Below, piece by piece: positions 1 to 63,281 of a stretch of DNA of 63,281 nucleotides. The notes under the pieces are model-generated. The model saw only the letters and a program-made list of their open reading frames with translations, did no database searches and had not been told where the DNA came from. A program made the position numbers and the translations under genes. Positions within the stretch are counted from its first letter, which is position 1, and the number at the start of each line of letters is the position of its first letter. The DNA comes from Candidatus Cloacimonadota bacterium (GTDB taxonomy: Bacteria; Cloacimonadota; Cloacimonadia; Cloacimonadales; JAIOQZ01), in assembly GCA_021108395.1 (NCBI GenBank), contig JAIOQZ010000030.1:1-63281 (forward strand). Reading direction: 5' to 3'.

Positions 1-67
1 CTTCTTCAAATATCTTATCATGTAACTTCGCTTCGATTAATTTATTGCGAAAGCGGCATATCGTTGA

Positions 68-883
68 ATGATCGGGGACGGATTCCGCCTGCTGTTTTAC
101 TGCGAGCACATCAGCGGCGACACCATCCAGTGCAAGGTCTATGGACGCAAGTTCCGTTTTTACAACGCGATCTGCCCAATCGAGGACGAGGATGCAGTGG
201 TCGATGATAAGTCGGGGGTCTTTCCAACCTCTCAGCTCGATGAAATGCTCGCATGGCGGGACGAGACCTGCTCCGGCTACATGCCATTTGCGCCGTGGGG
301 AACCACGCAAACCTTTGCCCATGCTGGCAACGCCTACTCTATCCAGATCAGCCATGTCGATCTGCAATTCGACTCCGCGCCGGAGCAGAAACAGATGCTC
401 TACACCGGCAATGCTGTCCCTGCAAACATCTATCCCAAGGGGCTGTATGAGAGTGAGAACGAGCCGCTGGAGAAGCTGAAGGTTCTGAAAGCCGCGCTCC
501 TCTTGCACAACCTGACTATTGTCTCAACCGCGAGCGGGACGCTGTGTCTCGTCAATAAAAGTGAGGTGTCCAACTCGCTGATACCAATAGCGGATGCATC
601 CGTAGTGGAGGTCAAACGCAAGCGGCTGAACCGCTCGCGTCCCGACACATCCACACTCGATTGCCTGCTCGGCGATTTGGCCAACCTGAAACAGCAGATC
701 TCAGACTACTACGAGGTTTTCTTCAGCCAGACTTGGGAGATTGAAGTCACCATCGATGGCCTCTCACAGTACGCACTCGCGCTGTTCGACCGACTTCAGA
801 TTGGTGGAATGTTACACCGCATCACTGAGCTAAAACGCGACCCGAAACGGGACGAGTACAAGATCAAGGCGTGGGAGCTCTGA
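68..883 (+). CDS. Phage tail/baseplate-like protein, possibly lacking its N-terminus
   Basis: A 271-residue protein with no signal peptide or membrane segment. Its C-terminus (an 'LHRITELKRDPKRDEYKIKAWEL'-type ending, centred on RITELKRDPKRDEYKI) resembles the ends of phage tail or baseplate proteins that specify a local coordinate or fibre-attachment value. The ATG follows directly after an in-frame stop and no Shine-Dalgarno is visible, so the true N-terminus may be lost or lie in another frame. The next small gene starts on its stop codon (TGATG), which is typical of a phage morphogenesis operon. A tail-fibre-like fragment lies 1.6 kb downstream. The phage assignment is inferred from style and neighbours; no specific family was recognised. 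Confidence 0.5.
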   Translation: MIGDGFRLLFYCEHISGDTIQCKVYGRKFRFYNAICPIEDEDAVVDDKSGVFPTSQLDEMLAWRDETCSGYMPFAPWGTTQTFAHAGNAYSIQISHVDLQFDSAPEQKQMLYTGNAVPANIYPKGLYESENEPLEKLKVLKAALLLHNLTIVSTASGTLCLVNKSEVSNSLIPIADASVVEVKRKRLNRSRPDTSTLDCLLGDLANLKQQISDYYEVFFSQTWEIEVTIDGLSQYALALFDRLQIGGMLHRITELKRDPKRDEYKIKAWEL

Positions 884-1071
884 TGCTTTGCTATGACGGC
901 TTTCGCATCATCAAAATCGCCGGTGGTATCTACTTCGGATACGTCGTGCCCAATGGCGTCGTCGAGTATCAGCCAGGCATCAAGTATCGCATCAACAAGA
1001 AGAACGCTTTCGACCCAACTATCAGCATTCGGCGCGACACGCACAGCGTGCTCACGTACAAGAAGTGTTGA
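883..1071 (+). CDS. Small phage-type protein, probably a broken gene
   Basis: A 62-residue frame whose ATG overlaps the stop of the preceding tail-like gene, so the two look translationally coupled. It is rich in Gly, Tyr and Ile and has no recognised domain. Coding-like sequence appears to continue past the stop. A different frame reads through residues of the type EVLTFRDYAAAQP just before and after the stop, and around 1100-1180 the original frame again gives a plausible stretch (RLFIEFDAAETTLQF). I read this as one longer phage gene carrying at least two frameshifts. If so, it is decaying rather than a finished short gene. Confidence 0.4.
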   Translation: MLCYDGFRIIKIAGGIYFGYVVPNGVVEYQPGIKYRINKKNAFDPTISIRRDTHSVLTYKKC

Positions 1072-1244
1072 CCTTCCGAGACTACGCCGCGGCGCAGCCG
1101 CCTTTTCATCGAGTTCGATGCCGCAGAAACGACGCTCCAGTTCCCGGTCACAACGGACAAACTTCCCAAGTGCGGGCACACGCCCTGACGTGAACGTCAC
1201 GCGCGGGAAGTATTCTTCAGCCTGATACGAGAGATAACGCCAGT

Positions 1245-1272
1245 TTGACAATCGAGAAATCGACGTTATATT
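1245..1272 (+). promoter_or_regulatory. Sigma-70-type promoter of the serine hydrolase
   Basis: A perfect -35 TTGACA is followed after 16 bases by TATATT. Transcription would start near 1280. That favours the TTG start at 1301 over the upstream TTG at 1274, which would lie at or before the transcript start. Confidence 0.6.
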
Positions 1273-1300
1273 ATTGAAAATTCTCAATTGGAGGACAATT

Positions 1301-2455
1301 TTGTATCGTCTAAACGTTATTCTCTTCAGTCTGCTTCTCATTATTGGTCTACTTGTCGGTTGCTCCGATACGGACGACGCAGATGACTCAAACCATATCG
1401 AATCACAACTCCAGACATTGCTACAAGATGCGGTCACAGAAGCACACCCTGGATTCACCATGCGAGTGGAAAGCCCCGCCGGTGACTGGACGCTGTGCTC
1501 CGGACTGGCCGACACGGCGAACGCTACACCAATGACGCCTGACACACGACTTCGCATTGGTAGCTGCACCAAGACATTCACCGCCACCGCGAGCATGATG
1601 CTCGTCCAGGTGGGCGCCCTCGATGTCACGGAACCCATCAAAACGTACATCCCAGAAATCACCGTCCCCCATGATTCCCTGATCACAGTTGCTAATCTAT
1701 TGAATATGACCAGCGGTCTGGGCGACTACTTGAATGATGACGACTGGGTGCTGTCGATGCTGGCCGCAGACATCGACAATCAGTTTACCGTGCAAGAGCT
1801 TCTCGATCATGCATTTGAACTCACCGATGTCGATGAGATGGACATTGGCGGTGACTGGAGCTATTGCAACACCAACTACCTGCTGCTAACGCTCATCATC
1901 CAGTCGTGCAGCGGGATGAGCTACACCGATTATATTGAGCTACACATCACAGGCCCCCTGGGGATGTCCAGCACCACGATCAGCACCGAGCCTTTCGATC
2001 TGTCACATGGATATGTTGATCTCGATGACGACGGTATCGTGGACGACGTCACCTCGTGGAACCCCACCTACACCTGGGGCGCTGGCTGCATCGTATCAAC
2101 TGTCAGCGACATGGCAATCTTCGCTGGTGCGCTGTACACCGATGATCTGCTGTCTCCATCATCATTTGAACAGATGAATCAGTGGGTGGAGGTGGTTCCG
2201 GAGTTTTCTTATGGCTTTGGAATAGGTCAGTATACTGAGCTTGAAATCAGAGGACACAATGGCGCTGTTCCGGGGTACGCAGCGGAAATGTGGTTCCATC
2301 AGCCATCCCAGACCGTCATCACGGTTCTATCAAACAGCAACCGCATCGATGGCGACCATACCTTCGCCGTCGTGGAGCAAGCACTGCAAATCCTCAACGG
2401 CAACGAAACCACCCGCCACCCCACAGGCAACTCCCTCGCAAGAGAAATGCAATAG
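1301..2455 (+). CDS. Lipoprotein serine hydrolase, beta-lactamase / D-Ala-D-Ala carboxypeptidase-like (class C fold)
   Basis: A lipid-anchored penicillin-binding-type serine hydrolase. The TTG start is chosen because GGAGG lies six bases upstream and a promoter lies just before it. The first 20 residues form a lipoprotein signal ending in LLVGC. The family motifs are in order: SCTK (nucleophile Ser88, Lys91), YCN (Tyr188) and HNG (His319). The length of about 385 residues fits the beta-lactamase/esterase family. Substrates in this family include peptidoglycan D-Ala peptides, esters and D-peptides, and the sequence does not say which applies. It has its own promoter and is followed by a hairpin. 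It sits between phage tail remnants, as a moron (cargo) gene would. Confidence 0.85.
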   Translation: MYRLNVILFSLLLIIGLLVGCSDTDDADDSNHIESQLQTLLQDAVTEAHPGFTMRVESPAGDWTLCSGLADTANATPMTPDTRLRIGSCTKTFTATASMMLVQVGALDVTEPIKTYIPEITVPHDSLITVANLLNMTSGLGDYLNDDDWVLSMLAADIDNQFTVQELLDHAFELTDVDEMDIGGDWSYCNTNYLLLTLIIQSCSGMSYTDYIELHITGPLGMSSTTISTEPFDLSHGYVDLDDDGIVDDVTSWNPTYTWGAGCIVSTVSDMAIFAGALYTDDLLSPSSFEQMNQWVEVVPEFSYGFGIGQYTELEIRGHNGAVPGYAAEMWFHQPSQTVITVLSNSNRIDGDHTFAVVEQALQILNGNETTRHPTGNSLAREMQ

Positions 2456-2469
2456 AATACAATGCATAG

Positions 2470-2500
2470 AGACCAGCTTTCCGCAAAGAATGCTGGTCTC
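2470..2500 (+). terminator. Stem-loop after the serine hydrolase
   Basis: A 9-bp perfect stem, GAGACCAGC pairing with GCTGGTCTC across a 14-base loop, lies 15 bases after the stop codon. No strong U-run follows, so a classical intrinsic terminator is only likely. The hairpin is symmetric and could act for either strand. Confidence 0.4.
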
Positions 2501-2966
2501 CTTCAATGTCGGTTACTTGTTTTATCTGGCGAGCGGGGTACGCCTGTACGGTTTCCCAGGCCACAGACTGCAGCAGATCGGCTTCCGCCTGGGTAACCTC
2601 CTCGGGGCGCCAGCCGATGCCTTCTGGGCTTTCGTCCCAGAGCGAAGCGTAGAACACCAGTGCGTCCAGATAGGTGCCTTCGATACGGCTCGTATTCCCG
2701 CTCTGGACGCATCCAAGATCAGCACAGGCGCGTTCAATGTTGACCGCATCCCGACGCTGGCACAGAGCAAAATCAGCGATTTGACAACGGCTCTGGAAGG
2801 CAAGGTGGAGACCACAACCAAGGTCAATGGCATCGCGTTGGACCGTGATATTGTGCTCAAATCCACCGATATCATCGAGGAGGTGGCGGAGCTTCCACTC
2901 GATGGAATCATCGGAGAACTCATCGCGTTTGAGGGAGTACTCTACGTGTGGAAGGGAGCGCAATGA
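2490..2966 (+). pseudogene. Tail-fibre-like protein, 5'-truncated
   Basis: From about 2672 the frame reads like a phage tail fibre. It has repeated RIPALDASKISTGAF / RIPTLAQSKISDL units, then a KVNGIALDRDIVL-type segment and a short C-terminal beta-rich end (GELIAFEGVLYVWKGAQ). The open frame extends back to about 2490, but that part has odd composition and is better read as coding on the opposite strand. The real fibre gene therefore seems to have lost its long N-terminal part by rearrangement. A strong hairpin follows the stop. Confidence 0.55.
2500..2690 (-). pseudogene. Possible phage gene fragment on the opposite strand
   Basis: The minus strand reads as an acidic, well-balanced peptide with strong C/G third-position bias (for example FYASLWDESPEGIGWRPEEV and QAEADLLQSVAWETVQAYP). 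It has no start codon of its own with a ribosome site, and it runs into the tail-fibre frame on the other strand. It looks like an inverted piece of a neighbouring phage gene. No family was recognised. Confidence 0.3.
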
Positions 2967-2987
2967 CCTGAAACCAGCCACAAACAG

Positions 2988-3016
2988 GAGCCTGTTTTCT
3001 GTCAGAGAACAGGCTC
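2988..3016 (+). terminator. Stem-loop after the tail-fibre fragment
   Basis: A 9-bp stem, GAGCCTGTT pairing with AACAGGCTC over an 11-base loop, is followed by TTCTCT. It lies about 20 bases after the fibre stop codon, as expected for the end of the phage late transcript. Confidence 0.55.
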
Positions 3017-3056
3017 TTCTCTGGTCGCATCACAAGATACTTCACAGAGTTACAGC

Positions 3057-3480
3057 AAAAAGTGCCAGCATGTTTTCCATTTGGGTAATTGAAGCGGAGT
3101 ACGGACGTCTGATGCGTCGGTTAAATGTATGCAATACAGACTGATGGGGTTAATTATACTGCTCGATTACTGGCTTAGACTTCGATATTTCAGGCCAGCG
3201 TTTTTTCAGAATGGAAAAATTGCCGTCACTGGAAGTTTTCGTAAAGCATTGAAATTTCAGCACAATTGTCTGACGCCTGTGAACACCAAAAGTGCCAGCA
3301 TGATTTCAATTTTGCCCAAATGGAAAAATTGCAATCACTTGCAGGTTTTGTAAGTCATTGAAAAATCAGCATAACTTTCGGAGACCACGCTCAGAAAAAA
3401 ATGCCAGCATGTTTTCCTTAAGGAAGAATTGCCGTCACTGGAAGTGGCTGAAATGGAAGAATTGCCGTCACTTGCAGTTT
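3057..3480 (+). repeat. Degenerate repeat array (three motifs, 100-110 bp period)
   Basis: Three motifs recur in fixed order. Motif A (AAAGTGCCAGCATGTTTTCC-like) is at 3057, 3288 and 3395. Motif B (GAAAAATTGCCGTCACTGGA-like) is at about 3211, 3321, 3421 and 3452. Motif C (GTAAAGCATTGAAATTTCAG-like) is at 3241 and 3350. Spacing between equivalent motifs is 100-110 bp and copies differ by several bases. Repeated terminal motifs of this kind occur at the ends of IS21-family elements, but no transposase gene is present, so this could be the solitary end of a lost element. It is not CRISPR: no short constant repeat with uniform spacers exists. Confidence 0.6.
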
Positions 3481-3618
3481 CCGAAAATGACTGCATTTAA
3501 GCGCTTAGACATGAAAGAGATAAGGTCATTCTTTGTCCATTCGACAAGTGGAAGTTTGGAAATCATGCTGTCACAAAATGAAAACATAGGTGTCACTTTA
3601 CAACAGCATTCCCCCAAC

Positions 3619-3640
3619 GAAAAAGCCGCCTTGTGGCGGC
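3619..3640 (-). terminator. Intrinsic terminator of tRNA-Pro
   Basis: Read on the minus strand, GCCGCC-ACAA-GGCGGC is followed by TTTTT, starting a few bases after the tRNA CCA end. Confidence 0.8.
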
Positions 3641-3644
3641 AAAA

Positions 3645-3721
3645 TGGTCGGGATGACTGGATTCGAACCAGCGACCTTACGGTCCCGAACCGTACGCGCT
3701 ACCTAACTGCGCTACATCCCG
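3645..3721 (-). tRNA. tRNA-Pro (anticodon CGG)
   Basis: A complete cloverleaf with encoded CCA. The acceptor stem CGGGATG pairs with CATCCCG and begins with the C1-G72 pair usual for tRNA-Pro. The anticodon stem TACGG/CCGTA encloses the loop TTCGGGA, giving CGG with G37. The T-loop TTCGAAT is canonical. It reads codon CCG. A promoter and an intrinsic terminator flank it. The phage remnants and the repeat array end within 170 bases of its 3' end, the position where integrases commonly act. Confidence 0.97.
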
Positions 3722-3732
3722 ATGCAGCCGAC

Positions 3733-3761
3733 ACTATCCTGAGCCGTGATATTCCTGTCAA
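3733..3761 (-). promoter_or_regulatory. Sigma-70 promoter of tRNA-Pro
   Basis: On the minus strand TTGACA, a 17-base spacer and GATAGT end about 12 bases before the tRNA 5' end. Confidence 0.7.
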
Positions 3762-3870
3762 ATCATTTGTGATGGTATTCAGGAGCATTGCACAAGTTAC
3801 ATCAAAATGTTGTTTACAAACGATCCACACTTCGCCACTGTTGCCCCTAATCACTCGAAGGGAATCGAAC

Positions 3871-5685
3871 ATGCAGACAATAAAAGTCTTAGCCGAGGAA
3901 GTGGCCAACCGTATCGCAGCTGGCGAGGTGGTCGAGCGGCCGGTGTCGGTCGTGAAGGAGCTTGTCGAAAACGCCATCGACGCCGGCGCCGGCGAAATAA
4001 CCGTGCGCATCGAGTCAGGCGGCAAGCGGCTTATCGAGGTGGCCGACGACGGCTGTGGTATGAGCGAGGAAGACGCACTCACCGCCTTTGAGCGCCACGC
4101 TACCAGCAAGATACGCACCGTTGACGACATCGTGAGCATTCGCAGCCTGGGCTTTCGGGGTGAAGCGCTGCCCAGCATCGCTTCGGTGAGCAGCCTGACG
4201 CTGGTCAGTCGCACCGCTGACGATGAACTGGCAACCCGTGTCGAGTTTGTTGCCGGCCAAATGCGCGATATGAGCAAAGCCGCCGCCAATCCCGGTACCA
4301 CCGTGAGCGTACGCAAGCTGTTCGCCAACGTACCGGCTCGCCGCAAGTTCCTGCGCACCGACGCTGTCGAACTGCGCCATATTCTGAATTACATGCACTA
4401 TCAGGCTGTGCTGCTGCCGCAGGTGCATTTCCGACTTTTTGTGGATGGCAAACAGCGGCTCAACTACCCCTCCACCGAAACCCGACACCAACGTATGCTG
4501 GCAGTTTTCGGCAGCGGGTTCGAGCGACAGGACATGATTCCGGTCAAAGCGGAATCACCGCGTATCAACATACACGGTTACATCAAGGGCCTCGAAGAAA
4601 CCGGTCCCGGGTTCGACGATTACCATTACCTTTACGTCAACGGCCGCTTCATCCGCGACCGCATCGTCAACCATTCTATCAGGGCCGCTTATGATCCATT
4701 CGTGAAAAAGATGCGCCTGCCGCGACAAGGCCTGATGCCATATATCCTCTTCCTCGAGATCGACCCGGCGCTGGTTGACTTCAATGTGCATCCGGCCAAG
4801 CTTGAACTGCGCTTCCGTGATGCCCAGCTCGTGCACGGTTTTCTCAAGACAACGCTCACCGGCGCGCTCACCGACTACGAAGAGAACAAGTTCGCCTCGG
4901 TGAAGCAGAAACTGAAGCAAGGCAGCGGGCAGTTGAGCCGTGCGGAGAAACACATTCTGAGCAACCGCGAGCAACCTCCAGCGCCGCAACAGGTGCGACA
5001 GGAGATGGATGCGCTCTATCAGCCCGACCTCTTCCGTCCAGACGACCCACCCGTCCCCCGCGAGACGCCCCAGCCCCGTCTGGCTCTTCCACCCGAGGAA
5101 GAGCTTGTCAACCCCTGGCAGTTGCACCTCACATACATCCTTGTGCAGGTGGAGGAAGGGCTGCTGCTCATCGATCAACATGCGGCGCACGAACGTGTTC
5201 TATACGAGCGTTTCATCCAGCGCATCGCCGGTGGGCCATCGCCGGTGCAAAAGTTGCTATTCCCGCTGGTCATCGACATCCCGCCGGTGGTGCGGCATGT
5301 GGTGGAAGACCTGGTGAGCGAGAACAGCGAGCAAATCGAGCGTGCCGGGTTCGGTCTCAAGACATTCAGCGGCGACTCCGTAGTCATCGACCAGATTCCC
5401 GCCGAGCTTGAAAGCTGGGAAGGCGGCGAGGTGTTCATCGACATCCTGCACCAGCTTGGCGAGGAATTCGGCGAGACCGAAGACTTCCGCGACAGCCTTG
5501 CGAAGTCGATCGCCTGCAAGGCGGCCATTAAAGCGGGTAAGCGCATGACGCGCAAGGAAATGGTGCAGCTAATCAATGACGTGTTCGCCTGCCAGATGCC
5601 GTGGTTCTGTCCGCATGGCCGTCCGCTGATGATTCGCATGACACTCACCGAACTGGAAAAACGATTCAAGAGGATAGAGTCATGA
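3871..5685 (+). CDS. mutL: DNA mismatch repair protein MutL (endonuclease type)
   Basis: MutL couples mismatch recognition by MutS to strand incision. At 604 residues it has the usual family length. The N-terminal GHKL ATPase carries ENAIDAG, DDGCGM and GFRGEAL. The C-terminal domain has the DQHAAHERVLYE metal-binding motif, ACKAAIKAG and CPHGRP. These mark the MutL class that nicks DNA itself, as in bacteria without MutH. An open frame continues upstream to 3358 through the tRNA complement and the repeat array. The ATG at 3871 is chosen because the protein there begins with the conserved IKVLAEEVANRIAAGEVVERP and has GAAGGGA upstream. It is the first gene of a tight operon. Confidence 0.97.
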   Translation: MQTIKVLAEEVANRIAAGEVVERPVSVVKELVENAIDAGAGEITVRIESGGKRLIEVADDGCGMSEEDALTAFERHATSKIRTVDDIVSIRSLGFRGEALPSIASVSSLTLVSRTADDELATRVEFVAGQMRDMSKAAANPGTTVSVRKLFANVPARRKFLRTDAVELRHILNYMHYQAVLLPQVHFRLFVDGKQRLNYPSTETRHQRMLAVFGSGFERQDMIPVKAESPRINIHGYIKGLEETGPGFDDYHYLYVNGRFIRDRIVNHSIRAAYDPFVKKMRLPRQGLMPYILFLEIDPALVDFNVHPAKLELRFRDAQLVHGFLKTTLTGALTDYEENKFASVKQKLKQGSGQLSRAEKHILSNREQPPAPQQVRQEMDALYQPDLFRPDDPPVPRETPQPRLALPPEEELVNPWQLHLTYILVQVEEGLLLIDQHAAHERVLYERFIQRIAGGPSPVQKLLFPLVIDIPPVVRHVVEDLVSENSEQIERAGFGLKTFSGDSVVIDQIPAELESWEGGEVFIDILHQLGEEFGETEDFRDSLAKSIACKAAIKAGKRMTRKEMVQLINDVFACQMPWFCPHGRPLMIRMTLTELEKRFKRIES

Positions 5686-5697
5686 GTATGCAAATAG

Positions 5698-6702
5698 GTG
5701 GCGTCTGGTGAGCCACAAATACACTTCTCGCCAAACCTGATGAATGATAGCCTCCCCCGTATCGTCACCATACAAGGCCCAACCGCCGCCGGCAAGAGCG
5801 AACTGGCCCTGCGCCTGGCCACAGAGCTCGGGGCGCACATCGTTTCGGCAGACTCCCGACAGGTCTATCGCCTGCTCGACATCGGCACAGCCAAGCCGAC
5901 CGCCACCGAGCGCGAGCAGGTACCTCACCACCTCATCGATGTCATCTACCCGGAGCAACGCTACAGCGCCGGCCGCTTCGCTCGCGAGGCAATGCAAATC
6001 ATCACTCGGCTGTCGAGCGACGGCATCCCCGTGCTGGTGGCCGGAGGAACCGGGTTCTATATCCGAGCTTTGGTCGATGGCCTGTTCAGGGCGCCACCCG
6101 TGCCTGTGGAGATGCACGAGCGGCTGTGCACCGAATTGAAAACACTGGGCGGCAGTGTGCTGCACGAACGCCTTGCCAGCGTGGACCCCACGATGGCCGA
6201 ACGGCTGCCCCCGCAAGACGGACAGCGCATCGTGCGGGCGATCGAGGTATTCGAGACCACCGGTCGCCCGATGAGTGAACTCTGGCGCGAGCAGCAGTCC
6301 AGCCCGCGCTACCGATGCTTCAACGTTATGGTGAACCGTCCTCGACAGGAGCTGTATGAGCGCATCGACAGTCGCTACGACGCCATGCTGGCTGCGGGAC
6401 TCGTCGATGAACTGCGCGAGGTGCTGGCGGCAGGCTACCCGCCGGACGCGCCGGGCCTGCACACCGTCGGTTACCGCGAGCTATTGCCGCATCTTCTCGA
6501 GGGCGCATCCCTGTCCGATTGTGCCGCGCTGACCAGGCAGCATACCCGCAATTACGCCAAGCGGCAGCTCACCTGGTTCAGAAACCGCGAATTTGATTTG
6601 ACAACCAAACCCGCTTCAGATAACTTTTCGCAAACACTGGACAGCGTTGGGCGTTTTCTTTCTGAGAGCGGCGAATGTTGCCGTGGGGGAATCAGGGAAT
6701 GA
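5698..6702 (+). CDS. miaA: tRNA dimethylallyltransferase MiaA
   Basis: MiaA transfers dimethylallyl from DMAPP to A37 of tRNAs that read UNN codons. The protein shows the P-loop GPTAAGKS, SADSRQVYRLLDIGTAKPT and the AGGTGFYIRALVDGL segment, and its length is normal. The GTG at 5698 is used here; the ATG at 5740, which gives MNDSLPRIVTIQG, is an equally good start, and neither has a clear Shine-Dalgarno. Only 12 bases separate it from mutL, a pairing known from many genomes. Its stop overlaps the next start (ATGA), which suggests translational coupling. Confidence 0.96.
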   Translation: MASGEPQIHFSPNLMNDSLPRIVTIQGPTAAGKSELALRLATELGAHIVSADSRQVYRLLDIGTAKPTATEREQVPHHLIDVIYPEQRYSAGRFAREAMQIITRLSSDGIPVLVAGGTGFYIRALVDGLFRAPPVPVEMHERLCTELKTLGGSVLHERLASVDPTMAERLPPQDGQRIVRAIEVFETTGRPMSELWREQQSSPRYRCFNVMVNRPRQELYERIDSRYDAMLAAGLVDELREVLAAGYPPDAPGLHTVGYRELLPHLLEGASLSDCAALTRQHTRNYAKRQLTWFRNREFDLTTKPASDNFSQTLDSVGRFLSESGECCRGGIRE

Positions 6703-7562
6703 AACAAGTTATCGCCATCGTGAACGACTACGAAATAACCGAGCACGAATATCAGGTGGAGCGGCTGCGAACGCAGAAGAAGATGCGACTCGACGAGCCG
6801 AACGATGAGTGTTGCCGCCGCGCAATCGAAAGCCTCATTGACGGCATTCTGCTGTTGCAGGAGGTTCGCCGGAGCGAAACCGAAGTGACGCCGGACGAAG
6901 TGCAGTGCGAGATGCTCGATCTGATGATGGAGTTTGAAAGCGAAGAAGAGTTTGACGGGATGCTGGCCACGCAGGGTCTCAGCATCGCCATCATTCGCGA
7001 GCGTATGGCCGACCACCTGCTCATTCAGAAATACACGCGGCAGCGTTTTGCCGTCACGCCAGATCAAATCCCGGAGGACAAGCTGCGCGCTTTCTACGAT
7101 GACAATCAGGAGTCGTTCATTACTCCAGAGATGGTCAAGGCGTCTCACGTTCTCATCAAAGATCCCGGCGATGAACAACTGCGTATTATGAAAGAAATAA
7201 TGACCGATCTGACTGACCCGATGAAGGAATTCGGCGAGATTGCCGAGTTGCTGTCGGACTGCCCCAGTTACATGCAGTCCGGCGATCTCGGCTGGCTTTC
7301 GCGGGGGTGCATGGTGCCGGAAATCGAAGAAGCTGTCTTCTCGCTCGAGGTGGGGCAGCTCAGCGAGCCGGTGCAAACCAAGTTTGGCGTACACATATTG
7401 CTGGTCACCGGCAAGCGTCGTCAGCAGGTTGCGCCGTTCGAGGAGCTTCGCGATGCACTGCGGGAGCGTCTTTTGCAGATCGAGAGCGAGTTGCGGCTTA
7501 TCCGCCACCTGAAAACACTTCGCCAGCAGGCCAATATCGAGATTCTGCAAGAGCTCAATTAG
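6699..7562 (+). CDS. Parvulin-type peptidyl-prolyl isomerase (PpiC family), apparently cytoplasmic
   Basis: This is a 287-residue protein with a helical SurA/PrsA-like N-terminal chaperone part and a PpiC rotamase domain at about residues 145-255 (VKASHVLIKD, GDLGWLSRG, FGVHILLV). There is no signal peptide, lipobox or membrane segment at the chosen ATG, whereas most homologues of this layout are exported. The ATG at 6699 overlaps the miaA stop and has GGGGAATCAGGG upstream. A TTG at 6675 is in frame, but it would not add a signal sequence either. The role is inferred: folding of cytosolic clients or of nascent chains from the same operon. Confidence 0.85.
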   Translation: MKQVIAIVNDYEITEHEYQVERLRTQKKMRLDEPNDECCRRAIESLIDGILLLQEVRRSETEVTPDEVQCEMLDLMMEFESEEEFDGMLATQGLSIAIIRERMADHLLIQKYTRQRFAVTPDQIPEDKLRAFYDDNQESFITPEMVKASHVLIKDPGDEQLRIMKEIMTDLTDPMKEFGEIAELLSDCPSYMQSGDLGWLSRGCMVPEIEEAVFSLEVGQLSEPVQTKFGVHILLVTGKRRQQVAPFEELRDALRERLLQIESELRLIRHLKTLRQQANIEILQELN

Positions 7563-7579
7563 ATTACCCAAGAGGAACA

Positions 7580-8284
7580 ATGACACATCTCGGAGTCAAC
7601 ATCGACCACATCGCCACACTGCGCCAGGCGCGTATGGGCGTGGAGCCGGATCCTGTATATGCCGCGCAAATCGCCGAGCAAAACGGCGCCGACCAGATTA
7701 CCGTTCATCTGCGCGAAGACCGCCGCCACATCCAGCTTCGTGATGTGAAACTGCTGCGCGAGGTGGTGCAGACACGCCTCAACCTCGAGATGGCGCCCAC
7801 CGAAGAGATGATCGCCATCGCCAAGTCGCTGCAGCCCGACACCGTCACCCTCGTGCCCGAAAAGCGTGAGGAGTTAACCACCGAAGGCGGCCTCGACCTG
7901 AGCAACTTGCAATCGCAGATGGCCGCCATCCGCGACGCTGGTATCGAGCTGTCGGTGTTCATCGAGCCCGAACCAGACCAGGTGAAGCTGGCCGGCCGGT
8001 TTGGCGCCGATGCTGTCGAGATTCACACAGGCCGCTATGCCAATCTGCACCGGCGCGACGAGATTGACGCCGAGCTGCGTCGCCTCGAAAAAGCCGGCAA
8101 GATGATCCGCTCTGGCGGCATGCGCGCCGTGGCCGGGCACGGGCTCAACTATCACAATATCACAGCGTTGGCGGCGCTGGGAATATACGTCGAGTTCAAC
8201 ATAGGCCACAGCATCATCAGCCGAGCGGTGTTCAGCGGCCTTGCCGAGGCCGTGAGCACGATGAAGCGGCTCATCGGCGGCTGA
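7580..8284 (+). CDS. pdxJ: Pyridoxine 5'-phosphate synthase PdxJ
   Basis: PdxJ condenses 3-amino-2-oxopropyl phosphate with 1-deoxyxylulose 5-phosphate in the DXP-dependent vitamin B6 route. The 234-residue protein is typical from its first residues (LGVNIDHIATLRQARMG). It keeps ITVHLREDRRHI, the glutamate-containing NLEMAPTEEM and the phosphate-binding end HGLNYHN / EFNIGHSII. The ATG has AGAGGAAC just upstream. The reading frame is open much further upstream through the preceding gene, but conservation begins at this ATG. Confidence 0.97.
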   Translation: MTHLGVNIDHIATLRQARMGVEPDPVYAAQIAEQNGADQITVHLREDRRHIQLRDVKLLREVVQTRLNLEMAPTEEMIAIAKSLQPDTVTLVPEKREELTTEGGLDLSNLQSQMAAIRDAGIELSVFIEPEPDQVKLAGRFGADAVEIHTGRYANLHRRDEIDAELRRLEKAGKMIRSGGMRAVAGHGLNYHNITALAALGIYVEFNIGHSIISRAVFSGLAEAVSTMKRLIGG

Positions 8285-8293
8285 GACCCTTCA

Positions 8294-9196
8294 ATGCCTC
8301 GAAAACTGCTGCGAAGCCGCACCGAATACGTCGCTTTTTATCTGACGTATGCCGTGTTGCGCATCTTGCCCTATTCCTTCGCCGCCTGGCTGCTCACCCA
8401 GCTTACCGTGTTTACCGGCATGAGGCTCGGATTGCGCCGCAAGCTGGTACATCGCAACATGCACCGCGTTTTTCCCGACTGGACGGAACATCGCCTGAAA
8501 AGCCAGATGCGCGCTCACTATCGCCACGTTGGCCTCACACTCTCAGAAATCTATCTCACTCGCGGTGACCAACTGGTGCGCCGGGTGCGCCCCGAAGGCT
8601 GGGAGAACATCGAGAAAGCGCTGGCGCTGGGGCGGGGCGTGATTGTGATGAGCGCTCACCAGGGTAACTGGGAGCTGTGCGGACGCTATATGGCTCGTCG
8701 CGGGTTGACGTTGCAAGCCTATATCAAACATCAGCGCAACCCCTGGTTCGATCGTTTCACATGGAGACTGCGGGCAAGCGCCGGCATTGGACAGATATTT
8801 ACCTCACAGTCGCTGCGGCCGGTTCTTCGGTCATTGCGCAACAACGAGATTGTCGTTTTTCTCGCCGACCAGTATGCCGGCAAAGAAGGCGTACGCATGA
8901 GCTTCCTCGACAGCGATGCGTCAGTTCACACCGGCCCTGTGCGAGTCGCTCTGAGAACGGGTTCACCAATTGTTTTCACTTTCGGGATGCGCAACCCCGA
9001 TGGTTCACATATACTATCCTTCGACGAGCCGATTTTTCCACAGAGCGGTTCGGGTGATGACGCCGACGTCGATAAGCTGACGCGCCGCCTCGCAGACCGC
9101 ATGGAAGAGCGAATCCGCGCCTGCCCCTCGCAATGGCTCTGGATGCACAACCGCTGGAAAAATCCGACTCGAGCCCGCCCACAGGCGAAGGGCTAA
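8294..9196 (+). CDS. LpxL/HtrB-family lipid A (or glycolipid) acyltransferase
   Basis: The protein belongs to the lysophospholipid/lauroyl acyltransferase family that adds secondary acyl chains to lipid A in the inner membrane. It has 300 residues, an N-terminal hydrophobic segment (about residues 13-43) and the catalytic H-x4-E motif as HQGNWE (His122, Glu127), followed by VVFLADQYAG. The spacing from pdxJ is 9 bases. The family is clear. The acceptor could be lipid A or another glycolipid, since no lpx genes are visible in this window. Confidence 0.85.
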   Translation: MPRKLLRSRTEYVAFYLTYAVLRILPYSFAAWLLTQLTVFTGMRLGLRRKLVHRNMHRVFPDWTEHRLKSQMRAHYRHVGLTLSEIYLTRGDQLVRRVRPEGWENIEKALALGRGVIVMSAHQGNWELCGRYMARRGLTLQAYIKHQRNPWFDRFTWRLRASAGIGQIFTSQSLRPVLRSLRNNEIVVFLADQYAGKEGVRMSFLDSDASVHTGPVRVALRTGSPIVFTFGMRNPDGSHILSFDEPIFPQSGSGDDADVDKLTRRLADRMEERIRACPSQWLWMHNRWKNPTRARPQAKG

Positions 9197-9205
9197 GGAG
9201 GACGC

Positions 9206-10579
9206 GTGAAAGTGCTGATGGTGGTACCCGAACTGGCGCCGTTTTATAAGTACAGCCGCCTGGGGCTGGGCGAGAACCTGCGTAGCCTGCTGTTTCATCT
9301 GCCCAAGTCTGCCGTGGCTATTATGCCATACTACCGCGACATCGAGATTCCGACTTGTCGTCAGGTGGACACACTGCCCGAACTGGGGCTCGAGGTTTGC
9401 GAAACGTTGTTCCCCGCCAGTCAGCGCCGAGTGCTCATGATTCGCCCCGCAAGTGATGGCGCTTTCGATCCGTTTATCGCGGGCAAGGCCTCGCTGGAGC
9501 AGGTGGCGCTGTTCAGCCGTGGCGTGGCTGCCTGGGTGCAGCGCAACCCGGGCTGGGACGTGGCGCACTGCCACCACTGGCAAACCGGCCTCATACCGTT
9601 GCTGCTGCGCAACCTCGACCACCCCGTGCCCTCGCTGTTCACCTTCTACGATCTGGAACCGCAGATGTCACTTTTCGCCGATGATTTTTGCGATCTCGGG
9701 CTGAACCCAGCGCTGCAAAGCCGCGTCGAGAAACTCACCCCGCTGAACCTGCTGGCGCTGGGCGTTCGCTTTGGCAAACTGCTGTCCACTACCAGTCGCC
9801 GCTATGCACAGGACATCCGCACAGAGAATCTCGGCCACGGTCTTGACCGGCTGCTCGTGAGCCGCGAGTCCAGGCTGTTCGGTATCATGAACGGGGTGCG
9901 CTACGACCATTGGAATCCGGCCGGCGATGCCTTTTTGCCCGTGCGCTACAACGACGCCACCGGCAAACTGCACGCCAAGAGCGCCTTGCAGAACGAGCTT
10001 GAGTTGCCTTGTGCGCCAGGTGTGCCGCTCTTGTTCTTTGGTGGTCGCCTCACCCGAAGCTATGGCTGTGACCTGCTCCTCGAAGCTTTGCCCGACCTTG
10101 CCGACATGCCGCTGCAACTGGTCATCTATGGCACGGGCGACGACGAATTCATGCTCAAGCTCGAAGATCTGTGCGAGAAGTGGCCCAACGTGCGCATCCG
10201 CCTGGGCTTCGACGAAGCGTTCCTGCATCGGCTGGTGGCCGGCGCAGATATGCACCTGCTGCCCTCACGTGAACAGCCCGGCGGCACCAATCACCTGATA
10301 TCGCTGCGCTATGGCGCCATTCCCATCGCCAGGCGCACCGGCGGCTACGTCGATGCCATCCACGATCAGACCGAGCGGGGCAAGCACAGGGTGAACGGTT
10401 TCCTGTTTGGCAGTTTCTATGTCAACAGCCTGCTGCAGACCGTGCAGGAAGCGCTGGATGTGTACGCCGAGCGTGACCTGTGGTGTGAGTATATCGAGAG
10501 CGCTATGTCCGCCGACTGGTCATGGAAAGAAACTGCAAAAGCGTACAAGAATCTTTATCGCAAACTGCTGCCGTCGTAG
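9206..10579 (+). CDS. Glycogen/starch synthase-like glycosyltransferase (GT5), divergent
   Basis: A GT-B glycosyltransferase of 457 residues with the starch-synthase N-terminal fold (VPELAPF near the start, then VAHCHHWQTGLIPLLLR) and a GT1-type C-terminal domain ending in LPSREQPGGTNHLISLRYGA. The GTG start has AAGGAGG seven bases upstream. The K-x-GGL motif near the N-terminus, which binds ADP-glucose in true synthases, is replaced by KYSRLGLGENL. Donor use may therefore differ, or the gene may have changed function. It lies between an acyltransferase and a methyltransferase rather than with glycogen genes. Confidence 0.75.
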   Translation: MKVLMVVPELAPFYKYSRLGLGENLRSLLFHLPKSAVAIMPYYRDIEIPTCRQVDTLPELGLEVCETLFPASQRRVLMIRPASDGAFDPFIAGKASLEQVALFSRGVAAWVQRNPGWDVAHCHHWQTGLIPLLLRNLDHPVPSLFTFYDLEPQMSLFADDFCDLGLNPALQSRVEKLTPLNLLALGVRFGKLLSTTSRRYAQDIRTENLGHGLDRLLVSRESRLFGIMNGVRYDHWNPAGDAFLPVRYNDATGKLHAKSALQNELELPCAPGVPLLFFGGRLTRSYGCDLLLEALPDLADMPLQLVIYGTGDDEFMLKLEDLCEKWPNVRIRLGFDEAFLHRLVAGADMHLLPSREQPGGTNHLISLRYGAIPIARRTGGYVDAIHDQTERGKHRVNGFLFGSFYVNSLLQTVQEALDVYAERDLWCEYIESAMSADWSWKETAKAYKNLYRKLLPS

Positions 10580-10588
10580 AGGAGGGGA

Positions 10589-11197
10589 ATGAAACGCCGC
10601 GACCGCATCCAGAATCACTATATCGACCGTATCCGCGACGAGATTGACCATCATGCCGTGTTAGACTGGGAGAACGCCGACGCCCAGCGGCTTCGCTTTT
10701 CCGCCCTGGCCGACAACCTTGCATTGCAGGGGCAGTCGCTGCTGGACGTGGGAGCAGGCCTCGGCGATCTCTGGGCATACTTGAAACAAAGAGGCCTCGA
10801 GGTGAACTATCACGGTGTCGATATTCTGCCCGACATGGTCAGCCGCGCCTGTGCCGCTCACCCCGAAGCCCGTTTCACCTGCGCCGACATCTTCACCCAG
10901 CCGGACGTGCTTGACCAGAACTACGACGTCGTTTACACCTCTGGCATCTTCAACCTGAACCTGGACAACAACGAACGTTTTCTGCGCGAGGCGTTGCAGG
11001 TGTTTTTTCGTATAGCGCGGCGGCACGTCGTCTTTAATCTACTGCACGAGCGCTCCACCGACCAGGAGTCTCGCTACTGGTATACCACGCCAGACCGCGC
11101 CCTTGCCATTCTGCGCGAGTTTACCGACGAAGTGCGCATCATCGACGATTACCTGCCCAACGACTTCACAGTTGTGGGGGCGGCGCCACAGCGTTGA
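10589..11197 (+). CDS. Class I SAM-dependent methyltransferase
   Basis: A 202-residue Rossmann-fold methyltransferase. Motif I is LLDVGAGLGDLWAYL, followed by an acidic ribose-binding residue in YHGVDILPDM and the motif-IV-like YDVVYTSGIFNLN. The substrate is unknown. GGAGGGG lies directly before the ATG, and the gene is nine bases after the GT5-like gene. The next start codon (TTG) overlaps its stop, so it belongs to the mutL-dacB operon. Confidence 0.8.
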   Translation: MKRRDRIQNHYIDRIRDEIDHHAVLDWENADAQRLRFSALADNLALQGQSLLDVGAGLGDLWAYLKQRGLEVNYHGVDILPDMVSRACAAHPEARFTCADIFTQPDVLDQNYDVVYTSGIFNLNLDNNERFLREALQVFFRIARRHVVFNLLHERSTDQESRYWYTTPDRALAILREFTDEVRIIDDYLPNDFTVVGAAPQR

Positions 11198-12570
11198 AAA
11201 CTCCTGACACGCGCCGATTGCTCGCGCTCATTCTGCTCGCGATGTTTTCGCTCGTGCTGGCGGCGCTGCCGCCGTTTGCACCGGTGCGCAAAGCCGACGT
11301 GGGCTTCATCTTCTACAGCATCGAGCGCGACAGCGTTGTACTGGCTCACAACGCTGGTAGCCGGTTCGTGTATGCCAGCAACGTCAAGCTCATTACCACG
11401 GCGGCCGCGCTGCATCACCTCGGCGGCGGGCATCGCTTCTACACGCACCTGGCCTACGACGACTCCACCCGTACGCTGTTTCTGAAGGGTGGCGCGCAGG
11501 CCACCACCACATCTGAGGATTTCTATCTGCTGGCGATGAACCTCGCCGAGCGAGACATGCTGCCCGTCGATACGCTCGTGGTGGATGATTATCTCTATGG
11601 CGACAACCGCTATACGCTGTCGGCAGGCGAGGACGACGACGGCGACAACGCCTACCTTGCCTACACCGGGCCGCTGTGCTTCAACTATAACGCTGTCCGC
11701 ATCGCTGTGAAGCCAACCACTGTGGGGCAGCCGCCAGAGGTGCACCTGCGCGCCCCGGGCGGCTACGTTCAGATTGACAACCGCGCCCGCACGGTCGAGG
11801 GCCAGGCCCATCATCTCGATATCACCACAGAGTCAATCGATGGCCATACCACTGTGCTGGTGAGCGGCGCTATCGGGGCAGAGAGACGCCGTCCGGTGGT
11901 GAAGTACAAGCGAATCTATCATCCCACAGAGTACTACACGGCAGCGCTGCTGGCCGGCATCGGGGCATCGGCTGCCACTCCCGTGCGTCGCGCCGTTTTG
12001 CCCGACAGCCTCTTCGCCGCCGACAGTCTGCGCACCTGGTGGCTTGCCTCGCCGCCATTGCGCGAGGAGCTGCGCACGATGAACGTGTGGTCGTCGAACA
12101 TGATGGCCGAAACTCTCACCCGTGTGCTGGGACTGCACATACTTGACGATCCAGACGCCGGCGCTCGCGTAATCGAGGCTTTCTGCCGCGACGAGCTGGG
12201 ACACGAGGTGGAGCTTGTGAATGGTAGCGGGCTGGGCAACGGCTTCAACCAGATTCCGCCCGAGGCGATGCTCGCGCTGTTGCGCTGGGCATGGTCACAG
12301 CCGCTGCTGTCCATCGATTTCTTTGGCAGTCTGCCTGTGTGGGGTGAAGAAGGTACCGTGCACGACACGCCCGAGTTCGAGCAGGCAGGCGTCATCCGCG
12401 CCAAGACCGGCGCGCTGTCGAATGTGGCGGCGCTTTCGGGCATTATGCAGGGCGCCTCAGGCGAGCTGTACCTGTTCACGTGGGTGGTAAACGATTTCCC
12501 GCTCACCGGCAAACTCGACCGCTTCACCTACCGCAACCGCATGCTTAAAGCTATCTGGCAAGAGCTGTAA
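11194..12570 (+). CDS. dacB: D-alanyl-D-alanine carboxypeptidase/endopeptidase, PBP4 type (peptidase S13)
   Basis: A periplasmic peptidoglycan hydrolase that trims D-Ala or cleaves cross-links. The TTG start overlaps the preceding stop and gives an N-terminal signal/anchor (LLALILLAMFSLVLAALP). The S13 catalytic motifs are complete: SNVK (Ser62, Lys65), S-S-N (Ser300, Asn302) and KTG (Lys404), with the large insert between the first two that is typical of PBP4. It is the last gene of the operon, and a three-hairpin intergenic element begins four bases after the stop. Confidence 0.92.
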   Translation: MKTPDTRRLLALILLAMFSLVLAALPPFAPVRKADVGFIFYSIERDSVVLAHNAGSRFVYASNVKLITTAAALHHLGGGHRFYTHLAYDDSTRTLFLKGGAQATTTSEDFYLLAMNLAERDMLPVDTLVVDDYLYGDNRYTLSAGEDDDGDNAYLAYTGPLCFNYNAVRIAVKPTTVGQPPEVHLRAPGGYVQIDNRARTVEGQAHHLDITTESIDGHTTVLVSGAIGAERRRPVVKYKRIYHPTEYYTAALLAGIGASAATPVRRAVLPDSLFAADSLRTWWLASPPLREELRTMNVWSSNMMAETLTRVLGLHILDDPDAGARVIEAFCRDELGHEVELVNGSGLGNGFNQIPPEAMLALLRWAWSQPLLSIDFFGSLPVWGEEGTVHDTPEFEQAGVIRAKTGALSNVAALSGIMQGASGELYLFTWVVNDFPLTGKLDRFTYRNRMLKAIWQEL

Positions 12571-12573
12571 GAG

Positions 12574-12651
12574 CAGGGGTTCCACCCCTGAACCCCACTC
12601 GCTTTTTGTAAAAAGCGAGACCAAAAACTTCTGGCGGATGCTAACGCATCC
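12574..12651 (-). repeat. Three-hairpin intergenic element, copy A (3' of dacB)
   Basis: In dacB mRNA order: hairpin 3 CAGGGGT-TCC-ACCCCTG (12574-12590), linker AACCCCA, hairpin 2 CTCGCTTTTT-GT-AAAAAGCGAG (12598-12619), linker ACCAAAAACTT, and hairpin 1 GGATGC-TAAC-GCATCC (12636-12651). Three related copies occur at 12680, 31392 and 62409. Hairpin 2 may also serve as a dacB transcription terminator. Confidence 0.7.
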
Positions 12652-12679
12652 TTGTGTCATAAGAATATCATTGTATATA

Positions 12680-12789
12680 GCAAACGTAGTTTGCGCAGAA
12701 GTTTTTGATCCAAACTTTTTTCAAAAAGTTTGGTTAGTCGCGTAGCGAAGCGAAGCGGGCTTTCTATGGGATGGGGGCAGCGCCCCATC
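12680..12789 (+). repeat. Three-hairpin intergenic element, copy B (5' of phnD)
   Basis: Hairpin 1 is GCAAAC-GTA-GTTTGC (12680-12694). After GCAGAAGTTTTTGAT comes hairpin 2 CCAAACTTTTT-TC-AAAAAGTTTGG (12710-12733), then an extra 36 bases rich in GCGAAGC, then hairpin 3 GATGGGG...CCCCATC (12770-12789). It is back-to-back with copy A, so the two form a large inverted arrangement filling the dacB-phnD gap. Nothing else recognisable is in that gap apart from the GGGAGG ribosome site of phnD. Confidence 0.65.
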
Positions 12790-12861
12790 TTAACAAAAAG
12801 TTTGGCTTGCGTGTTTCTCTCTTTTGTTGCAACTTGCCATCAAACATTTCGGGAGGCCTTG

Positions 12862-13845
12862 ATGCAATCAAGCAATGGCAAGAAAAAAGCTCGTCTTATC
12901 ATAGTGCTGCTAATCATTTGGATAGCGGCGATCTGGGTGGTTTTCCTCAATCGTACCGAAGAAGCGACCGGTGACGACGTTGCCATCCCCGCCGCGCCAC
13001 AGGGGAACTCCCTGGGCAGCGAGCGCAACCCGATCAAGATGTATTTCGTGCCTTCGCTCGAGGCCAACAAGGTGCTCGAATCCGGTGAGGAGGTTGCCGA
13101 GCTCGTGCGGCAGCGCACCGGCTACCACTTCGAGGTTGCCGTTCCCACCAGCTATGCGGCGGTTATCGAGGCAATGGGCACGGGCGAGGCCGACATCGCC
13201 TGGCTGGCCACGTTCGCCTATGTACTGGCCAGCGACCACTACGGCGCCGAGGTGGGCCTGACGACCGTGCGCAACGGACTGCGACAGTATCGCGGGCAGT
13301 TCATCGCCCACGAGAGCAGCGACATCAACGGCATAGAAGACATCGCCGGCAAGACCGTGGCCTATACCGACGCCGCTTCGACCTCAGGCTTCATCTATCC
13401 CTCCGCGATTCTCAAACGTCTTGACATCGAGCCGAGCGCTTTCTTTTACTCCGGCGGGCACCCGCAGAGCGTTCTGGCAGTGTATCAGGGCACCGCAGAT
13501 GTGGGTTGCACCTATTGGTCGCCGGTGGACGACGAGGGCATCCCCCGCGACGCTCGCTTCCGTCTGTTCGAGAGCCATCCCGATGTGTTCGAGAAGGTGA
13601 AGATCGTGGGCTTTACCGACTGGATCCCCAACGATACCGTCACCTTCGCCAAAGGATTCCCGCTGGAACTGCGCGAGAACATTATCGCCGCGCTGCTCGA
13701 CATCACCGGCGAGGAAAGTGGCAAGAATCTGATGATCGACCTGTACGAGATTGACGGGTTCGTACGCTCGCAGGACAGCGATTATGACGTCGTCCGCCAG
13801 ACGCTGGCAGACCTCGGCGTCTCGGCAGACGCTTTCATCGAATAG
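12862..13845 (+). CDS. phnD: PhnD-like substrate-binding protein of a phosphonate/phosphite/phosphate ABC transporter
   Basis: This 327-residue periplasmic binding protein captures an oxoanion of phosphorus for the adjacent PhnC/PhnE permease. The ATG is chosen by GGGAGG eight bases upstream. A single N-terminal hydrophobic helix (LIIVLLIIWIAAIWVVFL) without lipobox cysteine suggests a membrane-anchored form rather than a free or lipidated one. The rest fits the PhnD/PBP-like family, including IAWLATFAYVLA, GKTVAYTDAASTSG and SGGHPQSVLAVYQG. Ligand choice (phosphonate, phosphite, hypophosphite or phosphate) cannot be decided from the sequence. phnC follows after seven bases. Confidence 0.88.
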   Translation: MQSSNGKKKARLIIVLLIIWIAAIWVVFLNRTEEATGDDVAIPAAPQGNSLGSERNPIKMYFVPSLEANKVLESGEEVAELVRQRTGYHFEVAVPTSYAAVIEAMGTGEADIAWLATFAYVLASDHYGAEVGLTTVRNGLRQYRGQFIAHESSDINGIEDIAGKTVAYTDAASTSGFIYPSAILKRLDIEPSAFFYSGGHPQSVLAVYQGTADVGCTYWSPVDDEGIPRDARFRLFESHPDVFEKVKIVGFTDWIPNDTVTFAKGFPLELRENIIAALLDITGEESGKNLMIDLYEIDGFVRSQDSDYDVVRQTLADLGVSADAFIE

Positions 13846-13852
13846 GAGCAAC

Positions 13853-14620
13853 ATGCCTCAACCGCTTTCCATCACCGGACTGCACAAGACATATGCCAAC
13901 GGTACCAACGCCCTGCGTGGCGTGGACCTCGAGGTCTCGCCGGGCGAGTTCGTTGTGCTGGTGGGGCTGTCGGGGTCGGGCAAATCAACCCTGTTGCGCT
14001 GCGTCAACCGGCTGGTCGAGCCGAGTGAGGGACGCATCCTGTTCGAGGGCGAAGATGTGTGTGCGGCAGGCAGTGCAGGCCTGCGCAACATCCGCCGTCG
14101 TATCGGCATGATATTTCAGCAGTTCAACCTGTTACGCAACCTGAGCGTGCTCACCAACGTGCTCAGCGGACGGCTGGGCTATCTGGGCCTGGGCGCGAGC
14201 CTGGCTCCCTGGCGAAACCAAGACCTGGTCGAGGAAGCGCACGTCAGCCTGAGCCGCGTGGGACTGAAACATCTGGCTGACCAGAAGGTGCGCAACCTCA
14301 GTGGCGGGCAGCAGCAGCGAGTGGCAATCGCACGGACACTGATGCAGCGTCCCCACCTCATCCTGGCCGACGAACCAGTCGCCAGCCTCGACCCAGCCAC
14401 CGCCGACAGCGTCATGCGTCATCTGGGCGACCTCAATCGCGATGAGGGAATAACCGTGCTCTGCTCGCTGCATTTTCTCAGCCTGGCTCGCAAGTATGGC
14501 TCGCGGGTCATTGCGCTCAAGGACGGACGCATCGTGTTCGATGGCCTCCCCGCCGACATCGACGACACGCGTTTTCGCGCCATCTACGGCGATGATGCCG
14601 AAGAGGTGGAAATCCGATGA
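13853..14620 (+). CDS. phnC: PhnC-like ABC transporter ATP-binding protein
   Basis: The ATPase subunit of the phosphonate-type importer, with 255 residues. It has Walker [10 protein letters not shown] (residues 38-46), the Q-loop in [21 protein letters not shown] (a PhnC-specific stretch), signature LSGGQQQR, Walker [13 protein letters not shown] and the switch His in [17 protein letters not shown] precedes the ATG. It overlaps phnE by four bases (ATGA). The C-terminal segment ([10 protein letters not shown]) is also typical of PhnC. Confidence 0.93.
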
Positions 14621-15615
14621 GACGGCCAATGCGCATCTTGCAGGCGCTGCTGATTGACCTGCTGCTGCACGGCTATATTCTTGGCAGTGTGGCGTGGCTG
14701 TTGCAGCATTGGGAGCTGCTGTCTGTGCCGGTGGCGCTTGTGCCGCTTTCGGCGGTGATGCTCACCGCTGTCGCCTGGCTTGCGGGGGACAGCCCTGGCC
14801 GTCACTTTTTGCTGGGTGCGGTCGCTGGCCGCTGGTATCGCCGCTGGTGGGGCATCTGCCTGATGCTGGCGCTGGCGCTCACTATGCTGGTGGGTTGGCT
14901 GGTGGTGCGGGTGCGCCCTGTCAAGTTCGTCATGCAGTTCGCCAACGCAAAACACATCGTCATCAGCCTGCTGTCGCCCAACTGGAAGCTGCTGCTGCCG
15001 CTGCTGGGCAAGCTGGCCGAGACCATCTATCTGGCTCTGCTGGCAACCGTTTTCGCCATTCCCTTCGCCTTCGGGCTGTCGTTCTTTGCTGCGCGCAACA
15101 TCATGCCGCACAACCTGCCGGGCAATTCCGTCTATGTGGCGGTGCGCACCGTGGCCACCATTGGTCGCTCGATCGAGGCCATCGTCTGGGCTATCATCTT
15201 CAGCGTGTGGGTGGGCATCGGGCCGTTTGCCGGGATGTTGGCGCTGATGGTACACTCGGTAGCGGCGCTCACCAAGCTCTATAGCGAGCAGATTGAGAAC
15301 ATCGACCCCGGGCCGGTCGAGGCCATCCGCGCAACGGGCGCCGGCTGGCTACAGGTGTGGTTTTATGGAGTGGTGCCGCAAATCTTCGCGCCCTACCTCG
15401 CGTTCACCATCTATCGCTGGGACATCAACGTGCGCATGGCCACCATCGTCGGCTTCGTCGGCGGCGGCGGCATCGGACTGGCCCTGCAACAGCAGCAGCA
15501 GATGCTGGCCTGGCGCAATGTGGGCATGATCATGTGGCTCATCGCTTTCACGATATGGCTTATGGACATGATAAGCGGCAAGATGCGCGCTCGGCTACTC
15601 GAGATCGACTCGTGA
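14617..15615 (+). CDS. phnE: PhnE-like ABC transporter permease
   Basis: The inner-membrane permease of the phosphonate-type importer, with 332 residues. It has two or three N-terminal membrane helices (residues 10-60 and 78-100) that form an extension, then a standard five-helix BPD transport domain with the EAA-like loop EAIRATGAGWLQVWFYGVVP. The C-terminal part contains the PhnE hallmark VGFVGGGGIG. It is coupled by ATGA to phnC and overlaps the downstream HAD gene start by four bases. Confidence 0.92.
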   Translation: MRRPMRILQALLIDLLLHGYILGSVAWLLQHWELLSVPVALVPLSAVMLTAVAWLAGDSPGRHFLLGAVAGRWYRRWWGICLMLALALTMLVGWLVVRVRPVKFVMQFANAKHIVISLLSPNWKLLLPLLGKLAETIYLALLATVFAIPFAFGLSFFAARNIMPHNLPGNSVYVAVRTVATIGRSIEAIVWAIIFSVWVGIGPFAGMLALMVHSVAALTKLYSEQIENIDPGPVEAIRATGAGWLQVWFYGVVPQIFAPYLAFTIYRWDINVRMATIVGFVGGGGIGLALQQQQQMLAWRNVGMIMWLIAFTIWLMDMISGKMRARLLEIDS

Positions 15616-16289
15616 CCCCACGCCGCCTCGACGCCGTCATCTTTGACCTCGATGGCACCCTCATCGACTCGATGGGCATCTGGCTGGAGGTGGACGCCGA
15701 GTTTCTGCGCCGCCGCGGCATCGACCCGCCCGACAACCTCTTCGACGACCTCGCCGAGGGTAACAGTTTCGAGGAAGTGGCCGCGTATTTCAAGTCCAGG
15801 TTCGCCCTGAACGAGACAGTGCAGGAGATTATGGCCGAGTGGACACAAATGGTGGCGCAGCATTACCGCACGAGTGTGCCGCTTAAGCCTGGCGTTCGAC
15901 CGTTTCTGGAACGGCTGCGCGTCGCCGGTGTCAGGCTTGGCATTGGCACCAGCAACAACGAGACCCTTGCCCGCGTGGCGCTCGAAGCCAATGGCGTGGC
16001 CGACTGGTTCGACTGCCTGGTGGTGGGTGGCGGCGAACTGCGCGGCAAGCCCTTCCCAGACATCTTTCTGGCGGCGGCGCGCTATCTGGGAGCGCAATCC
16101 GAGCACTGTCTGGTGATCGAGGATGTTCTGGTTGGTGTGCAGGCCGCCAGGTCTGCTGGCATGACCGTGCTGGCGGTGCGTGATGAGTCGGCGAAGCACG
16201 AATGGAGCGCCATTGCAAGCGAAGCGGAGTTGCTGGCCGATGATTTCTTTGCCATCGCCGACTGGGTTATGCAGCGCTACGGCGTTTGA
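15612..16289 (+). CDS. HAD-superfamily phosphatase (beta-phosphoglucomutase-like subfamily)
   Basis: A 225-residue HAD hydrolase with catalytic DLDGT (Asp12, Asp14), an alpha-helical cap typical of subfamily I, the Thr/Ser motif in GIGTSNN, Lys in GKPFPD and the acidic motif IEDVLVG. It is translated from a GTG overlapping the phnE stop, so it is co-expressed with the transporter. A role in releasing phosphate from an imported or scavenged organophosphate is plausible but inferred. The PhnX (phosphonatase) specific cap residues are not evident. Its 3' end overlaps the convergent GNAT gene by 13 bases. Confidence 0.85.
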   Translation: MTPRRLDAVIFDLDGTLIDSMGIWLEVDAEFLRRRGIDPPDNLFDDLAEGNSFEEVAAYFKSRFALNETVQEIMAEWTQMVAQHYRTSVPLKPGVRPFLERLRVAGVRLGIGTSNNETLARVALEANGVADWFDCLVVGGGELRGKPFPDIFLAAARYLGAQSEHCLVIEDVLVGVQAARSAGMTVLAVRDESAKHEWSAIASEAELLADDFFAIADWVMQRYGV

Positions 16290-17074
16290 GCGGCAGCCGG
16301 AACCCGCGCCAGCGTCGTTTCCAGATAATCCGCCACTTTCACAAAGCCCAATCTTTGATATATCCTGATAGCCGCCTCGTTGTGCGCATAGACGTTCAGT
16401 CCGATGCAGCGCACTTCCGATGGCAGCGCGTGGCACACTGCCAGCGTGACTGCCCGTCCCAGTCCATGGCCGCGCCTGTCTGTCCGCACACCGATGTTGC
16501 CCAGCGCCGCCACGCCCTCTTCGGGGGCGTTCACATGCACTCCGCCCACAGCCACGAGCTCTCCGCCCTCACGAATCCCCCGGTACACCCCCGTAGCGAG
16601 CGTCGCCTCATCGAAGTAGTGGCCGGGATAGGCGGCGTCCAGCAGCGCCCGCACCTCGGGGCCGTGCTCCGACGTCAACGTTTCGCAGGCAGGTGCGGGC
16701 GGTAACGCCGTACGGTCGGCCAGGCCCATCTTCAACGCCGGGGTGGCATCGCCGGGCAAGAAGCCGGGCAGGCTGTCCACCAGATCGGGATGAATGTGCA
16801 CATACAGGCGATCGGGCAGATGGGGCGCCAGCTCTGCGGCGAATTGACAGAGCGTGTCGTTGATACCTGGCGCGAGCAGCAGCAGTACCGGCGTATCGAA
16901 TTTGTTGTACTGCAACGCCGCCACCACCAGGCGACCATCCTCGAAACCGCCCCAGAAGCTGCACCAGCGGCTCCATGCCGGGGCAAGATCGCCCAGTTCA
17001 TATATGTAAAGCAGCGGGCGCTTGTCCCAGAATCTGCGCAGGCTGTCAATGTCGGTTGTTTGTCGGATGAGCAT
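16277..17074 (-). CDS. GNAT-family N-acetyltransferase
   Basis: A 265-residue protein whose C-terminal half is a GNAT fold: LGNIGVRTDRRGHGLGRAVT is the acetyl-CoA loop (consensus R-x-x-G-x-G/A), and IGLNVYAHNEAAIRIYQRLGF is the characteristic end. The N-terminal half appears to be a second, degenerate GNAT-like domain, as in two-domain GCN5 proteins. The start is fixed by GGAGGCAAG just before the ATG; an open frame extends further upstream without support. The substrate is unknown. It is convergent with the HAD gene. Confidence 0.8.
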   Translation of the reverse strand: MLIRQTTDIDSLRRFWDKRPLLYIYELGDLAPAWSRWCSFWGGFEDGRLVVAALQYNKFDTPVLLLLAPGINDTLCQFAAELAPHLPDRLYVHIHPDLVDSLPGFLPGDATPALKMGLADRTALPPAPACETLTSEHGPEVRALLDAAYPGHYFDEATLATGVYRGIREGGELVAVGGVHVNAPEEGVAALGNIGVRTDRRGHGLGRAVTLAVCHALPSEVRCIGLNVYAHNEAAIRIYQRLGFVKVADYLETTLARVPAAAQTP

Positions 17075-17140
17075 CTTGCCTCCTGAATCCACCAGGCCAG
17101 TCGTAGCGCAATTTGTCCAGCGAAAACGACGCGGGAGCTT

Positions 17141-17154
17141 TCCCATATATGGGA
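17141..17154. promoter_or_regulatory. Perfect 14-bp palindrome TCCCATATATGGGA
   Basis: It lies about 67 bp upstream of the GNAT start and shares the core CATATATG with the second palindrome 118 bp away. The form suits a dimeric regulator's operator. Confidence 0.35.
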
Positions 17155-17258
17155 TGGCGCTGTTTGCAGGGCGGCGGTGCACCAACAGAAACTCACGAAG
17201 GACGATAGCGTCAGCTTTTGGATGCTCACCATTAATTGCAGCTTGCTGTCTCTCTAAA

Positions 17259-17278
17259 GTGTCTCATATATGAGACAC
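17259..17278. promoter_or_regulatory. Perfect 20-bp palindrome around CATATATG
   Basis: Sequence GTGTCTCATATATGAGACAC. With the site at 17141 it defines the pattern TC-N-CATATATG-N-GA. The stretch between the GNAT gene and 17455 otherwise contains no convincing gene. An opposite-strand frame there has poor composition. Confidence 0.4.
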
Positions 17279-17454
17279 ACGCTTGTTCGCCAATGGGGCC
17301 GGCAGGAATAGCCTGATGCTGGGCAGACATGCCTGCATCGCGCCTTGTAAGCGGGTTCCCCGTGTCTCGACCAGTCATTGCCCGGCTGCGTCCCAGGCGG
17401 CACACTGTGCAGTCGCATCGTTGCGCCGCATCAGTCCCGTATATAGGAAACAGG

Positions 17455-17619
17455 ATGCTGTTGATATGTGACATATGTAACGTTGATATGAAATGCTGTC
17501 TCGGCTGCGACAGAGCGATTTGCGCCAAAGACATACAGGACAGTGAGATAATAAGCGTCATCTTGCTGTCGGAAGCGATTGGCACAGCCCTTGCACTTGT
17601 TACAGCTCGTGTTGAATGA
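17455..17619 (+). CDS. Possible cysteine-rich (zinc-ribbon-like) miniprotein
   Basis: A 54-residue frame with AGGAAACAGG directly before its ATG. Six cysteines crowd the first 23 residues (Cys5, 8, 14, 15, 18, 23), giving C-x2-C-x5-CC-x2-C-x4-C, the kind of pattern that binds zinc. The rest is a short hydrophobic helix-like tail. It ends 21 bases before a methyltransferase and would be co-transcribed with it. No family was recognised. The evidence is the ribosome site and the cysteine spacing only. Confidence 0.4.
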   Translation: MLLICDICNVDMKCCLGCDRAICAKDIQDSEIISVILLSEAIGTALALVTARVE

Positions 17620-17640
17620 AGCAAAACACAGGAGTTATCA

Positions 17641-18354
17641 GTGGAAGCATTGATGAAACGTCTAAATAAAATTTCCGGTGGAAAGGTTCTCGATGTGGCG
17701 ACCGGAAGGGGGGAATTCATCCGCGTTCTGAAAGACGTGCTGATGGATCACCGGGAGTTCATCGGGATCGATAACTCTGATCGTTCGGTCGCGTTTGCAA
17801 CCAACGCTTTCGCGGCCGAGCCGGTCAGTATCGAGAAGATGGACGCTACCGCCATGTCATGGAGTGAAGGCAGTTTCGACACAGTCGCTATCTCCAATTC
17901 CCTGCATCATATGGACAAGCTGGACGCCGTTCTGTCCGAGATGGGGCGCGTGTTGCGCACCGGCGGACACTTTCTCGTCAGCGAAATGGTGTGCGACGCC
18001 GACCAGTCACCAGCCCAGATGACGCACGTTCTCCTGCATCACTGGTGGGGCAGAATAGACACCTGCCTCGGTACGACGCACCGTCCCACCTACACCCGCG
18101 CCCAGCTCGATGAAATCATGCGGGCGGTGCCGCTGAGGTCACTGGAAAGCTATACGTTTTCCTATCCGATGGAAAATCCTCACGATCCGGAGTTCGTCGA
18201 TCGCCTGATGCAGATGATGGACCCATATGTAGAGCGCATCAGCGAGCACGTCGATTTCCAGTCTCTCAAAGCCGAGGGCGAAACACTCAAGCAGCGTCTG
18301 CAAGACACTGGCTACGCTTCGGCGCAATCAATGTTTTTCATAGGAAAAAAGTAA
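17641..18354 (+). CDS. Class I SAM-dependent methyltransferase
   Basis: A 237-residue methyltransferase of the Methyltransf_11 type. Motif I is VLDVATGRGEFIRVL, then the acidic residue in FIGIDNSDRS, FDTVAISNSLHHMDKLD (motif IV region) and LRTGGHFLVSEMV. The GTG start has AGGAGTTATCA upstream; an internal ATG four codons later is possible. The substrate is unknown. The next gene, a large secreted protein, begins 12 bases after its stop with GGAGG. Confidence 0.82.
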   Translation: MEALMKRLNKISGGKVLDVATGRGEFIRVLKDVLMDHREFIGIDNSDRSVAFATNAFAAEPVSIEKMDATAMSWSEGSFDTVAISNSLHHMDKLDAVLSEMGRVLRTGGHFLVSEMVCDADQSPAQMTHVLLHHWWGRIDTCLGTTHRPTYTRAQLDEIMRAVPLRSLESYTFSYPMENPHDPEFVDRLMQMMDPYVERISEHVDFQSLKAEGETLKQRLQDTGYASAQSMFFIGKK

Positions 18355-18366
18355 CTGGAGGATATC

Positions 18367-20493
18367 ATGAAACGTTCTCTTATCTCTTTGGCAATCATCG
18401 CAATGTTGCTCCCAGCCACTCTCGCTTTCGCCTACCACGGCACAGGCAAACCTTACCAGTGGACTCAACCGCCAGTGCCCGACCGCGACCCGCCGGAATT
18501 TTCGGTAATCATCTCTCCGCAGGACATCATCACAAATTTCTATGATTACATGCCAGGCAGCTATCAACAGCCTCCGCTGGCAGTGCAGCCGGAGACATCG
18601 ATGGTCAGCGGCTTTCCAGCCGGCGGCGCCTATGTGGTTTTTCACGCCATGGAAACCGCAAATTCCACCCGTCGCGCCTATTGGGGCTACATCGACAGTG
18701 ACGGTGATGTCACCAACTATGGATACGTCGGCTCGGATGACCTCCGTGAAGGCTATCCAGGGGTGTGCATCGACCCATACAGCGCCAATCCGCTGGTGGC
18801 CTATCATACAGACTTTGAAGTGGACACCAACCTGGAGATAGTTGTCTCTACGGATGCCTATGCTCTGCTGGGTGAGCCCGGCCTCTGGGGCACTCCCACA
18901 GCCATCATCGACGACGACATTCCCGAATGCGTGGCGGCCATGCCCCGCTCCGACAACTACTATGTCTGGCCATATGTGCACACCGGCCCCTCGCCGTTGG
19001 GCGGGACATATCGCCGCATATATGTCATCGCCAGCAACCACAAACAGCATGAAGAGCAGTTCTCCACACAAAACCCGCTCATAGCCTATGCCGACTATAA
19101 CAGCGAGACAGACATGTACGACCTCGGAGCGCTCGACTGGGGCTACACGTCGATTCCGCAGCTCGACGCCGGCGACGTGGCCGCTCCTGACTTCAAGCAG
19201 TGCAACAACTCGCTTTGCGTCTCACAGACCGATGGTACTCTCGTGCTGCTGGGCTATGGCAACCAGGATCAGAACGCCTATGCCGCAGTGAACACGAACT
19301 TTGGCGAGGGTGCCTGGGAGTATTACAGCGAAGAGATGCACATGTTCGTGGACAACCCGCAGAATCAGGACGGCTCGTATGTGTTCATGAATAATGACGA
19401 CCCCTACGATAATCTCATGTTCTCATTCACGCGCACCAGCCACTTCAACGCCCTGCGCAGCGGCAACGACGTCATGTTTCCCTGCCACTTCGCCCTGCGC
19501 TCCAACAACGCCGACGACACCTTCAACTGGTGGTATAGCCTGGTGTTTCCCAAGGTGCTGCACTTTGACATGACAACCCATGAGTTCACCTTCCAGGATC
19601 TTTATCCCACCGGCGCCAACCCGAGCGACAACAACCCGATGCTGCCGTGGGACATCGACGAAGACGGCGTGGTCGATGAATTCAGCGATGAAGGCAACGT
19701 GCTCATGGTCGGCGGTTGGCCCATCTATCATTGGGACCAGAACAACGCCGGCCACGAGAACAACTGGAAGCTGGTGAGCAACCCCGAGTATGGCTGGATG
19801 GCGGTCATCTGGCAGGAAGGCCTCAAGTGTCGCTATGCCAATGACGGCGTGGAAGGCTATGCGACCTGGGACGGCAAGCCCGAGATCAAGATTTGCATCA
19901 GCAACGACAATGGCGCCACCTGGAGCGAACCGCTCGTGCTCAACGCCAACCCGGACGACGAGGACGGCAACTACATCGCCGAGCTCGACGGGATGATTCC
20001 CGAGTACATCTATGGCGGCGACCTCATCGAGTACCTCTACACAGACACGAACGGCGACGCTCACGGCAAGCTGCACCTGATGTTCCTCGACGACAACAGC
20101 TATGGCAGCTCGATCCAGGACGTCGGCCCCGCAGACGGAGGCATGCTCAAATATATGGCGCTGGACGTCAACATGGGCCCCATCACCTCTATTGACGACG
20201 AGGAAATCTCGCCGGTGAGCGCCATGCTGCGCCAGAACAGCCCGAACCCCTTCAACCCAGAAACCGCCATCACCTTCAGCCTGCCGCAGCAGGGCAATGT
20301 TAGCCTGGATGTGTATAACATCCGTGGCCGGCACGTGAAGACGCTCTATAGCGGCCAGGCCGAAACCGGTGATTATACGGTGATCTGGCGGGGTCTGGAC
20401 AACCAGGAAACGCCAGTGGCCAGCGGTGTCTATTTTTACCGCCTACAGGCTGGTGGACGCGAAGAAGTGAAAAAGATGCTTCTTCTGAAGTAA
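18367..20493 (+). CDS. Large secreted protein with Asp-box motif and T9SS-type C-terminal sorting domain
   Basis: This 708-residue protein starts with a Sec signal peptide (about residues 1-22, ending LAFA) and ends with an 80-residue FlgD-Ig / por secretion-like domain: NSPNPFNPETAITFSLP, then LDVYNIRGRHVKTL, then SGVYFYRLQAG and a terminal MLLLK. In FCB bacteria this domain directs outer-membrane passage by type IX secretion. The body is rich in Asp, Asn, Trp and Tyr. Near residue 515 it has a sialidase-type Asp-box (SNDNGATWSEP), which suggests a beta-propeller. No catalytic residues were identified. GGAGG precedes the ATG, and an intrinsic terminator follows. Confidence 0.8.
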   Translation: MKRSLISLAIIAMLLPATLAFAYHGTGKPYQWTQPPVPDRDPPEFSVIISPQDIITNFYDYMPGSYQQPPLAVQPETSMVSGFPAGGAYVVFHAMETANSTRRAYWGYIDSDGDVTNYGYVGSDDLREGYPGVCIDPYSANPLVAYHTDFEVDTNLEIVVSTDAYALLGEPGLWGTPTAIIDDDIPECVAAMPRSDNYYVWPYVHTGPSPLGGTYRRIYVIASNHKQHEEQFSTQNPLIAYADYNSETDMYDLGALDWGYTSIPQLDAGDVAAPDFKQCNNSLCVSQTDGTLVLLGYGNQDQNAYAAVNTNFGEGAWEYYSEEMHMFVDNPQNQDGSYVFMNNDDPYDNLMFSFTRTSHFNALRSGNDVMFPCHFALRSNNADDTFNWWYSLVFPKVLHFDMTTHEFTFQDLYPTGANPSDNNPMLPWDIDEDGVVDEFSDEGNVLMVGGWPIYHWDQNNAGHENNWKLVSNPEYGWMAVIWQEGLKCRYANDGVEGYATWDGKPEIKICISNDNGATWSEPLVLNANPDDEDGNYIAELDGMIPEYIYGGDLIEYLYTDTNGDAHGKLHLMFLDDNSYGSSIQDVGPADGGMLKYMALDVNMGPITSIDDEEISPVSAMLRQNSPNPFNPETAITFSLPQQGNVSLDVYNIRGRHVKTLYSGQAETGDYTVIWRGLDNQETPVASGVYFYRLQAGGREEVKKMLLLK

Positions 20494-20567
20494 CCCGAAG
20501 CACCCGCTGAGAAGAAAGGCCAGGATTAGTCCGTCTCCTCAGCTATGCTAGACCTCCCTCAATACGG

Positions 20568-20592
20568 TGGCGGCCATACTGGCCGCCATTTT
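20568..20592 (+). terminator. Intrinsic terminator of the secreted-protein operon
   Basis: A perfect 9-bp stem TGGCGGCCA-TAC-TGGCCGCCA is followed by TTTTC, 75 bases after the stop codon. Confidence 0.8.
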
Positions 20593-20722
20593 CACCCCCC
20601 TGTCAAGGGGGGCAGACCCGTATTCGGGTCAGGGGGGTATGAAAAGTAGAAAATTCAAGAGAAGAAAAAACGATACCCCCCTGCTTCGCTTCGCTCAACG
20701 TCCCCCTTTGACAGGGGTGTGT
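20593..20722. repeat. MITE-like nested inverted-repeat element
   Basis: The outer arms (CACCCCCCTGTCAAGGGGGG and, inverted at the far end, CCCCCTTTGACAGGGGTGTG) are near-complementary. Inside, GGTCAGGGGGGTAT is matched by the inverse near GATACCCCCCTGC. A small hairpin GACCCGTATTCGGGTC lies within. The element is about 130 bp and has no coding capacity, which looks like a non-autonomous palindromic mobile or REP-type sequence. Confidence 0.55.
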
Positions 20723-20755
20723 AAAAAACAAGACAGTGGCATTGTCGGTATTTCG

Positions 20756-20764
20756 TGATATACT
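20756..20764 (+). promoter_or_regulatory. Extended -10 promoter upstream of tldD
   Basis: TGA-TATACT (TG-N-TATACT) lies 68 bases before the tldD ATG with no good -35. It is the best promoter candidate between the repeat element and tldD. Confidence 0.35.
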
Positions 20765-20831
20765 TTTTTTTCTTGCATTGGAAGCAGCATAATGTTTAAT
20801 TGAACAAATCACAAACCCCAAGGAGAAGTGC

Positions 20832-22199
20832 ATGTTCGACTCACTCAAGAACGTCCTCGCTCTCGTAGATGCCGATTACGCCGATATTCGCTACGAAGTG
20901 AGGAAAACCAACCAAGTTGCCTACAGCCGTGACGAACTGACCCACATTTCAGCCGACAGCACCGACGGTTTCGTGTTGCGAGTGCTCAAGAATGGCGGGT
21001 TCTCGTCGGTGGTGTTCACCCGCCCCGATGACGCCGCCGCTGCCGCCGCAAAGGCGATGGAGAACGCCCGCCTGCTTGCCCAGCGGCAGGACAAACCCGT
21101 GCGCCTCGCATCGGTCGAACCGGTGGTGGCCACCTTCTCGCCCACGCTGGTGGAAGACCCGCGCCTGATAAGCATCGAGGAGAAACAGGAGCTTGTCCGC
21201 GCCTACAACGCCATACCGCTCAAACACGACAAGATAGTGACAACGATGACAGGCTACACCGATATCATTCGCGAGAAATACTTTCTGAGCACCGAGGGCG
21301 CTCAGATACACGAAGACCTTGTCACCTCGCTCTTCGGCTGTAGCATCACCGCCAAAGATGGTACCCTTACTCAGGGTCTTGTCGTCTTAGGCGGCGGCAG
21401 CGATGGGTTCCAGACCGTGCGCGGCCTGGAAGCTTCCATCGAACGCTACACAGGGCTGGCCATAGACCTGCTGAATGCCGAGCCGGTGCATGGCGGCGTG
21501 TATAACTGCGTGCTCAATCCCTCGATGACAGGCGTGTTCACTCACGAGGCATTCGGTCACTTTTCCGAGGCGGACATCATCGAGCGGCTGCCGGCCATGC
21601 GCAAGAAGATGTATCTGGGCAGCAAGCTTGGCAGCGACGTGCTCAACATCGTCGATGACGCCACCATCGAGCATGAGGTGGGCTTCTATCGCTTCGACGA
21701 TGAGGGCGTGCCCGTGCGCCGCGTTCAGCTCATCAAGGATGGCGTGCTCACCGGTCGCCTGCATTCACGCAAGACGGCCGCCGAGTTCAACGAGCCTGTC
21801 AGCGGCCACATGATTGCCGAAGACCACCGCTATGCGCCCATTATCCGCATGGGCACCATCTACATAGAGCCGGGGGAATTCTCGCAGGAGGATCTGTTCG
21901 AGCGCCTCGGCGACGGCATCTACCTGGTCGATAAGAAAGGCGGCCAGACTGCCGGCGAGAACTTCAGCTTTGGCGCGATGTACGGCTGGGAGATAAAGAA
22001 CGGCAAGAAGGGGCGCCTGCTGCGTGATCTCAACATATCGGGTAATCTCTACCAGACACTGGCCGACATCAGCCATATCGGCAACGACCTCGAATTCAGC
22101 AAGCGGGGCGGCTGCGGCAAGGGCCAGATAAACCACCGCTCGTGCATGGGCGGTCCACACGTCCTCATCAAGAATCTCGTCGTGGGAGGCGCCTCATGA
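20832..22199 (+). CDS. tldD: TldD metalloprotease subunit
   Basis: TldD is the catalytic subunit of the TldD/TldE heterodimer, a zinc protease that degrades unfolded peptides. In some bacteria it matures modified peptides such as microcin B17 or acts on CcdA. The zinc motif HEAFGH is visible (His238, Glu239, His242), together with the conserved GGCGKGQI-type C-terminal glycine-rich segment. At 455 residues the length is normal. AAGGAGAAGTGC precedes the ATG. Its stop overlaps tldE by four bases. No precursor-peptide gene was seen nearby, so a general protease role is the simpler reading. Confidence 0.95.
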   Translation: MFDSLKNVLALVDADYADIRYEVRKTNQVAYSRDELTHISADSTDGFVLRVLKNGGFSSVVFTRPDDAAAAAAKAMENARLLAQRQDKPVRLASVEPVVATFSPTLVEDPRLISIEEKQELVRAYNAIPLKHDKIVTTMTGYTDIIREKYFLSTEGAQIHEDLVTSLFGCSITAKDGTLTQGLVVLGGGSDGFQTVRGLEASIERYTGLAIDLLNAEPVHGGVYNCVLNPSMTGVFTHEAFGHFSEADIIERLPAMRKKMYLGSKLGSDVLNIVDDATIEHEVGFYRFDDEGVPVRRVQLIKDGVLTGRLHSRKTAAEFNEPVSGHMIAEDHRYAPIIRMGTIYIEPGEFSQEDLFERLGDGIYLVDKKGGQTAGENFSFGAMYGWEIKNGKKGRLLRDLNISGNLYQTLADISHIGNDLEFSKRGGCGKGQINHRSCMGGPHVLIKNLVVGGAS

Positions 22200-23512
22200 A
22201 GCTGCACAACGATAATTCGCTCGAAGCGCTCCTCGCTCTCGCCCGCGCCCACGCCGATCAGGTGGAAATCCGCAAGGTCGTGACCAATACCAGCTCGGTG
22301 AGCTTCAGTGACGCCCACCTGGATGAAATCAAAACAAGCATTCGCCAGAAGATATTCCTGCGCCTGCTCAGGGACGGCAAGCAGGGCAGTGCCGTCACCT
22401 GCAACCTCATCGACATGAACGAGTTTGTGAAGCACGCGCTACACTCGCTCGAAGGTGGCGTCGAGGCGCCGTTCGATCTGCCGCTCACCCGTGATTTGCC
22501 CAACCTGGCCACTTATGAGGCTTCCGTCGAGAGCCTGAGTAACGAAGCCATGGTCGAGGAATCGGAGCGTGTGTGCGAGTATCTGAGCAAGAACACATCG
22601 GGTGAGATTGGCACGCAGGCCGGACGGCACATCTCGCACATGCGGTTGCTCAACAGCCAGGGTACCGACCTGAGCACAGACACCACCGCCTATCATCTGT
22701 GGTTGTCATCCGGTTACCCGGGCGGCGCTTCCGGCGTGGGCCGCCTGCTGATGAGCAAAGACTTTCAACCGCTTGCCGATGAAGTTCTGGAAACTATTGC
22801 CACGCGCTACAATCAGGGTGATACAATCGTTAAACCAAAAGACGGCCTCATGCAGGTGCTGTTCACGCCCGGCACGATGCTGACGCTGTTGTGGCGGCTT
22901 TCGATTGCGACCAGCGGCTTCAGCGTCTATCGCAAGACTTCGCCACTGCTGGGCCGCATCGGCGAGAAGATCATCAGCGACAAGCTCACCATCTACAACG
23001 ACCCGCATGACGATACTTTGCCAGACGCGGAAACCTTCGACAACGAGGGCGTGCCCACCCGCAAGCTGATTCTGTTCGAGAACGGCGTGCTGCGCAACTT
23101 CTACTATGACCTCAAGTACGCCGCCAAGTGCAAGGCGCAGTCCACAGGCAACGGCGACGGCAGTGGCCCCGTGTTGAATCACATGCGCATCGAGCCGGGC
23201 GAACACAGCATCGAACAGCTCATTGCCGGCATGGAGCGTGGACTGGTGCTCGAAGGCGCTATGGGCGCTCACAGCGGCAACCTCAACAACGGCGATTACT
23301 CGATTGGTGTCACACCCGCCTACTACGTCGAGAACGGCAAGGTGGTTGGACGGGTGAAAGACGCGATGGCAGCCGGCAATGTCTATGAGACCCTGTCGCA
23401 TGTCGCCGGGATTTCCCGCGAGCGCGGACTGGCCCATATGAATTATGGTGGCGGACTGGGCCATGTGCCCGCCGTGCTTTGCGACAACGTCAGTGTGACT
23501 ATCAAGCAGTAA
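22196..23512 (+). CDS. tldE: TldE/PmbA protease subunit
   Basis: This is the non-catalytic partner of TldD, with 438 residues. It has the TldE fold (VEIRKVVTNTSSVSFSD near the start, TSGFSVYRKTSPLLGRIGEK in the middle, and the G-x-G-rich end YVENGKVVGRVKDAM) but lacks an HExxxH motif, as expected. The chosen ATG overlaps the tldD stop (ATGA); a longer upstream frame has no ribosome site. Co-translation fits formation of the hexameric heterodimer. Confidence 0.93.
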   Translation: MKLHNDNSLEALLALARAHADQVEIRKVVTNTSSVSFSDAHLDEIKTSIRQKIFLRLLRDGKQGSAVTCNLIDMNEFVKHALHSLEGGVEAPFDLPLTRDLPNLATYEASVESLSNEAMVEESERVCEYLSKNTSGEIGTQAGRHISHMRLLNSQGTDLSTDTTAYHLWLSSGYPGGASGVGRLLMSKDFQPLADEVLETIATRYNQGDTIVKPKDGLMQVLFTPGTMLTLLWRLSIATSGFSVYRKTSPLLGRIGEKIISDKLTIYNDPHDDTLPDAETFDNEGVPTRKLILFENGVLRNFYYDLKYAAKCKAQSTGNGDGSGPVLNHMRIEPGEHSIEQLIAGMERGLVLEGAMGAHSGNLNNGDYSIGVTPAYYVENGKVVGRVKDAMAAGNVYETLSHVAGISRERGLAHMNYGGGLGHVPAVLCDNVSVTIKQ

Positions 23513-23520
23513 CGCTGTTG

Positions 23521-23651
23521 GCAAGCAGTGGCGGCTTGCTCCTGAACCCCACCCGGCCGCTTCGCGTCCACCCTCCCCTACATAGGGGAGGGTAAGAGAG
23601 GCTGCAAATCTGGTATACGATCGGACTCCCTTCCCCTATGCAGGGGAAGGG
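23521..23651. repeat. GC-rich hairpin repeat cluster between tldE and rpsA
   Basis: A hairpin GCAAGC-N7-GCTTGC (23521-23539) is followed by TCCTGAACCCCAC, the same linker as in the three-hairpin element. Two strong palindromes follow: CCCTCCCCTA-CA-TAGGGGAGGG (23571-23592) and CCCTTCCCCT-ATGC-AGGGGAAGGG (23628-23651). It separates convergent genes, so the hairpins may also end transcripts from both sides. Confidence 0.55.
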
Positions 23652-23741
23652 CCGGGGATGGGGTGTCCCGTCCCGAAATAGGTTTATCAGCAACAAAAAG
23701 CAGCGACCATTGCAGTCGCCGCTTTCTGTTATGTTGCCGTA

Positions 23742-26300
23742 CTATTCTTTTGTTTCGTCGGTTTCCTCAGCCGGAGCATCCTCAACGGGAGTGTCCTCAA
23801 CCGGGGCATCCTCAGCCGGGGCATCCTCTGCTGGAGCTTCCTCAACTGGTGCTTCCTCAGCCGGGGTTTCCTCAACAGGCACTTCCTCGACGGGGACATC
23901 CTCTTCGGGAGCTTCCTCGACGGGAGCTTCCTCAACTGGAGCTTCCTCAACTGGCTCTTCCTCAGCTGGAACGTCCTCGACGGGAGCTTCCTCAGCCGGG
24001 GCATCCTCAACGGGAGCGTCCTCTGTCGTGGCTTCCTCGACGGGAGCTTCCTCAACTGGCGCGTCCTCAACTGGCACGTCCTCAGCGGGGGCATCCTCTG
24101 TCGGGGCATCTTCAGCGGGAGCTTTCTCAGCGGGAGCGTCCTCTGTCGTGGCTTCCTCGACGGGAGCTTTCTCAACTGGCGCGTCCTCAACTGGCACGTC
24201 CTCAGCGGGGGCATCCTCTGTCGGGGCATCTTCAGCGGGAGCTTTCTCAGCGGGAGCGTCCTCGACAGGCGGCTCCTCGACTTGCTCTTCCTGTGGCAGC
24301 TTCTCGCGAAGCTTTTCCTCGAGGCGTGCGCGTTTCTTTTCCTGCTGCACACGGGCTTCTTCCATGCGTTCCTGGATGCGTTGTTCGTGCTCCTGGAGGA
24401 AGGTGAGCTTCTCGTCCTTGGGCTTGCCAAAGAAATAGGCCTTCACGCTGAGGATGAGTCGGCGGTTCTCGGTGTCGAGCTCGATGACTTTCAGCGGCAG
24501 TTTTTCGCCGTCGTCAAAGGCGTACTGGAGCTTCTCGAAGCGAGGCAGGCCCAGGTGGCTCATAGGCACGAAGCCTTCGACCACCGAGTCATTCACCGGA
24601 ACATCCACCAGCACACCCTTGGGGATGAGCTTGGAGATATGGCCAACCACCTCTGTGTTGACCGGCAGTTTCTGGTCGAGTTCGCTCCAGGGGTCGCCGG
24701 CGAGTTGTTTCACACCGAGCGCGATGCGATGCAGCGCTTTGTCGATGGACAGCACGAGCGCTTCGATTTCCTGACCCACCTTGCACACCTCGCGTGGATG
24801 GTAGATGCGCTTTGTCCACGAGATGTCGGAAATATGGATGAGTCCGTCGATGTCGTCCTCGATTTCGATGAAGACGCCGAACGGCGTGATGCTCTTTATC
24901 TTGCGCGTGAGCAGGGTTCCGATGGGATAGCGTTCGTCGATGGTGAGCCACGGGTTTGGCTCCATCTGCTTCATCCCGAGCGAGATGCGTTGCTGCTCCT
25001 TGGATACCGACAGCACAATCGCGTTCAAGGTTTCGCCCACCTTCAGCACCTGATTCGGGTGGTTAATCTTCTTCGTCCAGCTCATCTCGCTGATGTGCAC
25101 CAAACCCTCTACGCCCGGTTCGAGTTCAACGAACGCGCCGTAGTTGGTGATGTTCACCGTGCGACCCGAAACCTTCGTTCCCTCGGGGTACTTGGCTTCG
25201 ATGTTCACCCACGGGTGGGGAACAAGCTGCTTGAGGCCCAGCGAAACGCGGTCCTTCTCTGGTTCGTAGTTGATGACCTTCACCTTGAGCTTATCGCCGA
25301 TGTTGAGCATCTCGGATGGATGCTTGATGCGGCCCCAGCTCATGTCTGTGATGTGAAGCAGGCCGTCGATGCCGCCCAGGTCGATGAAGGCGCCATAGTC
25401 GGTGATGTTTTTCACCTCGCCATCGAGCTCGGCGTTGACGGTTATTTTATCGCGCAGTTCACCGCGTTTTTCTTCAAGGTCGGCTTCCATCACCAGCTTA
25501 CGTGAGACGATAATGTTGCGTCGGTCCTCATCGAGCTTGACGATCTTGAATTCGCTCTCCTTGCCGATGAACTGGTCGAGATTGGGAATCGGTTTGAGGC
25601 TGATCTGTGAGCCGGGCAAAAATGCCTCGAGCCCGAAGATCTCGGCAATCATGCCACCCTTCACGCGGCGCTTGAGGACGCCGATAACCGTGTCTCTGTT
25701 TTCAAAAATCTCGCGCAGTTTGGTCAGGTTCATGAAGAAGTCGGCCTTCTTCTTGGAGAGCTTGAGCTTGCCCTCGCCATCCTCAATGGCGTTGATATAA
25801 ACCTTGACGCTGCTGAATTTCTCAGGCAGGTCGGTGTTCGAGAATTCGCCGATTAGAATGGAGCCTTCCGACTTGAAACCGATATCGACCAACACCTCTT
25901 TGTCGTTGATGTCGATCACGGTACCATCCACAATCTGGCCGGGCTTGATGTTGTTGAACGTTTCTTCATACAACTCCATCATGCGTTCTTCTTCGGTCAA
26001 GGGCTGCTCTGGTTCCGAGGGTTCTTTCTCAGCCTTATCAACTTCAGGCGTCTCAACTTCCGCCACTTCAACTTCTGGCTTGTCGTCATCTGCCTGCGTG
26101 ACTTCAGTTTCTTCGACTGCGGCTTCTTCGACCTCAGTTTCTTCGACTTCAGTCTTTTCGTCTTCAGTTTTCTCGTCTTTAGTTGGTTCGGGCTGCTCTT
26201 CCGTTGCCTCGGGGGTTGGCGCTTCTTCTTTGGAAGCCTGGGTTTCCGTCTGCTCGGTGTTCTGGACGTTCTTGGTTTCGTCTTTTTCTTCAAACAACAT
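23742..26300 (-). CDS. rpsA: Ribosomal protein S1 with very long acidic repeat tail
   Basis: S1 binds mRNA and the 30S platform to aid initiation. Residues 1-110 are a Glu/Thr/Pro-rich acidic leader. Six S1 (OB) domains follow from about residue 120 to 640 (for example KNITDYGAFIDLGGIDGLLH, NITNYGAFVELEPGVEGLVH, SITPFGVFIEIEDDIDGLIH). After a charged coiled stretch (residues 640-672), about 178 residues consist of five-residue units of the type (V/A)E(E/D)AP. The domain count is normal, but the tail nearly adds a quarter to the protein and is unlike standard S1. GGAGGAAT precedes the ATG, and ispH ends immediately upstream. Confidence 0.93.
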   Translation of the reverse strand: MLFEEKDETKNVQNTEQTETQASKEEAPTPEATEEQPEPTKDEKTEDEKTEVEETEVEEAAVEETEVTQADDDKPEVEVAEVETPEVDKAEKEPSEPEQPLTEEERMMELYEETFNNIKPGQIVDGTVIDINDKEVLVDIGFKSEGSILIGEFSNTDLPEKFSSVKVYINAIEDGEGKLKLSKKKADFFMNLTKLREIFENRDTVIGVLKRRVKGGMIAEIFGLEAFLPGSQISLKPIPNLDQFIGKESEFKIVKLDEDRRNIIVSRKLVMEADLEEKRGELRDKITVNAELDGEVKNITDYGAFIDLGGIDGLLHITDMSWGRIKHPSEMLNIGDKLKVKVINYEPEKDRVSLGLKQLVPHPWVNIEAKYPEGTKVSGRTVNITNYGAFVELEPGVEGLVHISEMSWTKKINHPNQVLKVGETLNAIVLSVSKEQQRISLGMKQMEPNPWLTIDERYPIGTLLTRKIKSITPFGVFIEIEDDIDGLIHISDISWTKRIYHPREVCKVGQEIEALVLSIDKALHRIALGVKQLAGDPWSELDQKLPVNTEVVGHISKLIPKGVLVDVPVNDSVVEGFVPMSHLGLPRFEKLQYAFDDGEKLPLKVIELDTENRRLILSVKAYFFGKPKDEKLTFLQEHEQRIQERMEEARVQQEKKRARLEEKLREKLPQEEQVEEPPVEDAPAEKAPAEDAPTEDAPAEDVPVEDAPVEKAPVEEATTEDAPAEKAPAEDAPTEDAPAEDVPVEDAPVEEAPVEEATTEDAPVEDAPAEEAPVEDVPAEEEPVEEAPVEEAPVEEAPEEDVPVEEVPVEETPAEEAPVEEAPAEDAPAEDAPVEDTPVEDAPAEETDETKE
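23765..24280 (-). repeat. 15-bp coding tandem repeats with a 120-bp duplication (rpsA 3' end)
   Basis: The rpsA tail is built of 15-bp units encoding five-residue repeats. Within it a 120-bp segment (24011-24130) is repeated in tandem (24131-24250) with one visible mismatch in the block, encoding an extra 40 residues. This marks a recent slippage or unequal-exchange event, and copy number is likely to vary between strains. Confidence 0.85.
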
Positions 26301-27188
26301 TCATTCCTCCTGGTAGCCGGGGATGTCTGCGACGTTATTTGTCTTACAGTCCCTGTCTCCTGTGTATTCGTTTATCTTGTTATATACGTCAACAATGATC
26401 CAGTCTGGCGTGGAGGCGCCGGCGGTGATGCCAATGCGTTCCCGTCCCTCGAACCACTGTGGTTTCAGCTCGCTGGCCATCTCGATGTGATATGTCTGCA
26501 CACAGCGAGAACTGATGAGCGCCAGCATCTTGGTGTTCGAGCTGTTGTGCCCGCCCACCACGATCATGATATCGCTGTCCTGCGCCAGCGTGAGCGTTGA
26601 CTCCTGCCGGATGGACGTGGCGTTGCAGATCGTGTTCATCATCAGCAGGCGCCCGCAACAGGGCACCGCTTTCGTGACCAGTTCCTGTAGCTTGCCCAGA
26701 GGCTGGGTCGTTTGCGAGATGATGCCCAGCCGAGCGTAGTTCTTGGGAATGAACTCGTCGGCGCTGGCCACAATTATCGCTTCGCCATCAGCATAGCTCT
26801 GCAAAGCGATTACCTCGGGATGCTCGCGGTTTCCCAGAATGAGCACGGTGTAGCCCTCTTCTTTAAGCTGTCGCGTAAACTGCTGTGTGCCGGAAACATG
26901 AGGACAGGTCGCGTCGATGATTTTGACGTTTTTCTGTTCAAGCTCTCGCAGTGTTTCACGGGTCACGCCGTGTGAGCGGATAATGGCGGTATCGCCTTTT
27001 CCCAGTTGCTCGATGCCGTCTACATATCCAATGCCATGCTCGGCCAGCCGCTCCACCATCTGCGGATTGTGAATGATCGGCCCGAGAGTGACAATGTTGT
27101 CTCCATCGGCTGCGGCCTTCATGGCGCTGTTGATGGCCCGCTTCACCCCGAAGCAGAAGCCAGAATGACGCGCCAGGCGTATCAACAT
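26301..27188 (-). CDS. ispH: 4-hydroxy-3-methylbut-2-enyl diphosphate reductase IspH (LytB)
   Basis: IspH is the last enzyme of the MEP isoprenoid pathway, an Fe-S reductase that makes IPP and DMAPP. The three cluster cysteines are present (Cys12 in SGFCFGVKRA, Cys95 in DATCPHV, Cys188 in NTICNAT), as is the catalytic Glu122 in REHPEV. At 295 residues it has the normal length. It sits between plsC (7-base overlap) and rpsA (adjacent). In some Firmicutes IspH and S1 are fused; here they are separate but in the same order. Its DMAPP product is also the donor for MiaA, encoded 20 kb away. Confidence 0.97.
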   Translation of the reverse strand: MLIRLARHSGFCFGVKRAINSAMKAAADGDNIVTLGPIIHNPQMVERLAEHGIGYVDGIEQLGKGDTAIIRSHGVTRETLRELEQKNVKIIDATCPHVSGTQQFTRQLKEEGYTVLILGNREHPEVIALQSYADGEAIIVASADEFIPKNYARLGIISQTTQPLGKLQELVTKAVPCCGRLLMMNTICNATSIRQESTLTLAQDSDIMIVVGGHNSSNTKMLALISSRCVQTYHIEMASELKPQWFEGRERIGITAGASTPDWIIVDVYNKINEYTGDRDCKTNNVADIPGYQEE

Positions 27189-27820
27189 GAGTCGTCCTTT
27201 GGCTCGGTTCTCGGCTCATCGCTCGACAAGCGTTTCTCACTCAACGCGAGAATGCGTTGCAAGATGTATTCCGATAAAGCGCGATAATCGTCTTTCGTGT
27301 CTTCATATTTCCCAATGGCTTCCCGTGTAATCGGTTCGCCCACCACAATGCGCATTGGTCGCCGACCCAGCAGGCTCGAACACGGTTTGCCTGTGTTACA
27401 CAGCAACACCGGCAGCACAGACGCGCCCGACTGGATAGCAATTTTGCCGATTCCCGGCTTCGCGGTGAATTTCTTGCGGCTGCCCTCGGGAAACATCAGG
27501 ATGCTTTTGCCGCTCTCGACAATTTGTTTCACCCGTGCGGTTGACTGCCGATCGATGACCCCACGGCGGATGGGGACGGCGTTGAGGTATTTGATGAGTG
27601 GGCTCAACAGCTTGACCTCGAACAGTTCACGCTTGGCCAGAAAGTGAATCTCATTTGACCAGACACATCCAACCCAGGGTGGGTCGAAGTAGGAAATATG
27701 GTTGGCCGCGATGATGCCGCCATCCCACTCGCGTATGCGATTCGCGTTTACCACGCGGCCGCCGACAATATGAAAAATGGCGTATGTCAGGGTCTTCGCC
27801 AGTCGGTAGAGCGGACGCAT
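27182..27820 (-). CDS. plsC: 1-acyl-sn-glycerol-3-phosphate acyltransferase (PlsC family)
   Basis: An inner-membrane acyltransferase that converts lysophosphatidic acid to phosphatidic acid. It has 212 residues with the NHISYFD (N-H-x4-D) catalytic motif, FPEGSRKK (the second block) and a hydrophobic N-terminus. The ATG at 27820 is taken because the protein there aligns with the usual family start. A longer frame runs back into cmk without support, and the ribosome site is weak, so coupling to cmk (17 bases upstream) is likely. It overlaps ispH by seven bases. Confidence 0.93.
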   Translation of the reverse strand: MRPLYRLAKTLTYAIFHIVGGRVVNANRIREWDGGIIAANHISYFDPPWVGCVWSNEIHFLAKRELFEVKLLSPLIKYLNAVPIRRGVIDRQSTARVKQIVESGKSILMFPEGSRKKFTAKPGIGKIAIQSGASVLPVLLCNTGKPCSSLLGRRPMRIVVGEPITREAIGKYEDTKDDYRALSEYILQRILALSEKRLSSDEPRTEPKDDSC

Positions 27821-27836
27821 AACGTATTGTGCAGGC

Positions 27837-28511
27837 CTATTGCTGTAGCGAGCGGATATGCTCGTGCAGCAGCTCCACCTGATCGTCGAGCGAGAGATCG
27901 CCGGTATCGATCTCGATGGCGTCGTGTGCGCGGCGCAGCGGGGCAATGGCGCGATTGCTGTCGTTCTTGTCCCGCCAGATCATTTCCTGCTCCACCTCGG
28001 CCAGATCGGGATCGAGGCCTTTGGCCTCCAGCTCAATCCAGCGACGCTTGGCGCGGGTTTTCATGTCTGCCACCAGGAAGAACTTGATGTCGGCGTGCGG
28101 GAAAACCACTGTGCCGATGTCGCGCCCATCCATGATGACCCCGCCCTGTTCGCCCAGCTTGCGCTGCAAATCGACCATCTTCTCGCGCACAACGCCAATG
28201 GTGGCGATCTGCGAAGAAAGACGGGAGATGTCTTCCTCGCGGATGCGTTCCGAGACATCCTCGCCATTGAGGATGAGGCGGTTGCCATCGGGAGCGTAGC
28301 GGATGTCGATGCGAATGTCGGCGAGCATGAAAGTTAGAGCCGACAGATCGTTCAAATCGATGTTTCGTTTCAAAGAACAGAGGGCACAGGCACGATACAT
28401 AGCGCCCGTGTCGATGTACACATAGTGCAGCCTCGAAGCGAGAATCTTCGCCGATGAGCTTTTTCCCGAAGAGGCTGGACCGTCGATAGCGATAATCAGT
28501 TTACGTTCCAT
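27837..28511 (-). CDS. cmk: Cytidylate kinase
   Basis: CMP kinase phosphorylates CMP and dCMP. Its 224 residues show P-loop GPASSGKSS (Lys17), YIDTGAMYRA, IMDGRDIGTVVFP and the LID-type segment RDKNDSNRAIAPLR, all diagnostic. It is the first gene of cmk-plsC-ispH-rpsA, an order conserved in many bacteria, and has a recognisable promoter upstream. Confidence 0.97.
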   Translation of the reverse strand: MERKLIIAIDGPASSGKSSSAKILASRLHYVYIDTGAMYRACALCSLKRNIDLNDLSALTFMLADIRIDIRYAPDGNRLILNGEDVSERIREEDISRLSSQIATIGVVREKMVDLQRKLGEQGGVIMDGRDIGTVVFPHADIKFFLVADMKTRAKRRWIELEAKGLDPDLAEVEQEMIWRDKNDSNRAIAPLRRAHDAIEIDTGDLSLDDQVELLHEHIRSLQQ

Positions 28512-28523
28512 AATATTCCACCA

Positions 28524-28552
28524 GTATAATTGTCAGTATGATTCATTTGCAA
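28524..28552 (-). promoter_or_regulatory. Sigma-70-type promoter of the cmk-rpsA operon
   Basis: On the minus strand TTGCAA, a 17-base spacer and TTATAC, ending about a dozen bases before the cmk ATG. The very short leader implies little room for other regulatory sites. Confidence 0.5.
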
Positions 28553-28591
28553 GCTTCCGTCAACATATTTTCCTCAGTCGCTATGAAAAGT

Positions 28592-28637
28592 GCGGGATGA
28601 ACACCACCTCTATCAAAGAGGACAAAGCCCATCCCGC
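28592..28637 (-). terminator. Nested stem-loop after the lamin-tail protein gene
   Basis: The outer 8-bp stem GCGGGATG/CATCCCGC encloses an inner CCTCT-ATCAA-AGAGG hairpin. On the minus strand it is followed by ACTTTTC, and it lies between the upstream gene's stop and the cmk promoter. Confidence 0.55.
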
Positions 28638-28661
28638 CCAAATTTATGCTGTCGGCGCCAC

Positions 28662-31121
28662 CTATTCGGCGGTTACATAGTAGAAGTAGCGGGTCTCGGT
28701 GCCGCCGGCGCCGACATCGGTGTAGGTGAGGCCGGCTTCGTCAATCAGGAACGTCAGGCTGTCGGGTGATGTGCCGCGATATATGTGGTATATGGTGGCG
28801 CCAGCCACGGCGTCCCAGTTGAGCACGGCATCAGTGCCGCTCATGGTGATGAGCAGGTTGGCAGGGGCGTCCAGTCCGCCGCTGTTTGACTCGCCAGGCG
28901 TGCCGAAGTCTCCGGCGCTGCCTGTCCAGGCGGTGGTGGCTGTCTGCCACAGAGTGCCGTCGTTGTTGTCCTGCGTCCAGGCGCCCATGAACATCATGCT
29001 GGCGCCGGTGGGGTCTGGCCAGACGGCGCCGCCGTCCCACTCGACGCGGTCCACCTCGGTGCCGTCTGCCATGGACAAAACGATTTCGTCGTCGCTGTTG
29101 CCCAGATAGAACGAGCCGTATTGGTAGTCCACCGGCACGCCGCCGTTTGTGCCCGTGTCGGCGTTTCTGCCCAGAACGAAGTATTGCCCGGGCTGAACGA
29201 CGAGTGTGTCGCCCGAGCAAGTGAGCGTATCGAGGTTGGAGCCGAGGTCGGAGATGATCCAGCCGTTCATGTCGATGGCCGTGCCGCCGTTGTTATATAC
29301 CTCGAAGTATTCGCCGTCGTTGTCCCCTACGGCATCGGGATTCTGCATCACCTCGGTGATGACGATATCGGACGCTGCCAGGTATGAGAAGTTGAAGGTC
29401 TCGTTTTCACAGGCGTTGCCGCTTGTGTCCTCGACGTCGTTCACTTCGAGCGTGTAGTCGCCGTAGTTAAGGTCGGTGACGGTGAGCGTGACTATCGTGG
29501 GATCGACGCCGTCTAACACTGCGGCGGTAATGCCCACACGCACGGAGATGGAATAGTTGAATATATCCTGCGCCGTGTCGGCGTCGAGCTCTTCATTGAA
29601 GTTGACGACAACGGTGGCCGCGTCTGCCACGGTGACGCAGGTGACCTCAGGGGGAGTTAAATCGCCGCCGGATTCGATCACATCGGCAGCGTCGCGGGGC
29701 AGGAGCTTATAGGCGCCGTAGCCGTAGGTGACTGGGCCGGTGATGCTGTAGGTGTAACTCAGTGTGGGGCTGTAGGCGTAGATCACGTCGTCCACTATCG
29801 CGGCGCCGGTGCCGTCATTCACCTGCCATTCGCCATAGGTGTTGGGCAGGACGATGCAAGTGGCGTCTATCACCTGAGTAAGCACGCCCTCGTAGGGCTC
29901 CAGCATCGCGCCGGTGGCCACCACAGCAGCGGTCGGCAGCGGGTTGCCCGCCGAGTTGACGGTGGTGCTGCCCACGCTGGTCAGTTCGGTGAGGTCGTAG
30001 TATTCCTGCACGAGCGCGGTGATGGTGATGTCGTCGCCCTGAACCACCGTGTGCGCGCCGTCATATACATAAATGCCGTTCCATTCGCCTGCGCCGTCCT
30101 GAATGAAATAGCTGCCGCTGGCCACAGCGGTTACGATACCGTTGGTGGTGACGATCTGGCCATCATAGGGCGAGGCGTCCACCTGACCCTGGATGTCGTA
30201 GATGGTGACAACGCTGACAGTGGTGACGGTGTAGTTGTCGGAATATTCGGAAGTATCGCTTTCGTCGTCGGTGGCGGTGATGCGGAAATAGACGGTTGTG
30301 CCCTCGGCCTGCGCCGGGATGTCGCTGTCGGTGACGTAGTTGTCGCCGGCGCCCAGGCTCATGCCGATGTTGTTGGGGTAGGTGGTTCCATCTGTGCCCC
30401 AGTCGAGCACAACGGAGGCCACCGAACGCGCCGCATCGATTACGTCCGCGCTCACCTCGACGGCGTCCGTTGGCGTGGGAAACCCAGGTGTATATATCAC
30501 GTTGGAGATAGCCGGAGGCACATTGCCGCCGACAAGGTCATGGCTGCCGAGGTAGCTGAAGGTGTCCTGCGGATAGACAAGCCACTGAGAGTTGGTGGCA
30601 TTGGCGCCTGCCGAGGCCGCCCAGTCGGTTGTGCCGGTAAGGATACCCGATTTGCGCACGAGCGTGTGCTCGCCGGTGGCGCCGCTAACGCCGGCCACGT
30701 CCCAGGCAGCAGGCGGATTCGGATCGGCTTCGCCAATGGCGTCGATGAGGGTCCAGTCGCTGCCATCGAAGTAGGCCAGGCCCATGGCGTCATTGCCGTT
30801 GTAGTAGGTGGCTGTGCTGCCGATCGAGTCGGACACGGCCTGGATGGCAGGGTCGGCGCTACTGTTGCAGATGACCCAGACACCTTCCGCGGGAACAGTG
30901 CCGACAAGCTGCACGGCATTTGACTGGCCTTCTGTCCAGTCGCCGCCGTTACTGATGCGCCAGATGGCGTAGTCGGCGAGATCGACGGCGACGGCGCCGG
31001 AATTGCAGATCTCCAGCGCTTTGTTGTTGCTGCTGCCCTCGATGTACTCCGAAAAGAACAGGTCGGCGTGCAGCGGCAGCATCACAGCCGCCAATAACAG
31101 AAAAGCGAATACATTCTTCAT
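28662..31121 (-). CDS. Secreted multidomain protein with two lamin-tail domains, an OB-like region and a C-terminal FN3
   Basis: The 819 residues open with a Sec signal (MKNVFAFLLLAAVMLPLHA). The first lamin-tail domain follows at once (LFFSEYIEGSSNNKALEI) and spans roughly residues 20-150. A middle portion has Ig-like and OB-like parts (GQVDASPYDGQIVTTNGIV, then FIQDGAGEWNGIYVYDG), as found next to extracellular nucleases. A second lamin-tail domain lies at about 590-710 (VITEVMQNPDAVGDNDGEYFE). A fibronectin type III domain ends the protein. No nuclease catalytic domain and no T9SS sorting tail are visible. The ATG is chosen by GGAGACTGAG and the signal peptide; TTGACA lies about 90 bases upstream without a good -10. 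Confidence 0.8.
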   Translation of the reverse strand: MKNVFAFLLLAAVMLPLHADLFFSEYIEGSSNNKALEICNSGAVAVDLADYAIWRISNGGDWTEGQSNAVQLVGTVPAEGVWVICNSSADPAIQAVSDSIGSTATYYNGNDAMGLAYFDGSDWTLIDAIGEADPNPPAAWDVAGVSGATGEHTLVRKSGILTGTTDWAASAGANATNSQWLVYPQDTFSYLGSHDLVGGNVPPAISNVIYTPGFPTPTDAVEVSADVIDAARSVASVVLDWGTDGTTYPNNIGMSLGAGDNYVTDSDIPAQAEGTTVYFRITATDDESDTSEYSDNYTVTTVSVVTIYDIQGQVDASPYDGQIVTTNGIVTAVASGSYFIQDGAGEWNGIYVYDGAHTVVQGDDITITALVQEYYDLTELTSVGSTTVNSAGNPLPTAAVVATGAMLEPYEGVLTQVIDATCIVLPNTYGEWQVNDGTGAAIVDDVIYAYSPTLSYTYSITGPVTYGYGAYKLLPRDAADVIESGGDLTPPEVTCVTVADAATVVVNFNEELDADTAQDIFNYSISVRVGITAAVLDGVDPTIVTLTVTDLNYGDYTLEVNDVEDTSGNACENETFNFSYLAASDIVITEVMQNPDAVGDNDGEYFEVYNNGGTAIDMNGWIISDLGSNLDTLTCSGDTLVVQPGQYFVLGRNADTGTNGGVPVDYQYGSFYLGNSDDEIVLSMADGTEVDRVEWDGGAVWPDPTGASMMFMGAWTQDNNDGTLWQTATTAWTGSAGDFGTPGESNSGGLDAPANLLITMSGTDAVLNWDAVAGATIYHIYRGTSPDSLTFLIDEAGLTYTDVGAGGTETRYFYYVTAE

Positions 31122-31391
31122 CTCAGTCTCCTTGTCATGTTGTATGTGGTTCACAGATTACTCAACACAATGAATTCAGGAAAGAAGTTTGGGAGAATGG
31201 GGAAAAACTGTCAACACTTTTTCCTCTTGTTAATAACTGGTTAATGTGGCGTTAACTGGCTGTGAATATATGATATATGCGTTATGGCACGTTGGATGTA
31301 ATCACTGAGAAAAGTTTGCATCATGCGGTTCGTCAAGGGGATGGGGCTATGCGGTCGATTCAGCGATTTTGCATTGGATATTTTGTACCCA

Positions 31392-31465
31392 GGATACGAA
31401 GTATCCATAAAGTTTCGGTCTCGCCTTTTTCAAAAGGCGAGCGGGGTTCAGGGGCGGCGCCCCTG
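31392..31465 (+). repeat. Three-hairpin intergenic element, copy C
   Basis: Hairpin 1 GGATAC-GAA-GTATCC (31392-31406), linker ATAAAGTTTCGGT, hairpin 2 CTCGCCTTTT-TC-AAAAGGCGAG (31420-31441), linker CGGGGTT, hairpin 3 CAGGGGC-GGC-GCCCCTG (31449-31465). Hairpin 3 is nearest the 3' end of the MBL-hydrolase gene on the minus strand, the same polarity as copies A and D. The remainder of the 31122-31480 gap is the upstream region of the lamin-tail gene. Confidence 0.7.
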
Positions 31466-31480
31466 TCTTATTGCTGCTCG

Positions 31481-32113
31481 TCACCCCATCATTCCTACGA
31501 ACGGGTTGCCCACCGCTTCGTCCTCGATGGTGCTGGCGGGGCCGTGCCCCGGCAAGACAAGCGTGCCGCCGTCGAGCGTGAGCAGGCGGTCGCAGATGGA
31601 GCGCAGCAAGGTGTCCATGTCGCCGCCGGGGAGGTCACAGCGCCCTACGCTGTGGTTGAACAGCGTGTCGCCGCTCACCAGCAGTCCCGACCCCAGCAGG
31701 CTGATGCCGCCTCTGGTATGCCCGGGCGTGTGAATGACCCGCAACACTGACTTGCCCAGTAGCAGTTCGTCCCCATGAGTCAGCAGGCGGTCGGCCGGGG
31801 GCGAGGAAATGCCGCCACCGACGAGCGAGCTGAGATTGCGCTGCCCGGAAGTGAGCATGGGGGCGTCGTCCTTATGGATGCACAGCGGCGCGTTGAAGGT
31901 TTGCTTTGCCCAGGCATTGCCGCCTATGTGGTCGAAGTGGCCGTGCGTGTTGACGAGCCACCGAACCAGCAGGCCCTTCTGCTCGACGAAGCCGGCTACT
32001 GTCGGCCCCGGATATGATGGATCGACCAGCATCGCCTCTTTGGATTCATCATCCCACAGCAACCAGGTGTTGGTATCGTAGCCCGGCAGCAACGAAAAGC
32101 TTTTATATTGCAT
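31481..32113 (-). CDS. MBL-fold metallohydrolase (glyoxalase II-like)
   Basis: A 210-residue metallo-beta-lactamase-fold hydrolase. The metal-binding motif HGHFDH is at residues 57-62, with HTPGHTRGG, SGDTLF and LPGHGP further on, the spacing of the hydroxyacylglutathione hydrolase-like group. GTGAGGTAAAT precedes the ATG, and the gene starts seven bases after the PP-loop gene's stop, so they form an operon. The natural thioester or other substrate is not evident. Confidence 0.85.
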   Translation of the reverse strand: MQYKSFSLLPGYDTNTWLLWDDESKEAMLVDPSYPGPTVAGFVEQKGLLVRWLVNTHGHFDHIGGNAWAKQTFNAPLCIHKDDAPMLTSGQRNLSSLVGGGISSPPADRLLTHGDELLLGKSVLRVIHTPGHTRGGISLLGSGLLVSGDTLFNHSVGRCDLPGGDMDTLLRSICDRLLTLDGGTLVLPGHGPASTIEDEAVGNPFVGMMG

Positions 32114-32120
32114 ATTTACC

Positions 32121-33131
32121 TCACGCCTTGATCCAGTACGGCTCAAGCGCGTCATCGGTTATCCTGTTCACCTCTACGCTGTCATCGAGCTGATAGTTGA
32201 GTCCATAGTTCACCGGCGACGGATCGGCGGCCTTGCTGCTGTAGCGCAGCACGATGGAAGCGGCCAGTCGCAGCGTTTCCTGCGGGATGTCGCCTTCGCA
32301 CATGAGCACACCCAACGGGCCAGGCCCCTGCCGGGCTTTGAGCACAGTTTCGACTGTGACCAGGTCGGAGATCGCCTGGTTGTCGTCGGCGGTCTTGCCA
32401 ATGATGAGCTTGCAGGTGTCGCTGAGACGAAAGTGACGGCCAAACTGAAGAAATTCGGCCTGCCTGGCGTTGAGCGCGTCGTGTCCCAGCAAATCGTGCA
32501 CTCGAATCCCGAATCCCTGCTCGGTGAGCAGGCAGCCGCCACCGGGATTGCCAAACTCTTTGATGCCGAGTTCGGCTGCCAGTTCCATCTGGCGCTTGCG
32601 GCCACGACCCTGGAAATCGAGCATCTCGTCCTTGTTCACCCAGCCCTCGCGGATGGGGAGTGTATCGGCCATCAGTTTCTGGCAGAGCGGGCGCACCAGC
32701 AAGTCTTTCATCCCGCTCAACTTACCAACGGCGTTCATGGCGTCCATGCGCTGGCTCATGGGGCGCTGTCCCAGCACTTCGCCCGAGATGATGAAGTGGG
32801 CGTCGTATTGTGGCAACAAACCGGCGGCTGTGCGAAACATGAGGCCGTGGCAATCGATGCAGGGATTGGCGGCGCGGCCAAACCCGTAGCGGGGATTGTG
32901 CAACATTGCGAGGTGATCTTCGGTGATGTCGATTACCTCGATGTCGAAACCGTTGGCGCGGGCTGTGTGCCGAGCTTTGTCGGGGCCGAAAAACGGCGTA
33001 CGGAAGAACAGCGGCGCCACGCGATAGCCCAGCCGGCGCATAAACAGCACCGACAGCAGGCTGTCGAGTCCACCAGAAAAGAGCGCCAGAGCGGCGTGGT
33101 CGCGTTGCGGAGCGTTTGTGTTTTCAGTCAT
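32121..33131 (-). CDS. PP-loop ATP pyrophosphatase, tRNA thiolation-like (MnmA/ThiI-related)
   Basis: A 336-residue protein with an N-terminal PP-loop SGGLDS (residues 19-24) that adenylates a nucleobase or substrate. It has the cysteine pair NPCIDCHGLMF and ISGEVLGQRPMSQ, features shared with tRNA 2-thiouridylase-like proteins, followed by a C-terminal region with CLLTEQGFG and GRHFRLSD. It is shorter than and different from canonical MnmA in its second half, so it belongs to the broader COG0482-type group. The likely role is tRNA thiolation; the exact position modified is unknown. It is co-transcribed with the MBL hydrolase. Confidence 0.75.
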   Translation of the reverse strand: MTENTNAPQRDHAALALFSGGLDSLLSVLFMRRLGYRVAPLFFRTPFFGPDKARHTARANGFDIEVIDITEDHLAMLHNPRYGFGRAANPCIDCHGLMFRTAAGLLPQYDAHFIISGEVLGQRPMSQRMDAMNAVGKLSGMKDLLVRPLCQKLMADTLPIREGWVNKDEMLDFQGRGRKRQMELAAELGIKEFGNPGGGCLLTEQGFGIRVHDLLGHDALNARQAEFLQFGRHFRLSDTCKLIIGKTADDNQAISDLVTVETVLKARQGPGPLGVLMCEGDIPQETLRLAASIVLRYSSKAADPSPVNYGLNYQLDDSVEVNRITDDALEPYWIKA

Positions 33132-33164
33132 GGGGACAAGGGAGCGGGGCAGGGGCGTTTGGCG

Positions 33165-33527
33165 TCAAGCGTTTTTGGTGTTCTCGCTACGAGAAACCAC
33201 ACAGCGGCAGAATCCGTGATATATGGCGCAGATACCGCCGAAAAGGCAGATGAGCCCCCAGAACAATGGGCGCAGCAGGATATGGGAGAGAATCGGCTCA
33301 CTGACGGGCAGCAGGTAGATACCCCAGGTGATAAGGAAGCATCCGGTGACGACGAACAGGTGGCCGATGAAGATGGTTGTGCCGCGCCCCGGAATGAACG
33401 CCAGAAGGAAGAGCCCGGCGGACACAAACAGCGGCGTCAGCCCCAGCAGCGCCCCCGCGATTACTATCAGATATATGGCGAGCGCGAGTACAACAACGGC
33501 AACAGCGAGATGCAGCCACTTTTTCAT
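33165..33527 (-). CDS. Small integral membrane protein
   Basis: A 120-residue protein with four hydrophobic segments (about residues 5-25, 28-44, 50-75 and 80-103) and a short charged tail, not recognised as a known family. The ATG is chosen over an in-frame TTG because GGAGG sits at the right distance. It lies 33 bases upstream of the PP-loop gene in the same direction, possibly in one operon. The 33528-33937 gap that follows is the divergent upstream region toward the polysaccharide locus. Confidence 0.6.
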   Translation of the reverse strand: MKKWLHLAVAVVVLALAIYLIVIAGALLGLTPLFVSAGLFLLAFIPGRGTTIFIGHLFVVTGCFLITWGIYLLPVSEPILSHILLRPLFWGLICLFGGICAIYHGFCRCVVSRSENTKNA

Positions 33528-33751
33528 ACATGCCTCCAATGGATTATGATGTCACGATGTTTCAACTGTGGCAGGTTGTCAAGCAAGCCATGGAAGAGGG
33601 GCAGCGCCATGCTCAAAGCGAGCGGGAACTTCATAGCATGAATCGGCAAGCTACTGGCGGAAGTTACCGGTTTGTGTTTTGCAATTACTCAATGACACGG
33701 TAGTTGAAAACATCGTGGAGATTTACTGGAAATAACACCGAAAAATCTAAC

Positions 33752-33779
33752 TTGACAAGAAGGCGATTGTTAATAATGC
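33752..33779 (+). promoter_or_regulatory. Candidate promoter of the polysaccharide locus
   Basis: A perfect TTGACA, a 16-base AT-rich spacer and TAATGC lie about 160 bases upstream of the first gene of the cluster. The -10 is imperfect. I see no other structured element in this gap. Confidence 0.35.
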
Positions 33780-33937
33780 TATTTTACTTAGGTATCAAGA
33801 GAAGCTAATGCAGGGCGGAGTTGCATCTCGCAGGCGATTTCGAGATAGCCGTCTTGAGTTTGCGCTCCGCATCGAACTATGCCGACAGTTGCCGCGATTC
33901 GGTAATTTAGAAGTGTTATCATGTAGTAAGGAGAATC

Positions 33938-35962
33938 ATGGCCCGAGCGTTTCTGATGTTCATTGTCGATATTCTGTTACTGGCCAACAGCATTATGGTC
34001 ATGTTGCTCCTGAAGCCCGATATCAGGCTCTATTTCACGCCACTGTATATTCAATTCTTTAGTGGCTATTTCATTCTCTGGATATTGTTTTACTCACTCA
34101 GCGACAAGCACAATGTGTTCTTCCAAACAAACGGCCTGGCACAGAAGCTTTGGTCCATAGCGAAAACTGGTTCCTATGTCTTGTCATCGCTACTCATTAT
34201 ATTCATCGGGTTCAAAATCGAGCATATCTCGCGCAGTGTTTTCTTTGGCAGCCTGCTGTTGACAGTCGGCGGGGAGATTGTCGTTTTGTGCCTGCTGCAC
34301 ATATTGCTTCCCCAGTCTGCCCGACAAAAACAGAGCCATAATGGCGACGATAAGCCAGGGTTCCTGAACCACTTCAAGCTTACAAGCCTGGACTTCTTCA
34401 GCCTGGATATCTTGCTTCTCTGGTTCAGCTTTTTAGTCACGACCTGGATCAAGCCTGCCACAATTCGGATTGTGCTGCCCACTCACTGGAAGCCGTTTCT
34501 GATTGTCACCATCATCTGGGTTTTGCTGTCTCTCATCAATCAGAAGTATGACCTGAAAGACAAGAAACGCTTCACAGAGGTGCTCAACGGCATTGTTTAC
34601 GCCGACATTTTCATCCTTGTCGTGGTGGCGTTGCTGGTGTATTTTATCAAGATGTTCCACCTGTCACGACAGGTGATTTTTGGCAGTATGGGTGTGACGT
34701 TTGTACTTGAGGTGTTCGTCTCAATGCTGATTTTTCGAACCCGTGAGTTCAGCCGAAGCGAACCGACATACTCCAGTACTGCCATCCTGAGCCACTCAGT
34801 AGCGCTCGAAGTGGATGCCCCGGAAGATACCCATGTTCCTGTGAAGTCGTTTGTTCCCGAATACTATGAGCCTGGATTCCGCTCACAAGACGATCCGGAA
34901 GATTCGGCTTGTCAGACTATGCAAAATGTGTTGCGCGAGAGCGAATTATGTGGCGTGTGCGAGTTTATCGGTTCGCATGTCGATCTTGACCAGATTCATC
35001 ATCATGCCACTTTTATTGGAAACACGGCCACACGGTTCAACCTTCAGGGCTTCGACAACGGCCAGCTCGACATGTTGATGAACCTGCACAAAATCAACGA
35101 CTTCAGGCGAATCAACCGCTACTTGATCGAAGTCAACCGCATCTTGAGAGATGGTGGTGTGTTCATCGGTTGCGGCCAGACACTCGCTGAAAGGCACCAG
35201 GGCATTCTGAAACGGTTTACGCCAATCCTCGGCTATCCCATACATGCAGTCGATTTTATTTTCAACCGCATCTTCCCCAAACTAAAGCTCACTCAAGGCC
35301 TCTACTTTGCGCTGACCAAAGGCAGAAACCGACCGTTATCCATGTGCGAGATTCTGGGCAGGCTCCATTTCAGCGGTTTCCGCATCGTTCATGAGCAGGA
35401 GGTAAACGGCCTGCTCTACTACATGGGGGTGAAATCCGGAAAACCGAGTGATGACCCCAACCCATCCTATGGCCCCTTGTTCCGTATGCGACGCACTGGA
35501 AAAGGCGGCAAACGGATCTATGTTTACAAGTTCCGCACCATGCACCCCTATGCCGAATACATGCAGCACTATATGGTCGAACGTTATGGATATGGCTTGA
35601 AGGGAAAAATCGAAGACGATTTGCGGGTGACGTATTGGGGCAAATGGATGCGCAAGCTCTGGCTCGATGAGTTGCCTCAGCTCATCAACATCGCCAACGG
35701 CGACATGGCGCTGGTTGGCGTTCGGCCACTCAGCCAGCGCTTTCTGGCAGAATATCCACAGGAGCTCAAAGAGGAGCGTTCTTTCTATAAACCAGGTTGC
35801 ATTCCTCCCTATGTAGCCCTGAAAATGCAGGCAGTAGAGGAATATCTCGAGTCGGAACGCATCTACCTGCAAAAAAAGAAAAAACACCCCTACTGGACAG
35901 ATATTCAATTTCTGTTTGCGGCGGTTTTCAACATTCTGACAAATAGAATCAGAAGCGAATGA
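33938..35962 (+). CDS. Priming sugar transferase (polyprenyl-phosphate type) with embedded methyltransferase-like domain
   Basis: The enzyme should load the first sugar phosphate onto undecaprenyl phosphate at the inner membrane. Its 674 residues contain about eight membrane helices (1-265), then a linker. A middle region (about 345-480) with LIEVNRILRDGGVFIGCGQT resembles a SAM-methyltransferase half-fold. The C-terminal bacterial sugar-transferase domain has YVYKFRTMHPYAE, WLDELPQLIN and MALVGVRPLS. The same composite layout occurs in Bacteroidetes exopolysaccharide loci. AAGGAGAATC precedes the ATG. It opens the locus. Confidence 0.85.
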   Translation: MARAFLMFIVDILLLANSIMVMLLLKPDIRLYFTPLYIQFFSGYFILWILFYSLSDKHNVFFQTNGLAQKLWSIAKTGSYVLSSLLIIFIGFKIEHISRSVFFGSLLLTVGGEIVVLCLLHILLPQSARQKQSHNGDDKPGFLNHFKLTSLDFFSLDILLLWFSFLVTTWIKPATIRIVLPTHWKPFLIVTIIWVLLSLINQKYDLKDKKRFTEVLNGIVYADIFILVVVALLVYFIKMFHLSRQVIFGSMGVTFVLEVFVSMLIFRTREFSRSEPTYSSTAILSHSVALEVDAPEDTHVPVKSFVPEYYEPGFRSQDDPEDSACQTMQNVLRESELCGVCEFIGSHVDLDQIHHHATFIGNTATRFNLQGFDNGQLDMLMNLHKINDFRRINRYLIEVNRILRDGGVFIGCGQTLAERHQGILKRFTPILGYPIHAVDFIFNRIFPKLKLTQGLYFALTKGRNRPLSMCEILGRLHFSGFRIVHEQEVNGLLYYMGVKSGKPSDDPNPSYGPLFRMRRTGKGGKRIYVYKFRTMHPYAEYMQHYMVERYGYGLKGKIEDDLRVTYWGKWMRKLWLDELPQLINIANGDMALVGVRPLSQRFLAEYPQELKEERSFYKPGCIPPYVALKMQAVEEYLESERIYLQKKKKHPYWTDIQFLFAAVFNILTNRIRSE

Positions 35963-36050
35963 CAAACAACGATTATCACTTGACAGAAATCTGCGTATCT
36001 GGCTCGTTCCCAAGAAACAGTGAAACTACAGTTGTCACTGAGGAGATGTT

Positions 36051-37520
36051 ATGTTGCGAATAATATCGGGTTTATCCCTTTTGTCTCTCATGCTTGCCGC
36101 GATATTTCTCTCTGGATGTGGGGGGGATTCAACGGAGCCGTCGAGTAATTCAATCATTGGCCAGGTGCTGCTTGATGGTGAAACAGACCACAGCGGCATT
36201 ACCATCGCTGTATATGCAACACCTCAAGATAGCGAACTCGAAGCAATCCGTCATCAATACCCTCAAACAGGTATGTCCTTATCAAATCCCCTGTTCGATC
36301 ATCGCTTTCACACGCCACTGGCAACAATCGAAACGGACGCTGATGGCAACTTCAAAATAAGTGGCCTAAGCATAGCAGAATACATCGTAGTCGCTTTCAA
36401 GAGCGATTTCGGGTTCCGCTATTTCTACTACCAAATTCCCGGCGCTCGCAATGACTGGCCTGTCAATGTCGCGCTTTATCCGGAAACTCCTCTCAGCGGG
36501 TCATTGACCAACGGCTACACCTTCGAATCAGAGCATCATTACATTGTCACGCAGAATCTCTGGCTGACTGGCTCTCAAACGTTTGTCTTCGAGCCAGGCG
36601 CATGGTTTCGCATCGATCCAAACATGACAGTCGATGTATCCGCTCCCATTTCCTTGCAGGGCAACGCCCAAAGCCCTTTCCACATCACCTCGAACGACGG
36701 CCTGACTGCCTTTTCGCAAGGGCTTGATCCAGCAGGCCTCAGCAAGTACTATCAGGTGAAACTGGGATCTGATGCGCAGCCTCAGGGCGGAATAATCGAG
36801 TGGGGTTTGTTTTCGCTGGGACAAAAGGGACTCGACGTCCAGGTGAACAGCGTGACGATGCGGAACTGCCTTCTGGAGCATTGTTTCAATGGTGTTGTGT
36901 TCAGTCTTGTACAGGAAGCCCACTGCACCAATCTGTTGGTTAGAGACAACAACCACACCGGTGCCATCGGGATTGCATTCGAGACGCTCGAAACGGGGTC
37001 ATTGGCGCACAACGTAATACTGGGCAACGCCACAGGGATGAAGGTGCAGACTCATTACATGGGCTCTATTGAGGACAACCTCTTCCAAAGCAACACAACA
37101 GGCCTCGAGTTCAACCAAACCGTCAGTACGATTAACAACAACGAGTTTTACCAGAACAGCTACGTGGATGTTTTATTCAGCCATAACCAGAATCCGACGA
37201 CCGATGAATTAACGGTGCATCACAACGTCTTTGGTTCCAATAGCTCGATGCGTTCACGTGAGCTGAACCAGTTTTATTCGCCAAGCATGCTGCACATCAA
37301 CTATAACGAGTTCAATTCTTCAGCGTGGTTTATCTATTTGTATGGATATGGTGGAGACGAAGATGTTAATGCCAGATATAACTACTTCGATGGGCTGAAT
37401 TCGGAAAGCGACATCAAGGAGCGTGTGTGGGACCGGGACGATGACAATGTGGCTCCCTTTGCGCCAATAGTGGATGTTTCGTATTTCTACACCACTCCGC
37501 CGGATGCAGGCATCCGGTGA
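36051..37520 (+). CDS. Lipoprotein with N-terminal carboxypeptidase-regulatory-like domain and right-handed beta-helix
   Basis: A 489-residue lipoprotein (signal ending LSGCGGD). Residues 35-135 resemble a carboxypeptidase-regulatory-like beta-sandwich (GQVLLDGETDHSGI, TDADGNFKISGLS). From about residue 160 there are irregular Asn-rich beta-helix rungs (LVRDNNHTGAIGI, HNVILGNATGMKVQ, IEDNLFQSNTTGLEFN), typical of right-handed parallel beta-helix proteins that bind or cleave polysaccharide. No lyase catalytic residues were identified. It sits between the priming transferase and the flippase, so a role in handling the exported polysaccharide is inferred. Confidence 0.7.
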   Translation: MLRIISGLSLLSLMLAAIFLSGCGGDSTEPSSNSIIGQVLLDGETDHSGITIAVYATPQDSELEAIRHQYPQTGMSLSNPLFDHRFHTPLATIETDADGNFKISGLSIAEYIVVAFKSDFGFRYFYYQIPGARNDWPVNVALYPETPLSGSLTNGYTFESEHHYIVTQNLWLTGSQTFVFEPGAWFRIDPNMTVDVSAPISLQGNAQSPFHITSNDGLTAFSQGLDPAGLSKYYQVKLGSDAQPQGGIIEWGLFSLGQKGLDVQVNSVTMRNCLLEHCFNGVVFSLVQEAHCTNLLVRDNNHTGAIGIAFETLETGSLAHNVILGNATGMKVQTHYMGSIEDNLFQSNTTGLEFNQTVSTINNNEFYQNSYVDVLFSHNQNPTTDELTVHHNVFGSNSSMRSRELNQFYSPSMLHINYNEFNSSAWFIYLYGYGGDEDVNARYNYFDGLNSESDIKERVWDRDDDNVAPFAPIVDVSYFYTTPPDAGIR

Positions 37521-37565
37521 TGGATGCAGTAATCGAATTGCAATTGACGGTATCAGGGAGTGTAG

Positions 37566-38828
37566 TTGAGTCTGAATATTCGTAGAAACATCAAATCTGC
37601 CAGATTCAGACAGATTATCTCTCTCTATGGCGCCACTCTGCTTTCGATCGTGTTGGGCGTTGGCGTCAGCAAACTCAACACGCATCTGCTGACCCCTCTC
37701 GAATATGGAAACCTGAAGTACATCGAAAAAATCTTCGTTATCGGCACAACGATTCTCTCCTTCGGGTTGTTCACTACAATAAAATCTCTCATCCCCAGAA
37801 TCAGTAGTAGCGCTCGTAAAGGGAGATTCCTCGGCGCCAGTCTCGTGATTCTGCTGGCTGTCAGTGGGATATTGACACTCTGTTTGATTGGGTTTGCGTT
37901 CATACAGCCGCTTCTATTTGAGCAGGATCTTCGCTGGTTCCTTCTCATCTCTTCGTTTCTGGCAATTGCAATAGCGGGTGAAAGGTTTCTTCAGTCTGTC
38001 CTCACCGGCGACAACGAGATACAAAAACTATCCTTGTTCAGGCTTCTACCTCGGATACTCAACATCGTATTTATTCTTCCTTTTCTCTGGTTTTTCACTT
38101 TTAATGTAACCTACGCCTGGTTTGCAAAGCTTATCGGCATCCTCATAGCTTTCATAATTATTTATGCGGGGCTGCGTCCGAGATTTGGAGGGCTGAGAAC
38201 GAACGTAAATCTGATACTGCGCCATAACAAAACGTTTGGCCTGCATATCTATACAGGCGCCCTATTCGGCGTTCTCAGCGGTCAGCTTGCGGTTGTTTTT
38301 ATCAGTTATTTCACCAGAGACAACACATATGTGGGCTATTTCTCGCTGGCCAATATGACTACGATGCCTCTGATGCTGGTTCCGTCGATTGTCGGCGAAA
38401 CCTTTTTCAAGGATTTTGCCCGCAGCAAGTGCATCAAGAAGAAGATATTATCATCAACAGTTTTGATTTCCAGTTTTACGCTCGTTCTGTTCTTTCTCAC
38501 CATCAAGCCAGTTATGCTTCTGTTGTTTGGCCAGGAGTTTGCAATTGCAGCCGATCTTGCCCGAATTCTGGTAATCGGCAAAATACTCTACGGATTTGCA
38601 GATATCTTTAATCGGTTCCTCAGCGCTCACCGCATGGGAAAATACATTCGAAACAGCGCGATAATGACAGGTATCGTCAGCTTTCTCGGTAATGTCTTCG
38701 CAATCAAACTACTGGGAGTTAACGGGGCGGTGCTGACGGTCGTGGCGGCAGGTTCAACTTACTTGATGATGTGTATTTATTATTACCGGAAGTTCATCAG
38801 AACTTCTGCAACGCCTCCTGGCCCTTAA
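37566..38828 (+). CDS. Polysaccharide flippase (Wzx-like, MOP superfamily)
   Basis: A 420-residue membrane protein with about twelve predicted helices that would flip lipid-linked oligosaccharides across the inner membrane. The N-terminal pattern LNTHLLTPLEYGNLKYI and the repeated Leu/Ile-rich helices match the polysaccharide_synt family. A TTG start is used with AGGGAG five bases upstream. Immediately after its stop begins a stump of an epimerase gene, so the next gene in the ancestral cluster has been deleted. Confidence 0.85.
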   Translation: MSLNIRRNIKSARFRQIISLYGATLLSIVLGVGVSKLNTHLLTPLEYGNLKYIEKIFVIGTTILSFGLFTTIKSLIPRISSSARKGRFLGASLVILLAVSGILTLCLIGFAFIQPLLFEQDLRWFLLISSFLAIAIAGERFLQSVLTGDNEIQKLSLFRLLPRILNIVFILPFLWFFTFNVTYAWFAKLIGILIAFIIIYAGLRPRFGGLRTNVNLILRHNKTFGLHIYTGALFGVLSGQLAVVFISYFTRDNTYVGYFSLANMTTMPLMLVPSIVGETFFKDFARSKCIKKKILSSTVLISSFTLVLFFLTIKPVMLLLFGQEFAIAADLARILVIGKILYGFADIFNRFLSAHRMGKYIRNSAIMTGIVSFLGNVFAIKLLGVNGAVLTVVAAGSTYLMMCIYYYRKFIRTSATPPGP

Positions 38829-38924
38829 GTGGCCATTCTCAACTTCCCCGCTATCACCCTGCGCAATGCAATCGAGCGTCCCGAAGCGTTGGACGCAGGC
38901 ACCATCGTGCTCACCGCTTCGTAG
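38829..38924 (+). pseudogene. C-terminal stump of a UDP-GlcNAc 2-epimerase (WecB/WbpI-like)
   Basis: The 31 codons directly after the flippase stop read ILNFPAITLRNAIERPEALD and onward to IVLTAS. This is the characteristic C-terminal end of non-hydrolysing UDP-N-acetylglucosamine 2-epimerases (G/FPA-x-x-x-R-x-A-x-ERPE). The rest of the gene is missing. A complete family member lies 5.8 kb downstream, but its own end differs, so this is a relic of another epimerase gene rather than a duplication of the local one. The remaining 38925-39099 stretch carries no gene. Confidence 0.65.
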
Positions 38925-39099
38925 CGGCAAAAAAATGACCGTCAAACTGAATGAATGATTTTACGCCAACAAATGGGACTTGACTTTGACAATGCGTGAT
39001 AAATTATTGTGCCTTGTTAATTGGATTCCAGAATTGAGTTATATGATTGGATAAGCGTTAATTCTTTTTTGTTATCAGGAAGGACAGAAAGGGAATCAT

Positions 39100-41097
39100 A
39101 TGAGATTAAATGACGAGTTCCTTTACAAACCAACTAAGAAACAAGTCATTGTCAGATCAATTGACGAGTACAAATTGAGTTACTGGTTGCTCATGAAGCT
39201 CAAACGATTTCACAATAATTTGTTACGGGTTATATTGCCATCTATTCGCAGGCGTATCGCCAAGCTAATATGTCAGAATAGCCAGTCGGTGGACTGGGAT
39301 GTGTTACCCATTCAGAAGCATCACCCGGAGGCTGTCAATGTTGACTCGGTTGTTGCTGCTGCCGATATGGCGCTTCAAGGAGTGTTTGACGTTTTAGGCT
39401 CCGGTCCGGTGCAAACCTCGTCGCCACCCTGGCACACCGACATCATCAGTGGCTATCACTGGAAACCTGGCGCATATTATCTTTTCTACCCGATCATCAA
39501 GGGCAATAACTCAGATATAAAAATACCTTGGGAAATCAGCCGCATGCATCCATTGCTGGTGGTGGGTCAGGCATATCAACTGACAAAAGATGAGAAATAC
39601 GCCAGGTTTTTTGTTTGGCTTGTCAGCGACTGGATTCAGCGGAATCCACTTCGTAGAAGCGTCAATTGGCGCTGTGCAATGGATGTGGCGATACGGGCTG
39701 TGAACATCATGTGGGCTTACCGCTTCTTCGAAGCATCACCCTCCCTCACCGATGAATCACGCCGTAAGATACTGACCAGCCTGTATGAACACGGCTATCA
39801 TATCAGACGGGAACTCGAGAAGGCTTGGAAGTATAACCATAATCACTATTTGTCCGACCTGTGCGGGTTAATGCATCTTGGACTGTTGTTCGAGGAAGTG
39901 GGAGAGGGAAAGAAGTGGTTGGAGTTCGCTAAGCACGAGTTGTTTACCGAGATACGGCTTCAGATATTGCCAACCGGTTCAACGTACGAGCGTTCCATCA
40001 ACTACCATCGTCTCGTCACCGAAATATGTCTCGTTTCTATTCTGTTGCTACACCGGAACGGACACGAGATTCCCCTCGATATCTCGTATCGGCTGCATCA
40101 AATGCTTCTTTTCATCGCGGCATATCTCAAGCCGAACGGGATGGCGCCCGTGATTGGCGACCAGGATGACGGCCGGTTGCTTCCGTTCGATCAGGCGGTA
40201 AACCTTGACCATCGTTACTTGTTGTGCACAGGGGCAATTTTGTATAATGACCCCTATTTGAAAGCTCGATCTGAGCGCTTCTGGACTAGTGCAAGTCATT
40301 ATATTGGCGTCGGCGCCAAAACAGCGTTCGATTTGATTCCAGACAGCCAAATCACACCTTGCAGTCAGTCATTTCCTGATGCCGGATTCTATATCATGAA
40401 ACATGATGACAATTACATATTCATCAATAACAGTGGGCAGGGACGATATCCCGAGGTGTGCCCGGCGGCGCACACTCACAGTGATATCCTGTCGTTTGAA
40501 CTTGTCGTAAACGGGCATGACATATTAGTCGACACTGGCAGTTATGTATATTCTCCTGACCCGGAAGCCCGCGTCTTTCACCGATCCACGAAAATGCATA
40601 ACACGGCGACGGTGGATGGGCTGGATCAGAATAAACTGTCCACTGCCAACGTATTCTGGTTTCAACGAGAGGCTGTTGCCACGACGCTCAGATGGAATTC
40701 CACTCCCACCCGTGACGAGTTCGAGGGTGAACACGACGGCTTCACACGATTGCCGGATCCGGTTGTACACAGGCGAAGTATTGTTCTTGACAAGAAACCT
40801 TTCTGCATGAATTTGTGCGATTCGTTCACCGGCTCTCAGGAACATCGTGTCTGTTTGCATTTTCACTTTGCGCCAGAGGTTTCAGTCGAAGAAGTCGATG
40901 AAGGTTTTCTCGCGATTGTCGAAAATACAAAAGTGAAAATGATGTTTGAATCGGAAAATCCGATAGAAGCAAAACTTGAAGATAGCTTCGTATCCAGAAG
41001 CTACGGATCCCGTCAACAAGCACAGGCGCTTACTGTGTTGGTCAGCGCGGTTGGCGCAATCTCGATCCGGACAAAGATTACATGTGAGGATCTATAA
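39100..41097 (+). CDS. Heparinase II/III-like protein (alginate lyase family)
   Basis: A 665-residue protein with an N-terminal alpha/alpha-toroid region and a C-terminal beta-sandwich that contains the family signature: AAHTHSDILSFELVVNGHDI, then VDTGSYVYSPDP, then FHRSTKMHNTATVDG. There is no signal peptide, although related lyases are exported. Homologues in exopolysaccharide loci cleave or trim uronic-acid-containing polymers. It overlaps in context with the bi-domain oxidoreductase (one base between them), a pairing common in such loci. GGGAATC precedes the ATG. Confidence 0.82.
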   Translation: MRLNDEFLYKPTKKQVIVRSIDEYKLSYWLLMKLKRFHNNLLRVILPSIRRRIAKLICQNSQSVDWDVLPIQKHHPEAVNVDSVVAAADMALQGVFDVLGSGPVQTSSPPWHTDIISGYHWKPGAYYLFYPIIKGNNSDIKIPWEISRMHPLLVVGQAYQLTKDEKYARFFVWLVSDWIQRNPLRRSVNWRCAMDVAIRAVNIMWAYRFFEASPSLTDESRRKILTSLYEHGYHIRRELEKAWKYNHNHYLSDLCGLMHLGLLFEEVGEGKKWLEFAKHELFTEIRLQILPTGSTYERSINYHRLVTEICLVSILLLHRNGHEIPLDISYRLHQMLLFIAAYLKPNGMAPVIGDQDDGRLLPFDQAVNLDHRYLLCTGAILYNDPYLKARSERFWTSASHYIGVGAKTAFDLIPDSQITPCSQSFPDAGFYIMKHDDNYIFINNSGQGRYPEVCPAAHTHSDILSFELVVNGHDILVDTGSYVYSPDPEARVFHRSTKMHNTATVDGLDQNKLSTANVFWFQREAVATTLRWNSTPTRDEFEGEHDGFTRLPDPVVHRRSIVLDKKPFCMNLCDSFTGSQEHRVCLHFHFAPEVSVEEVDEGFLAIVENTKVKMMFESENPIEAKLEDSFVSRSYGSRQQAQALTVLVSAVGAISIRTKITCEDL

Positions 41098-41098
41098 T

Positions 41099-43252
41099 AT
41101 GAAGCAGCTATTTCAAGCGGCTGGCCGCATCTTAGTTGAAAATGTGCCGGCGCCAACTTTGGATCACGGGGAAGTCCTCGTTCAGGTTCATTTCAGCCTG
41201 ATCAGCACCGGTACAGAGACATCATCGATGCGCAAGCAAGCCGAGATGTCGTTTGGAGATAAGGTTTCCGATACGATGAAAAAAGTAGACCAGGTGAAAA
41301 CGCTCGTTCGTGAGAAAGGCCTATCGACAGCCGCCAATAAAGTTCACGAAAAGCTTTTTTCAACCAGTGTGGATGACAAGATGACTGCAAAGGGTTATAG
41401 CAACGCTGGCATGGTGATTGACATTGGCGCGGGGGTGACACGTTTCAAGCCCGGCGACCGTGTAGCCTGCGCAGGTTCCGGCTATGCCTCACACGCAGAA
41501 TTTGTGTGTGTGCCAGAGAACCTTGTTGCTCACGTTGATGACTCTGTCGATTTACAGAAGGCAGCTTTCACTACTGTAGGTTGCATCGCGATGCACGGTA
41601 TTCGACGTGCTGCAGTCACACCCGGAGAGATTGTCGTTATCAGCGGCTTGGGATTACTCGGGCTCATTGCGGTTCAAATTGCAAAAGCCTGGGGACTTAA
41701 AGTCATTGGTATCGACCTTAAGGAACATCGTCTAAATCTTGCCCTCGATGTGGGTGCAGATGCAGTTTTCATGGCCGATAGACAGGACCTGGTTCAACAA
41801 TGTATAGCCTTCACTGGCGGTCAGGGAGTGGACGCTGTTATAGTATCTGCCGCCACATCCAGTACGGATCCTGTGCACGATGGTTTTGAGATGTGCAGAA
41901 GAAAGGGGCGCGTTGTTATTGTCGGTGATGTGGGAATGGATCTTCGGCGTGACCTGATGTACAATAAAGAGCTCGACTTATTGATGTCTACTTCCTATGG
42001 CCCTGGCCGCTACGACTCCAATTACGAGGAAAAAGGGCAAGAGTACCCGTTAGGTTACATTCGTTGGACAGAAAATCGCAATATGCAGGAGTTCTTGCAT
42101 ATGCTGAAGGTGAAGACAGTGGATACATCAATGCTTGTACACGCTGTTCTTCCGATTGAAAGAGGCGCCGAGGCTTTCAAGATTCTTGTGGACGAACGCA
42201 ACTCAATCGCAGTGTTGCTGCAATATTCACAGGAACCCGAGCAGAAACAATCAGATTTGTCCAAGCGCCTTGATTTACATGTCTTGAATAAATGCGAAGG
42301 AAAAATCGGTGTGGGCGTAATTGGCGCGGGGGGATTTATGTCACGCAACATAATACCCCACATCATGTCTCTATCCGATTCATGCAAGGTAATCGGCATA
42401 TGCAATAAAACATCTGCAAGCGCTAAACAAAAAGCCAAGCGGTATAACGCAGACTATGCTACTACCGATTTCCGAGAGATCATACAGGATAGCAATATTG
42501 ACGCTGTCTTCATTGGAACGCATCACAATACACACGCTATGCTAATATGTGAGGCGCTTGCTGCCGGTAAACATGTCTTTTGCGAAAAACCATTGGCTAT
42601 GAACGAGACGCAACTTGATAGCATCCTCTCTGCGCTGGAAAATTCCGACCGCCAGCTGGCTGTAGGCTTCAACAGGCGTTATGCCCCGATGATTGTTAAG
42701 ATGCGCGAAGTGATTTCACGAAAGGTCACCCCTGTGATGGTGCAATACCGCGTAAATGCCGGACACATCCCACTCTCAAGTTGGGTGCAAAATGAAGAGA
42801 TTGGTGGTGGTAGAATCATTGGTGAAGGCTGCCACTTCGTCGATACGATCAGCTACCTTGTCGATTCGCGACTCGTAGATATTCAAGTCGCTGGTCTGCC
42901 AGTTAATGGCGCTGGAATAATAGCCAAGGACAACTATAACGTGCTTCTCCGATTCGAGAACGGATCGGTGGGTTCACTGCTGTACACCTCCCTCGGAGGA
43001 AAAAGTCTTGAAAAGGAGCGAATTGAGGTATTCTGCCACGGAGGTTCGCTCGTGCTGGATAACTTCATGTCACTTACATGTTACAATACTGGCGACAAAA
43101 ACATTTCCTCCCGGAAGATGGAAAAAGGGTTCACGCAGGAAATTGAGCAGTTTATGCTACTGCTACAGAACAAACCAAATCATTGTATCAAGATCGATGA
43201 CATCGTGTCGGCTACACGAGCAACTTTTTTCATCAAAGCACTGTATGAATAA
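41099..43252 (+). CDS. Bi-domain oxidoreductase: zinc-type alcohol dehydrogenase fused to GFO/IDH/MocA dehydrogenase
   Basis: A 717-residue fusion. Residues 1 to about 390 are a medium-chain dehydrogenase/reductase (GYSNAGMVIDIGAG, ISGLGLLGLIAVQIAKAWGL for cofactor binding). Residues 410-717 are a GFO/IDH/MocA domain with VGVIGAGGFMSRNII and the sugar-dehydrogenase signature EKPLAMNETQ. The fused form may channel a nucleotide sugar between two redox steps. The start follows GAGGATCT and the heparinase-like stop. A longer frame into that gene is not supported. The end overlaps the next glycosyltransferase by eight bases. Confidence 0.85.
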   Translation: MKQLFQAAGRILVENVPAPTLDHGEVLVQVHFSLISTGTETSSMRKQAEMSFGDKVSDTMKKVDQVKTLVREKGLSTAANKVHEKLFSTSVDDKMTAKGYSNAGMVIDIGAGVTRFKPGDRVACAGSGYASHAEFVCVPENLVAHVDDSVDLQKAAFTTVGCIAMHGIRRAAVTPGEIVVISGLGLLGLIAVQIAKAWGLKVIGIDLKEHRLNLALDVGADAVFMADRQDLVQQCIAFTGGQGVDAVIVSAATSSTDPVHDGFEMCRRKGRVVIVGDVGMDLRRDLMYNKELDLLMSTSYGPGRYDSNYEEKGQEYPLGYIRWTENRNMQEFLHMLKVKTVDTSMLVHAVLPIERGAEAFKILVDERNSIAVLLQYSQEPEQKQSDLSKRLDLHVLNKCEGKIGVGVIGAGGFMSRNIIPHIMSLSDSCKVIGICNKTSASAKQKAKRYNADYATTDFREIIQDSNIDAVFIGTHHNTHAMLICEALAAGKHVFCEKPLAMNETQLDSILSALENSDRQLAVGFNRRYAPMIVKMREVISRKVTPVMVQYRVNAGHIPLSSWVQNEEIGGGRIIGEGCHFVDTISYLVDSRLVDIQVAGLPVNGAGIIAKDNYNVLLRFENGSVGSLLYTSLGGKSLEKERIEVFCHGGSLVLDNFMSLTCYNTGDKNISSRKMEKGFTQEIEQFMLLLQNKPNHCIKIDDIVSATRATFFIKALYE

Positions 43253-44510
43253 TTTAAACATCGTTCGATACTACTTCATTAAATCACTGACGGTTGTGAT
43301 GGAGTCACAAGTTATCGGCTGGCTGTCAAACCACAATAAGCTCGGTCTCGCATCGAATCTTATTATCCTGAAACATCGGAAATCTTCTTTCTCAACAAGT
43401 CCTGAACGTCTGAAATACATACGTCAACAAATTGGCGGATCCGTATTGATTCAGCCTATACTGTTACTTGATTACATCAGTGTTGGTGTCATCATTATAC
43501 TGCATGGGATCCGCATCTGGCTTCGGGAACGTAAAAGCAAGCGGACAATCATCTTACAATCCAGGAATCTACATCATGCATTCTGTCTGCTCATGCTGTC
43601 GCGGCTTCCACGCGTTAAAGTGGTTTGTGAAATCAGGGGAACGACAGTTGAACTCGTTAGCTACGCGAAAACAAATAACATCCTGAAGGCTCTGAAGCAC
43701 AAAGTTGTCATTCGATTGTATTCGATATTCGAAAAGCATGTACTTGCCCAAGCGCATGCAGTAATTCTTGTCTCACATTCCATGAAAGAGCATTTCATTA
43801 AGAAGTATCCGAAACTATCACTCGATCGTGTGTATGTTATTCCTGGAGCTGTGAACGAGGACATCTTTTTTTACGATCCAGAAACAACTCGCCAGGAGAA
43901 GCGCCAGAATAACCTGGAGGGCAGGAAGATCATTGTATATTCTGGCGGTATTGATCTTCCCTGGCAAATTCCACAGAAAATTATTCAGTTGTTCAAGTCG
44001 CTACATGCACTTGACTCTTCCTATTTTCTTCTCATTCTCACGAGAACCCCAGAACTTGGAACCAAAATGTTGCGTGAAGCTGATATTGCATTCACTGACT
44101 TCAAAGTTGACTTTGTGAAACATGATAAGTTGAACCGATACCTTAACATGGCCGATGTGTCTTTGCTCCTTCGAGGAAACAATCCGACGAACCATCAGGC
44201 ATCACCTACAAAATTTGCAGAGTACATATTAGCGGGATTGCCATGTATACTCACAGCATGGATTGGTGATTACTCCCGGATGAGCAAAAAGATGCAACTG
44301 GGATATGTGCTTGAAAATCTTGCTTTCAGTACAGAGCAGATTCAAAACTTGCATCTGTGGATAATACAATACATTGAAAATGACTACTTGCCTGCGCGAC
44401 AGCGTTTGAGCGAAACAGGGCTGAAGCTTCTAAGTAAATCAGTATATAATTCTTTTATTATAGAGATGTTGCAACAGGATGCTCCAATGAAACAAGAAAG
44501 CATCGTGTAA
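43245..44510 (+). CDS. Glycosyltransferase family 4
   Basis: A GT-B glycosyltransferase of 421 residues. The C-terminal half carries the GT4 pattern (VYVIPGAVNEDIFFYDPE, KIIVYSGGIDLPWQIP, then ASPTKFAEYILAGLPCIL around the donor-binding EX7E-like site). The N-terminal half contains a hydrophobic segment near residues 75-95 that may touch the membrane. It overlaps the bi-domain oxidoreductase stop. Sugar and linkage are unknown. The 44511-44694 gap follows. Confidence 0.82.
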   Translation: MNNLNIVRYYFIKSLTVVMESQVIGWLSNHNKLGLASNLIILKHRKSSFSTSPERLKYIRQQIGGSVLIQPILLLDYISVGVIIILHGIRIWLRERKSKRTIILQSRNLHHAFCLLMLSRLPRVKVVCEIRGTTVELVSYAKTNNILKALKHKVVIRLYSIFEKHVLAQAHAVILVSHSMKEHFIKKYPKLSLDRVYVIPGAVNEDIFFYDPETTRQEKRQNNLEGRKIIVYSGGIDLPWQIPQKIIQLFKSLHALDSSYFLLILTRTPELGTKMLREADIAFTDFKVDFVKHDKLNRYLNMADVSLLLRGNNPTNHQASPTKFAEYILAGLPCILTAWIGDYSRMSKKMQLGYVLENLAFSTEQIQNLHLWIIQYIENDYLPARQRLSETGLKLLSKSVYNSFIIEMLQQDAPMKQESIV

Positions 44511-44694
44511 AAAACTCTTTGAACACTATGCGTTTCCCCCTACCGGTGATTATTGTCCAATTGCACCTGCCATGCATCGAGACGTTAAGCGCCATGAATG
44601 CTGATGTGGCGAAGAAAGGTATTGGCAACGCATGGGGAGACGCATCAGGCGTCGGCAAGAAAAATCCGCAAGGTTTTCGATGGGAGAAAAATAA
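44511..44694 (+). other. Gap between GT4 and the epimerase, with a possible short remnant reading frame
   Basis: No clear gene. From 44594 a frame of 34 codons (MNADVAKKGIGNAWGDASG onward) ends on the ATGA of the epimerase start. It looks coding-like but is too short and unrecognised; it may be another stump left by cluster rearrangement. TGGGAGAAAAATA supplies the epimerase ribosome site. Confidence 0.3.
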
Positions 44695-45813
44695 ATGAAA
44701 ACAATCCACCTCGTTGTGGGAGCAAGACCAAACTTCATGAAGATTGCGCCGTTGCACCACGAGCTTTTGAAGTACCCTGATGAGTATGCTATTCGACTCA
44801 TTCACACCGGACAGCACTATGATAAGCGTATGAGCCAGTTCTTTTTCGATGATTTGGGCCTGCCCAAACCAGACGAATATCTTGGTGTCGGTTCTGGTCG
44901 CCACGGAGAACAGACTGCACGCATTATGGAGCGCTATGAGAAAGTTTTGCTGAAAGAACGCCCTGACCTTGTGGTTGTGGCAGGTGATGTTAACAGTACA
45001 GTTGCCTGTGCCTTGGACGCTGTTAAGATGCATATTCCTGTGGCGCATCTCGAAGCAGGTTTACGCAGCTTTGATCGTGGAATGCCGGAAGAGATCAATC
45101 GCATAATAACTGACAGTATCAGTGATTGGCTACTTACTCCATCACAAGACGGTGACGCGAATCTGCTGGCAGAGGGAATTGCGCCAGAGCGTATCCACTT
45201 TGTTGGCAACATCATGATCGACTCGCTGGTGCAGCACCGTGAACGCGCTGTCGTCTCGACAATCCTCAATAATCTGGGCCTCAAATCACATAACTATATT
45301 CTCATTACGTTGCATCGGCCATCCAATGTTGACAACCGTGAAGGTCTTGATACGATTCTATCCGCTTTCGAGCAGCTTGCTCCCGAAATCAACCTCGTGT
45401 TTCCCATTCATCCCCGCACTCTCAAGCGACTGGATGAATTCGGCTTACGCCAACGACTGGACGCTATCGAAGGTCTGATGATTATCGAGCCCGTGGGCTA
45501 TTACGACTTCCTGAGATTGCAGATGGAAGCGCGGCTTGTACTCACCGATTCCGGCGGCATTCAAGAAGAGACCACTTTTTTTGGGGTGCCATGTCTCACG
45601 TTACGACCCAACACCGAACGCCCTGTAACAATTGAAGAGGGCACGAACCTTCTCGTGCCCCTGCACACTGCAGGCATTGTTGACCAGTCACATAAAGTAT
45701 TGTATGGAAAGTCAGAACCGGCCCGTATACCCGACCTCTGGGACGGCCACACAGCCGAGCGCATTGTTGCGTTATGGCGTCGGGACTATGACCGGCTTGG
45801 TAGCTTTGGATAA
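44695..45813 (+). CDS. wecB: UDP-N-acetylglucosamine 2-epimerase (non-hydrolysing)
   Basis: It interconverts UDP-GlcNAc and UDP-ManNAc. The 372 residues are typical: GARPNFMKIAPL, HTGQHYD, VVAGDVNSTVACAL, HLEAGLRSFDRGMPEEINR, TLHRPSNVDN, DSGGIQEE and LRPNTERPVT. It likely supplies ManNAc-derived sugars for the surface polymer. Its position after a glycosyltransferase and before a CapA-like gene fits. The gene symbol reflects family, since allosteric control typical of E. coli WecB cannot be judged. Confidence 0.93.
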   Translation: MKTIHLVVGARPNFMKIAPLHHELLKYPDEYAIRLIHTGQHYDKRMSQFFFDDLGLPKPDEYLGVGSGRHGEQTARIMERYEKVLLKERPDLVVVAGDVNSTVACALDAVKMHIPVAHLEAGLRSFDRGMPEEINRIITDSISDWLLTPSQDGDANLLAEGIAPERIHFVGNIMIDSLVQHRERAVVSTILNNLGLKSHNYILITLHRPSNVDNREGLDTILSAFEQLAPEINLVFPIHPRTLKRLDEFGLRQRLDAIEGLMIIEPVGYYDFLRLQMEARLVLTDSGGIQEETTFFGVPCLTLRPNTERPVTIEEGTNLLVPLHTAGIVDQSHKVLYGKSEPARIPDLWDGHTAERIVALWRRDYDRLGSFG

Positions 45814-45858
45814 ACCGCTGCCAGCTTTCCCGCTTCACTTTCCACAAGGAGGGTATAG

Positions 45859-46992
45859 GTGAGCAACAACAGCCTGCACGTTTTTCTGACAGGCGATTAT
45901 TGCCCCATCGGGCCGATAGAGAGACTGTGTGCCGAGCATGACTGGAACGGCCTGTTCGGTGATGTGCTGCCTGTGCTGCTCGACAAGGATATCTCTATCG
46001 TCAACCTCGAATGCCCGCTGACCGACAAAGCGCGGCCAATCAGCAAGACGGGGCCGAACCTCATTGCGCCTGCAAGCCACATCGAAACGCTGAACGCGAT
46101 GGGCGCAGACGTGGCGGCGCTGGCCAATAACCACATCCTCGACCAGGGAGCGCAGGGTTGCCTCGACACGATCGAGACTTGCCTGGCAAACGGCATTGCA
46201 ACTGTCGGCGCCGGCGCAAATAATGCCGCGGCGACAACCCCGCTCATTCTCGAACAGAATGGCCTTCGCCTCGCCGTTATCAACGTGGCGGAGAACGAGT
46301 GGTCAACCACCTGGGGCGACACACCCGGGGCGGCTCCGCTCGATCCGGTGAAAAACGCCCGCATCATCCGCCAGGCTGCCGAAAAGACAGACGCGGTGCT
46401 GGTTATCGTGCATGGTGGCCACGAGTTGTATTCGCTGCCCAGTCCCCGCATGGTTCGTCTCTATCGCTTTTTCGTGGAGATGGGGGCGGCAGCCGTCATC
46501 GGGCATCACACCCATGTGGTCGGCCCCTGGGAAGTGTACAGGGGCGCGCCCATCTATTACAGCCTGGGCAACTTCGTGTTCCCATGGACGAACAAGACTC
46601 TTGCCTGGCGACGGGGCATGTTGGTACGACTGACATTTCGCCGCGGCGAGCCGGTTGACCATGAACATATCCACATTGAACAGAACGAAAGCGGGCCTCT
46701 GATAAGACTTTTGAGCGACAAAGAAAACCGCGATGCCGAGGTGCAGCTTGAGGCGTTGAACGACATTCTGTCCGACGATTCTCGGTTGCATGAGCGCTGG
46801 GAGCGGTGGTGCAAGCAACGAAGCAGAAGCGCCATCGCCGGAATTCTGGGGCTGAATAGATGGCAGCGCGCGCTATACAAACGCAGACTGTGGAAACCTG
46901 ATCGACGGAGACTGCAACGTCTGCTCAACATCATCCGCTGCGAAGCGCACCGCGATGTGCTGCAACACAGCATCGAGATGGAAAACAAATAG
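45859..46992 (+). CDS. CapA-like protein (PgsA/CapA metallophosphatase-like family)
   Basis: A 377-residue protein with the CapA core: GDYCPIG, NLECPLTD, AALANNHILDQG, VIVHGGHE, VIGHHTHVV and YSLGNFVFPW. These residues form a calcineurin-like metal site. There is no N-terminal signal or anchor, whereas PgsA homologues of poly-gamma-glutamate systems are membrane bound. In that system CapA acts in polyglutamate export. Here its neighbours include two ATP-grasp ligases, which may install amide-linked groups. GGAGGGTATAG precedes the GTG. Confidence 0.85.
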   Translation: MSNNSLHVFLTGDYCPIGPIERLCAEHDWNGLFGDVLPVLLDKDISIVNLECPLTDKARPISKTGPNLIAPASHIETLNAMGADVAALANNHILDQGAQGCLDTIETCLANGIATVGAGANNAAATTPLILEQNGLRLAVINVAENEWSTTWGDTPGAAPLDPVKNARIIRQAAEKTDAVLVIVHGGHELYSLPSPRMVRLYRFFVEMGAAAVIGHHTHVVGPWEVYRGAPIYYSLGNFVFPWTNKTLAWRRGMLVRLTFRRGEPVDHEHIHIEQNESGPLIRLLSDKENRDAEVQLEALNDILSDDSRLHERWERWCKQRSRSAIAGILGLNRWQRALYKRRLWKPDRRRLQRLLNIIRCEAHRDVLQHSIEMENK

Positions 46993-47006
46993 TCACGAAC
47001 AACGAC

Positions 47007-47219
47007 GTGACATCGACTATCGCTCGATTATCCTCTTTTGTTCGCCTGGCGAATATTCTTGACAATCGGTCGTATCACGAAGATTATGCTCAAATGGATT
47101 CGTCAGTTTTTATGGAGCGGTTTTCCATCGAATCGATGGTTCGCGTCTATCGCAACATCATAGACGAATCCTCGAAATATAAAATTGCACGAAAACAGTA
47201 TCATACTAACTCATTGTGA
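47007..47219 (+). pseudogene. C-terminal stump of a glycosyltransferase (GT4-like)
   Basis: A frame of 70 codons with no clear ribosome site. Near its centre MERFSIESMVRVYRNIIDE matches the usual last helix of GT4 enzymes (R/E-F-S-I-E-x-M-V-x-x-Y). The rest of the enzyme is gone, so this is a relic of a glycosyltransferase deleted between the CapA-like and ATP-grasp genes. Confidence 0.5.
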
Positions 47220-47229
47220 GACAAAGCAC

Positions 47230-48294
47230 ATGAAATACAGCTTCGCCATTTTGCGTAACGAAAATGAAATTGATCATCAGTTCTGGATAGAAGCATGTCA
47301 GGCTCAGAATGATCGCGTTCAGTTTGATGTTATCGATCTCACTCGCTCGGACTGGCTACAGCAGGTTACCCGCAAACCTTACGATATGCTGATAGCGCGT
47401 CCTCCTGGCATAACATCCTGGTTCAAGCAGCTTTACGATGAACGTATTTATATCATTCACGACGTATTGAAGATTCCAATCTATCCCAGTTGTCAGGAAA
47501 TCTTCATGTATGAGAACAAGCGAATGATGGCATATTGGCTTGCAGCCAACAAACTGCCGTATCCTCACACATGGGTGTTTTACAATCAGGACGAAGCGCT
47601 CGAGTTCAGTCGTACATGTCAATACCCGCTGGTTGCGAAAACAGCTATTGGTTCAGCAGGATCGGGTGTCAAAATCCTTACATCGCCCGGGGCGACAAAG
47701 CGCTACATCAATCAGGCCTTTTCCAACCGAGGCATTACAAGAAAATGGGGGCCGAACCTTCGAAAAGTGGGGCTGGTGCAGAGAGCGAAAAAGCGCCTCA
47801 AAAAGCCTGGGGAATACCTGAAATTCATCACGAAGCATCGAGGGCAGGTCGCCGCCGACGCCCAATGCTGGTTTGTAATATTTCAAGAATATCATAAAAT
47901 ATCGTTTGAATGGCGAGCTGTGAAAATCGGCGATTCCTATTTCGCGCACAAGAAGATTGCTACACGAGGGAACTTAATCAGTGGTTCATCGCAGGTTTCG
48001 TGGGATGGCCCATCTCCCGAATTGCTTGATTTTCTGCGTAATACCAGCGAATCACACGGCTTGCAGGCTCTTGCTTTCGACCTCTTTGAGACGGAAGATG
48101 GTAAATTTCTGATCAACGAACTGCAATGCTATTTCGGTTCGTTCAATCCTCACCAAATGATTCTGGACGGAAAGCCGGGGCGTTACAGGCATATCGATAA
48201 TGCCTGGCGCTTTGAGCCAGGCGAGTTCAATACCTGCAATTCCCACGATTTGCGTTTGCTGCACATATTGCAGCTTCTGGATGGGGAAAAGTAA
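47230..48294 (+). CDS. ATP-grasp family protein (polysaccharide-cluster ligase)
   Basis: A 354-residue ATP-grasp-like enzyme. The pattern YPLVAKTAIGSAGSGVKIL is the ATP-binding lysine/glycine loop, and near the end FDLFETEDGKFLINELQC supplies the acidic and Asn metal ligands. It begins with AILRNENEIDHQFW, a pre-ATP-grasp domain. Such enzymes form amide or peptide bonds through acyl phosphates. It is related in layout, but not obviously in detail, to the second ATP-grasp protein 2.3 kb away on the other strand. The substrate is unknown. Confidence 0.8.
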   Translation: MKYSFAILRNENEIDHQFWIEACQAQNDRVQFDVIDLTRSDWLQQVTRKPYDMLIARPPGITSWFKQLYDERIYIIHDVLKIPIYPSCQEIFMYENKRMMAYWLAANKLPYPHTWVFYNQDEALEFSRTCQYPLVAKTAIGSAGSGVKILTSPGATKRYINQAFSNRGITRKWGPNLRKVGLVQRAKKRLKKPGEYLKFITKHRGQVAADAQCWFVIFQEYHKISFEWRAVKIGDSYFAHKKIATRGNLISGSSQVSWDGPSPELLDFLRNTSESHGLQALAFDLFETEDGKFLINELQCYFGSFNPHQMILDGKPGRYRHIDNAWRFEPGEFNTCNSHDLRLLHILQLLDGEK

Positions 48295-48350
48295 AACAAG
48301 CAGTATCGCACAATCCGCTGACGCCCCTATCGTGACACCCATTATGCCAT

Positions 48351-48370
48351 TTCGCCAGCTCGCTGGCGAA
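48351..48370. terminator. Hairpin between convergent genes
   Basis: A perfect 8-bp stem TTCGCCAG-CTCG-CTGGCGAA between the 3' ends of the ATP-grasp and deacetylase genes. It could end transcription from both sides, although no U-run follows. Confidence 0.4.
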
Positions 48371-48399
48371 CCACTGCCCTCCTGCTCTTGTCAACTCTG

Positions 48400-49410
48400 T
48401 CAATCTTTTTTCAGCATATAGTCGGCACAATCGGCCATGGTGGCAATCCAGAGATCTCCGCTCTCACGCCTACTGGCGGCATAACGCAGCAGAGACGGCA
48501 TGATTGTGGCAAGGAACCAGCTGTCGATGTCGGGGTGAAACCAGAAATGGACACAGGTTCGTGTCTTGATGGCTTTGTCGATGTGACTGCACAGGTTCTT
48601 TATCATGTAGTCGTGGCTCCAGCCAAATTCATTGTCGCCCAGTCCTTTACTGGGAGAAACAACCAGGCCCATCTCGTCGATATAGGGGTAGTGAAGCACA
48701 CATTGTGACTTGCGACGGTAATTGGTGAACCCGTGTTTCTTCAGGATTTCGACATTGCCGTATGTTCCGCCGGGAAAGACCATCGACTTGAGCTCGATGC
48801 CCCATTCCCTCGCTGTTTCAACACATGCCTTAATCTCGTCGTCGGCCACTTCTGGTGGGCAGTTTCGGTCGCTGAAGTCCATGTGCGAGAAACTGTGGCA
48901 ACCGATTTCATGGTCAACCGGCGAAGCGAATATCGCTTCCAGCAAATCGGGGGCATACCAGTGGGGATCACGTTTCCAGTCAGTGCCGGGATCGTGGTCG
49001 AACCAATCGCCGCTGGTGAATCGCCAGTGGTCGTCGAAATGGGGGATGCGTCGCATCCAGTCGTGATCAACACGATTGCAGGAGCGCAGGAAGAGGTGTC
49101 CCACAGTTGCCCATGTGACTGGAATGTCGTAGGTTTCAAACAGCTTCAGCAGGGCAGGGAAGTTGTCACGGGTGCGTTGCGCCATACCCAGTGGGTCGTT
49201 GCAGGTCTTGGAATACCGATAGGCCCAGGCGAGTTCAAAATCAGCGGAGAACAGCAATGCTCCCCGTGCCGAACCCGGAAATGTCCGTTGGGCTTTTGGC
49301 GGGTCCTGGGCGACGCGCGGCAGGACCGAGAAGGTGTAGGGTGCCTTGGTCAGCCAGGTTTGCACTGGTTTTGGCAGTTTTTTCCGCATTTGACGGTATT
49401 GCTTCAACAA
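48400..49410 (-). CDS. Polysaccharide deacetylase (NodB-homology)
   Basis: A 336-residue CE4-type deacetylase that would remove N-acetyl groups from GlcNAc-type residues. Asp57 in FSADFE is the likely catalytic base, and His172/His176 in HSFSHMD bind the metal. FPGGTYGNVEIL is the next block. Its N-terminus has no clean signal peptide, so a cytosolic or membrane-associated step is possible. It overlaps the following GT4 gene (upstream on this strand) by seven bases, giving a three-gene minus-strand operon with an ATP-grasp gene. Confidence 0.85.
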   Translation of the reverse strand: MLKQYRQMRKKLPKPVQTWLTKAPYTFSVLPRVAQDPPKAQRTFPGSARGALLFSADFELAWAYRYSKTCNDPLGMAQRTRDNFPALLKLFETYDIPVTWATVGHLFLRSCNRVDHDWMRRIPHFDDHWRFTSGDWFDHDPGTDWKRDPHWYAPDLLEAIFASPVDHEIGCHSFSHMDFSDRNCPPEVADDEIKACVETAREWGIELKSMVFPGGTYGNVEILKKHGFTNYRRKSQCVLHYPYIDEMGLVVSPSKGLGDNEFGWSHDYMIKNLCSHIDKAIKTRTCVHFWFHPDIDSWFLATIMPSLLRYAASRRESGDLWIATMADCADYMLKKD

Positions 49411-50573
49411 TGGGGGTTTCCCTTATGTATTGAGTCGCCGTGTTCATCGCATTCTTTCAACCGAGGAATGCGCTCGCTTCGCTGAATGCTGTACACAATC
49501 GACTCATAGTTTGTATGCATCGCCTGTAGGGCGAACCGCGACAGTCCGTAACGCCGTGATTCCCGCCCCATTTCCTGGCAAAGCTGTTCATTGTCGAGTA
49601 ACGTTTTCAGGTGACAGAAGAGTTGTTCATCGTCTTTATAGTCAAACAGGAGAGCATTCTTCGCGCTCGTGGTTTCTGGGATACCGCCCACGCGAGTGGC
49701 CACAATGGGCAGGCCCTGCATGGTCGCTTCAAGGATAGCGTTTGAACAGCCCTCTCCCAGGCTCGAATGGACAAATATATCGGCGATACGCAGGTACTCG
49801 GGTACGCGATTTGTCTGTCCCACCAGCACCACGCAGTCTTTCAGCCCCTGTTCGACGATGCAGTTTTCAATTACTGTGCGCATCGGCCCGGTGCCGATAA
49901 CGACGTATTGAAACCGATAGCCCGCGCGCTGCAATTTTCCCAATGCCTTCATAACCGTGATGTAGTCCTTGAATGGCACAAGATTGGAGATAGACAGCAG
50001 ACAGGGGCCTTCGGCGGTGTTCCCCAGAAGTTCTGAACGCAATTGCGTGCGTGCTGCGTCTTCCAGGCGAACCGAGAAACGCTCTTCGATACCGTTGTAT
50101 AGGATGTGGCCGCGTTTCAGGCCATTTGCCCTCAAGCCTGCCTTCGAGTTGGCCACAACGTAACGGCTGAGGTGCAGCAGGAACATGCGCCGCGTGTGCT
50201 TTTTTGTTTTCAATCGAATACCATGGCGCACGGTGCTGTTTACAACACGGGCTCCGCACAACAGGCCGACAGCCCAGGCCATCAACAGCTCCACATACCC
50301 CCAGGCCCATATCTGGTTCGGCTTGAAACGGCGACAGACGCGCCACAGCTCGATAACATATCTCAGGTGGTTGCCACCAGGCAATCGCTGGCTGCGGCTG
50401 CCCAGGTTGTACTCGTCGATGTATCCCGTTACGCCAGAGCTGTCTTTCCAGTACACGACAAAATGATCGAGCTTTCCAGTAGCGTTGTGGCCGGCCAGCA
50501 AGGCAATCTGTCTTTCTCTGCCGCCACGCTTCATGGATGACGCCAGGTGGAGAATGCGAACCGGTTTGTTCAT
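49404..50573 (-). CDS. Glycosyltransferase family 4
   Basis: A 389-residue GT4 enzyme: the N-terminal ILHLASSMKRGGRERQIALL is the acceptor-side Rossmann start, and the C-terminal half has LLSISNLVPFKDYITVMKAL, YVVIGTGPMR and HSSLGEGCSNAILEAT with the donor-binding glutamates. It is coupled to both neighbours by short overlaps (four bases with the ATP-grasp gene, seven with the deacetylase). Donor and acceptor are unknown. Confidence 0.9.
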   Translation of the reverse strand: MNKPVRILHLASSMKRGGRERQIALLAGHNATGKLDHFVVYWKDSSGVTGYIDEYNLGSRSQRLPGGNHLRYVIELWRVCRRFKPNQIWAWGYVELLMAWAVGLLCGARVVNSTVRHGIRLKTKKHTRRMFLLHLSRYVVANSKAGLRANGLKRGHILYNGIEERFSVRLEDAARTQLRSELLGNTAEGPCLLSISNLVPFKDYITVMKALGKLQRAGYRFQYVVIGTGPMRTVIENCIVEQGLKDCVVLVGQTNRVPEYLRIADIFVHSSLGEGCSNAILEATMQGLPIVATRVGGIPETTSAKNALLFDYKDDEQLFCHLKTLLDNEQLCQEMGRESRRYGLSRFALQAMHTNYESIVYSIQRSERIPRLKECDEHGDSIHKGNPHC

Positions 50574-51610
50574 GCAAATTCTTCTGAGAAGTCTGGTTGC
50601 TCAAGCTCAGGCATTTTCAGGAAATCGACGAGATGCAGATATTCAGGCCAGAAGTGGCCCTCGTGATAATTCATATCGGAGTCCCAGAAGCCGGCACACT
50701 TGAACACGGCTAAATCCTGGTAAGTGTAGGATATTTCACAAAAGAACGGTTGGCCGGAGGCGTCGTACAGAAAATCGTAAGTCATTGTCTGAAAACGTTG
50801 CTCGCGGCTGATTCGTAATGCAATTTCAAGACAGTTGCGATCGATTTTCTCGCAATTGTATTCAATTTTGCCGCTGCCGGAGGCTCTGAAATCGTTTGGG
50901 CGGTTGTAGCGCAGAAAGCCGAAGGCGCGATCACCGATAGTTGTGATCCGCATGTCAAATTCATTGCCCGGCATGAATTTCTGGAACATTATATAGTTTT
51001 TATCACGCATCCAGAAGCGATTGCTCTCATGTCCTGCGGCCTTTTTTTGCATCCGACGAATAAATTGGGTGGTACGGTGACGCAAAGACTGGTCGCTCCA
51101 GTGGAACTTTCCTGACATCAGGCCGGGACCAAACATCTGGCGCACCAGCTTTTCGCCCTGCTGTCGTGTTTTCACCAGCACGACATTGGAGGAACCGGCG
51201 CCGCCCTTGAGCTTGAACACGACGGGGTAATCGGTGGTTTTGAGCCATTCGAGGGCATCGCTACGTTCCCAGAACACCCAGCTGGGAACCATTGGGTAAC
51301 CATGAGCATCGCATAGGTATTTCTGTCGCAGTTTATCGTCGTAGCTCCACCAGGTTGCACGATCCGGGAAACATGGGATATTCAAGTGTTCTTCCACCAC
51401 CGGCAAAATCGTCTTGATCATCTGGTGGTCGAAGCTATAGTGTCCCCATGTGTTGATGAGGAAATCGAAACCCTTGATTTTATCGATCAACCCAGGATCG
51501 CTCGGGCTGATAAGTATGGGTGCAATATCGTTGTGGACGAGGATTTTCCGCATCCGTTCACCCCAGAAGTTCAGCTCACCATGCTGGAGCGTTAGTATGC
51601 CAATGTTCAT
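50570..51610 (-). CDS. ATP-grasp family protein, second paralogue in the polysaccharide locus
   Basis: A 346-residue ATP-grasp enzyme. YPVVFKLKGGAGSSNVVLVK is the glycine-rich ATP loop, FMPGNEFDMRITTIGDRAFG lies in the central sheet, and the acidic/Asn metal ligands are in TYDFLYDASGQPFFCEISY. The N-terminal ILTLQHGELNFWGERM is a pre-ATP-grasp Rossmann region. It heads the operon with the GT4 and the deacetylase, so it should act on the same glycan. A carboxyl group on a sugar or an amino acid is the likely substrate type. Confidence 0.8.
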   Translation of the reverse strand: MNIGILTLQHGELNFWGERMRKILVHNDIAPILISPSDPGLIDKIKGFDFLINTWGHYSFDHQMIKTILPVVEEHLNIPCFPDRATWWSYDDKLRQKYLCDAHGYPMVPSWVFWERSDALEWLKTTDYPVVFKLKGGAGSSNVVLVKTRQQGEKLVRQMFGPGLMSGKFHWSDQSLRHRTTQFIRRMQKKAAGHESNRFWMRDKNYIMFQKFMPGNEFDMRITTIGDRAFGFLRYNRPNDFRASGSGKIEYNCEKIDRNCLEIALRISREQRFQTMTYDFLYDASGQPFFCEISYTYQDLAVFKCAGFWDSDMNYHEGHFWPEYLHLVDFLKMPELEQPDFSEEFA

Positions 51611-51692
51611 GACAATTTGTCTCCCTGCTTACTCTTAAGTCTTCATAACATCTCACAAAAATAGTGAGACGTTGTGTGTCAAGGAATATTGA

Positions 51693-51707
51693 GCATGTGA
51701 GACATGC
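51693..51707. promoter_or_regulatory. Inverted repeat GCATGT-GAG-ACATGC in the divergent polysaccharide promoter region
   Basis: It lies between the divergent ATP-grasp and epimerase genes, where both minus- and plus-strand transcription must start. Nearby GTGAGAC occurs again (51664-51670). No clear -35/-10 pair was found on either strand, and nothing else recognisable lies in the 300-bp gap. Confidence 0.3.
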
Positions 51708-51913
51708 CTATCCCCTTCTTTTCATACCATTTCAGCCACAGCTCCCGCGTTGAGTTTCGTGCTATATGTCTGCATAATTGACGCTTGCCGCAAATCAACG
51801 CAATAGCGCAGCCGCGAATGCAGATGGACTCGCGACAAGTGTGGCGGTGAAAATGCTGGACAACTTCAGGTTAACTTGGAATTTGGTAAAAAAATCATGA
51901 AGGAAATATTCAT

Positions 51914-52858
51914 ATGCAGTACTTAGTCACTGGCGGCTCAGGATTCATCGGCTCAAACATCGTTCGCACTCTTCTCACTCGTGGCGAAAATGTTCGCGTT
52001 CTGGATAACTTCTCAACTGGGAAACGGGAGAACATCTATAGTCTGCTCGACAACCCGAACCTGCAACTCATCGAGGGTGATCTGCGCAGCTTTCACATCG
52101 TGCGAAACGCTGTCAAAGACGTTGACTACATCCTGCATCAGGGCGCTCTTCCATCCGTGCCGCGTTCTATCAATGACCCGATTACCACCAACGACGTGAA
52201 TATTCTGGGTACGCTCAACATTCTCGAAGCCGCCCGTGAAATGGGTATCAAGCGTGTTGTATATGCCTCGTCATCCTCTGTTTACGGTAACAGTGAAAAG
52301 CTGCCCAAGACCGAGGATATGCCCATCTCGCCTCTGTCGCCTTATGCGCTCAGCAAGTACACCGCCGAACGTTATTGCCAGCTTTATTCGCAGCTATATG
52401 GCCTTGAGACCGTCTGCATTCGTTACTTCAACGTGTTCGGGCCATACCAGGACCCAACTTCGCAATACAGCGCCGTGATTCCCAAATTCATTCGCCTCAT
52501 CGCCGCTGGCGAACGCCCTGTTATCTTCGGAGACGGCCTGCAATCGCGCGATTTCACTTTCGTGGCCAACAACGTCGAGGCCAATCTGTTGGCAGCGAAG
52601 GCGCCAGGCATTGGTGGCGATGTGTTCAATATCGCCTGTGGCGAGCGCTACACGCTTCTCGACCTGGTCGATCTCATAAACAAAATCATGGGAACGAACA
52701 TCGAGCCAATTTTTGCCGAATCCCGAGCCGGTGACGTGAAACACTCTATGGCCGGTATTGACAAGGCAAAACGACTGATGGGCTACACCGCAAACACGAA
52801 ATTTGAGGCCGGCCTTCGTCAAACTGTAGCCTTCTTCTGTCCGAAAGCTTCTGTCTGA
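51914..52858 (+). CDS. NAD-dependent nucleotide-sugar epimerase (UDP-GlcNAc/GalNAc or UDP-glucose 4-epimerase group)
   Basis: A short-chain-dehydrogenase-type epimerase with 314 residues. TGGSGFIGSNI (from residue 6) binds NAD, and the catalytic Tyr144/Lys148 lie in SPYALSKYTAERY with the Ser cluster VYASSSSVYGN. RYFNVFGPYQDP is typical of the WbpP/Gne-like branch that epimerises UDP-GlcNAc derivatives. AAGGAAATATTC precedes the ATG. It supplies hexosamine or hexose precursors for the surface polymer. Confidence 0.9.
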   Translation: MQYLVTGGSGFIGSNIVRTLLTRGENVRVLDNFSTGKRENIYSLLDNPNLQLIEGDLRSFHIVRNAVKDVDYILHQGALPSVPRSINDPITTNDVNILGTLNILEAAREMGIKRVVYASSSSVYGNSEKLPKTEDMPISPLSPYALSKYTAERYCQLYSQLYGLETVCIRYFNVFGPYQDPTSQYSAVIPKFIRLIAAGERPVIFGDGLQSRDFTFVANNVEANLLAAKAPGIGGDVFNIACGERYTLLDLVDLINKIMGTNIEPIFAESRAGDVKHSMAGIDKAKRLMGYTANTKFEAGLRQTVAFFCPKASV

Positions 52859-52878
52859 GCTATTGTTGTAATCTTCCT

Positions 52879-53994
52879 ATGCAGCAAGAGTCTCGACAGC
52901 AGCCAAGAGCCGACAGACGTGTTATCTGCTTATGCGTGAGAACGCTGCTCAAGGGCGGCGCAGAGAAACAAGCGCTGCTTCTCACCAAGCTTCTGCAAGT
53001 TCACCACGATGCATTCTGTGTTGTTTTTCACGGCGAGCAGGTTGACGAGCAGAATCGGCAATTCATCGAGCGAGAAAGTATTCCAGTCGTCAGACTCACC
53101 GGTTCATTGCCCATGAAATTTGTGAAGCTCTTTCGCCTGTTGCGTTCGCGTCGGGTGGAGGTTTTATTCACCTACCTGGCGCTGTGCAACGTAGCAGGTA
53201 CCCTCCTGGCCAAGCTTGCCGGTGTTCGCTATGTCGTTAACGGTGTGCGCAGTTCCCGCTTCAGCGCTCACAAAATAGTACTGCAAAGGTTCATTCACAA
53301 CTGGCTGGCCCACCGCACGGTTTGCAATAGCCACAGTGGGTATAATGAAGTAATCAGACTCGGCTTTCGCACAAACAAACTATTGGTGATACCCAATGGT
53401 ATCGAGGTACCTTCTGAGCCTCTGATAAGGCGGCCTTCGTCAGAAATGACGACCATCCTTTCGGTAGGCCGCTACAGCCCTCCGAAGGACTATCCAACTG
53501 CATTGAGTGCGTTTGCTCAGTTAGCGCAGCGTCACCCTGAGCAGCAGATGCAATATATTATCATCGGCTTCGGTGAGCTGGAAGTGGCGTTACGGGAGAA
53601 GATTGGGCGACTCGGGCTTGAGGGCGCTGTTCACCTCGTGATCAATCCACCCGACGTGCACAAGTATTACCGGCAAGCCGATATTTACCTGTGCTCGTCC
53701 AGCTTCGAGGGCCTGTCCAACAGTATTATGGAAGCGATGGCCTATGCTTTGCCTGTTGTGGCCACTGATGTGGGCGACAATGGCAAATTGGTATTGAACA
53801 ACCGGAGCGGTTTTTTTTGCGCCAAAGAAGATGCGGCAGGGCTTGCAAGCGCTTTGGAGAAGCTCGTGGATTCCAGCGAAGCCAGGGAATCGTTTGGCAA
53901 AGCTGGTTGGCGACACCTACAATCTGGTTATAGCGAGCAGGCGCTGTTGGAGCGTTATCTGAGCCTGATCAACGAGCTGGTTGTGAAGACCTGA
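52879..53994 (+). CDS. Glycosyltransferase family 4
   Basis: A 371-residue GT4 enzyme: CVRTLLKGGAEKQALLLTKL at the N-terminus (GGAE acceptor loop), then LLVIPNGIEV, ILSVGRYSPPKDYPTALSAF, IGFGELE and SSSFEGLSNSIMEAMAYALP with the EX7E donor-site glutamates. It follows the epimerase after 20 bases and converges with the next glycosyltransferase. Linkage unknown. Confidence 0.9.
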   Translation: MQQESRQQPRADRRVICLCVRTLLKGGAEKQALLLTKLLQVHHDAFCVVFHGEQVDEQNRQFIERESIPVVRLTGSLPMKFVKLFRLLRSRRVEVLFTYLALCNVAGTLLAKLAGVRYVVNGVRSSRFSAHKIVLQRFIHNWLAHRTVCNSHSGYNEVIRLGFRTNKLLVIPNGIEVPSEPLIRRPSSEMTTILSVGRYSPPKDYPTALSAFAQLAQRHPEQQMQYIIIGFGELEVALREKIGRLGLEGAVHLVINPPDVHKYYRQADIYLCSSSFEGLSNSIMEAMAYALPVVATDVGDNGKLVLNNRSGFFCAKEDAAGLASALEKLVDSSEARESFGKAGWRHLQSGYSEQALLERYLSLINELVVKT

Positions 53995-54037
53995 CGATAA
54001 TAGACAACGTGTTGTGATTGCTTGACGCCACTACTCG

Positions 54038-55162
54038 CTACGGCAACATCCTTTTGTAAAGGTGATCGTATTGGGCGGCCACGACGTCCCAGTTGAACAC
54101 CTCAGCGAGTTTTTTTCTTGCCTGCTTCGCCTTCTGCGCCATTTCCTCTGGGTGATCAAGCGCCCATTCCAGCTTCTGTTGCAAATCTTCGGCGTTGTCG
54201 TTTTTGAACAGCAATACTTCATCGTCCGAGAAAACGTCCATGTTCTCAGGAATATCGCTACATACGATGGGCGTGTCAAGGGATGCAGCTTCCAGCAGCA
54301 TGCTCGACATCGCTTCCAGCGTTGAGGGAAACACGAACAACTGTGCATGTTCGATGTAACTCATAAGAAGCGCCTGATCTTTGATAAGACCGGTGAATGT
54401 CACTGGCAGGCCTTCGCTCAGTCGCTCGATTCGCTTCTTGTATTCCTGGTCCTGGTTCAAGTCACCCGCCACAATGATTTTTCCATCGAACTGCATCTTA
54501 CCCAACGCCTGTAACAATGTGTGCAGGCCTTTGATGCGCAATATTCTGCCAGCGGCAAAGAAGATATAGCCCTGATGAGAGATTGCGGGCAGTTCGCCAT
54601 GGTCGGTTTCAACGGCATTCGGGATGTAGTGCACATGTCGTTTTGTCCGCTTCTGATATTGTTCCTGGATTGATTTGGCCACGGTTGTCATCGCATGAGC
54701 CGGGCACTTGAGATAGATAATCTCCATCAACCGGAAGAAAGCTTTTTCGGTTGATGACCATTTGTCAGCTTTGAATGTAATGCCATGCGAAGTGGAGATA
54801 ACCTTGTACTTCAGCTTCAGCAGTGGGATGATGAACGCTGCATCGATGTGATGCACGTGCACGATATCATAATTGCCTACGAACAGGCAATGCAGTGTAG
54901 CTTTGAAATAATAGAACAACGTGCTCAGTTTTTTATGACGCAACTTCTTGAGAACGATTTGGGGGCACTCGTCATAAATCCCGTTCTGGTTGGCATGCGA
55001 AGAGAGGGCGTAAACGGTGAAATCATACGAACCATGCAGCTTGTGAATAAGGCTTTCCACTACTCGAGCTGATCCGCCGAAGGCCGGCAATCCTTTACAT
55101 CCAATAACAGCGATCCTGGGTTTCACCGAAGTATTCTTATCGTAGAGAGTGCTGGCGCCCAT
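54038..55162 (-). CDS. Glycosyltransferase family 4
   Basis: A 374-residue GT4 enzyme, with IGCKGLPAFGGSARVVESLI near the start (the G-G-x-A/S-R-V-V pattern of WbnH/WsaF-type rhamnosyl or galactosyl transferases), VHVHHIDAAFIIPLLKLKYK, YIPNAVETDHGEL and FPSTLEAMSSMLLEAASLDTP. Its ATG immediately follows the polymerase-like gene's stop, so the two form one minus-strand unit at the edge of the locus. Confidence 0.9.
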   Translation of the reverse strand: MGASTLYDKNTSVKPRIAVIGCKGLPAFGGSARVVESLIHKLHGSYDFTVYALSSHANQNGIYDECPQIVLKKLRHKKLSTLFYYFKATLHCLFVGNYDIVHVHHIDAAFIIPLLKLKYKVISTSHGITFKADKWSSTEKAFFRLMEIIYLKCPAHAMTTVAKSIQEQYQKRTKRHVHYIPNAVETDHGELPAISHQGYIFFAAGRILRIKGLHTLLQALGKMQFDGKIIVAGDLNQDQEYKKRIERLSEGLPVTFTGLIKDQALLMSYIEHAQLFVFPSTLEAMSSMLLEAASLDTPIVCSDIPENMDVFSDDEVLLFKNDNAEDLQQKLEWALDHPEEMAQKAKQARKKLAEVFNWDVVAAQYDHLYKRMLP

Positions 55163-56449
55163 TTAATGTATTGTGTTTTCTATCTGCTTTATTTCGAGTT
55201 GATTGCCATTGATGGTTTGATTCTGCATTTCATGTATCTGTTGTTCGTAATACCGCTTGAACACCATCGCGAGGATATGACCCATCTGGAATACAAATAA
55301 ATTCACCAGAGTGAAATTAGCAATAACAAACGTTAGCATCCCAACAAACGGTCCCCATTTTCCCAGTACTTTGCCAATCCTCCACAACCGGCGCATAAGG
55401 AAGAAGATAAAGCCGATATATAGAAAACCGCCGATTAGCCCATAGTGATAGAACAATGCCAGCCAACCGACGTGAATCTGTGAAGACCGGCCGCCGATTT
55501 CCTGAAGAAGCTCACTGGATAATGTACTGCCTGCCCCAACTAACATGCTTTTCGGAAAGAGCTTAAAGAACACATCGAAAGCCAGAAAGCGGGTTGATAC
55601 ATCGGAAAGAATACGCGAATGGATGAAGTAATTCATATCGATTCCGAAAATGAAGCCACCCAAATACACGAGAAATGCAGAGAGGATGATGAAGCTGACG
55701 TATTTTAGCACTCGAACAAGCATGAAGCCTTTTGCCTGAGTGAAAAGAGTGAGAACTATGAGAAACGACAACATTACATATCGCGTCTTGGTTAGAAACA
55801 CCACAACAAGAACCATGGAGAAGTACAAAATGGATTGCCTTTTATTTTTCTTGATTTCAGGAATCAGAAGCGCAAAGATAATTGGTAGAGAAAAACCAAG
55901 TGCACTGAAACCGAGCCAGGAGAATATGGATGGATGCCGGTATTGAATGCCGTGCTCCAGTCCCCAATGGCTCTGGCGAAACAGTTCTGACACTAAGAAA
56001 TGTCTGTCGAAGAATACTTGAATCAGCACAACGATAAAGGAAATGATGATTGTGAATTTCATCAATTTGGTCAGCGTATTGATAAATCTTTCCGAGAAGT
56101 CAACGTTCTCGATAAGGAAAAAAGAATATATGGCGAAGACATAGATATTCTTTATAAAGAGAAGAATAATTTCTTGTGGTGATGCTTCTGTGATGTCGTA
56201 AGTCCATAATAGCAAAGATATACAGAATAATATGTAGAAACGCAAATACATTGGAAACCGGAAATGAGTACGGGACGTTAGGGCGCTTTCACCAATGAAT
56301 AGTACAAAAAGACATACCATTACTGCCCCGAAAAAAAGAATAGGCGCCAAACTGAGTATCATCTCAATTCCCATCGCCGCAATGGGCATTACCGCGACAA
56401 GCGCAATGGTAATGAAGAAAAACATGTGGAAAAGTGACAGTTGGCGCAT
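55163..56449 (-). CDS. O-antigen polymerase/ligase-like membrane protein (Wzy-like)
   Basis: A 428-residue integral membrane protein with about ten to twelve predicted helices. A large periplasmic loop near residues 280-330 contains the Arg- and His-bearing stretch (SRILSDVSTRFLAFD, then GGRSSQIHVGWLALFYHYGL) usual in Wzy/WaaL proteins. It would polymerise the repeat unit or ligate it to a carrier. Sequence cannot separate those two roles. It ends the locus. Confidence 0.75.
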   Translation of the reverse strand: MRQLSLFHMFFFITIALVAVMPIAAMGIEMILSLAPILFFGAVMVCLFVLFIGESALTSRTHFRFPMYLRFYILFCISLLLWTYDITEASPQEIILLFIKNIYVFAIYSFFLIENVDFSERFINTLTKLMKFTIIISFIVVLIQVFFDRHFLVSELFRQSHWGLEHGIQYRHPSIFSWLGFSALGFSLPIIFALLIPEIKKNKRQSILYFSMVLVVVFLTKTRYVMLSFLIVLTLFTQAKGFMLVRVLKYVSFIILSAFLVYLGGFIFGIDMNYFIHSRILSDVSTRFLAFDVFFKLFPKSMLVGAGSTLSSELLQEIGGRSSQIHVGWLALFYHYGLIGGFLYIGFIFFLMRRLWRIGKVLGKWGPFVGMLTFVIANFTLVNLFVFQMGHILAMVFKRYYEQQIHEMQNQTINGNQLEIKQIENTIH

Positions 56450-56985
56450 TATGGAATAATCCTCAATAACAAACGATGTCCGAATTGAGCGAAGTTCTCG
56501 CCATCACCCAAAAAGCGTTTCCGGTGAGAATCCGCCGAAGTTACCAGATGCCTGGCAATGGCTGACGGTAAACCGAAAGGGTTACTGTCAATAAGACATA
56601 ACCGTGTGGGACAAGCTCTACATTCTGTCATATCGCCGTATATCCTTGCTTGATGTGAACGTGCCGACTCCCTGACATCTAATTGCTCGATTGAGCGGAC
56701 ATAATGGCCGGACATTATTTCACTTAGATAATAAACTTTGTTTGTAACTCTGAATAACGCATTTCCAAGTGTCAAGGAAATTCAATCATATCGAAGCCAC
56801 CTCAATGTGATTATCGCTATTCACTTGTCGGTGACAACTCGGCAACTCGCTATCGGTAAAGAACATGCGCCTATAGGGAAGCCGCATCGTGTCGCCTCGT
56901 TTTTTCATGGTTGCGAATTCATATTCCCAGCTATTGCCTGGAAATCAATGTTTGGTTGGATTTCTTTGCTACAGAGAACTGATGA
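56450..56985. other. Non-coding gap between the polysaccharide locus and tRNA-Thr
   Basis: No gene with a ribosome site and plausible composition was found. A 108-codon minus-strand frame ends on the Wzy start (TAATG) but has an unnatural composition. Frames reaching into the tRNA are artefacts of its complement. Confidence 0.5.
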
Positions 56986-56988
56986 GAA

Positions 56989-57017
56989 AACGCCCCCGGA
57001 ATCACTCCAGAGGCGTT
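56989..57017 (-). terminator. Intrinsic terminator after tRNA-Thr
   Basis: On the minus strand AACGCC...GGCGTT encloses a second short pairing (TCTGGA/TTCCGGG region) and is followed by TTTTC, 30 bases after the tRNA. Confidence 0.6.
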
Positions 57018-57045
57018 GTCGCAACCGACGTAGCAGGTGCATTTA

Positions 57046-57121
57046 TGGAGCTGAAAAGGGGACTCGAACCCCTGACCTGCTCATTACGAATGAGCTGCTC
57101 TACCAACTGAGCTATTTCAGC
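57046..57121 (-). tRNA. tRNA-Thr (anticodon CGT)
   Basis: A complete cloverleaf with CCA: acceptor GCTGAAA/TTTCAGC, D-arm AGCTCAGTTGGTAGAGC, anticodon arm GCTCA-TTCGTAA-TGAGC giving CGT (reads ACG), and T-arm AGGGG-TTCGAGT-CCCCT. Its first base lies one nucleotide after the stop codon of the lipoprotein gene, so it is either processed from that mRNA or transcribed from a promoter inside it. Confidence 0.97.
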
Positions 57122-57122
57122 G

Positions 57123-57824
57123 TTATTCTCGGTATCCAATGATGAGTAACGGGTCGTCCAGGCCGGATAAATCAAACCTCGCTCGACTCATCGCAGGCGT
57201 AACTTCTTCGGAGGCGCTACGGTTGTCAAGTACTTCCAGGGAATATTGTGTTGGATATGTCACCTCGATGTGGAACGGGTGGTCGTTCTGAAGATTCGAG
57301 GGATACCAGAAACCGATGCCGTCGAGGATGAACTCGTTGGTATCGAACTGGCAGGACGTCATTTCCTCTGTTACCCGCAGGTTGTATTTCATGCTCAATT
57401 CCAGCGATCCGCCAACCGGTTTTCGAGGGAAATCGATACGGAAAAGCGAAGCGAACTCGGCAATGCGGTCCCAGTCGCTGTCACTGATGTCTTCGCCGAA
57501 GTACTTCTGCTTGATAACACGCACTTCATGCAACTCAACATCCCGTCCGTTCAGCAGCATTTCTTCTATGTATGCATGCCTGTTGAGCAGAATGTAGGCG
57601 TGGTCGGCGTTTGCAACCTTTTCTGCCGAGATTGTGAGATGCGAGCGCAGCAGCAGTAGGTGAATTTCCGGTTGCACCGTAAGCTCAATCCTTTGTTGCT
57701 CGATGGCAAGCAGGTCGCCCAGGTCGATAGTCTGCTCCGGGGTGTCGGCTGTTTCGGAACCACCGCCGGCACAGGCGCTGAGGACAAAGGCAACGATTAG
57801 AAATATCAACGATATGCGTAACAT
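57123..57824 (-). CDS. Lipoprotein of unknown function
   Basis: A 233-residue lipoprotein with a signal ending in LSACAGG. The mature part is mostly beta-rich with few features; TVQPEIHLLLLRSHL and RIDFPRKPVGGSLELSMKYN suggest an extended sheet domain, possibly related to the N-terminal part of M1-peptidase-type proteins, though no catalytic motif is present. TAAGGAGGC precedes the ATG. The stop codon practically touches tRNA-Thr, and no terminator separates them. Confidence 0.7.
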   Translation of the reverse strand: MLRISLIFLIVAFVLSACAGGGSETADTPEQTIDLGDLLAIEQQRIELTVQPEIHLLLLRSHLTISAEKVANADHAYILLNRHAYIEEMLLNGRDVELHEVRVIKQKYFGEDISDSDWDRIAEFASLFRIDFPRKPVGGSLELSMKYNLRVTEEMTSCQFDTNEFILDGIGFWYPSNLQNDHPFHIEVTYPTQYSLEVLDNRSASEEVTPAMSRARFDLSGLDDPLLIIGYRE

Positions 57825-57913
57825 TGCGCCTCCTTAGAAAAAAGACATTATAATAATAACACTCATCGGCGTCAAGTCAGTCATGGCTTACCAGGCAACA
57901 AAATCTCCGCAGC

Positions 57914-58930
57914 CTACACGAACCGAAATCCTTTGCGCGAAAAAGCGTTCAAATCGAGCTCGGCGAAATCGCCGGCTTGCACTTTGTCCACCGCGGCGGC
58001 GGCAATCATGGCGGCATTGTCGGTGCAATAGCGTGTCGAAGGAAACGACAGCTCGGCGCCCATCTTTGAAGCGGCTTCCTGCATAGCCTGTCTCAGCCTG
58101 CTGTTAGCCGAAACTCCGCCTGCCATTATCAGTCGCCCGATACCGTTGGCGCGTGCGTAGCCTGTAGTTTTGCGCACCAGAGGATCGATGATTGCCTCCT
58201 GCACCGAGGCGGCGATGTCGGCGGTGTTTGCCCGCACGAAATCCTGCCCCTTCTCCTGCACGAACTTCATGACCGAGGTTTTCAGTCCGCTATAGCTGAA
58301 GTCATACTCGCCGCGACGATTGAGCCCTCGTGGGAAGGCAAACGCTTTGGCATCGCCCTGCTTCGCTATACGGTCAATGGCAGGCCCGCCAGGATATCCC
58401 AGACCCAGCAGCTTGGCGGTTTTGTCGAAGGCCTCGCCTGCCGCGTCGTCGCGGGTTTGGCCAACAACGGTATAGTCGCTCTCGGTGTTGAAGCGAATCA
58501 ATTGCGTATGGCCGCCAGAGACCACCAACGCCAGGAAAGGCGGCTGGGGAGCGGCGTGTTCGAGGCGGATGGCCGCCACATGGCCGGCCATATGGTTCAC
58601 AGCTACAAGGGGCAGTTCACGCGCCCAGGCATAGCTCTTGGCGAACGACACCCCCACCAGCAGCGAGCCGATCAGCCCTGGGTTGACAGAGACCGCCACC
58701 GCATCCACATCGTCAGGCGTAAGCCCTGACTGGGTGTAAACGGCGCGAACAAGGGGCATCAGGTTGCGCAGGTGTAACCGCGAAGCGAGTTCGGGAACGA
58801 CGCCGCCAAAGCGGGCGTGCTCCGGCTGGGTTGAGGTGACGTTGGCCAGAACCTGGTAATCGCTGTCCACCAGCGCCACCGAGGTATCGTCACACGAAGT
58901 CTCAACGCCCAGAATCAGGTAGCGGCTCAT
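57914..58930 (-). CDS. tsaD: tRNA N6-adenosine threonylcarbamoyltransferase TsaD
   Basis: TsaD transfers threonylcarbamoyl to A37 of ANN-decoding tRNAs. The 338 residues start with ILGVETSCDDTSVAL and contain the metal ligands His113/His117 in NHMAGH and VSGGHTQL, DDAAGEAFDK and MAGGVSANSRLR. The ATG at 58930 is chosen because the conserved start follows directly; an upstream frame is the complement of the YbbR-like gene. It overlaps that gene by 29 bases. Its substrate tRNAs would include the tRNA-Thr encoded 800 bases downstream. Confidence 0.96.
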   Translation of the reverse strand: MSRYLILGVETSCDDTSVALVDSDYQVLANVTSTQPEHARFGGVVPELASRLHLRNLMPLVRAVYTQSGLTPDDVDAVAVSVNPGLIGSLLVGVSFAKSYAWARELPLVAVNHMAGHVAAIRLEHAAPQPPFLALVVSGGHTQLIRFNTESDYTVVGQTRDDAAGEAFDKTAKLLGLGYPGGPAIDRIAKQGDAKAFAFPRGLNRRGEYDFSYSGLKTSVMKFVQEKGQDFVRANTADIAASVQEAIIDPLVRKTTGYARANGIGRLIMAGGVSANSRLRQAMQEAASKMGAELSFPSTRYCTDNAAMIAAAAVDKVQAGDFAELDLNAFSRKGFRFV

Positions 58931-59816
58931 GAAAGATAACCTGGACGGTCTGAGGCGTATAGCTGATGAGATTATAGCCGCTCGGCGTCTCGATGCGCAG
59001 GGCGATTTCGCCGTTGCTGTCGGGGGCGTCAGTGGCCAGGAGAGCGCTGATGTCGGCACGATCGAGTTTAGCCAGAGCTTCACGGGTACCCTGCACCAGC
59101 AGGTTTACCTTGCCCGGGAAGATGGCGAAGCGATCCTCATGCGGGTTGCGGATGGTAATCTGGTTGAAATCCCTGGTAATTATTTCAGAGTGGGAAAGGC
59201 GCACTCCGATGTTTTCGCGGCCGAGTTGAAATAGTGTGCTCGGGGAAACAAGATTAAGCTCGATTGTGCGGTCAGTGGTGGGCTTACGCGCCAGGGGAAC
59301 GGTCTGGATATTTTCGATCTGAGCGAGTCCGCTGGCCGGGCCTTGCACGAAGATAGAGTCCGGCTCGAGGCTGACAATCTGGCGGGCTACCCACGAGCGG
59401 TCTTCCTCGCTTGCGTAGTTCAATTCGACCGGTTTGAGCACACGTTCCAGTCGGTCCAGCGCGAACGAAAACGGGTGTCGAGCACGGATTTCCATCTCGT
59501 GAGTCTGCACATAGTCTGGGGCGACAAGCTCCTGCATACCAATGGGGAATGTGTTGCGTCCCTGCATGGAGTTTTCGGCTGGCAGGCGCAGGCGGGCATT
59601 GCCCGTCGACAGCAACATGATGTCCACGCCACGCGCCGTAACGATTACCGATACGTTGCCAGTGGGTTCTTGTGCCAGGGTGAGCGAATCGGGAATCTGC
59701 ACAAGCTCGAGCGGCAGTTCAATTATGGCGGTCTGTTCGCGCAGCAGCATGTGTTGCAGCCACAGGAACAGCGCGATAAGGATGGCGAATATTTTGAGCC
59801 AGAGCGAGCTTTTCAT
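58902..59816 (-). CDS. YbbR-like domain protein (CdaR-like)
   Basis: A 304-residue single-span membrane protein. The N-terminal LWLKIFAILIALFLWLQHML anchor is typical of YbbR proteins, followed by three or four YbbR-type beta repeats (for example LPLELVQIPDSLTL, then IVTARGVDIMLL). CdaR regulates the diadenylate cyclase CdaA in Firmicutes; no cdaA gene is in this window, so the function here is unknown. The C-terminus overlaps the tsaD start. Confidence 0.75.
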   Translation of the reverse strand: MKSSLWLKIFAILIALFLWLQHMLLREQTAIIELPLELVQIPDSLTLAQEPTGNVSVIVTARGVDIMLLSTGNARLRLPAENSMQGRNTFPIGMQELVAPDYVQTHEMEIRARHPFSFALDRLERVLKPVELNYASEEDRSWVARQIVSLEPDSIFVQGPASGLAQIENIQTVPLARKPTTDRTIELNLVSPSTLFQLGRENIGVRLSHSEIITRDFNQITIRNPHEDRFAIFPGKVNLLVQGTREALAKLDRADISALLATDAPDSNGEIALRIETPSGYNLISYTPQTVQVIFHEPLPDSGR

Positions 59817-59924
59817 CAGTGCTTCTCCGCGTGTTTGCTACATAAAGTTGCGCGGGGCACAGTTTGTCAAAGCATTCCTGTGCAAAAAGAACAAGAATGA
59901 CAGGATTTCGCGCCGATGGAGTTG

Positions 59925-60263
59925 TCAGAGAAGCCGGGTTGCGCTGGTTGGCTTCGGGAGTTTCATTACCAGCGCTCGGACATCTTTCTCCGTTTCGTTG
60001 TAGATGCAGTGGACAATATCCTTTGGGCTTTCGACAATGTCATTTTCGCCCACAACCACCTTCTCATTTCCGACCATGACGGTAGGAGCGCCCTCGAGGA
60101 CATAAAACGCGACATCGACCGGTGTGATGTGCGGTTTCAGAGCTTCGCCCGGCTTCAGCAACAGGTGCATGATGAGCGCGTGCTCTTTGTCGTAGAGCTT
60201 TGTCGCCTGGATGCCGTGCGGTGTTTGCGTTATCCCCAATCGTTTATAATTCCTAATCTCCAT
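59925..60263 (-). CDS. Cupin-domain protein
   Basis: A 112-residue small beta-barrel of the cupin fold, probably metal-binding: KPGEALKPHITPVDVAFYVL is the first cupin motif (a His is retained, the second His position is not obvious), and VVVGENDIVESPKDIVHCIYN is the second. There is no signal peptide. GGAGGAAGCG precedes the ATG. It lies between the YbbR-like gene and the outer-membrane protein gene, same direction. Confidence 0.8.
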   Translation of the reverse strand: MEIRNYKRLGITQTPHGIQATKLYDKEHALIMHLLLKPGEALKPHITPVDVAFYVLEGAPTVMVGNEKVVVGENDIVESPKDIVHCIYNETEKDVRALVMKLPKPTSATRLL

Positions 60264-60293
60264 TCGCTTCCTCCTGTGATTTATTCCTTACTG

Positions 60294-61517
60294 TCAGTTA
60301 CTGACCCTGAAGTCATATCTGATCTTCAGATATACCATGTCGTTTGCGTTATACTGGCCAAACCTCCCCTCATCGCCAATGAAAATATTGGCGCCCAGCA
60401 GGAAGTTGAATCCATCGGCAATGTCATAGCTGAACTTGGGCCGCAGCAGCGCGTCCTGCTCATTCACGCCGTAGTATGAGAACAAACTCAACTCAAGCGT
60501 TTCCCGCAGGAATGTCTTTGATGCCAGAAAGGTCGCCGTGCTGGTGAATTCATCGTTCCGAATACTCTCGTCGTAGTCCAGAATGTACTCTTGTATGAAC
60601 TGGAAACTGACATTGATCTCAAACCAGTTATGGTCATAGCCAACGAGATAATGCACGAAATCTCTCTCACATATCCCGTTCGCCGCCAGGTCTTCAGAGG
60701 CGAATTTCTTGCCGAAGTAGTAAGCGCTCTCACTGCGCACAACTGCCCCGCCCACCGGCTTGCCCAAGCTCGTTCCCGCCAGCGGCAATCGATGATGCTG
60801 CGGCACTGCCTTCAAGGTGTTGTCTGCTTGCGGGTAGAGGTGCATCGTCGGGTTGTCGTCCCACAAATACGCCGCCATTATCTCGAAGTCCATCGAGCTG
60901 CCCATGTAGGAAAATTTCAGAGCGGCTTCACTGTTTGCCGGCTTGTCATTCACCGTCGCCTTAGAATAATCGAAAGTGGCCGGCATAGGGAAGTCGGGGA
61001 GAGACGGCGCCCAGATCGAGCTTGAATCCGGTAAAATCGTTGCCTGGAAGGCTGGAATCCAAACCGCTTCGAGCGTGGAATTCCCCAGATACCAGTTCAG
61101 CTTTGCGGCAGTGACGGCAATGCGGATTTCTTCAAAATCGGGCAGGATGAACTCCGAAAGGTCACGCGGGGAGATAACATCGGTGATGAAGGCGCCGTCG
61201 GCTTTGCCCCAGATTATCTGTTGTCTGCCCAGGCGGATGTCCACATTATCGAAGTAGATGTCGAACCAGGCCTGTCTGAGGGAAATATCCAGCTCGTCGC
61301 TCAATCCATCGTGGGTGAGCGCCGAACTGACCGAGAAAGCCGTGTTGCCCTTTTTGTAGCCCAGTTTCCACTCGAGAGTGTTTTCGAGAACGGCATACTC
61401 AGCGTCCTCGCCAACCAGGGTAGCGAAATGGGTGCGAACAAATCCCACCTGGCTGGATTGAGCGTTCAGGTTCAGCACAGCCGTCAGCATCAGCGCTACG
61501 ATGATAAAACGGTTCAT
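60294..61517 (-). CDS. Outer-membrane beta-barrel protein (DUF1302-like)
   Basis: A 407-residue exported protein: a Sec signal (residues 1-19, ending LNLNA) followed by alternating beta-strands such as LRQAWFDIYFDNVDIRLGRQ and IIWGKADGAFITDVISPRDL, the latter diagnostic of DUF1302-type proteins, and a strand ending in aromatic/polar residues (YLKIRYDFRVSN). DUF1302 proteins often accompany an RND transporter and a LolA-like protein, as here. The start is fixed by AGAGGAAAA. Confidence 0.8.
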   Translation of the reverse strand: MNRFIIVALMLTAVLNLNAQSSQVGFVRTHFATLVGEDAEYAVLENTLEWKLGYKKGNTAFSVSSALTHDGLSDELDISLRQAWFDIYFDNVDIRLGRQQIIWGKADGAFITDVISPRDLSEFILPDFEEIRIAVTAAKLNWYLGNSTLEAVWIPAFQATILPDSSSIWAPSLPDFPMPATFDYSKATVNDKPANSEAALKFSYMGSSMDFEIMAAYLWDDNPTMHLYPQADNTLKAVPQHHRLPLAGTSLGKPVGGAVVRSESAYYFGKKFASEDLAANGICERDFVHYLVGYDHNWFEINVSFQFIQEYILDYDESIRNDEFTSTATFLASKTFLRETLELSLFSYYGVNEQDALLRPKFSYDIADGFNFLLGANIFIGDEGRFGQYNANDMVYLKIRYDFRVSN

Positions 61518-61556
61518 TTTTCCTCTCTCATGCAATTATCGATGCAAGTTCAGGTG

Positions 61557-62333
61557 TTACAGCCCTCTTTTCATCATGCGCTCGGTGAACTGGCTATCGG
61601 CAACTCCGGTGTCCACCTGCACGTTGGTCAACACCATCCGGGTCTTGTGGTCTGACTGGACATTGTGCATCTCGGAAATCGTGATAATGTCGTATCCGTT
61701 GATTTCCTGAACTTCTATGACGGACAAGATTTTGAGAAGCTCGCCGTCCTCATCATAGAATTCCTTTTTCAAACCGAACCAGCGCTCCCCGTTTATCCAG
61801 CTGACTGTCCTTGAGTACATATAGTCCTCTTCGAGCGGTACGCTCTCGACTACATAGTAGTCCACGCCATCGATGGTGTCAACCCGCAGCAGTTTGTGCG
61901 TGTCTTCACCTGGCCGGCGGTCGCCCATGTCATCATAGGTGAAGTCTGAACCCATGAAGTAGTCGCTCTTGCTGTCGCTGGAGATGCGTTTCACTCTGTT
62001 CAGCGCCGGCAGGAAAATCCATTGGTCGTCGTCTCTGCCGTTCTCTTCGTAGCTCCAGTTCATGAAGGATGTGTTATACACATCCGCCGGGGAAACGAAG
62101 AACATAATCTTCTTTTCCAGCTCGCCGAAATCCTTCAGGAACTGTTTTATCTCACGAATACGCTGGTCGCCGCGAGAGTTCTCCAAGGTCATTTTCAAAT
62201 CGGCTGCCTGATCCTGGCCAGATGGCCGATTATACACATTCTCGATAATCTGTAGGCCGGTGATGTCTTGAGCGGACAATCCGGCAATCACGAGAGTAAA
62301 CAGGGCGAGTGCGATGATTCTCTTGTATTTCAT
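61557..62333 (-). CDS. Outer-membrane lipoprotein-sorting-like (LolA-fold) protein
   Basis: A 258-residue periplasmic protein with a signal peptide (KRIIALALFTLVIAGLSAQ) and an open-barrel LolA/LppX-like fold (LKMTLENSRGDQRIREIKQF, then DDDQWIFLPALNRVKRIS and FMGSDFTYDDM). Proteins of this type carry lipids or lipoproteins handed over by MMPL/RND transporters. GGAGGAAAA precedes the ATG. The element copy D lies between it and the RND gene, so expression may be separately tuned. Confidence 0.85.
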   Translation of the reverse strand: MKYKRIIALALFTLVIAGLSAQDITGLQIIENVYNRPSGQDQAADLKMTLENSRGDQRIREIKQFLKDFGELEKKIMFFVSPADVYNTSFMNWSYEENGRDDDQWIFLPALNRVKRISSDSKSDYFMGSDFTYDDMGDRRPGEDTHKLLRVDTIDGVDYYVVESVPLEEDYMYSRTVSWINGERWFGLKKEFYDEDGELLKILSVIEVQEINGYDIITISEMHNVQSDHKTRMVLTNVQVDTGVADSQFTERMMKRGL

Positions 62334-62408
62334 TTTTCCTCCGGTGTTACCAATACAACTCAGGCGGATGTTTCGTATCCTATGTACAAAATAATTTTAC
62401 TGTACATA

Positions 62409-62475
62409 GCAAACGCAGTTTGCGCAAAAGTTTTTGATTCCACTTTTTACAAAAAGTGGGTGGGGTTCAGGCCCC
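62409..62475 (+). repeat. Three-hairpin intergenic element, copy D
   Basis: Hairpin 1 GCAAAC-GCA-GTTTGC (62409-62423), linker GCAAAAGTTTTTGATT, hairpin 2 CCACTTTTT-AC-AAAAAGTGG (62440-62459), linker GTGGGGTTCA, and hairpin 3 GGGG...CCCC (62462-62475). The RND gene's stop codon (TGA on the minus strand) lies in the conserved CCTGAACCCC segment, so the element overlaps the end of the gene. Confidence 0.7.
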
Positions 62476-63281
62476 TGTCTTCGTCTTACCGAAGAACAGG
62501 TTTGTCTTGTATATCAGCAAGTACATTATGGTGACGGTTCCCAGAAAGCTGGTGAACATATTCAGTGAAACCAGCGCCCCCAGGGTTCTGTTGGGCGGGA
62601 ACACGGAGAACAGCAGAACCATGAACCCGGCGATGACGACAACTGCGTTAAGGATTATCGCTCGGCCCGAATGATGCATCGTTCCCATCATCGTCCGCTG
62701 TTTATCGCCCGTTTCCAGCGCGTATATCTTGTAACGTTCCAGAAAATGGACGGCGTAGTCAATCCCGATACCGATGGCTATGCTGGAGATGAGGGCTGTT
62801 GTCGTGCTGAGCGGAATGTTCAGCAGGCCCATCACCCCAAAGCCGATTGTCGCCGTTATCACGATGGGCGCCGAGCCGATCAGCCCCGCCAGCAGGTTCT
62901 TGAACATGAATGAGAGCAGAATTATGATGATGAACAGCGACATCACCAGGCTCTTGATCTGCCCTTCGAGGATCAGGTCGGTGAAGACAAGAGCCTTGTA
63001 GCCGGAGCCGGCATAATTCACGGCAATCCCCTGCTTCTCGAACTCGCTTCTGAACTCGTCAACCGCTGCAATAGCGCTCCGTATCACCTTCGAGTTGTCG
63101 CTTTTCAACTGGATGGTCACGTTTGCGGACTGGTAGTTGTAATCCACCACCTTCCAGAGGTTTTCGGGGTCTCCCGACATCTCGTACAGCAACAGATATT
63201 GCGCAATCAGTTCCCGCGAGTCGGGAATCATGTCAAACTCGTCGTTGTCTTCGTGCATGACCTTATTCATCCGCTTGAGAT
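62467..63281 (-). CDS. RND/MMPL-superfamily transporter, C-terminal part (continues beyond the window)
   Basis: The visible 271 codons hold the last periplasmic part and five or six membrane helices (LVMSLFIIIILLSFMFKNLL, VITATIGFGVMGLLNIPL, ALISSIAIGIGIDYAVHFLE, ILNAVVVIAGFMVLLFSVF and a final helix). The GIGIDYAVHFLERYK segment is typical of the MMPL/sterol-sensing RND group. The frame is open to the window edge, so the ATG at 63268 is not the real start. It would move lipids or hydrophobic compounds with the LolA-like and outer-membrane proteins encoded downstream. The last codons fall inside a repeat element. Confidence 0.9.
   Translation of the reverse strand, partial: LKRMNKVMHEDNDEFDMIPDSRELIAQYLLLYEMSGDPENLWKVVDYNYQSANVTIQLKSDNSKVIRSAIAAVDEFRSEFEKQGIAVNYAGSGYKALVFTDLILEGQIKSLVMSLFIIIILLSFMFKNLLAGLIGSAPIVITATIGFGVMGLLNIPLSTTTALISSIAIGIGIDYAVHFLERYKIYALETGDKQRTMMGTMHHSGRAIILNAVVVIAGFMVLLFSVFPPNRTLGALVSLNMFTSFLGTVTIMYLLIYKTNLFFGKTKTGA

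Follow-up and report, generated by a model that had tools for sequence, protein, structure and literature searches.

In Campylobacter jejuni, the TupA-like ATP-grasp protein Cj1438C (HS19.11C) amidates the carboxylate of capsular glucuronate on the growing chain, and a phosphatase acts next (PMC11800379, PMC13276843). According to the title of a paper cited in PMC11800379, this capsule phosphatase belongs to the HAD family. In the Wbp/Vim pathway of Porphyromonas gingivalis and Tannerella forsythia (PMC7468200), a CE4 deacetylase, an AsnB-type amidotransferase and a FemAB-like transferase take part in making a linking sugar, which is a 2-N-seryl or 2-N-glycyl uronamide or uronic acid. For exopolysaccharide loci of the XrtA/PEP-CTERM type, an amidotransferase, a FemAB-like protein, a deacetylase and glycosyltransferases are discussed together (PMC7468200). 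Furthermore, a poly-gamma-glutamate operon (CapB-CapC-CapA) is reported phylum-wide in Cloacimonadota (PMC13082233).

The stretch of DNA analysed here (the window) comprises 63,281 nucleotides of a Cloacimonadota genome and contains, at 45.9-51.6 kb, genes for a CapA-like protein, an ATP-grasp protein (A), a CE4-type deacetylase, a GT4 glycosyltransferase and a second ATP-grasp protein (B). The original prediction, that these genes decorate a glycan with amides, knew of no characterised system with exactly this set; for the chemistry, Cj1438C of C. jejuni (PMC11800379) and the Wbp/Vim pathway (PMC7468200) are precedents. A and B belong to neither the protein family of Cj1438C (TupA-like) nor those of the Wbp/Vim pathway, the latter set being told apart by description.

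The similarity to Cj1438C consists in an ATP-grasp protein situated in a capsule locus and tied to a glycosyltransferase, to which a fusion of A with a transferase in L139 is the parallel. There are also differences: Cj1438 joins a TupA-like ATP-grasp and a GT2 in one protein, whereas A and B are LysX/RimK-like and have no match to the TupA-like ATP-grasp Pfam family at E <= 0.001. No serinol-phosphate genes were identified in the window locus, and the phosphatase candidate of the window is the calcineurin-fold CapA-like protein, whereas that of C. jejuni is of another family (HAD). Concerning the Wbp/Vim pathway, a CE4 deacetylase there frees the sugar amine to take the amino acid, and the window deacetylase fits this role (VimE) by its PF01522 class; equally, an AsnB-type amidotransferase makes the uronamide there, and such a gene is found in most relatives of the module. 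Amino acid transfer in that pathway, however, is ascribed to VimA (FemAB/GNAT-like), with no ATP-grasp mentioned (PMC7468200), and the window locus has neither a FemAB-like nor an amidotransferase gene. The genes described for XrtA/PEP-CTERM loci lack A and B, and general Pfam scans of the window yielded no exosortase or PEP-CTERM match. The CapA family is common to the window and the poly-gamma-glutamate operon, but the window protein has no membrane segment, and no CapB- or CapC-like gene adjoins it among the window ORFs scanned around it.

Organization of the locus

The five genes are situated inside a Wzx/Wzy-type polysaccharide locus with the following features:

33938..35962, plus strand: phosphoglycosyl transferase (Bac_transf), probable polysaccharide initiator (PF02397, 5.8e-29)
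37566..38828, plus strand: Wzx-like flippase (PF01943, 1e-11)
39100..41097, plus strand: heparinase II/III-like polysaccharide lyase (PF07940, 4e-40; PF16889, 5e-32)
41096..43252, plus strand: two-domain oxidoreductase, zinc dehydrogenase plus GFO/IDH/MocA (PF00107, PF01408), syntenic in L043 and L051
43263..44510, plus strand: GT4 glycosyltransferase (PF13439, 5.9e-7)
44695..45813, plus strand: WecB, UDP-GlcNAc 2-epimerase (TIGR00236, 330 bits, cut-off 210)
45859..46992, plus strand: CapA-like (PGA_cap) calcineurin-fold protein (PF09587, 9e-61)
46992..47218, plus strand: 75-codon frame, probably what is left of the C-terminus of another module GT4 copy (best match E 0.018)
47230..48294, plus strand: ATP-grasp A, LysX/RimK-like predicted carboxylate-amine ligase, 354 aa (profiles, Foldseek, own clade)
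48400..49410, minus strand: CE4-type polysaccharide deacetylase (PF01522, 9e-8)
49404..50573, minus strand: module GT4 glycosyltransferase (PF00534, 9e-26)
50570..51610, minus strand: ATP-grasp B, second LysX/RimK-like predicted ligase, 346 aa (PF08443 (RimK), 1.7e-5)
51914..52858, plus strand: NAD-dependent sugar epimerase/dehydratase, nearest TviC/GalE (PF01370, 3e-65)
52879..53994, plus strand: GT4 glycosyltransferase (PF00534, 1e-30)
54038..55162, minus strand: GT4 glycosyltransferase (PF00534, 5.5e-24)
55163..56449, minus strand: polytopic membrane protein, probable Wzy polymerase/ligase (102 windows above 1.6 hydropathy, no Pfam match)

The heparinase-like lyase gene is also located 5' of the module in L043, L051 and L250, and its presence in the locus suggests a uronic-acid-containing polymer. 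The epimerase/dehydratase reaches 250 bits against the TviC model, under the cut-off of 760, and the polytopic membrane protein shows 25% identity to the product of a gene adjoining the module in L160.

As predicted, all five genes are present at 45859-51610 according to ORFs and Pfam/NCBIfam profiles; they do not, however, constitute a single operon. On the minus strand, B, the GT4 and the deacetylase overlap by 4 and 7 bp and make up one three-gene unit, whereas the CapA-A pair lies on the plus strand, convergent with this unit, such that there are two transcription units. The short frame that separates CapA from A (46992-47218) has its best match in the last 44 residues of the GT4 orthologue of L043 (E 0.018), and its nine best matches are all module GT4s, aligned at their C-termini. 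This match is weak, but the position is consistent with a probable remnant of a second GT4 copy, since the module GT4 is located directly 5' of A in L046, L051 and L053. The intact module GT4 has orthologues of 31-42% identity across most of its length, adjoining B or A in relatives.

The window copy is thus rearranged, with B-GT4-deacetylase inverted, a probable GT4 fragment before A and no amidotransferase; a search for repeats able to explain the inversion found just short or imperfect ones, nothing decisive. No AsnB-type amidotransferase is encoded on the contig of the window. Five GATase_7 matches exist in the whole genome, of which the two on contig C13 (one of them XrtA-amidotransferase-like) match the module type at only 22-27% over partial length, such that neither looks like the module orthologue. 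Together with the remnant and the opposite strands, this would fit a decaying patchwork, left by inversion and partial deletion of a once complete B-GT4-deacetylase-amidotransferase-A module, whose genes would no longer cooperate. Such a decay is nonetheless very improbable in our view, given that none of the five genes is disrupted, that their catalytic residues are conserved, and that 28 of 86 A loci, some of them on short contigs, likewise have no amidotransferase. Lacking an amidotransferase, split over two strands and carrying a probable remnant, the window copy may be partly reduced.

The ATP-grasp proteins and their partners

ATP-grasp A (ORF 47185-48294, plus strand; start ATG at 47230) matches the NCBIfam LysX/rimK_fam models at about 1e-8 and has no match in the Pfam profile scan; it shares 22% identity with B (E 6e-14). 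PF13535 proved wrong as the Pfam family of A or B, its sole match in the genome being situated on contig C17. A PDB profile search (hmmsearch) with A and B gave 3vpb/3vpd as best. Modelling yielded predicted folds nearest to LysX/ArgX/RimK for both proteins: the best Foldseek match is ArgX for A (3e-15; model pLDDT 84) and ArgX/LysX/RimK for B (1e-15; model pLDDT 82), each at a probability of 1.00. By profile and predicted fold, A and B are hence closest to the ArgX/LysX/RimK peptide ligases, i.e., they are predicted carboxylate-amine ligases. However, both reach only about 35 bits, whereas the curated NCBIfam cut-offs for rimK_fam and LysX are 143 and 276, such that they are relatives and not members of these families, from which their location in glycan loci also distinguishes them.

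When A and B were aligned with the ATP, Mg and phosphate ligands of LysX/ArgX, the Lys, Arg, Asp and Glu of the ATP/Mg site were found to be kept: K97, K137, R229, D284 and E297 are invariant in 85/85 A sequences, and K93, K133, R221, D279 and E292 in 37/37 B sequences, save R221 (35/37). The third Mg ligand, an Asn in RimK/LysX, is replaced by Gln in A (84/85) and by Ser in B (35/37). In the phylogenetic tree, A, B and a third ATP-grasp group form separate clades (support 99, 99 and 100). To judge from these sequence comparisons, A and B are separate, ancient families and probably active ligases.

Kinases, carboxylases and thiol/hydroxyl ligases likewise have ATP-grasp folds, which speaks against the amide reading, as does the replaced Mg ligand. 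A and B might thus use ATP differently, whether to phosphorylate, to N-carboxylate, to form esters or to synthesise a small soluble precursor (e.g., a dipeptide), and form no amide on a glycan; synapsin and inositol-phosphate kinases are indeed among the Foldseek matches of A. We consider this improbable: the best sequence and fold matches of both proteins are peptide ligases, amidotransferase, FemAB-like and deacetylase genes are recurrent partners, and the transferase fusion in L139 points to action on a polymer.

The CapA-like protein matches PF09587 at 206 bits (cut-off 27). Its metal-site residues D13, E51, N91, H92, D95, H217 and H219 are invariant among nine module-linked homologues and keep an MslH-like pattern (D, E, N-H-x2-D, H-x-H); a hydropathy scan revealed no hydrophobic segment, and the protein is probably cytoplasmic. 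In the deacetylase, D57, E59, H172-x3-H176 and H292 are invariant among eight homologues. The PF01522 match and the conserved catalytic Asp and HxxxH metal site assign it to CE4 by sequence; the hydropathy scan found neither a signal segment nor a hydrophobic segment.

Recurrence in other genomes

B-GT4-deacetylase-A is found in Cloacimonadota, Bacteroidota, Ignavibacteria and Spirochaetes. An asparagine-synthase-like amidotransferase is its usual partner, as in Cloacimonadota (L042, L043), Bacteroidales (L079), Ignavibacteriales (L108) and Sphaerochaetaceae (L115). Since these genes also lie side by side in distant genomes, the set is more than chance. Cultured carriers of an A orthologue include Shewanella fidelis and Bacteroides gallinarum. 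ATP-grasp proteins had been supposed to be rare in ordinary polysaccharide loci, a premise that is not supported: a single pattern scan of GTDB contigs with the A alignment gave 103 family A hits, and a third ATP-grasp family often follows A. The corresponding scan with B alone found no relatives.

Counted by BLAST labels to representatives, and in glycan loci that are gene-dense and hold many enzymes close together anyway, glycan genes are at most six genes away in 80 of 86 A loci, while 66 of these 86 contain another amide-forming enzyme (amidotransferase in 58, FemAB-like in 33), and 39 contain a deacetylase; CapA is found within six genes of B in 19 of 38 loci, immediately upstream in nine, and in 5 of 9 Cloacimonadota loci taken alone (chance ~1e-7). 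Occurrence of the ATP-grasps apart from polysaccharide genes, which would have spoken against the prediction, is thus not what is seen; in four of the remaining six A loci, there are genes resembling those of poly(glycerophosphate) transferases or an ATP-grasp associated with sugar transfer. The transferase fused to A in L139 is of the Glyphos_transf type. In L105, family A is part of a long open frame whose N-terminal extension looks like out-of-frame sequence, for which reason it was not scored as a fusion.

The enzyme classes that make the linking sugar of P. gingivalis and T. forsythia (CE4 deacetylase, FemAB-like, AsnB-type; PMC7468200) are also found around A. The deacetylase and the ATP-grasps might accordingly build an aminoacyl-uronic-acid linking sugar that binds protein C-termini, i.e., an A-LPS-like anchor for type IX secretion, and take over the jobs of VimE, VimA and WbpS in Porphyromonas. 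This would still be amide chemistry, but on one linking sugar and not on the repeat unit. With 122 Por_Secre_tail and 21 Peptidase_C25 matches in this genome, type IX cargo is plentiful, and a CapA with a T9SS sorting domain adjoins B in L048. Even so, we judge this alternative unlikely. Pfam scans of the window locus revealed neither a dehydrogenase nor an aminotransferase of the Wbp type; PF03721 matches (UDP-sugar 6-dehydrogenase, the WbpA role) are situated on contigs C22 and C5, not on C19, and no FemAB/GNAT gene is found among the scanned window ORFs, with PF13480 matches on other contigs. Unlike an essential anchor, the locus varies strongly among relatives, and A and B are missing from many genomes of the order. 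Furthermore, A is found in Shewanella and Sutcliffiella, groups that are not known for type IX secretion.

Proposed function

With moderate confidence, we regard the five genes as belonging to a widespread module for modifying surface glycans, of which the window has a rearranged copy. In this module, the GT4, the deacetylase and two ligases would give amide-linked substituents, and the CapA-like protein would act on the substituent. The original idea of amide decoration persists without its rarity premise: the module is conserved, and its enzyme classes (two LysX/RimK-like ATP-grasps, a CE4 deacetylase and a GT4) fit, suggesting coat sugars decorated with amino acids or similar groups.

The chemistry and order of steps that we infer would be cytoplasmic, with lipid-linked repeat units or their precursors as substrates. 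The GT4 would add a sugar, and the deacetylase would strip the N-acetyl group from a hexosamine. Each ATP-grasp would use ATP to turn a carboxylate into an acyl-phosphate, which it would then couple to an amine. One ligase would probably have the carboxylate of a uronic acid as its target, and its partner either the amine exposed by the deacetylase or the first substituent, giving a glycan with amide-linked amino acids, amino alcohols or short peptides. The CapA-like protein might next act on the substituent, either as a phosphatase (cf. Cj1435 of C. jejuni) or as an alpha-carbon epimerase (cf. MslH), before Wzx and Wzy would export and polymerise the product. The polymer could be a capsule, an O-antigen, a free exopolysaccharide or a protein-anchoring LPS.

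A further-reaching reading, to which we give little credence, is a ribosome- and tRNA-free glycopeptide, to which A and B would add successive amino acids at the sugar carboxylate or freed amine and whose alpha carbon the CapA-like enzyme would invert; if true, glycopeptide exopolysaccharides would be made by a system shared across phyla.

Bacterial polysaccharides with amino acid substituents are known from their chemistry, but few ligases have been identified. The two conserved, probably active ligase families, tied to deacetylase, amidotransferase and CapA across several phyla, are concrete candidates. They also carry the warning that a CapA gene alone is not proof of poly-gamma-glutamate, and they could let amide-decorated glycans be predicted from the genomes of uncultured groups.

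Arrangement of the module genes in the window

All genes named in the original prediction are present in the window, and the 354 residues given there for the first ATP-grasp enzyme (A) are obtained with the ATG at 47230. The plus strand carries:

44695-45813, +, WecB
45859-46992, +, CapA-like protein
47230-48294, +, ATP-grasp A

The second ATP-grasp enzyme (B, 50570-51610), a GT4 and a CE4-type deacetylase are situated on the minus strand, neighbouring genes overlapping by 4 and 7 bp. The setting of these genes is an ordinary Wzx/Wzy-type polysaccharide locus, which also encodes a Wzx flippase, a polytopic Wzy-like protein and an initiating transferase, together with a heparinase II/III-like lyase, a two-domain oxidoreductase, a sugar epimerase and more GT4s. 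The G+C content of this locus (0.45-0.53) lies below that of the preceding 30 kb (0.55-0.63); the source genome comprises 2.9 Mb (98% complete). Elsewhere in the window, a protein at 23742-26300 combines four S1 RNA-binding domains with an extensin-like, proline-rich stretch, another of 830 aa (28662-31154) matches the lamin-tail domain twice, and one of the genome's type IX secretion system (T9SS) sorting domains lies at 20242-20481.

In the window, B, GT4 and deacetylase are inverted relative to CapA and A. A 75-codon frame between CapA and A best matches, weakly (E 0.018), the C-termini of the module's GT4 group, and in three other loci (L046, L051, L053) this GT4 immediately precedes A, such that an earlier GT4-A pair has probably been broken in the window copy. 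No amidotransferase was found in the window. A second glycan locus of the same genome (L151, contig C13:3872-17584) contains two asparagine-synthase-like genes together with GT and methyltransferase genes; one of the two is XrtA/PEP-CTERM-amidotransferase-like (577 bits, under the cut-off of 817).

The module in relatives

The predicted module is real, as the same genes adjoin in relatives, all of them on a single strand:

L042: B-GT4-A-deacetylase-amidotransferase
L043: lyase-oxidoreductase-GT-WecB-B-GT4-deacetylase-amidotransferase-A
L051: lyase-oxidoreductase-GT-GT4-A-deacetylase

B-GT4-deacetylase-A with an amidotransferase recurs in Bacteroidales (L079), Ignavibacteriales (L108) and Sphaerochaetaceae (L115). 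ATP-grasp enzymes had been thought rare in ordinary polysaccharide loci, but the set is common: a pattern scan of GTDB contigs yielded 103 relatives of A, among them sequences from Bacteroidota, WOR-3, Aminicenantes, Ignavibacteria, Spirochaetes, Shewanella and Sutcliffiella. At E <= 1e-50, B was found in 9 of the 125 genomes from the window's phylum and in 24 of the 393 from a Bacteroidales-centred order.

Neighbours of A were labelled by BLAST matches (E <= 1e-6) to representatives identified by Pfam and NCBIfam. Glycan genes lie within six genes of A in 80 of 86 loci; four of the other six carry Glyphos_transf or ATPgrasp_ST genes, and a fifth, on a contig of 3.9 kb, has FemAB-like genes. 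An asparagine-synthase-like amidotransferase accompanies A in 58 of the 86 loci, a deacetylase in 39, a FemAB-like protein in 33, and some further amide-forming enzyme in 66. In four Saprospiraceae loci (L080, L083, L092, L119), A is preceded immediately, or almost so, by FemAB-like genes, so that enzymes of two aminoacyl-linking kinds may work there in turn. In many Bacteroidota, a third ATP-grasp family (ATPgrasp_Ter-like) follows A and a short GT and is itself often followed by DUF354; it occurs in L042 (15617-16768) and around 20 other A loci.

In 19 of 38 loci CapA is found no more than six genes from B, and in 9 it is the gene directly upstream. With about three CapA matches per genome, its proximity to B in 5 of 9 Cloacimonadota loci is beyond chance (around 1e-7, a rough estimate). 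CapA-domain proteins of about 1000 aa recur across the order (e.g., L048:5056-8019 and, in the window's genome, contig C28:36472); that of L048, adjoining B, bears PKD and T9SS sorting domains.

The ATP-grasp enzymes A and B

A and B share 22% identity, and neither reaches the curated RimK/LysX cut-off. Their solved relatives by profile are ArgX, LysX, RimK and other ATP-grasps, and their AlphaFold models (pLDDT 84 and 82) best match ArgX/LysX. Alignment with ArgX/LysX locates the lysines on the ATP side, the arginine on the phosphate side and two acidic ligands of Mg; all 85 A sequences keep these residues unchanged, and in 37 B sequences they are almost invariant. In place of the Asn that is the third Mg ligand of LysX, A has Gln and B has Ser. 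A, B and a third ATP-grasp group form separate, well supported branches in a tree. The A closest to that of the window stems from a WOR-3 bacterium (53%), outside the window's own order, pointing to transfer between phyla. The A of L139 is fused to a transferase-like domain.

Proposed chemistry and precedents

The nearest tested chemistry is that of C. jejuni, in which a GT2 carries a fused TupA-like ATP-grasp domain that attaches serinol-phosphate to capsular glucuronate as an amide; a phosphatase acts after amidation, and only afterwards is the chain extended (PMC11800379, PMC13276843). In P. gingivalis, the amine set free by a putative CE4 deacetylase accepts serine or glycine, and uronamide formation is the work of an AsnB-type enzyme (PMC7468200). 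Components of each kind are present in the module. The lyase of the locus suggests a uronic acid in the polymer, and the deacetylase, A, B and CapA, all devoid of membrane segments, would likely act before export. The proposal that a freed amine or a uronic acid is amide-linked by an ATP-grasp enzyme is plausible, with related chemistry known; the amide step, the substrates and the destination of the product are what we infer. A less likely alternative, in which the product would anchor proteins secreted by the type IX system, is supported by the abundance of T9SS-type proteins in the genome (122 matches to the sorting domain Por_Secre_tail and 21 to the gingipain-type Peptidase_C25) but not by the gene content of the locus.

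An earlier prediction, in general terms, had already placed linked ATP-grasp peptide ligases in operons for surface polymers (PMC4431377). As the set is common and related chemistry is already known, the module is a variation on known chemistry and not without precedent.
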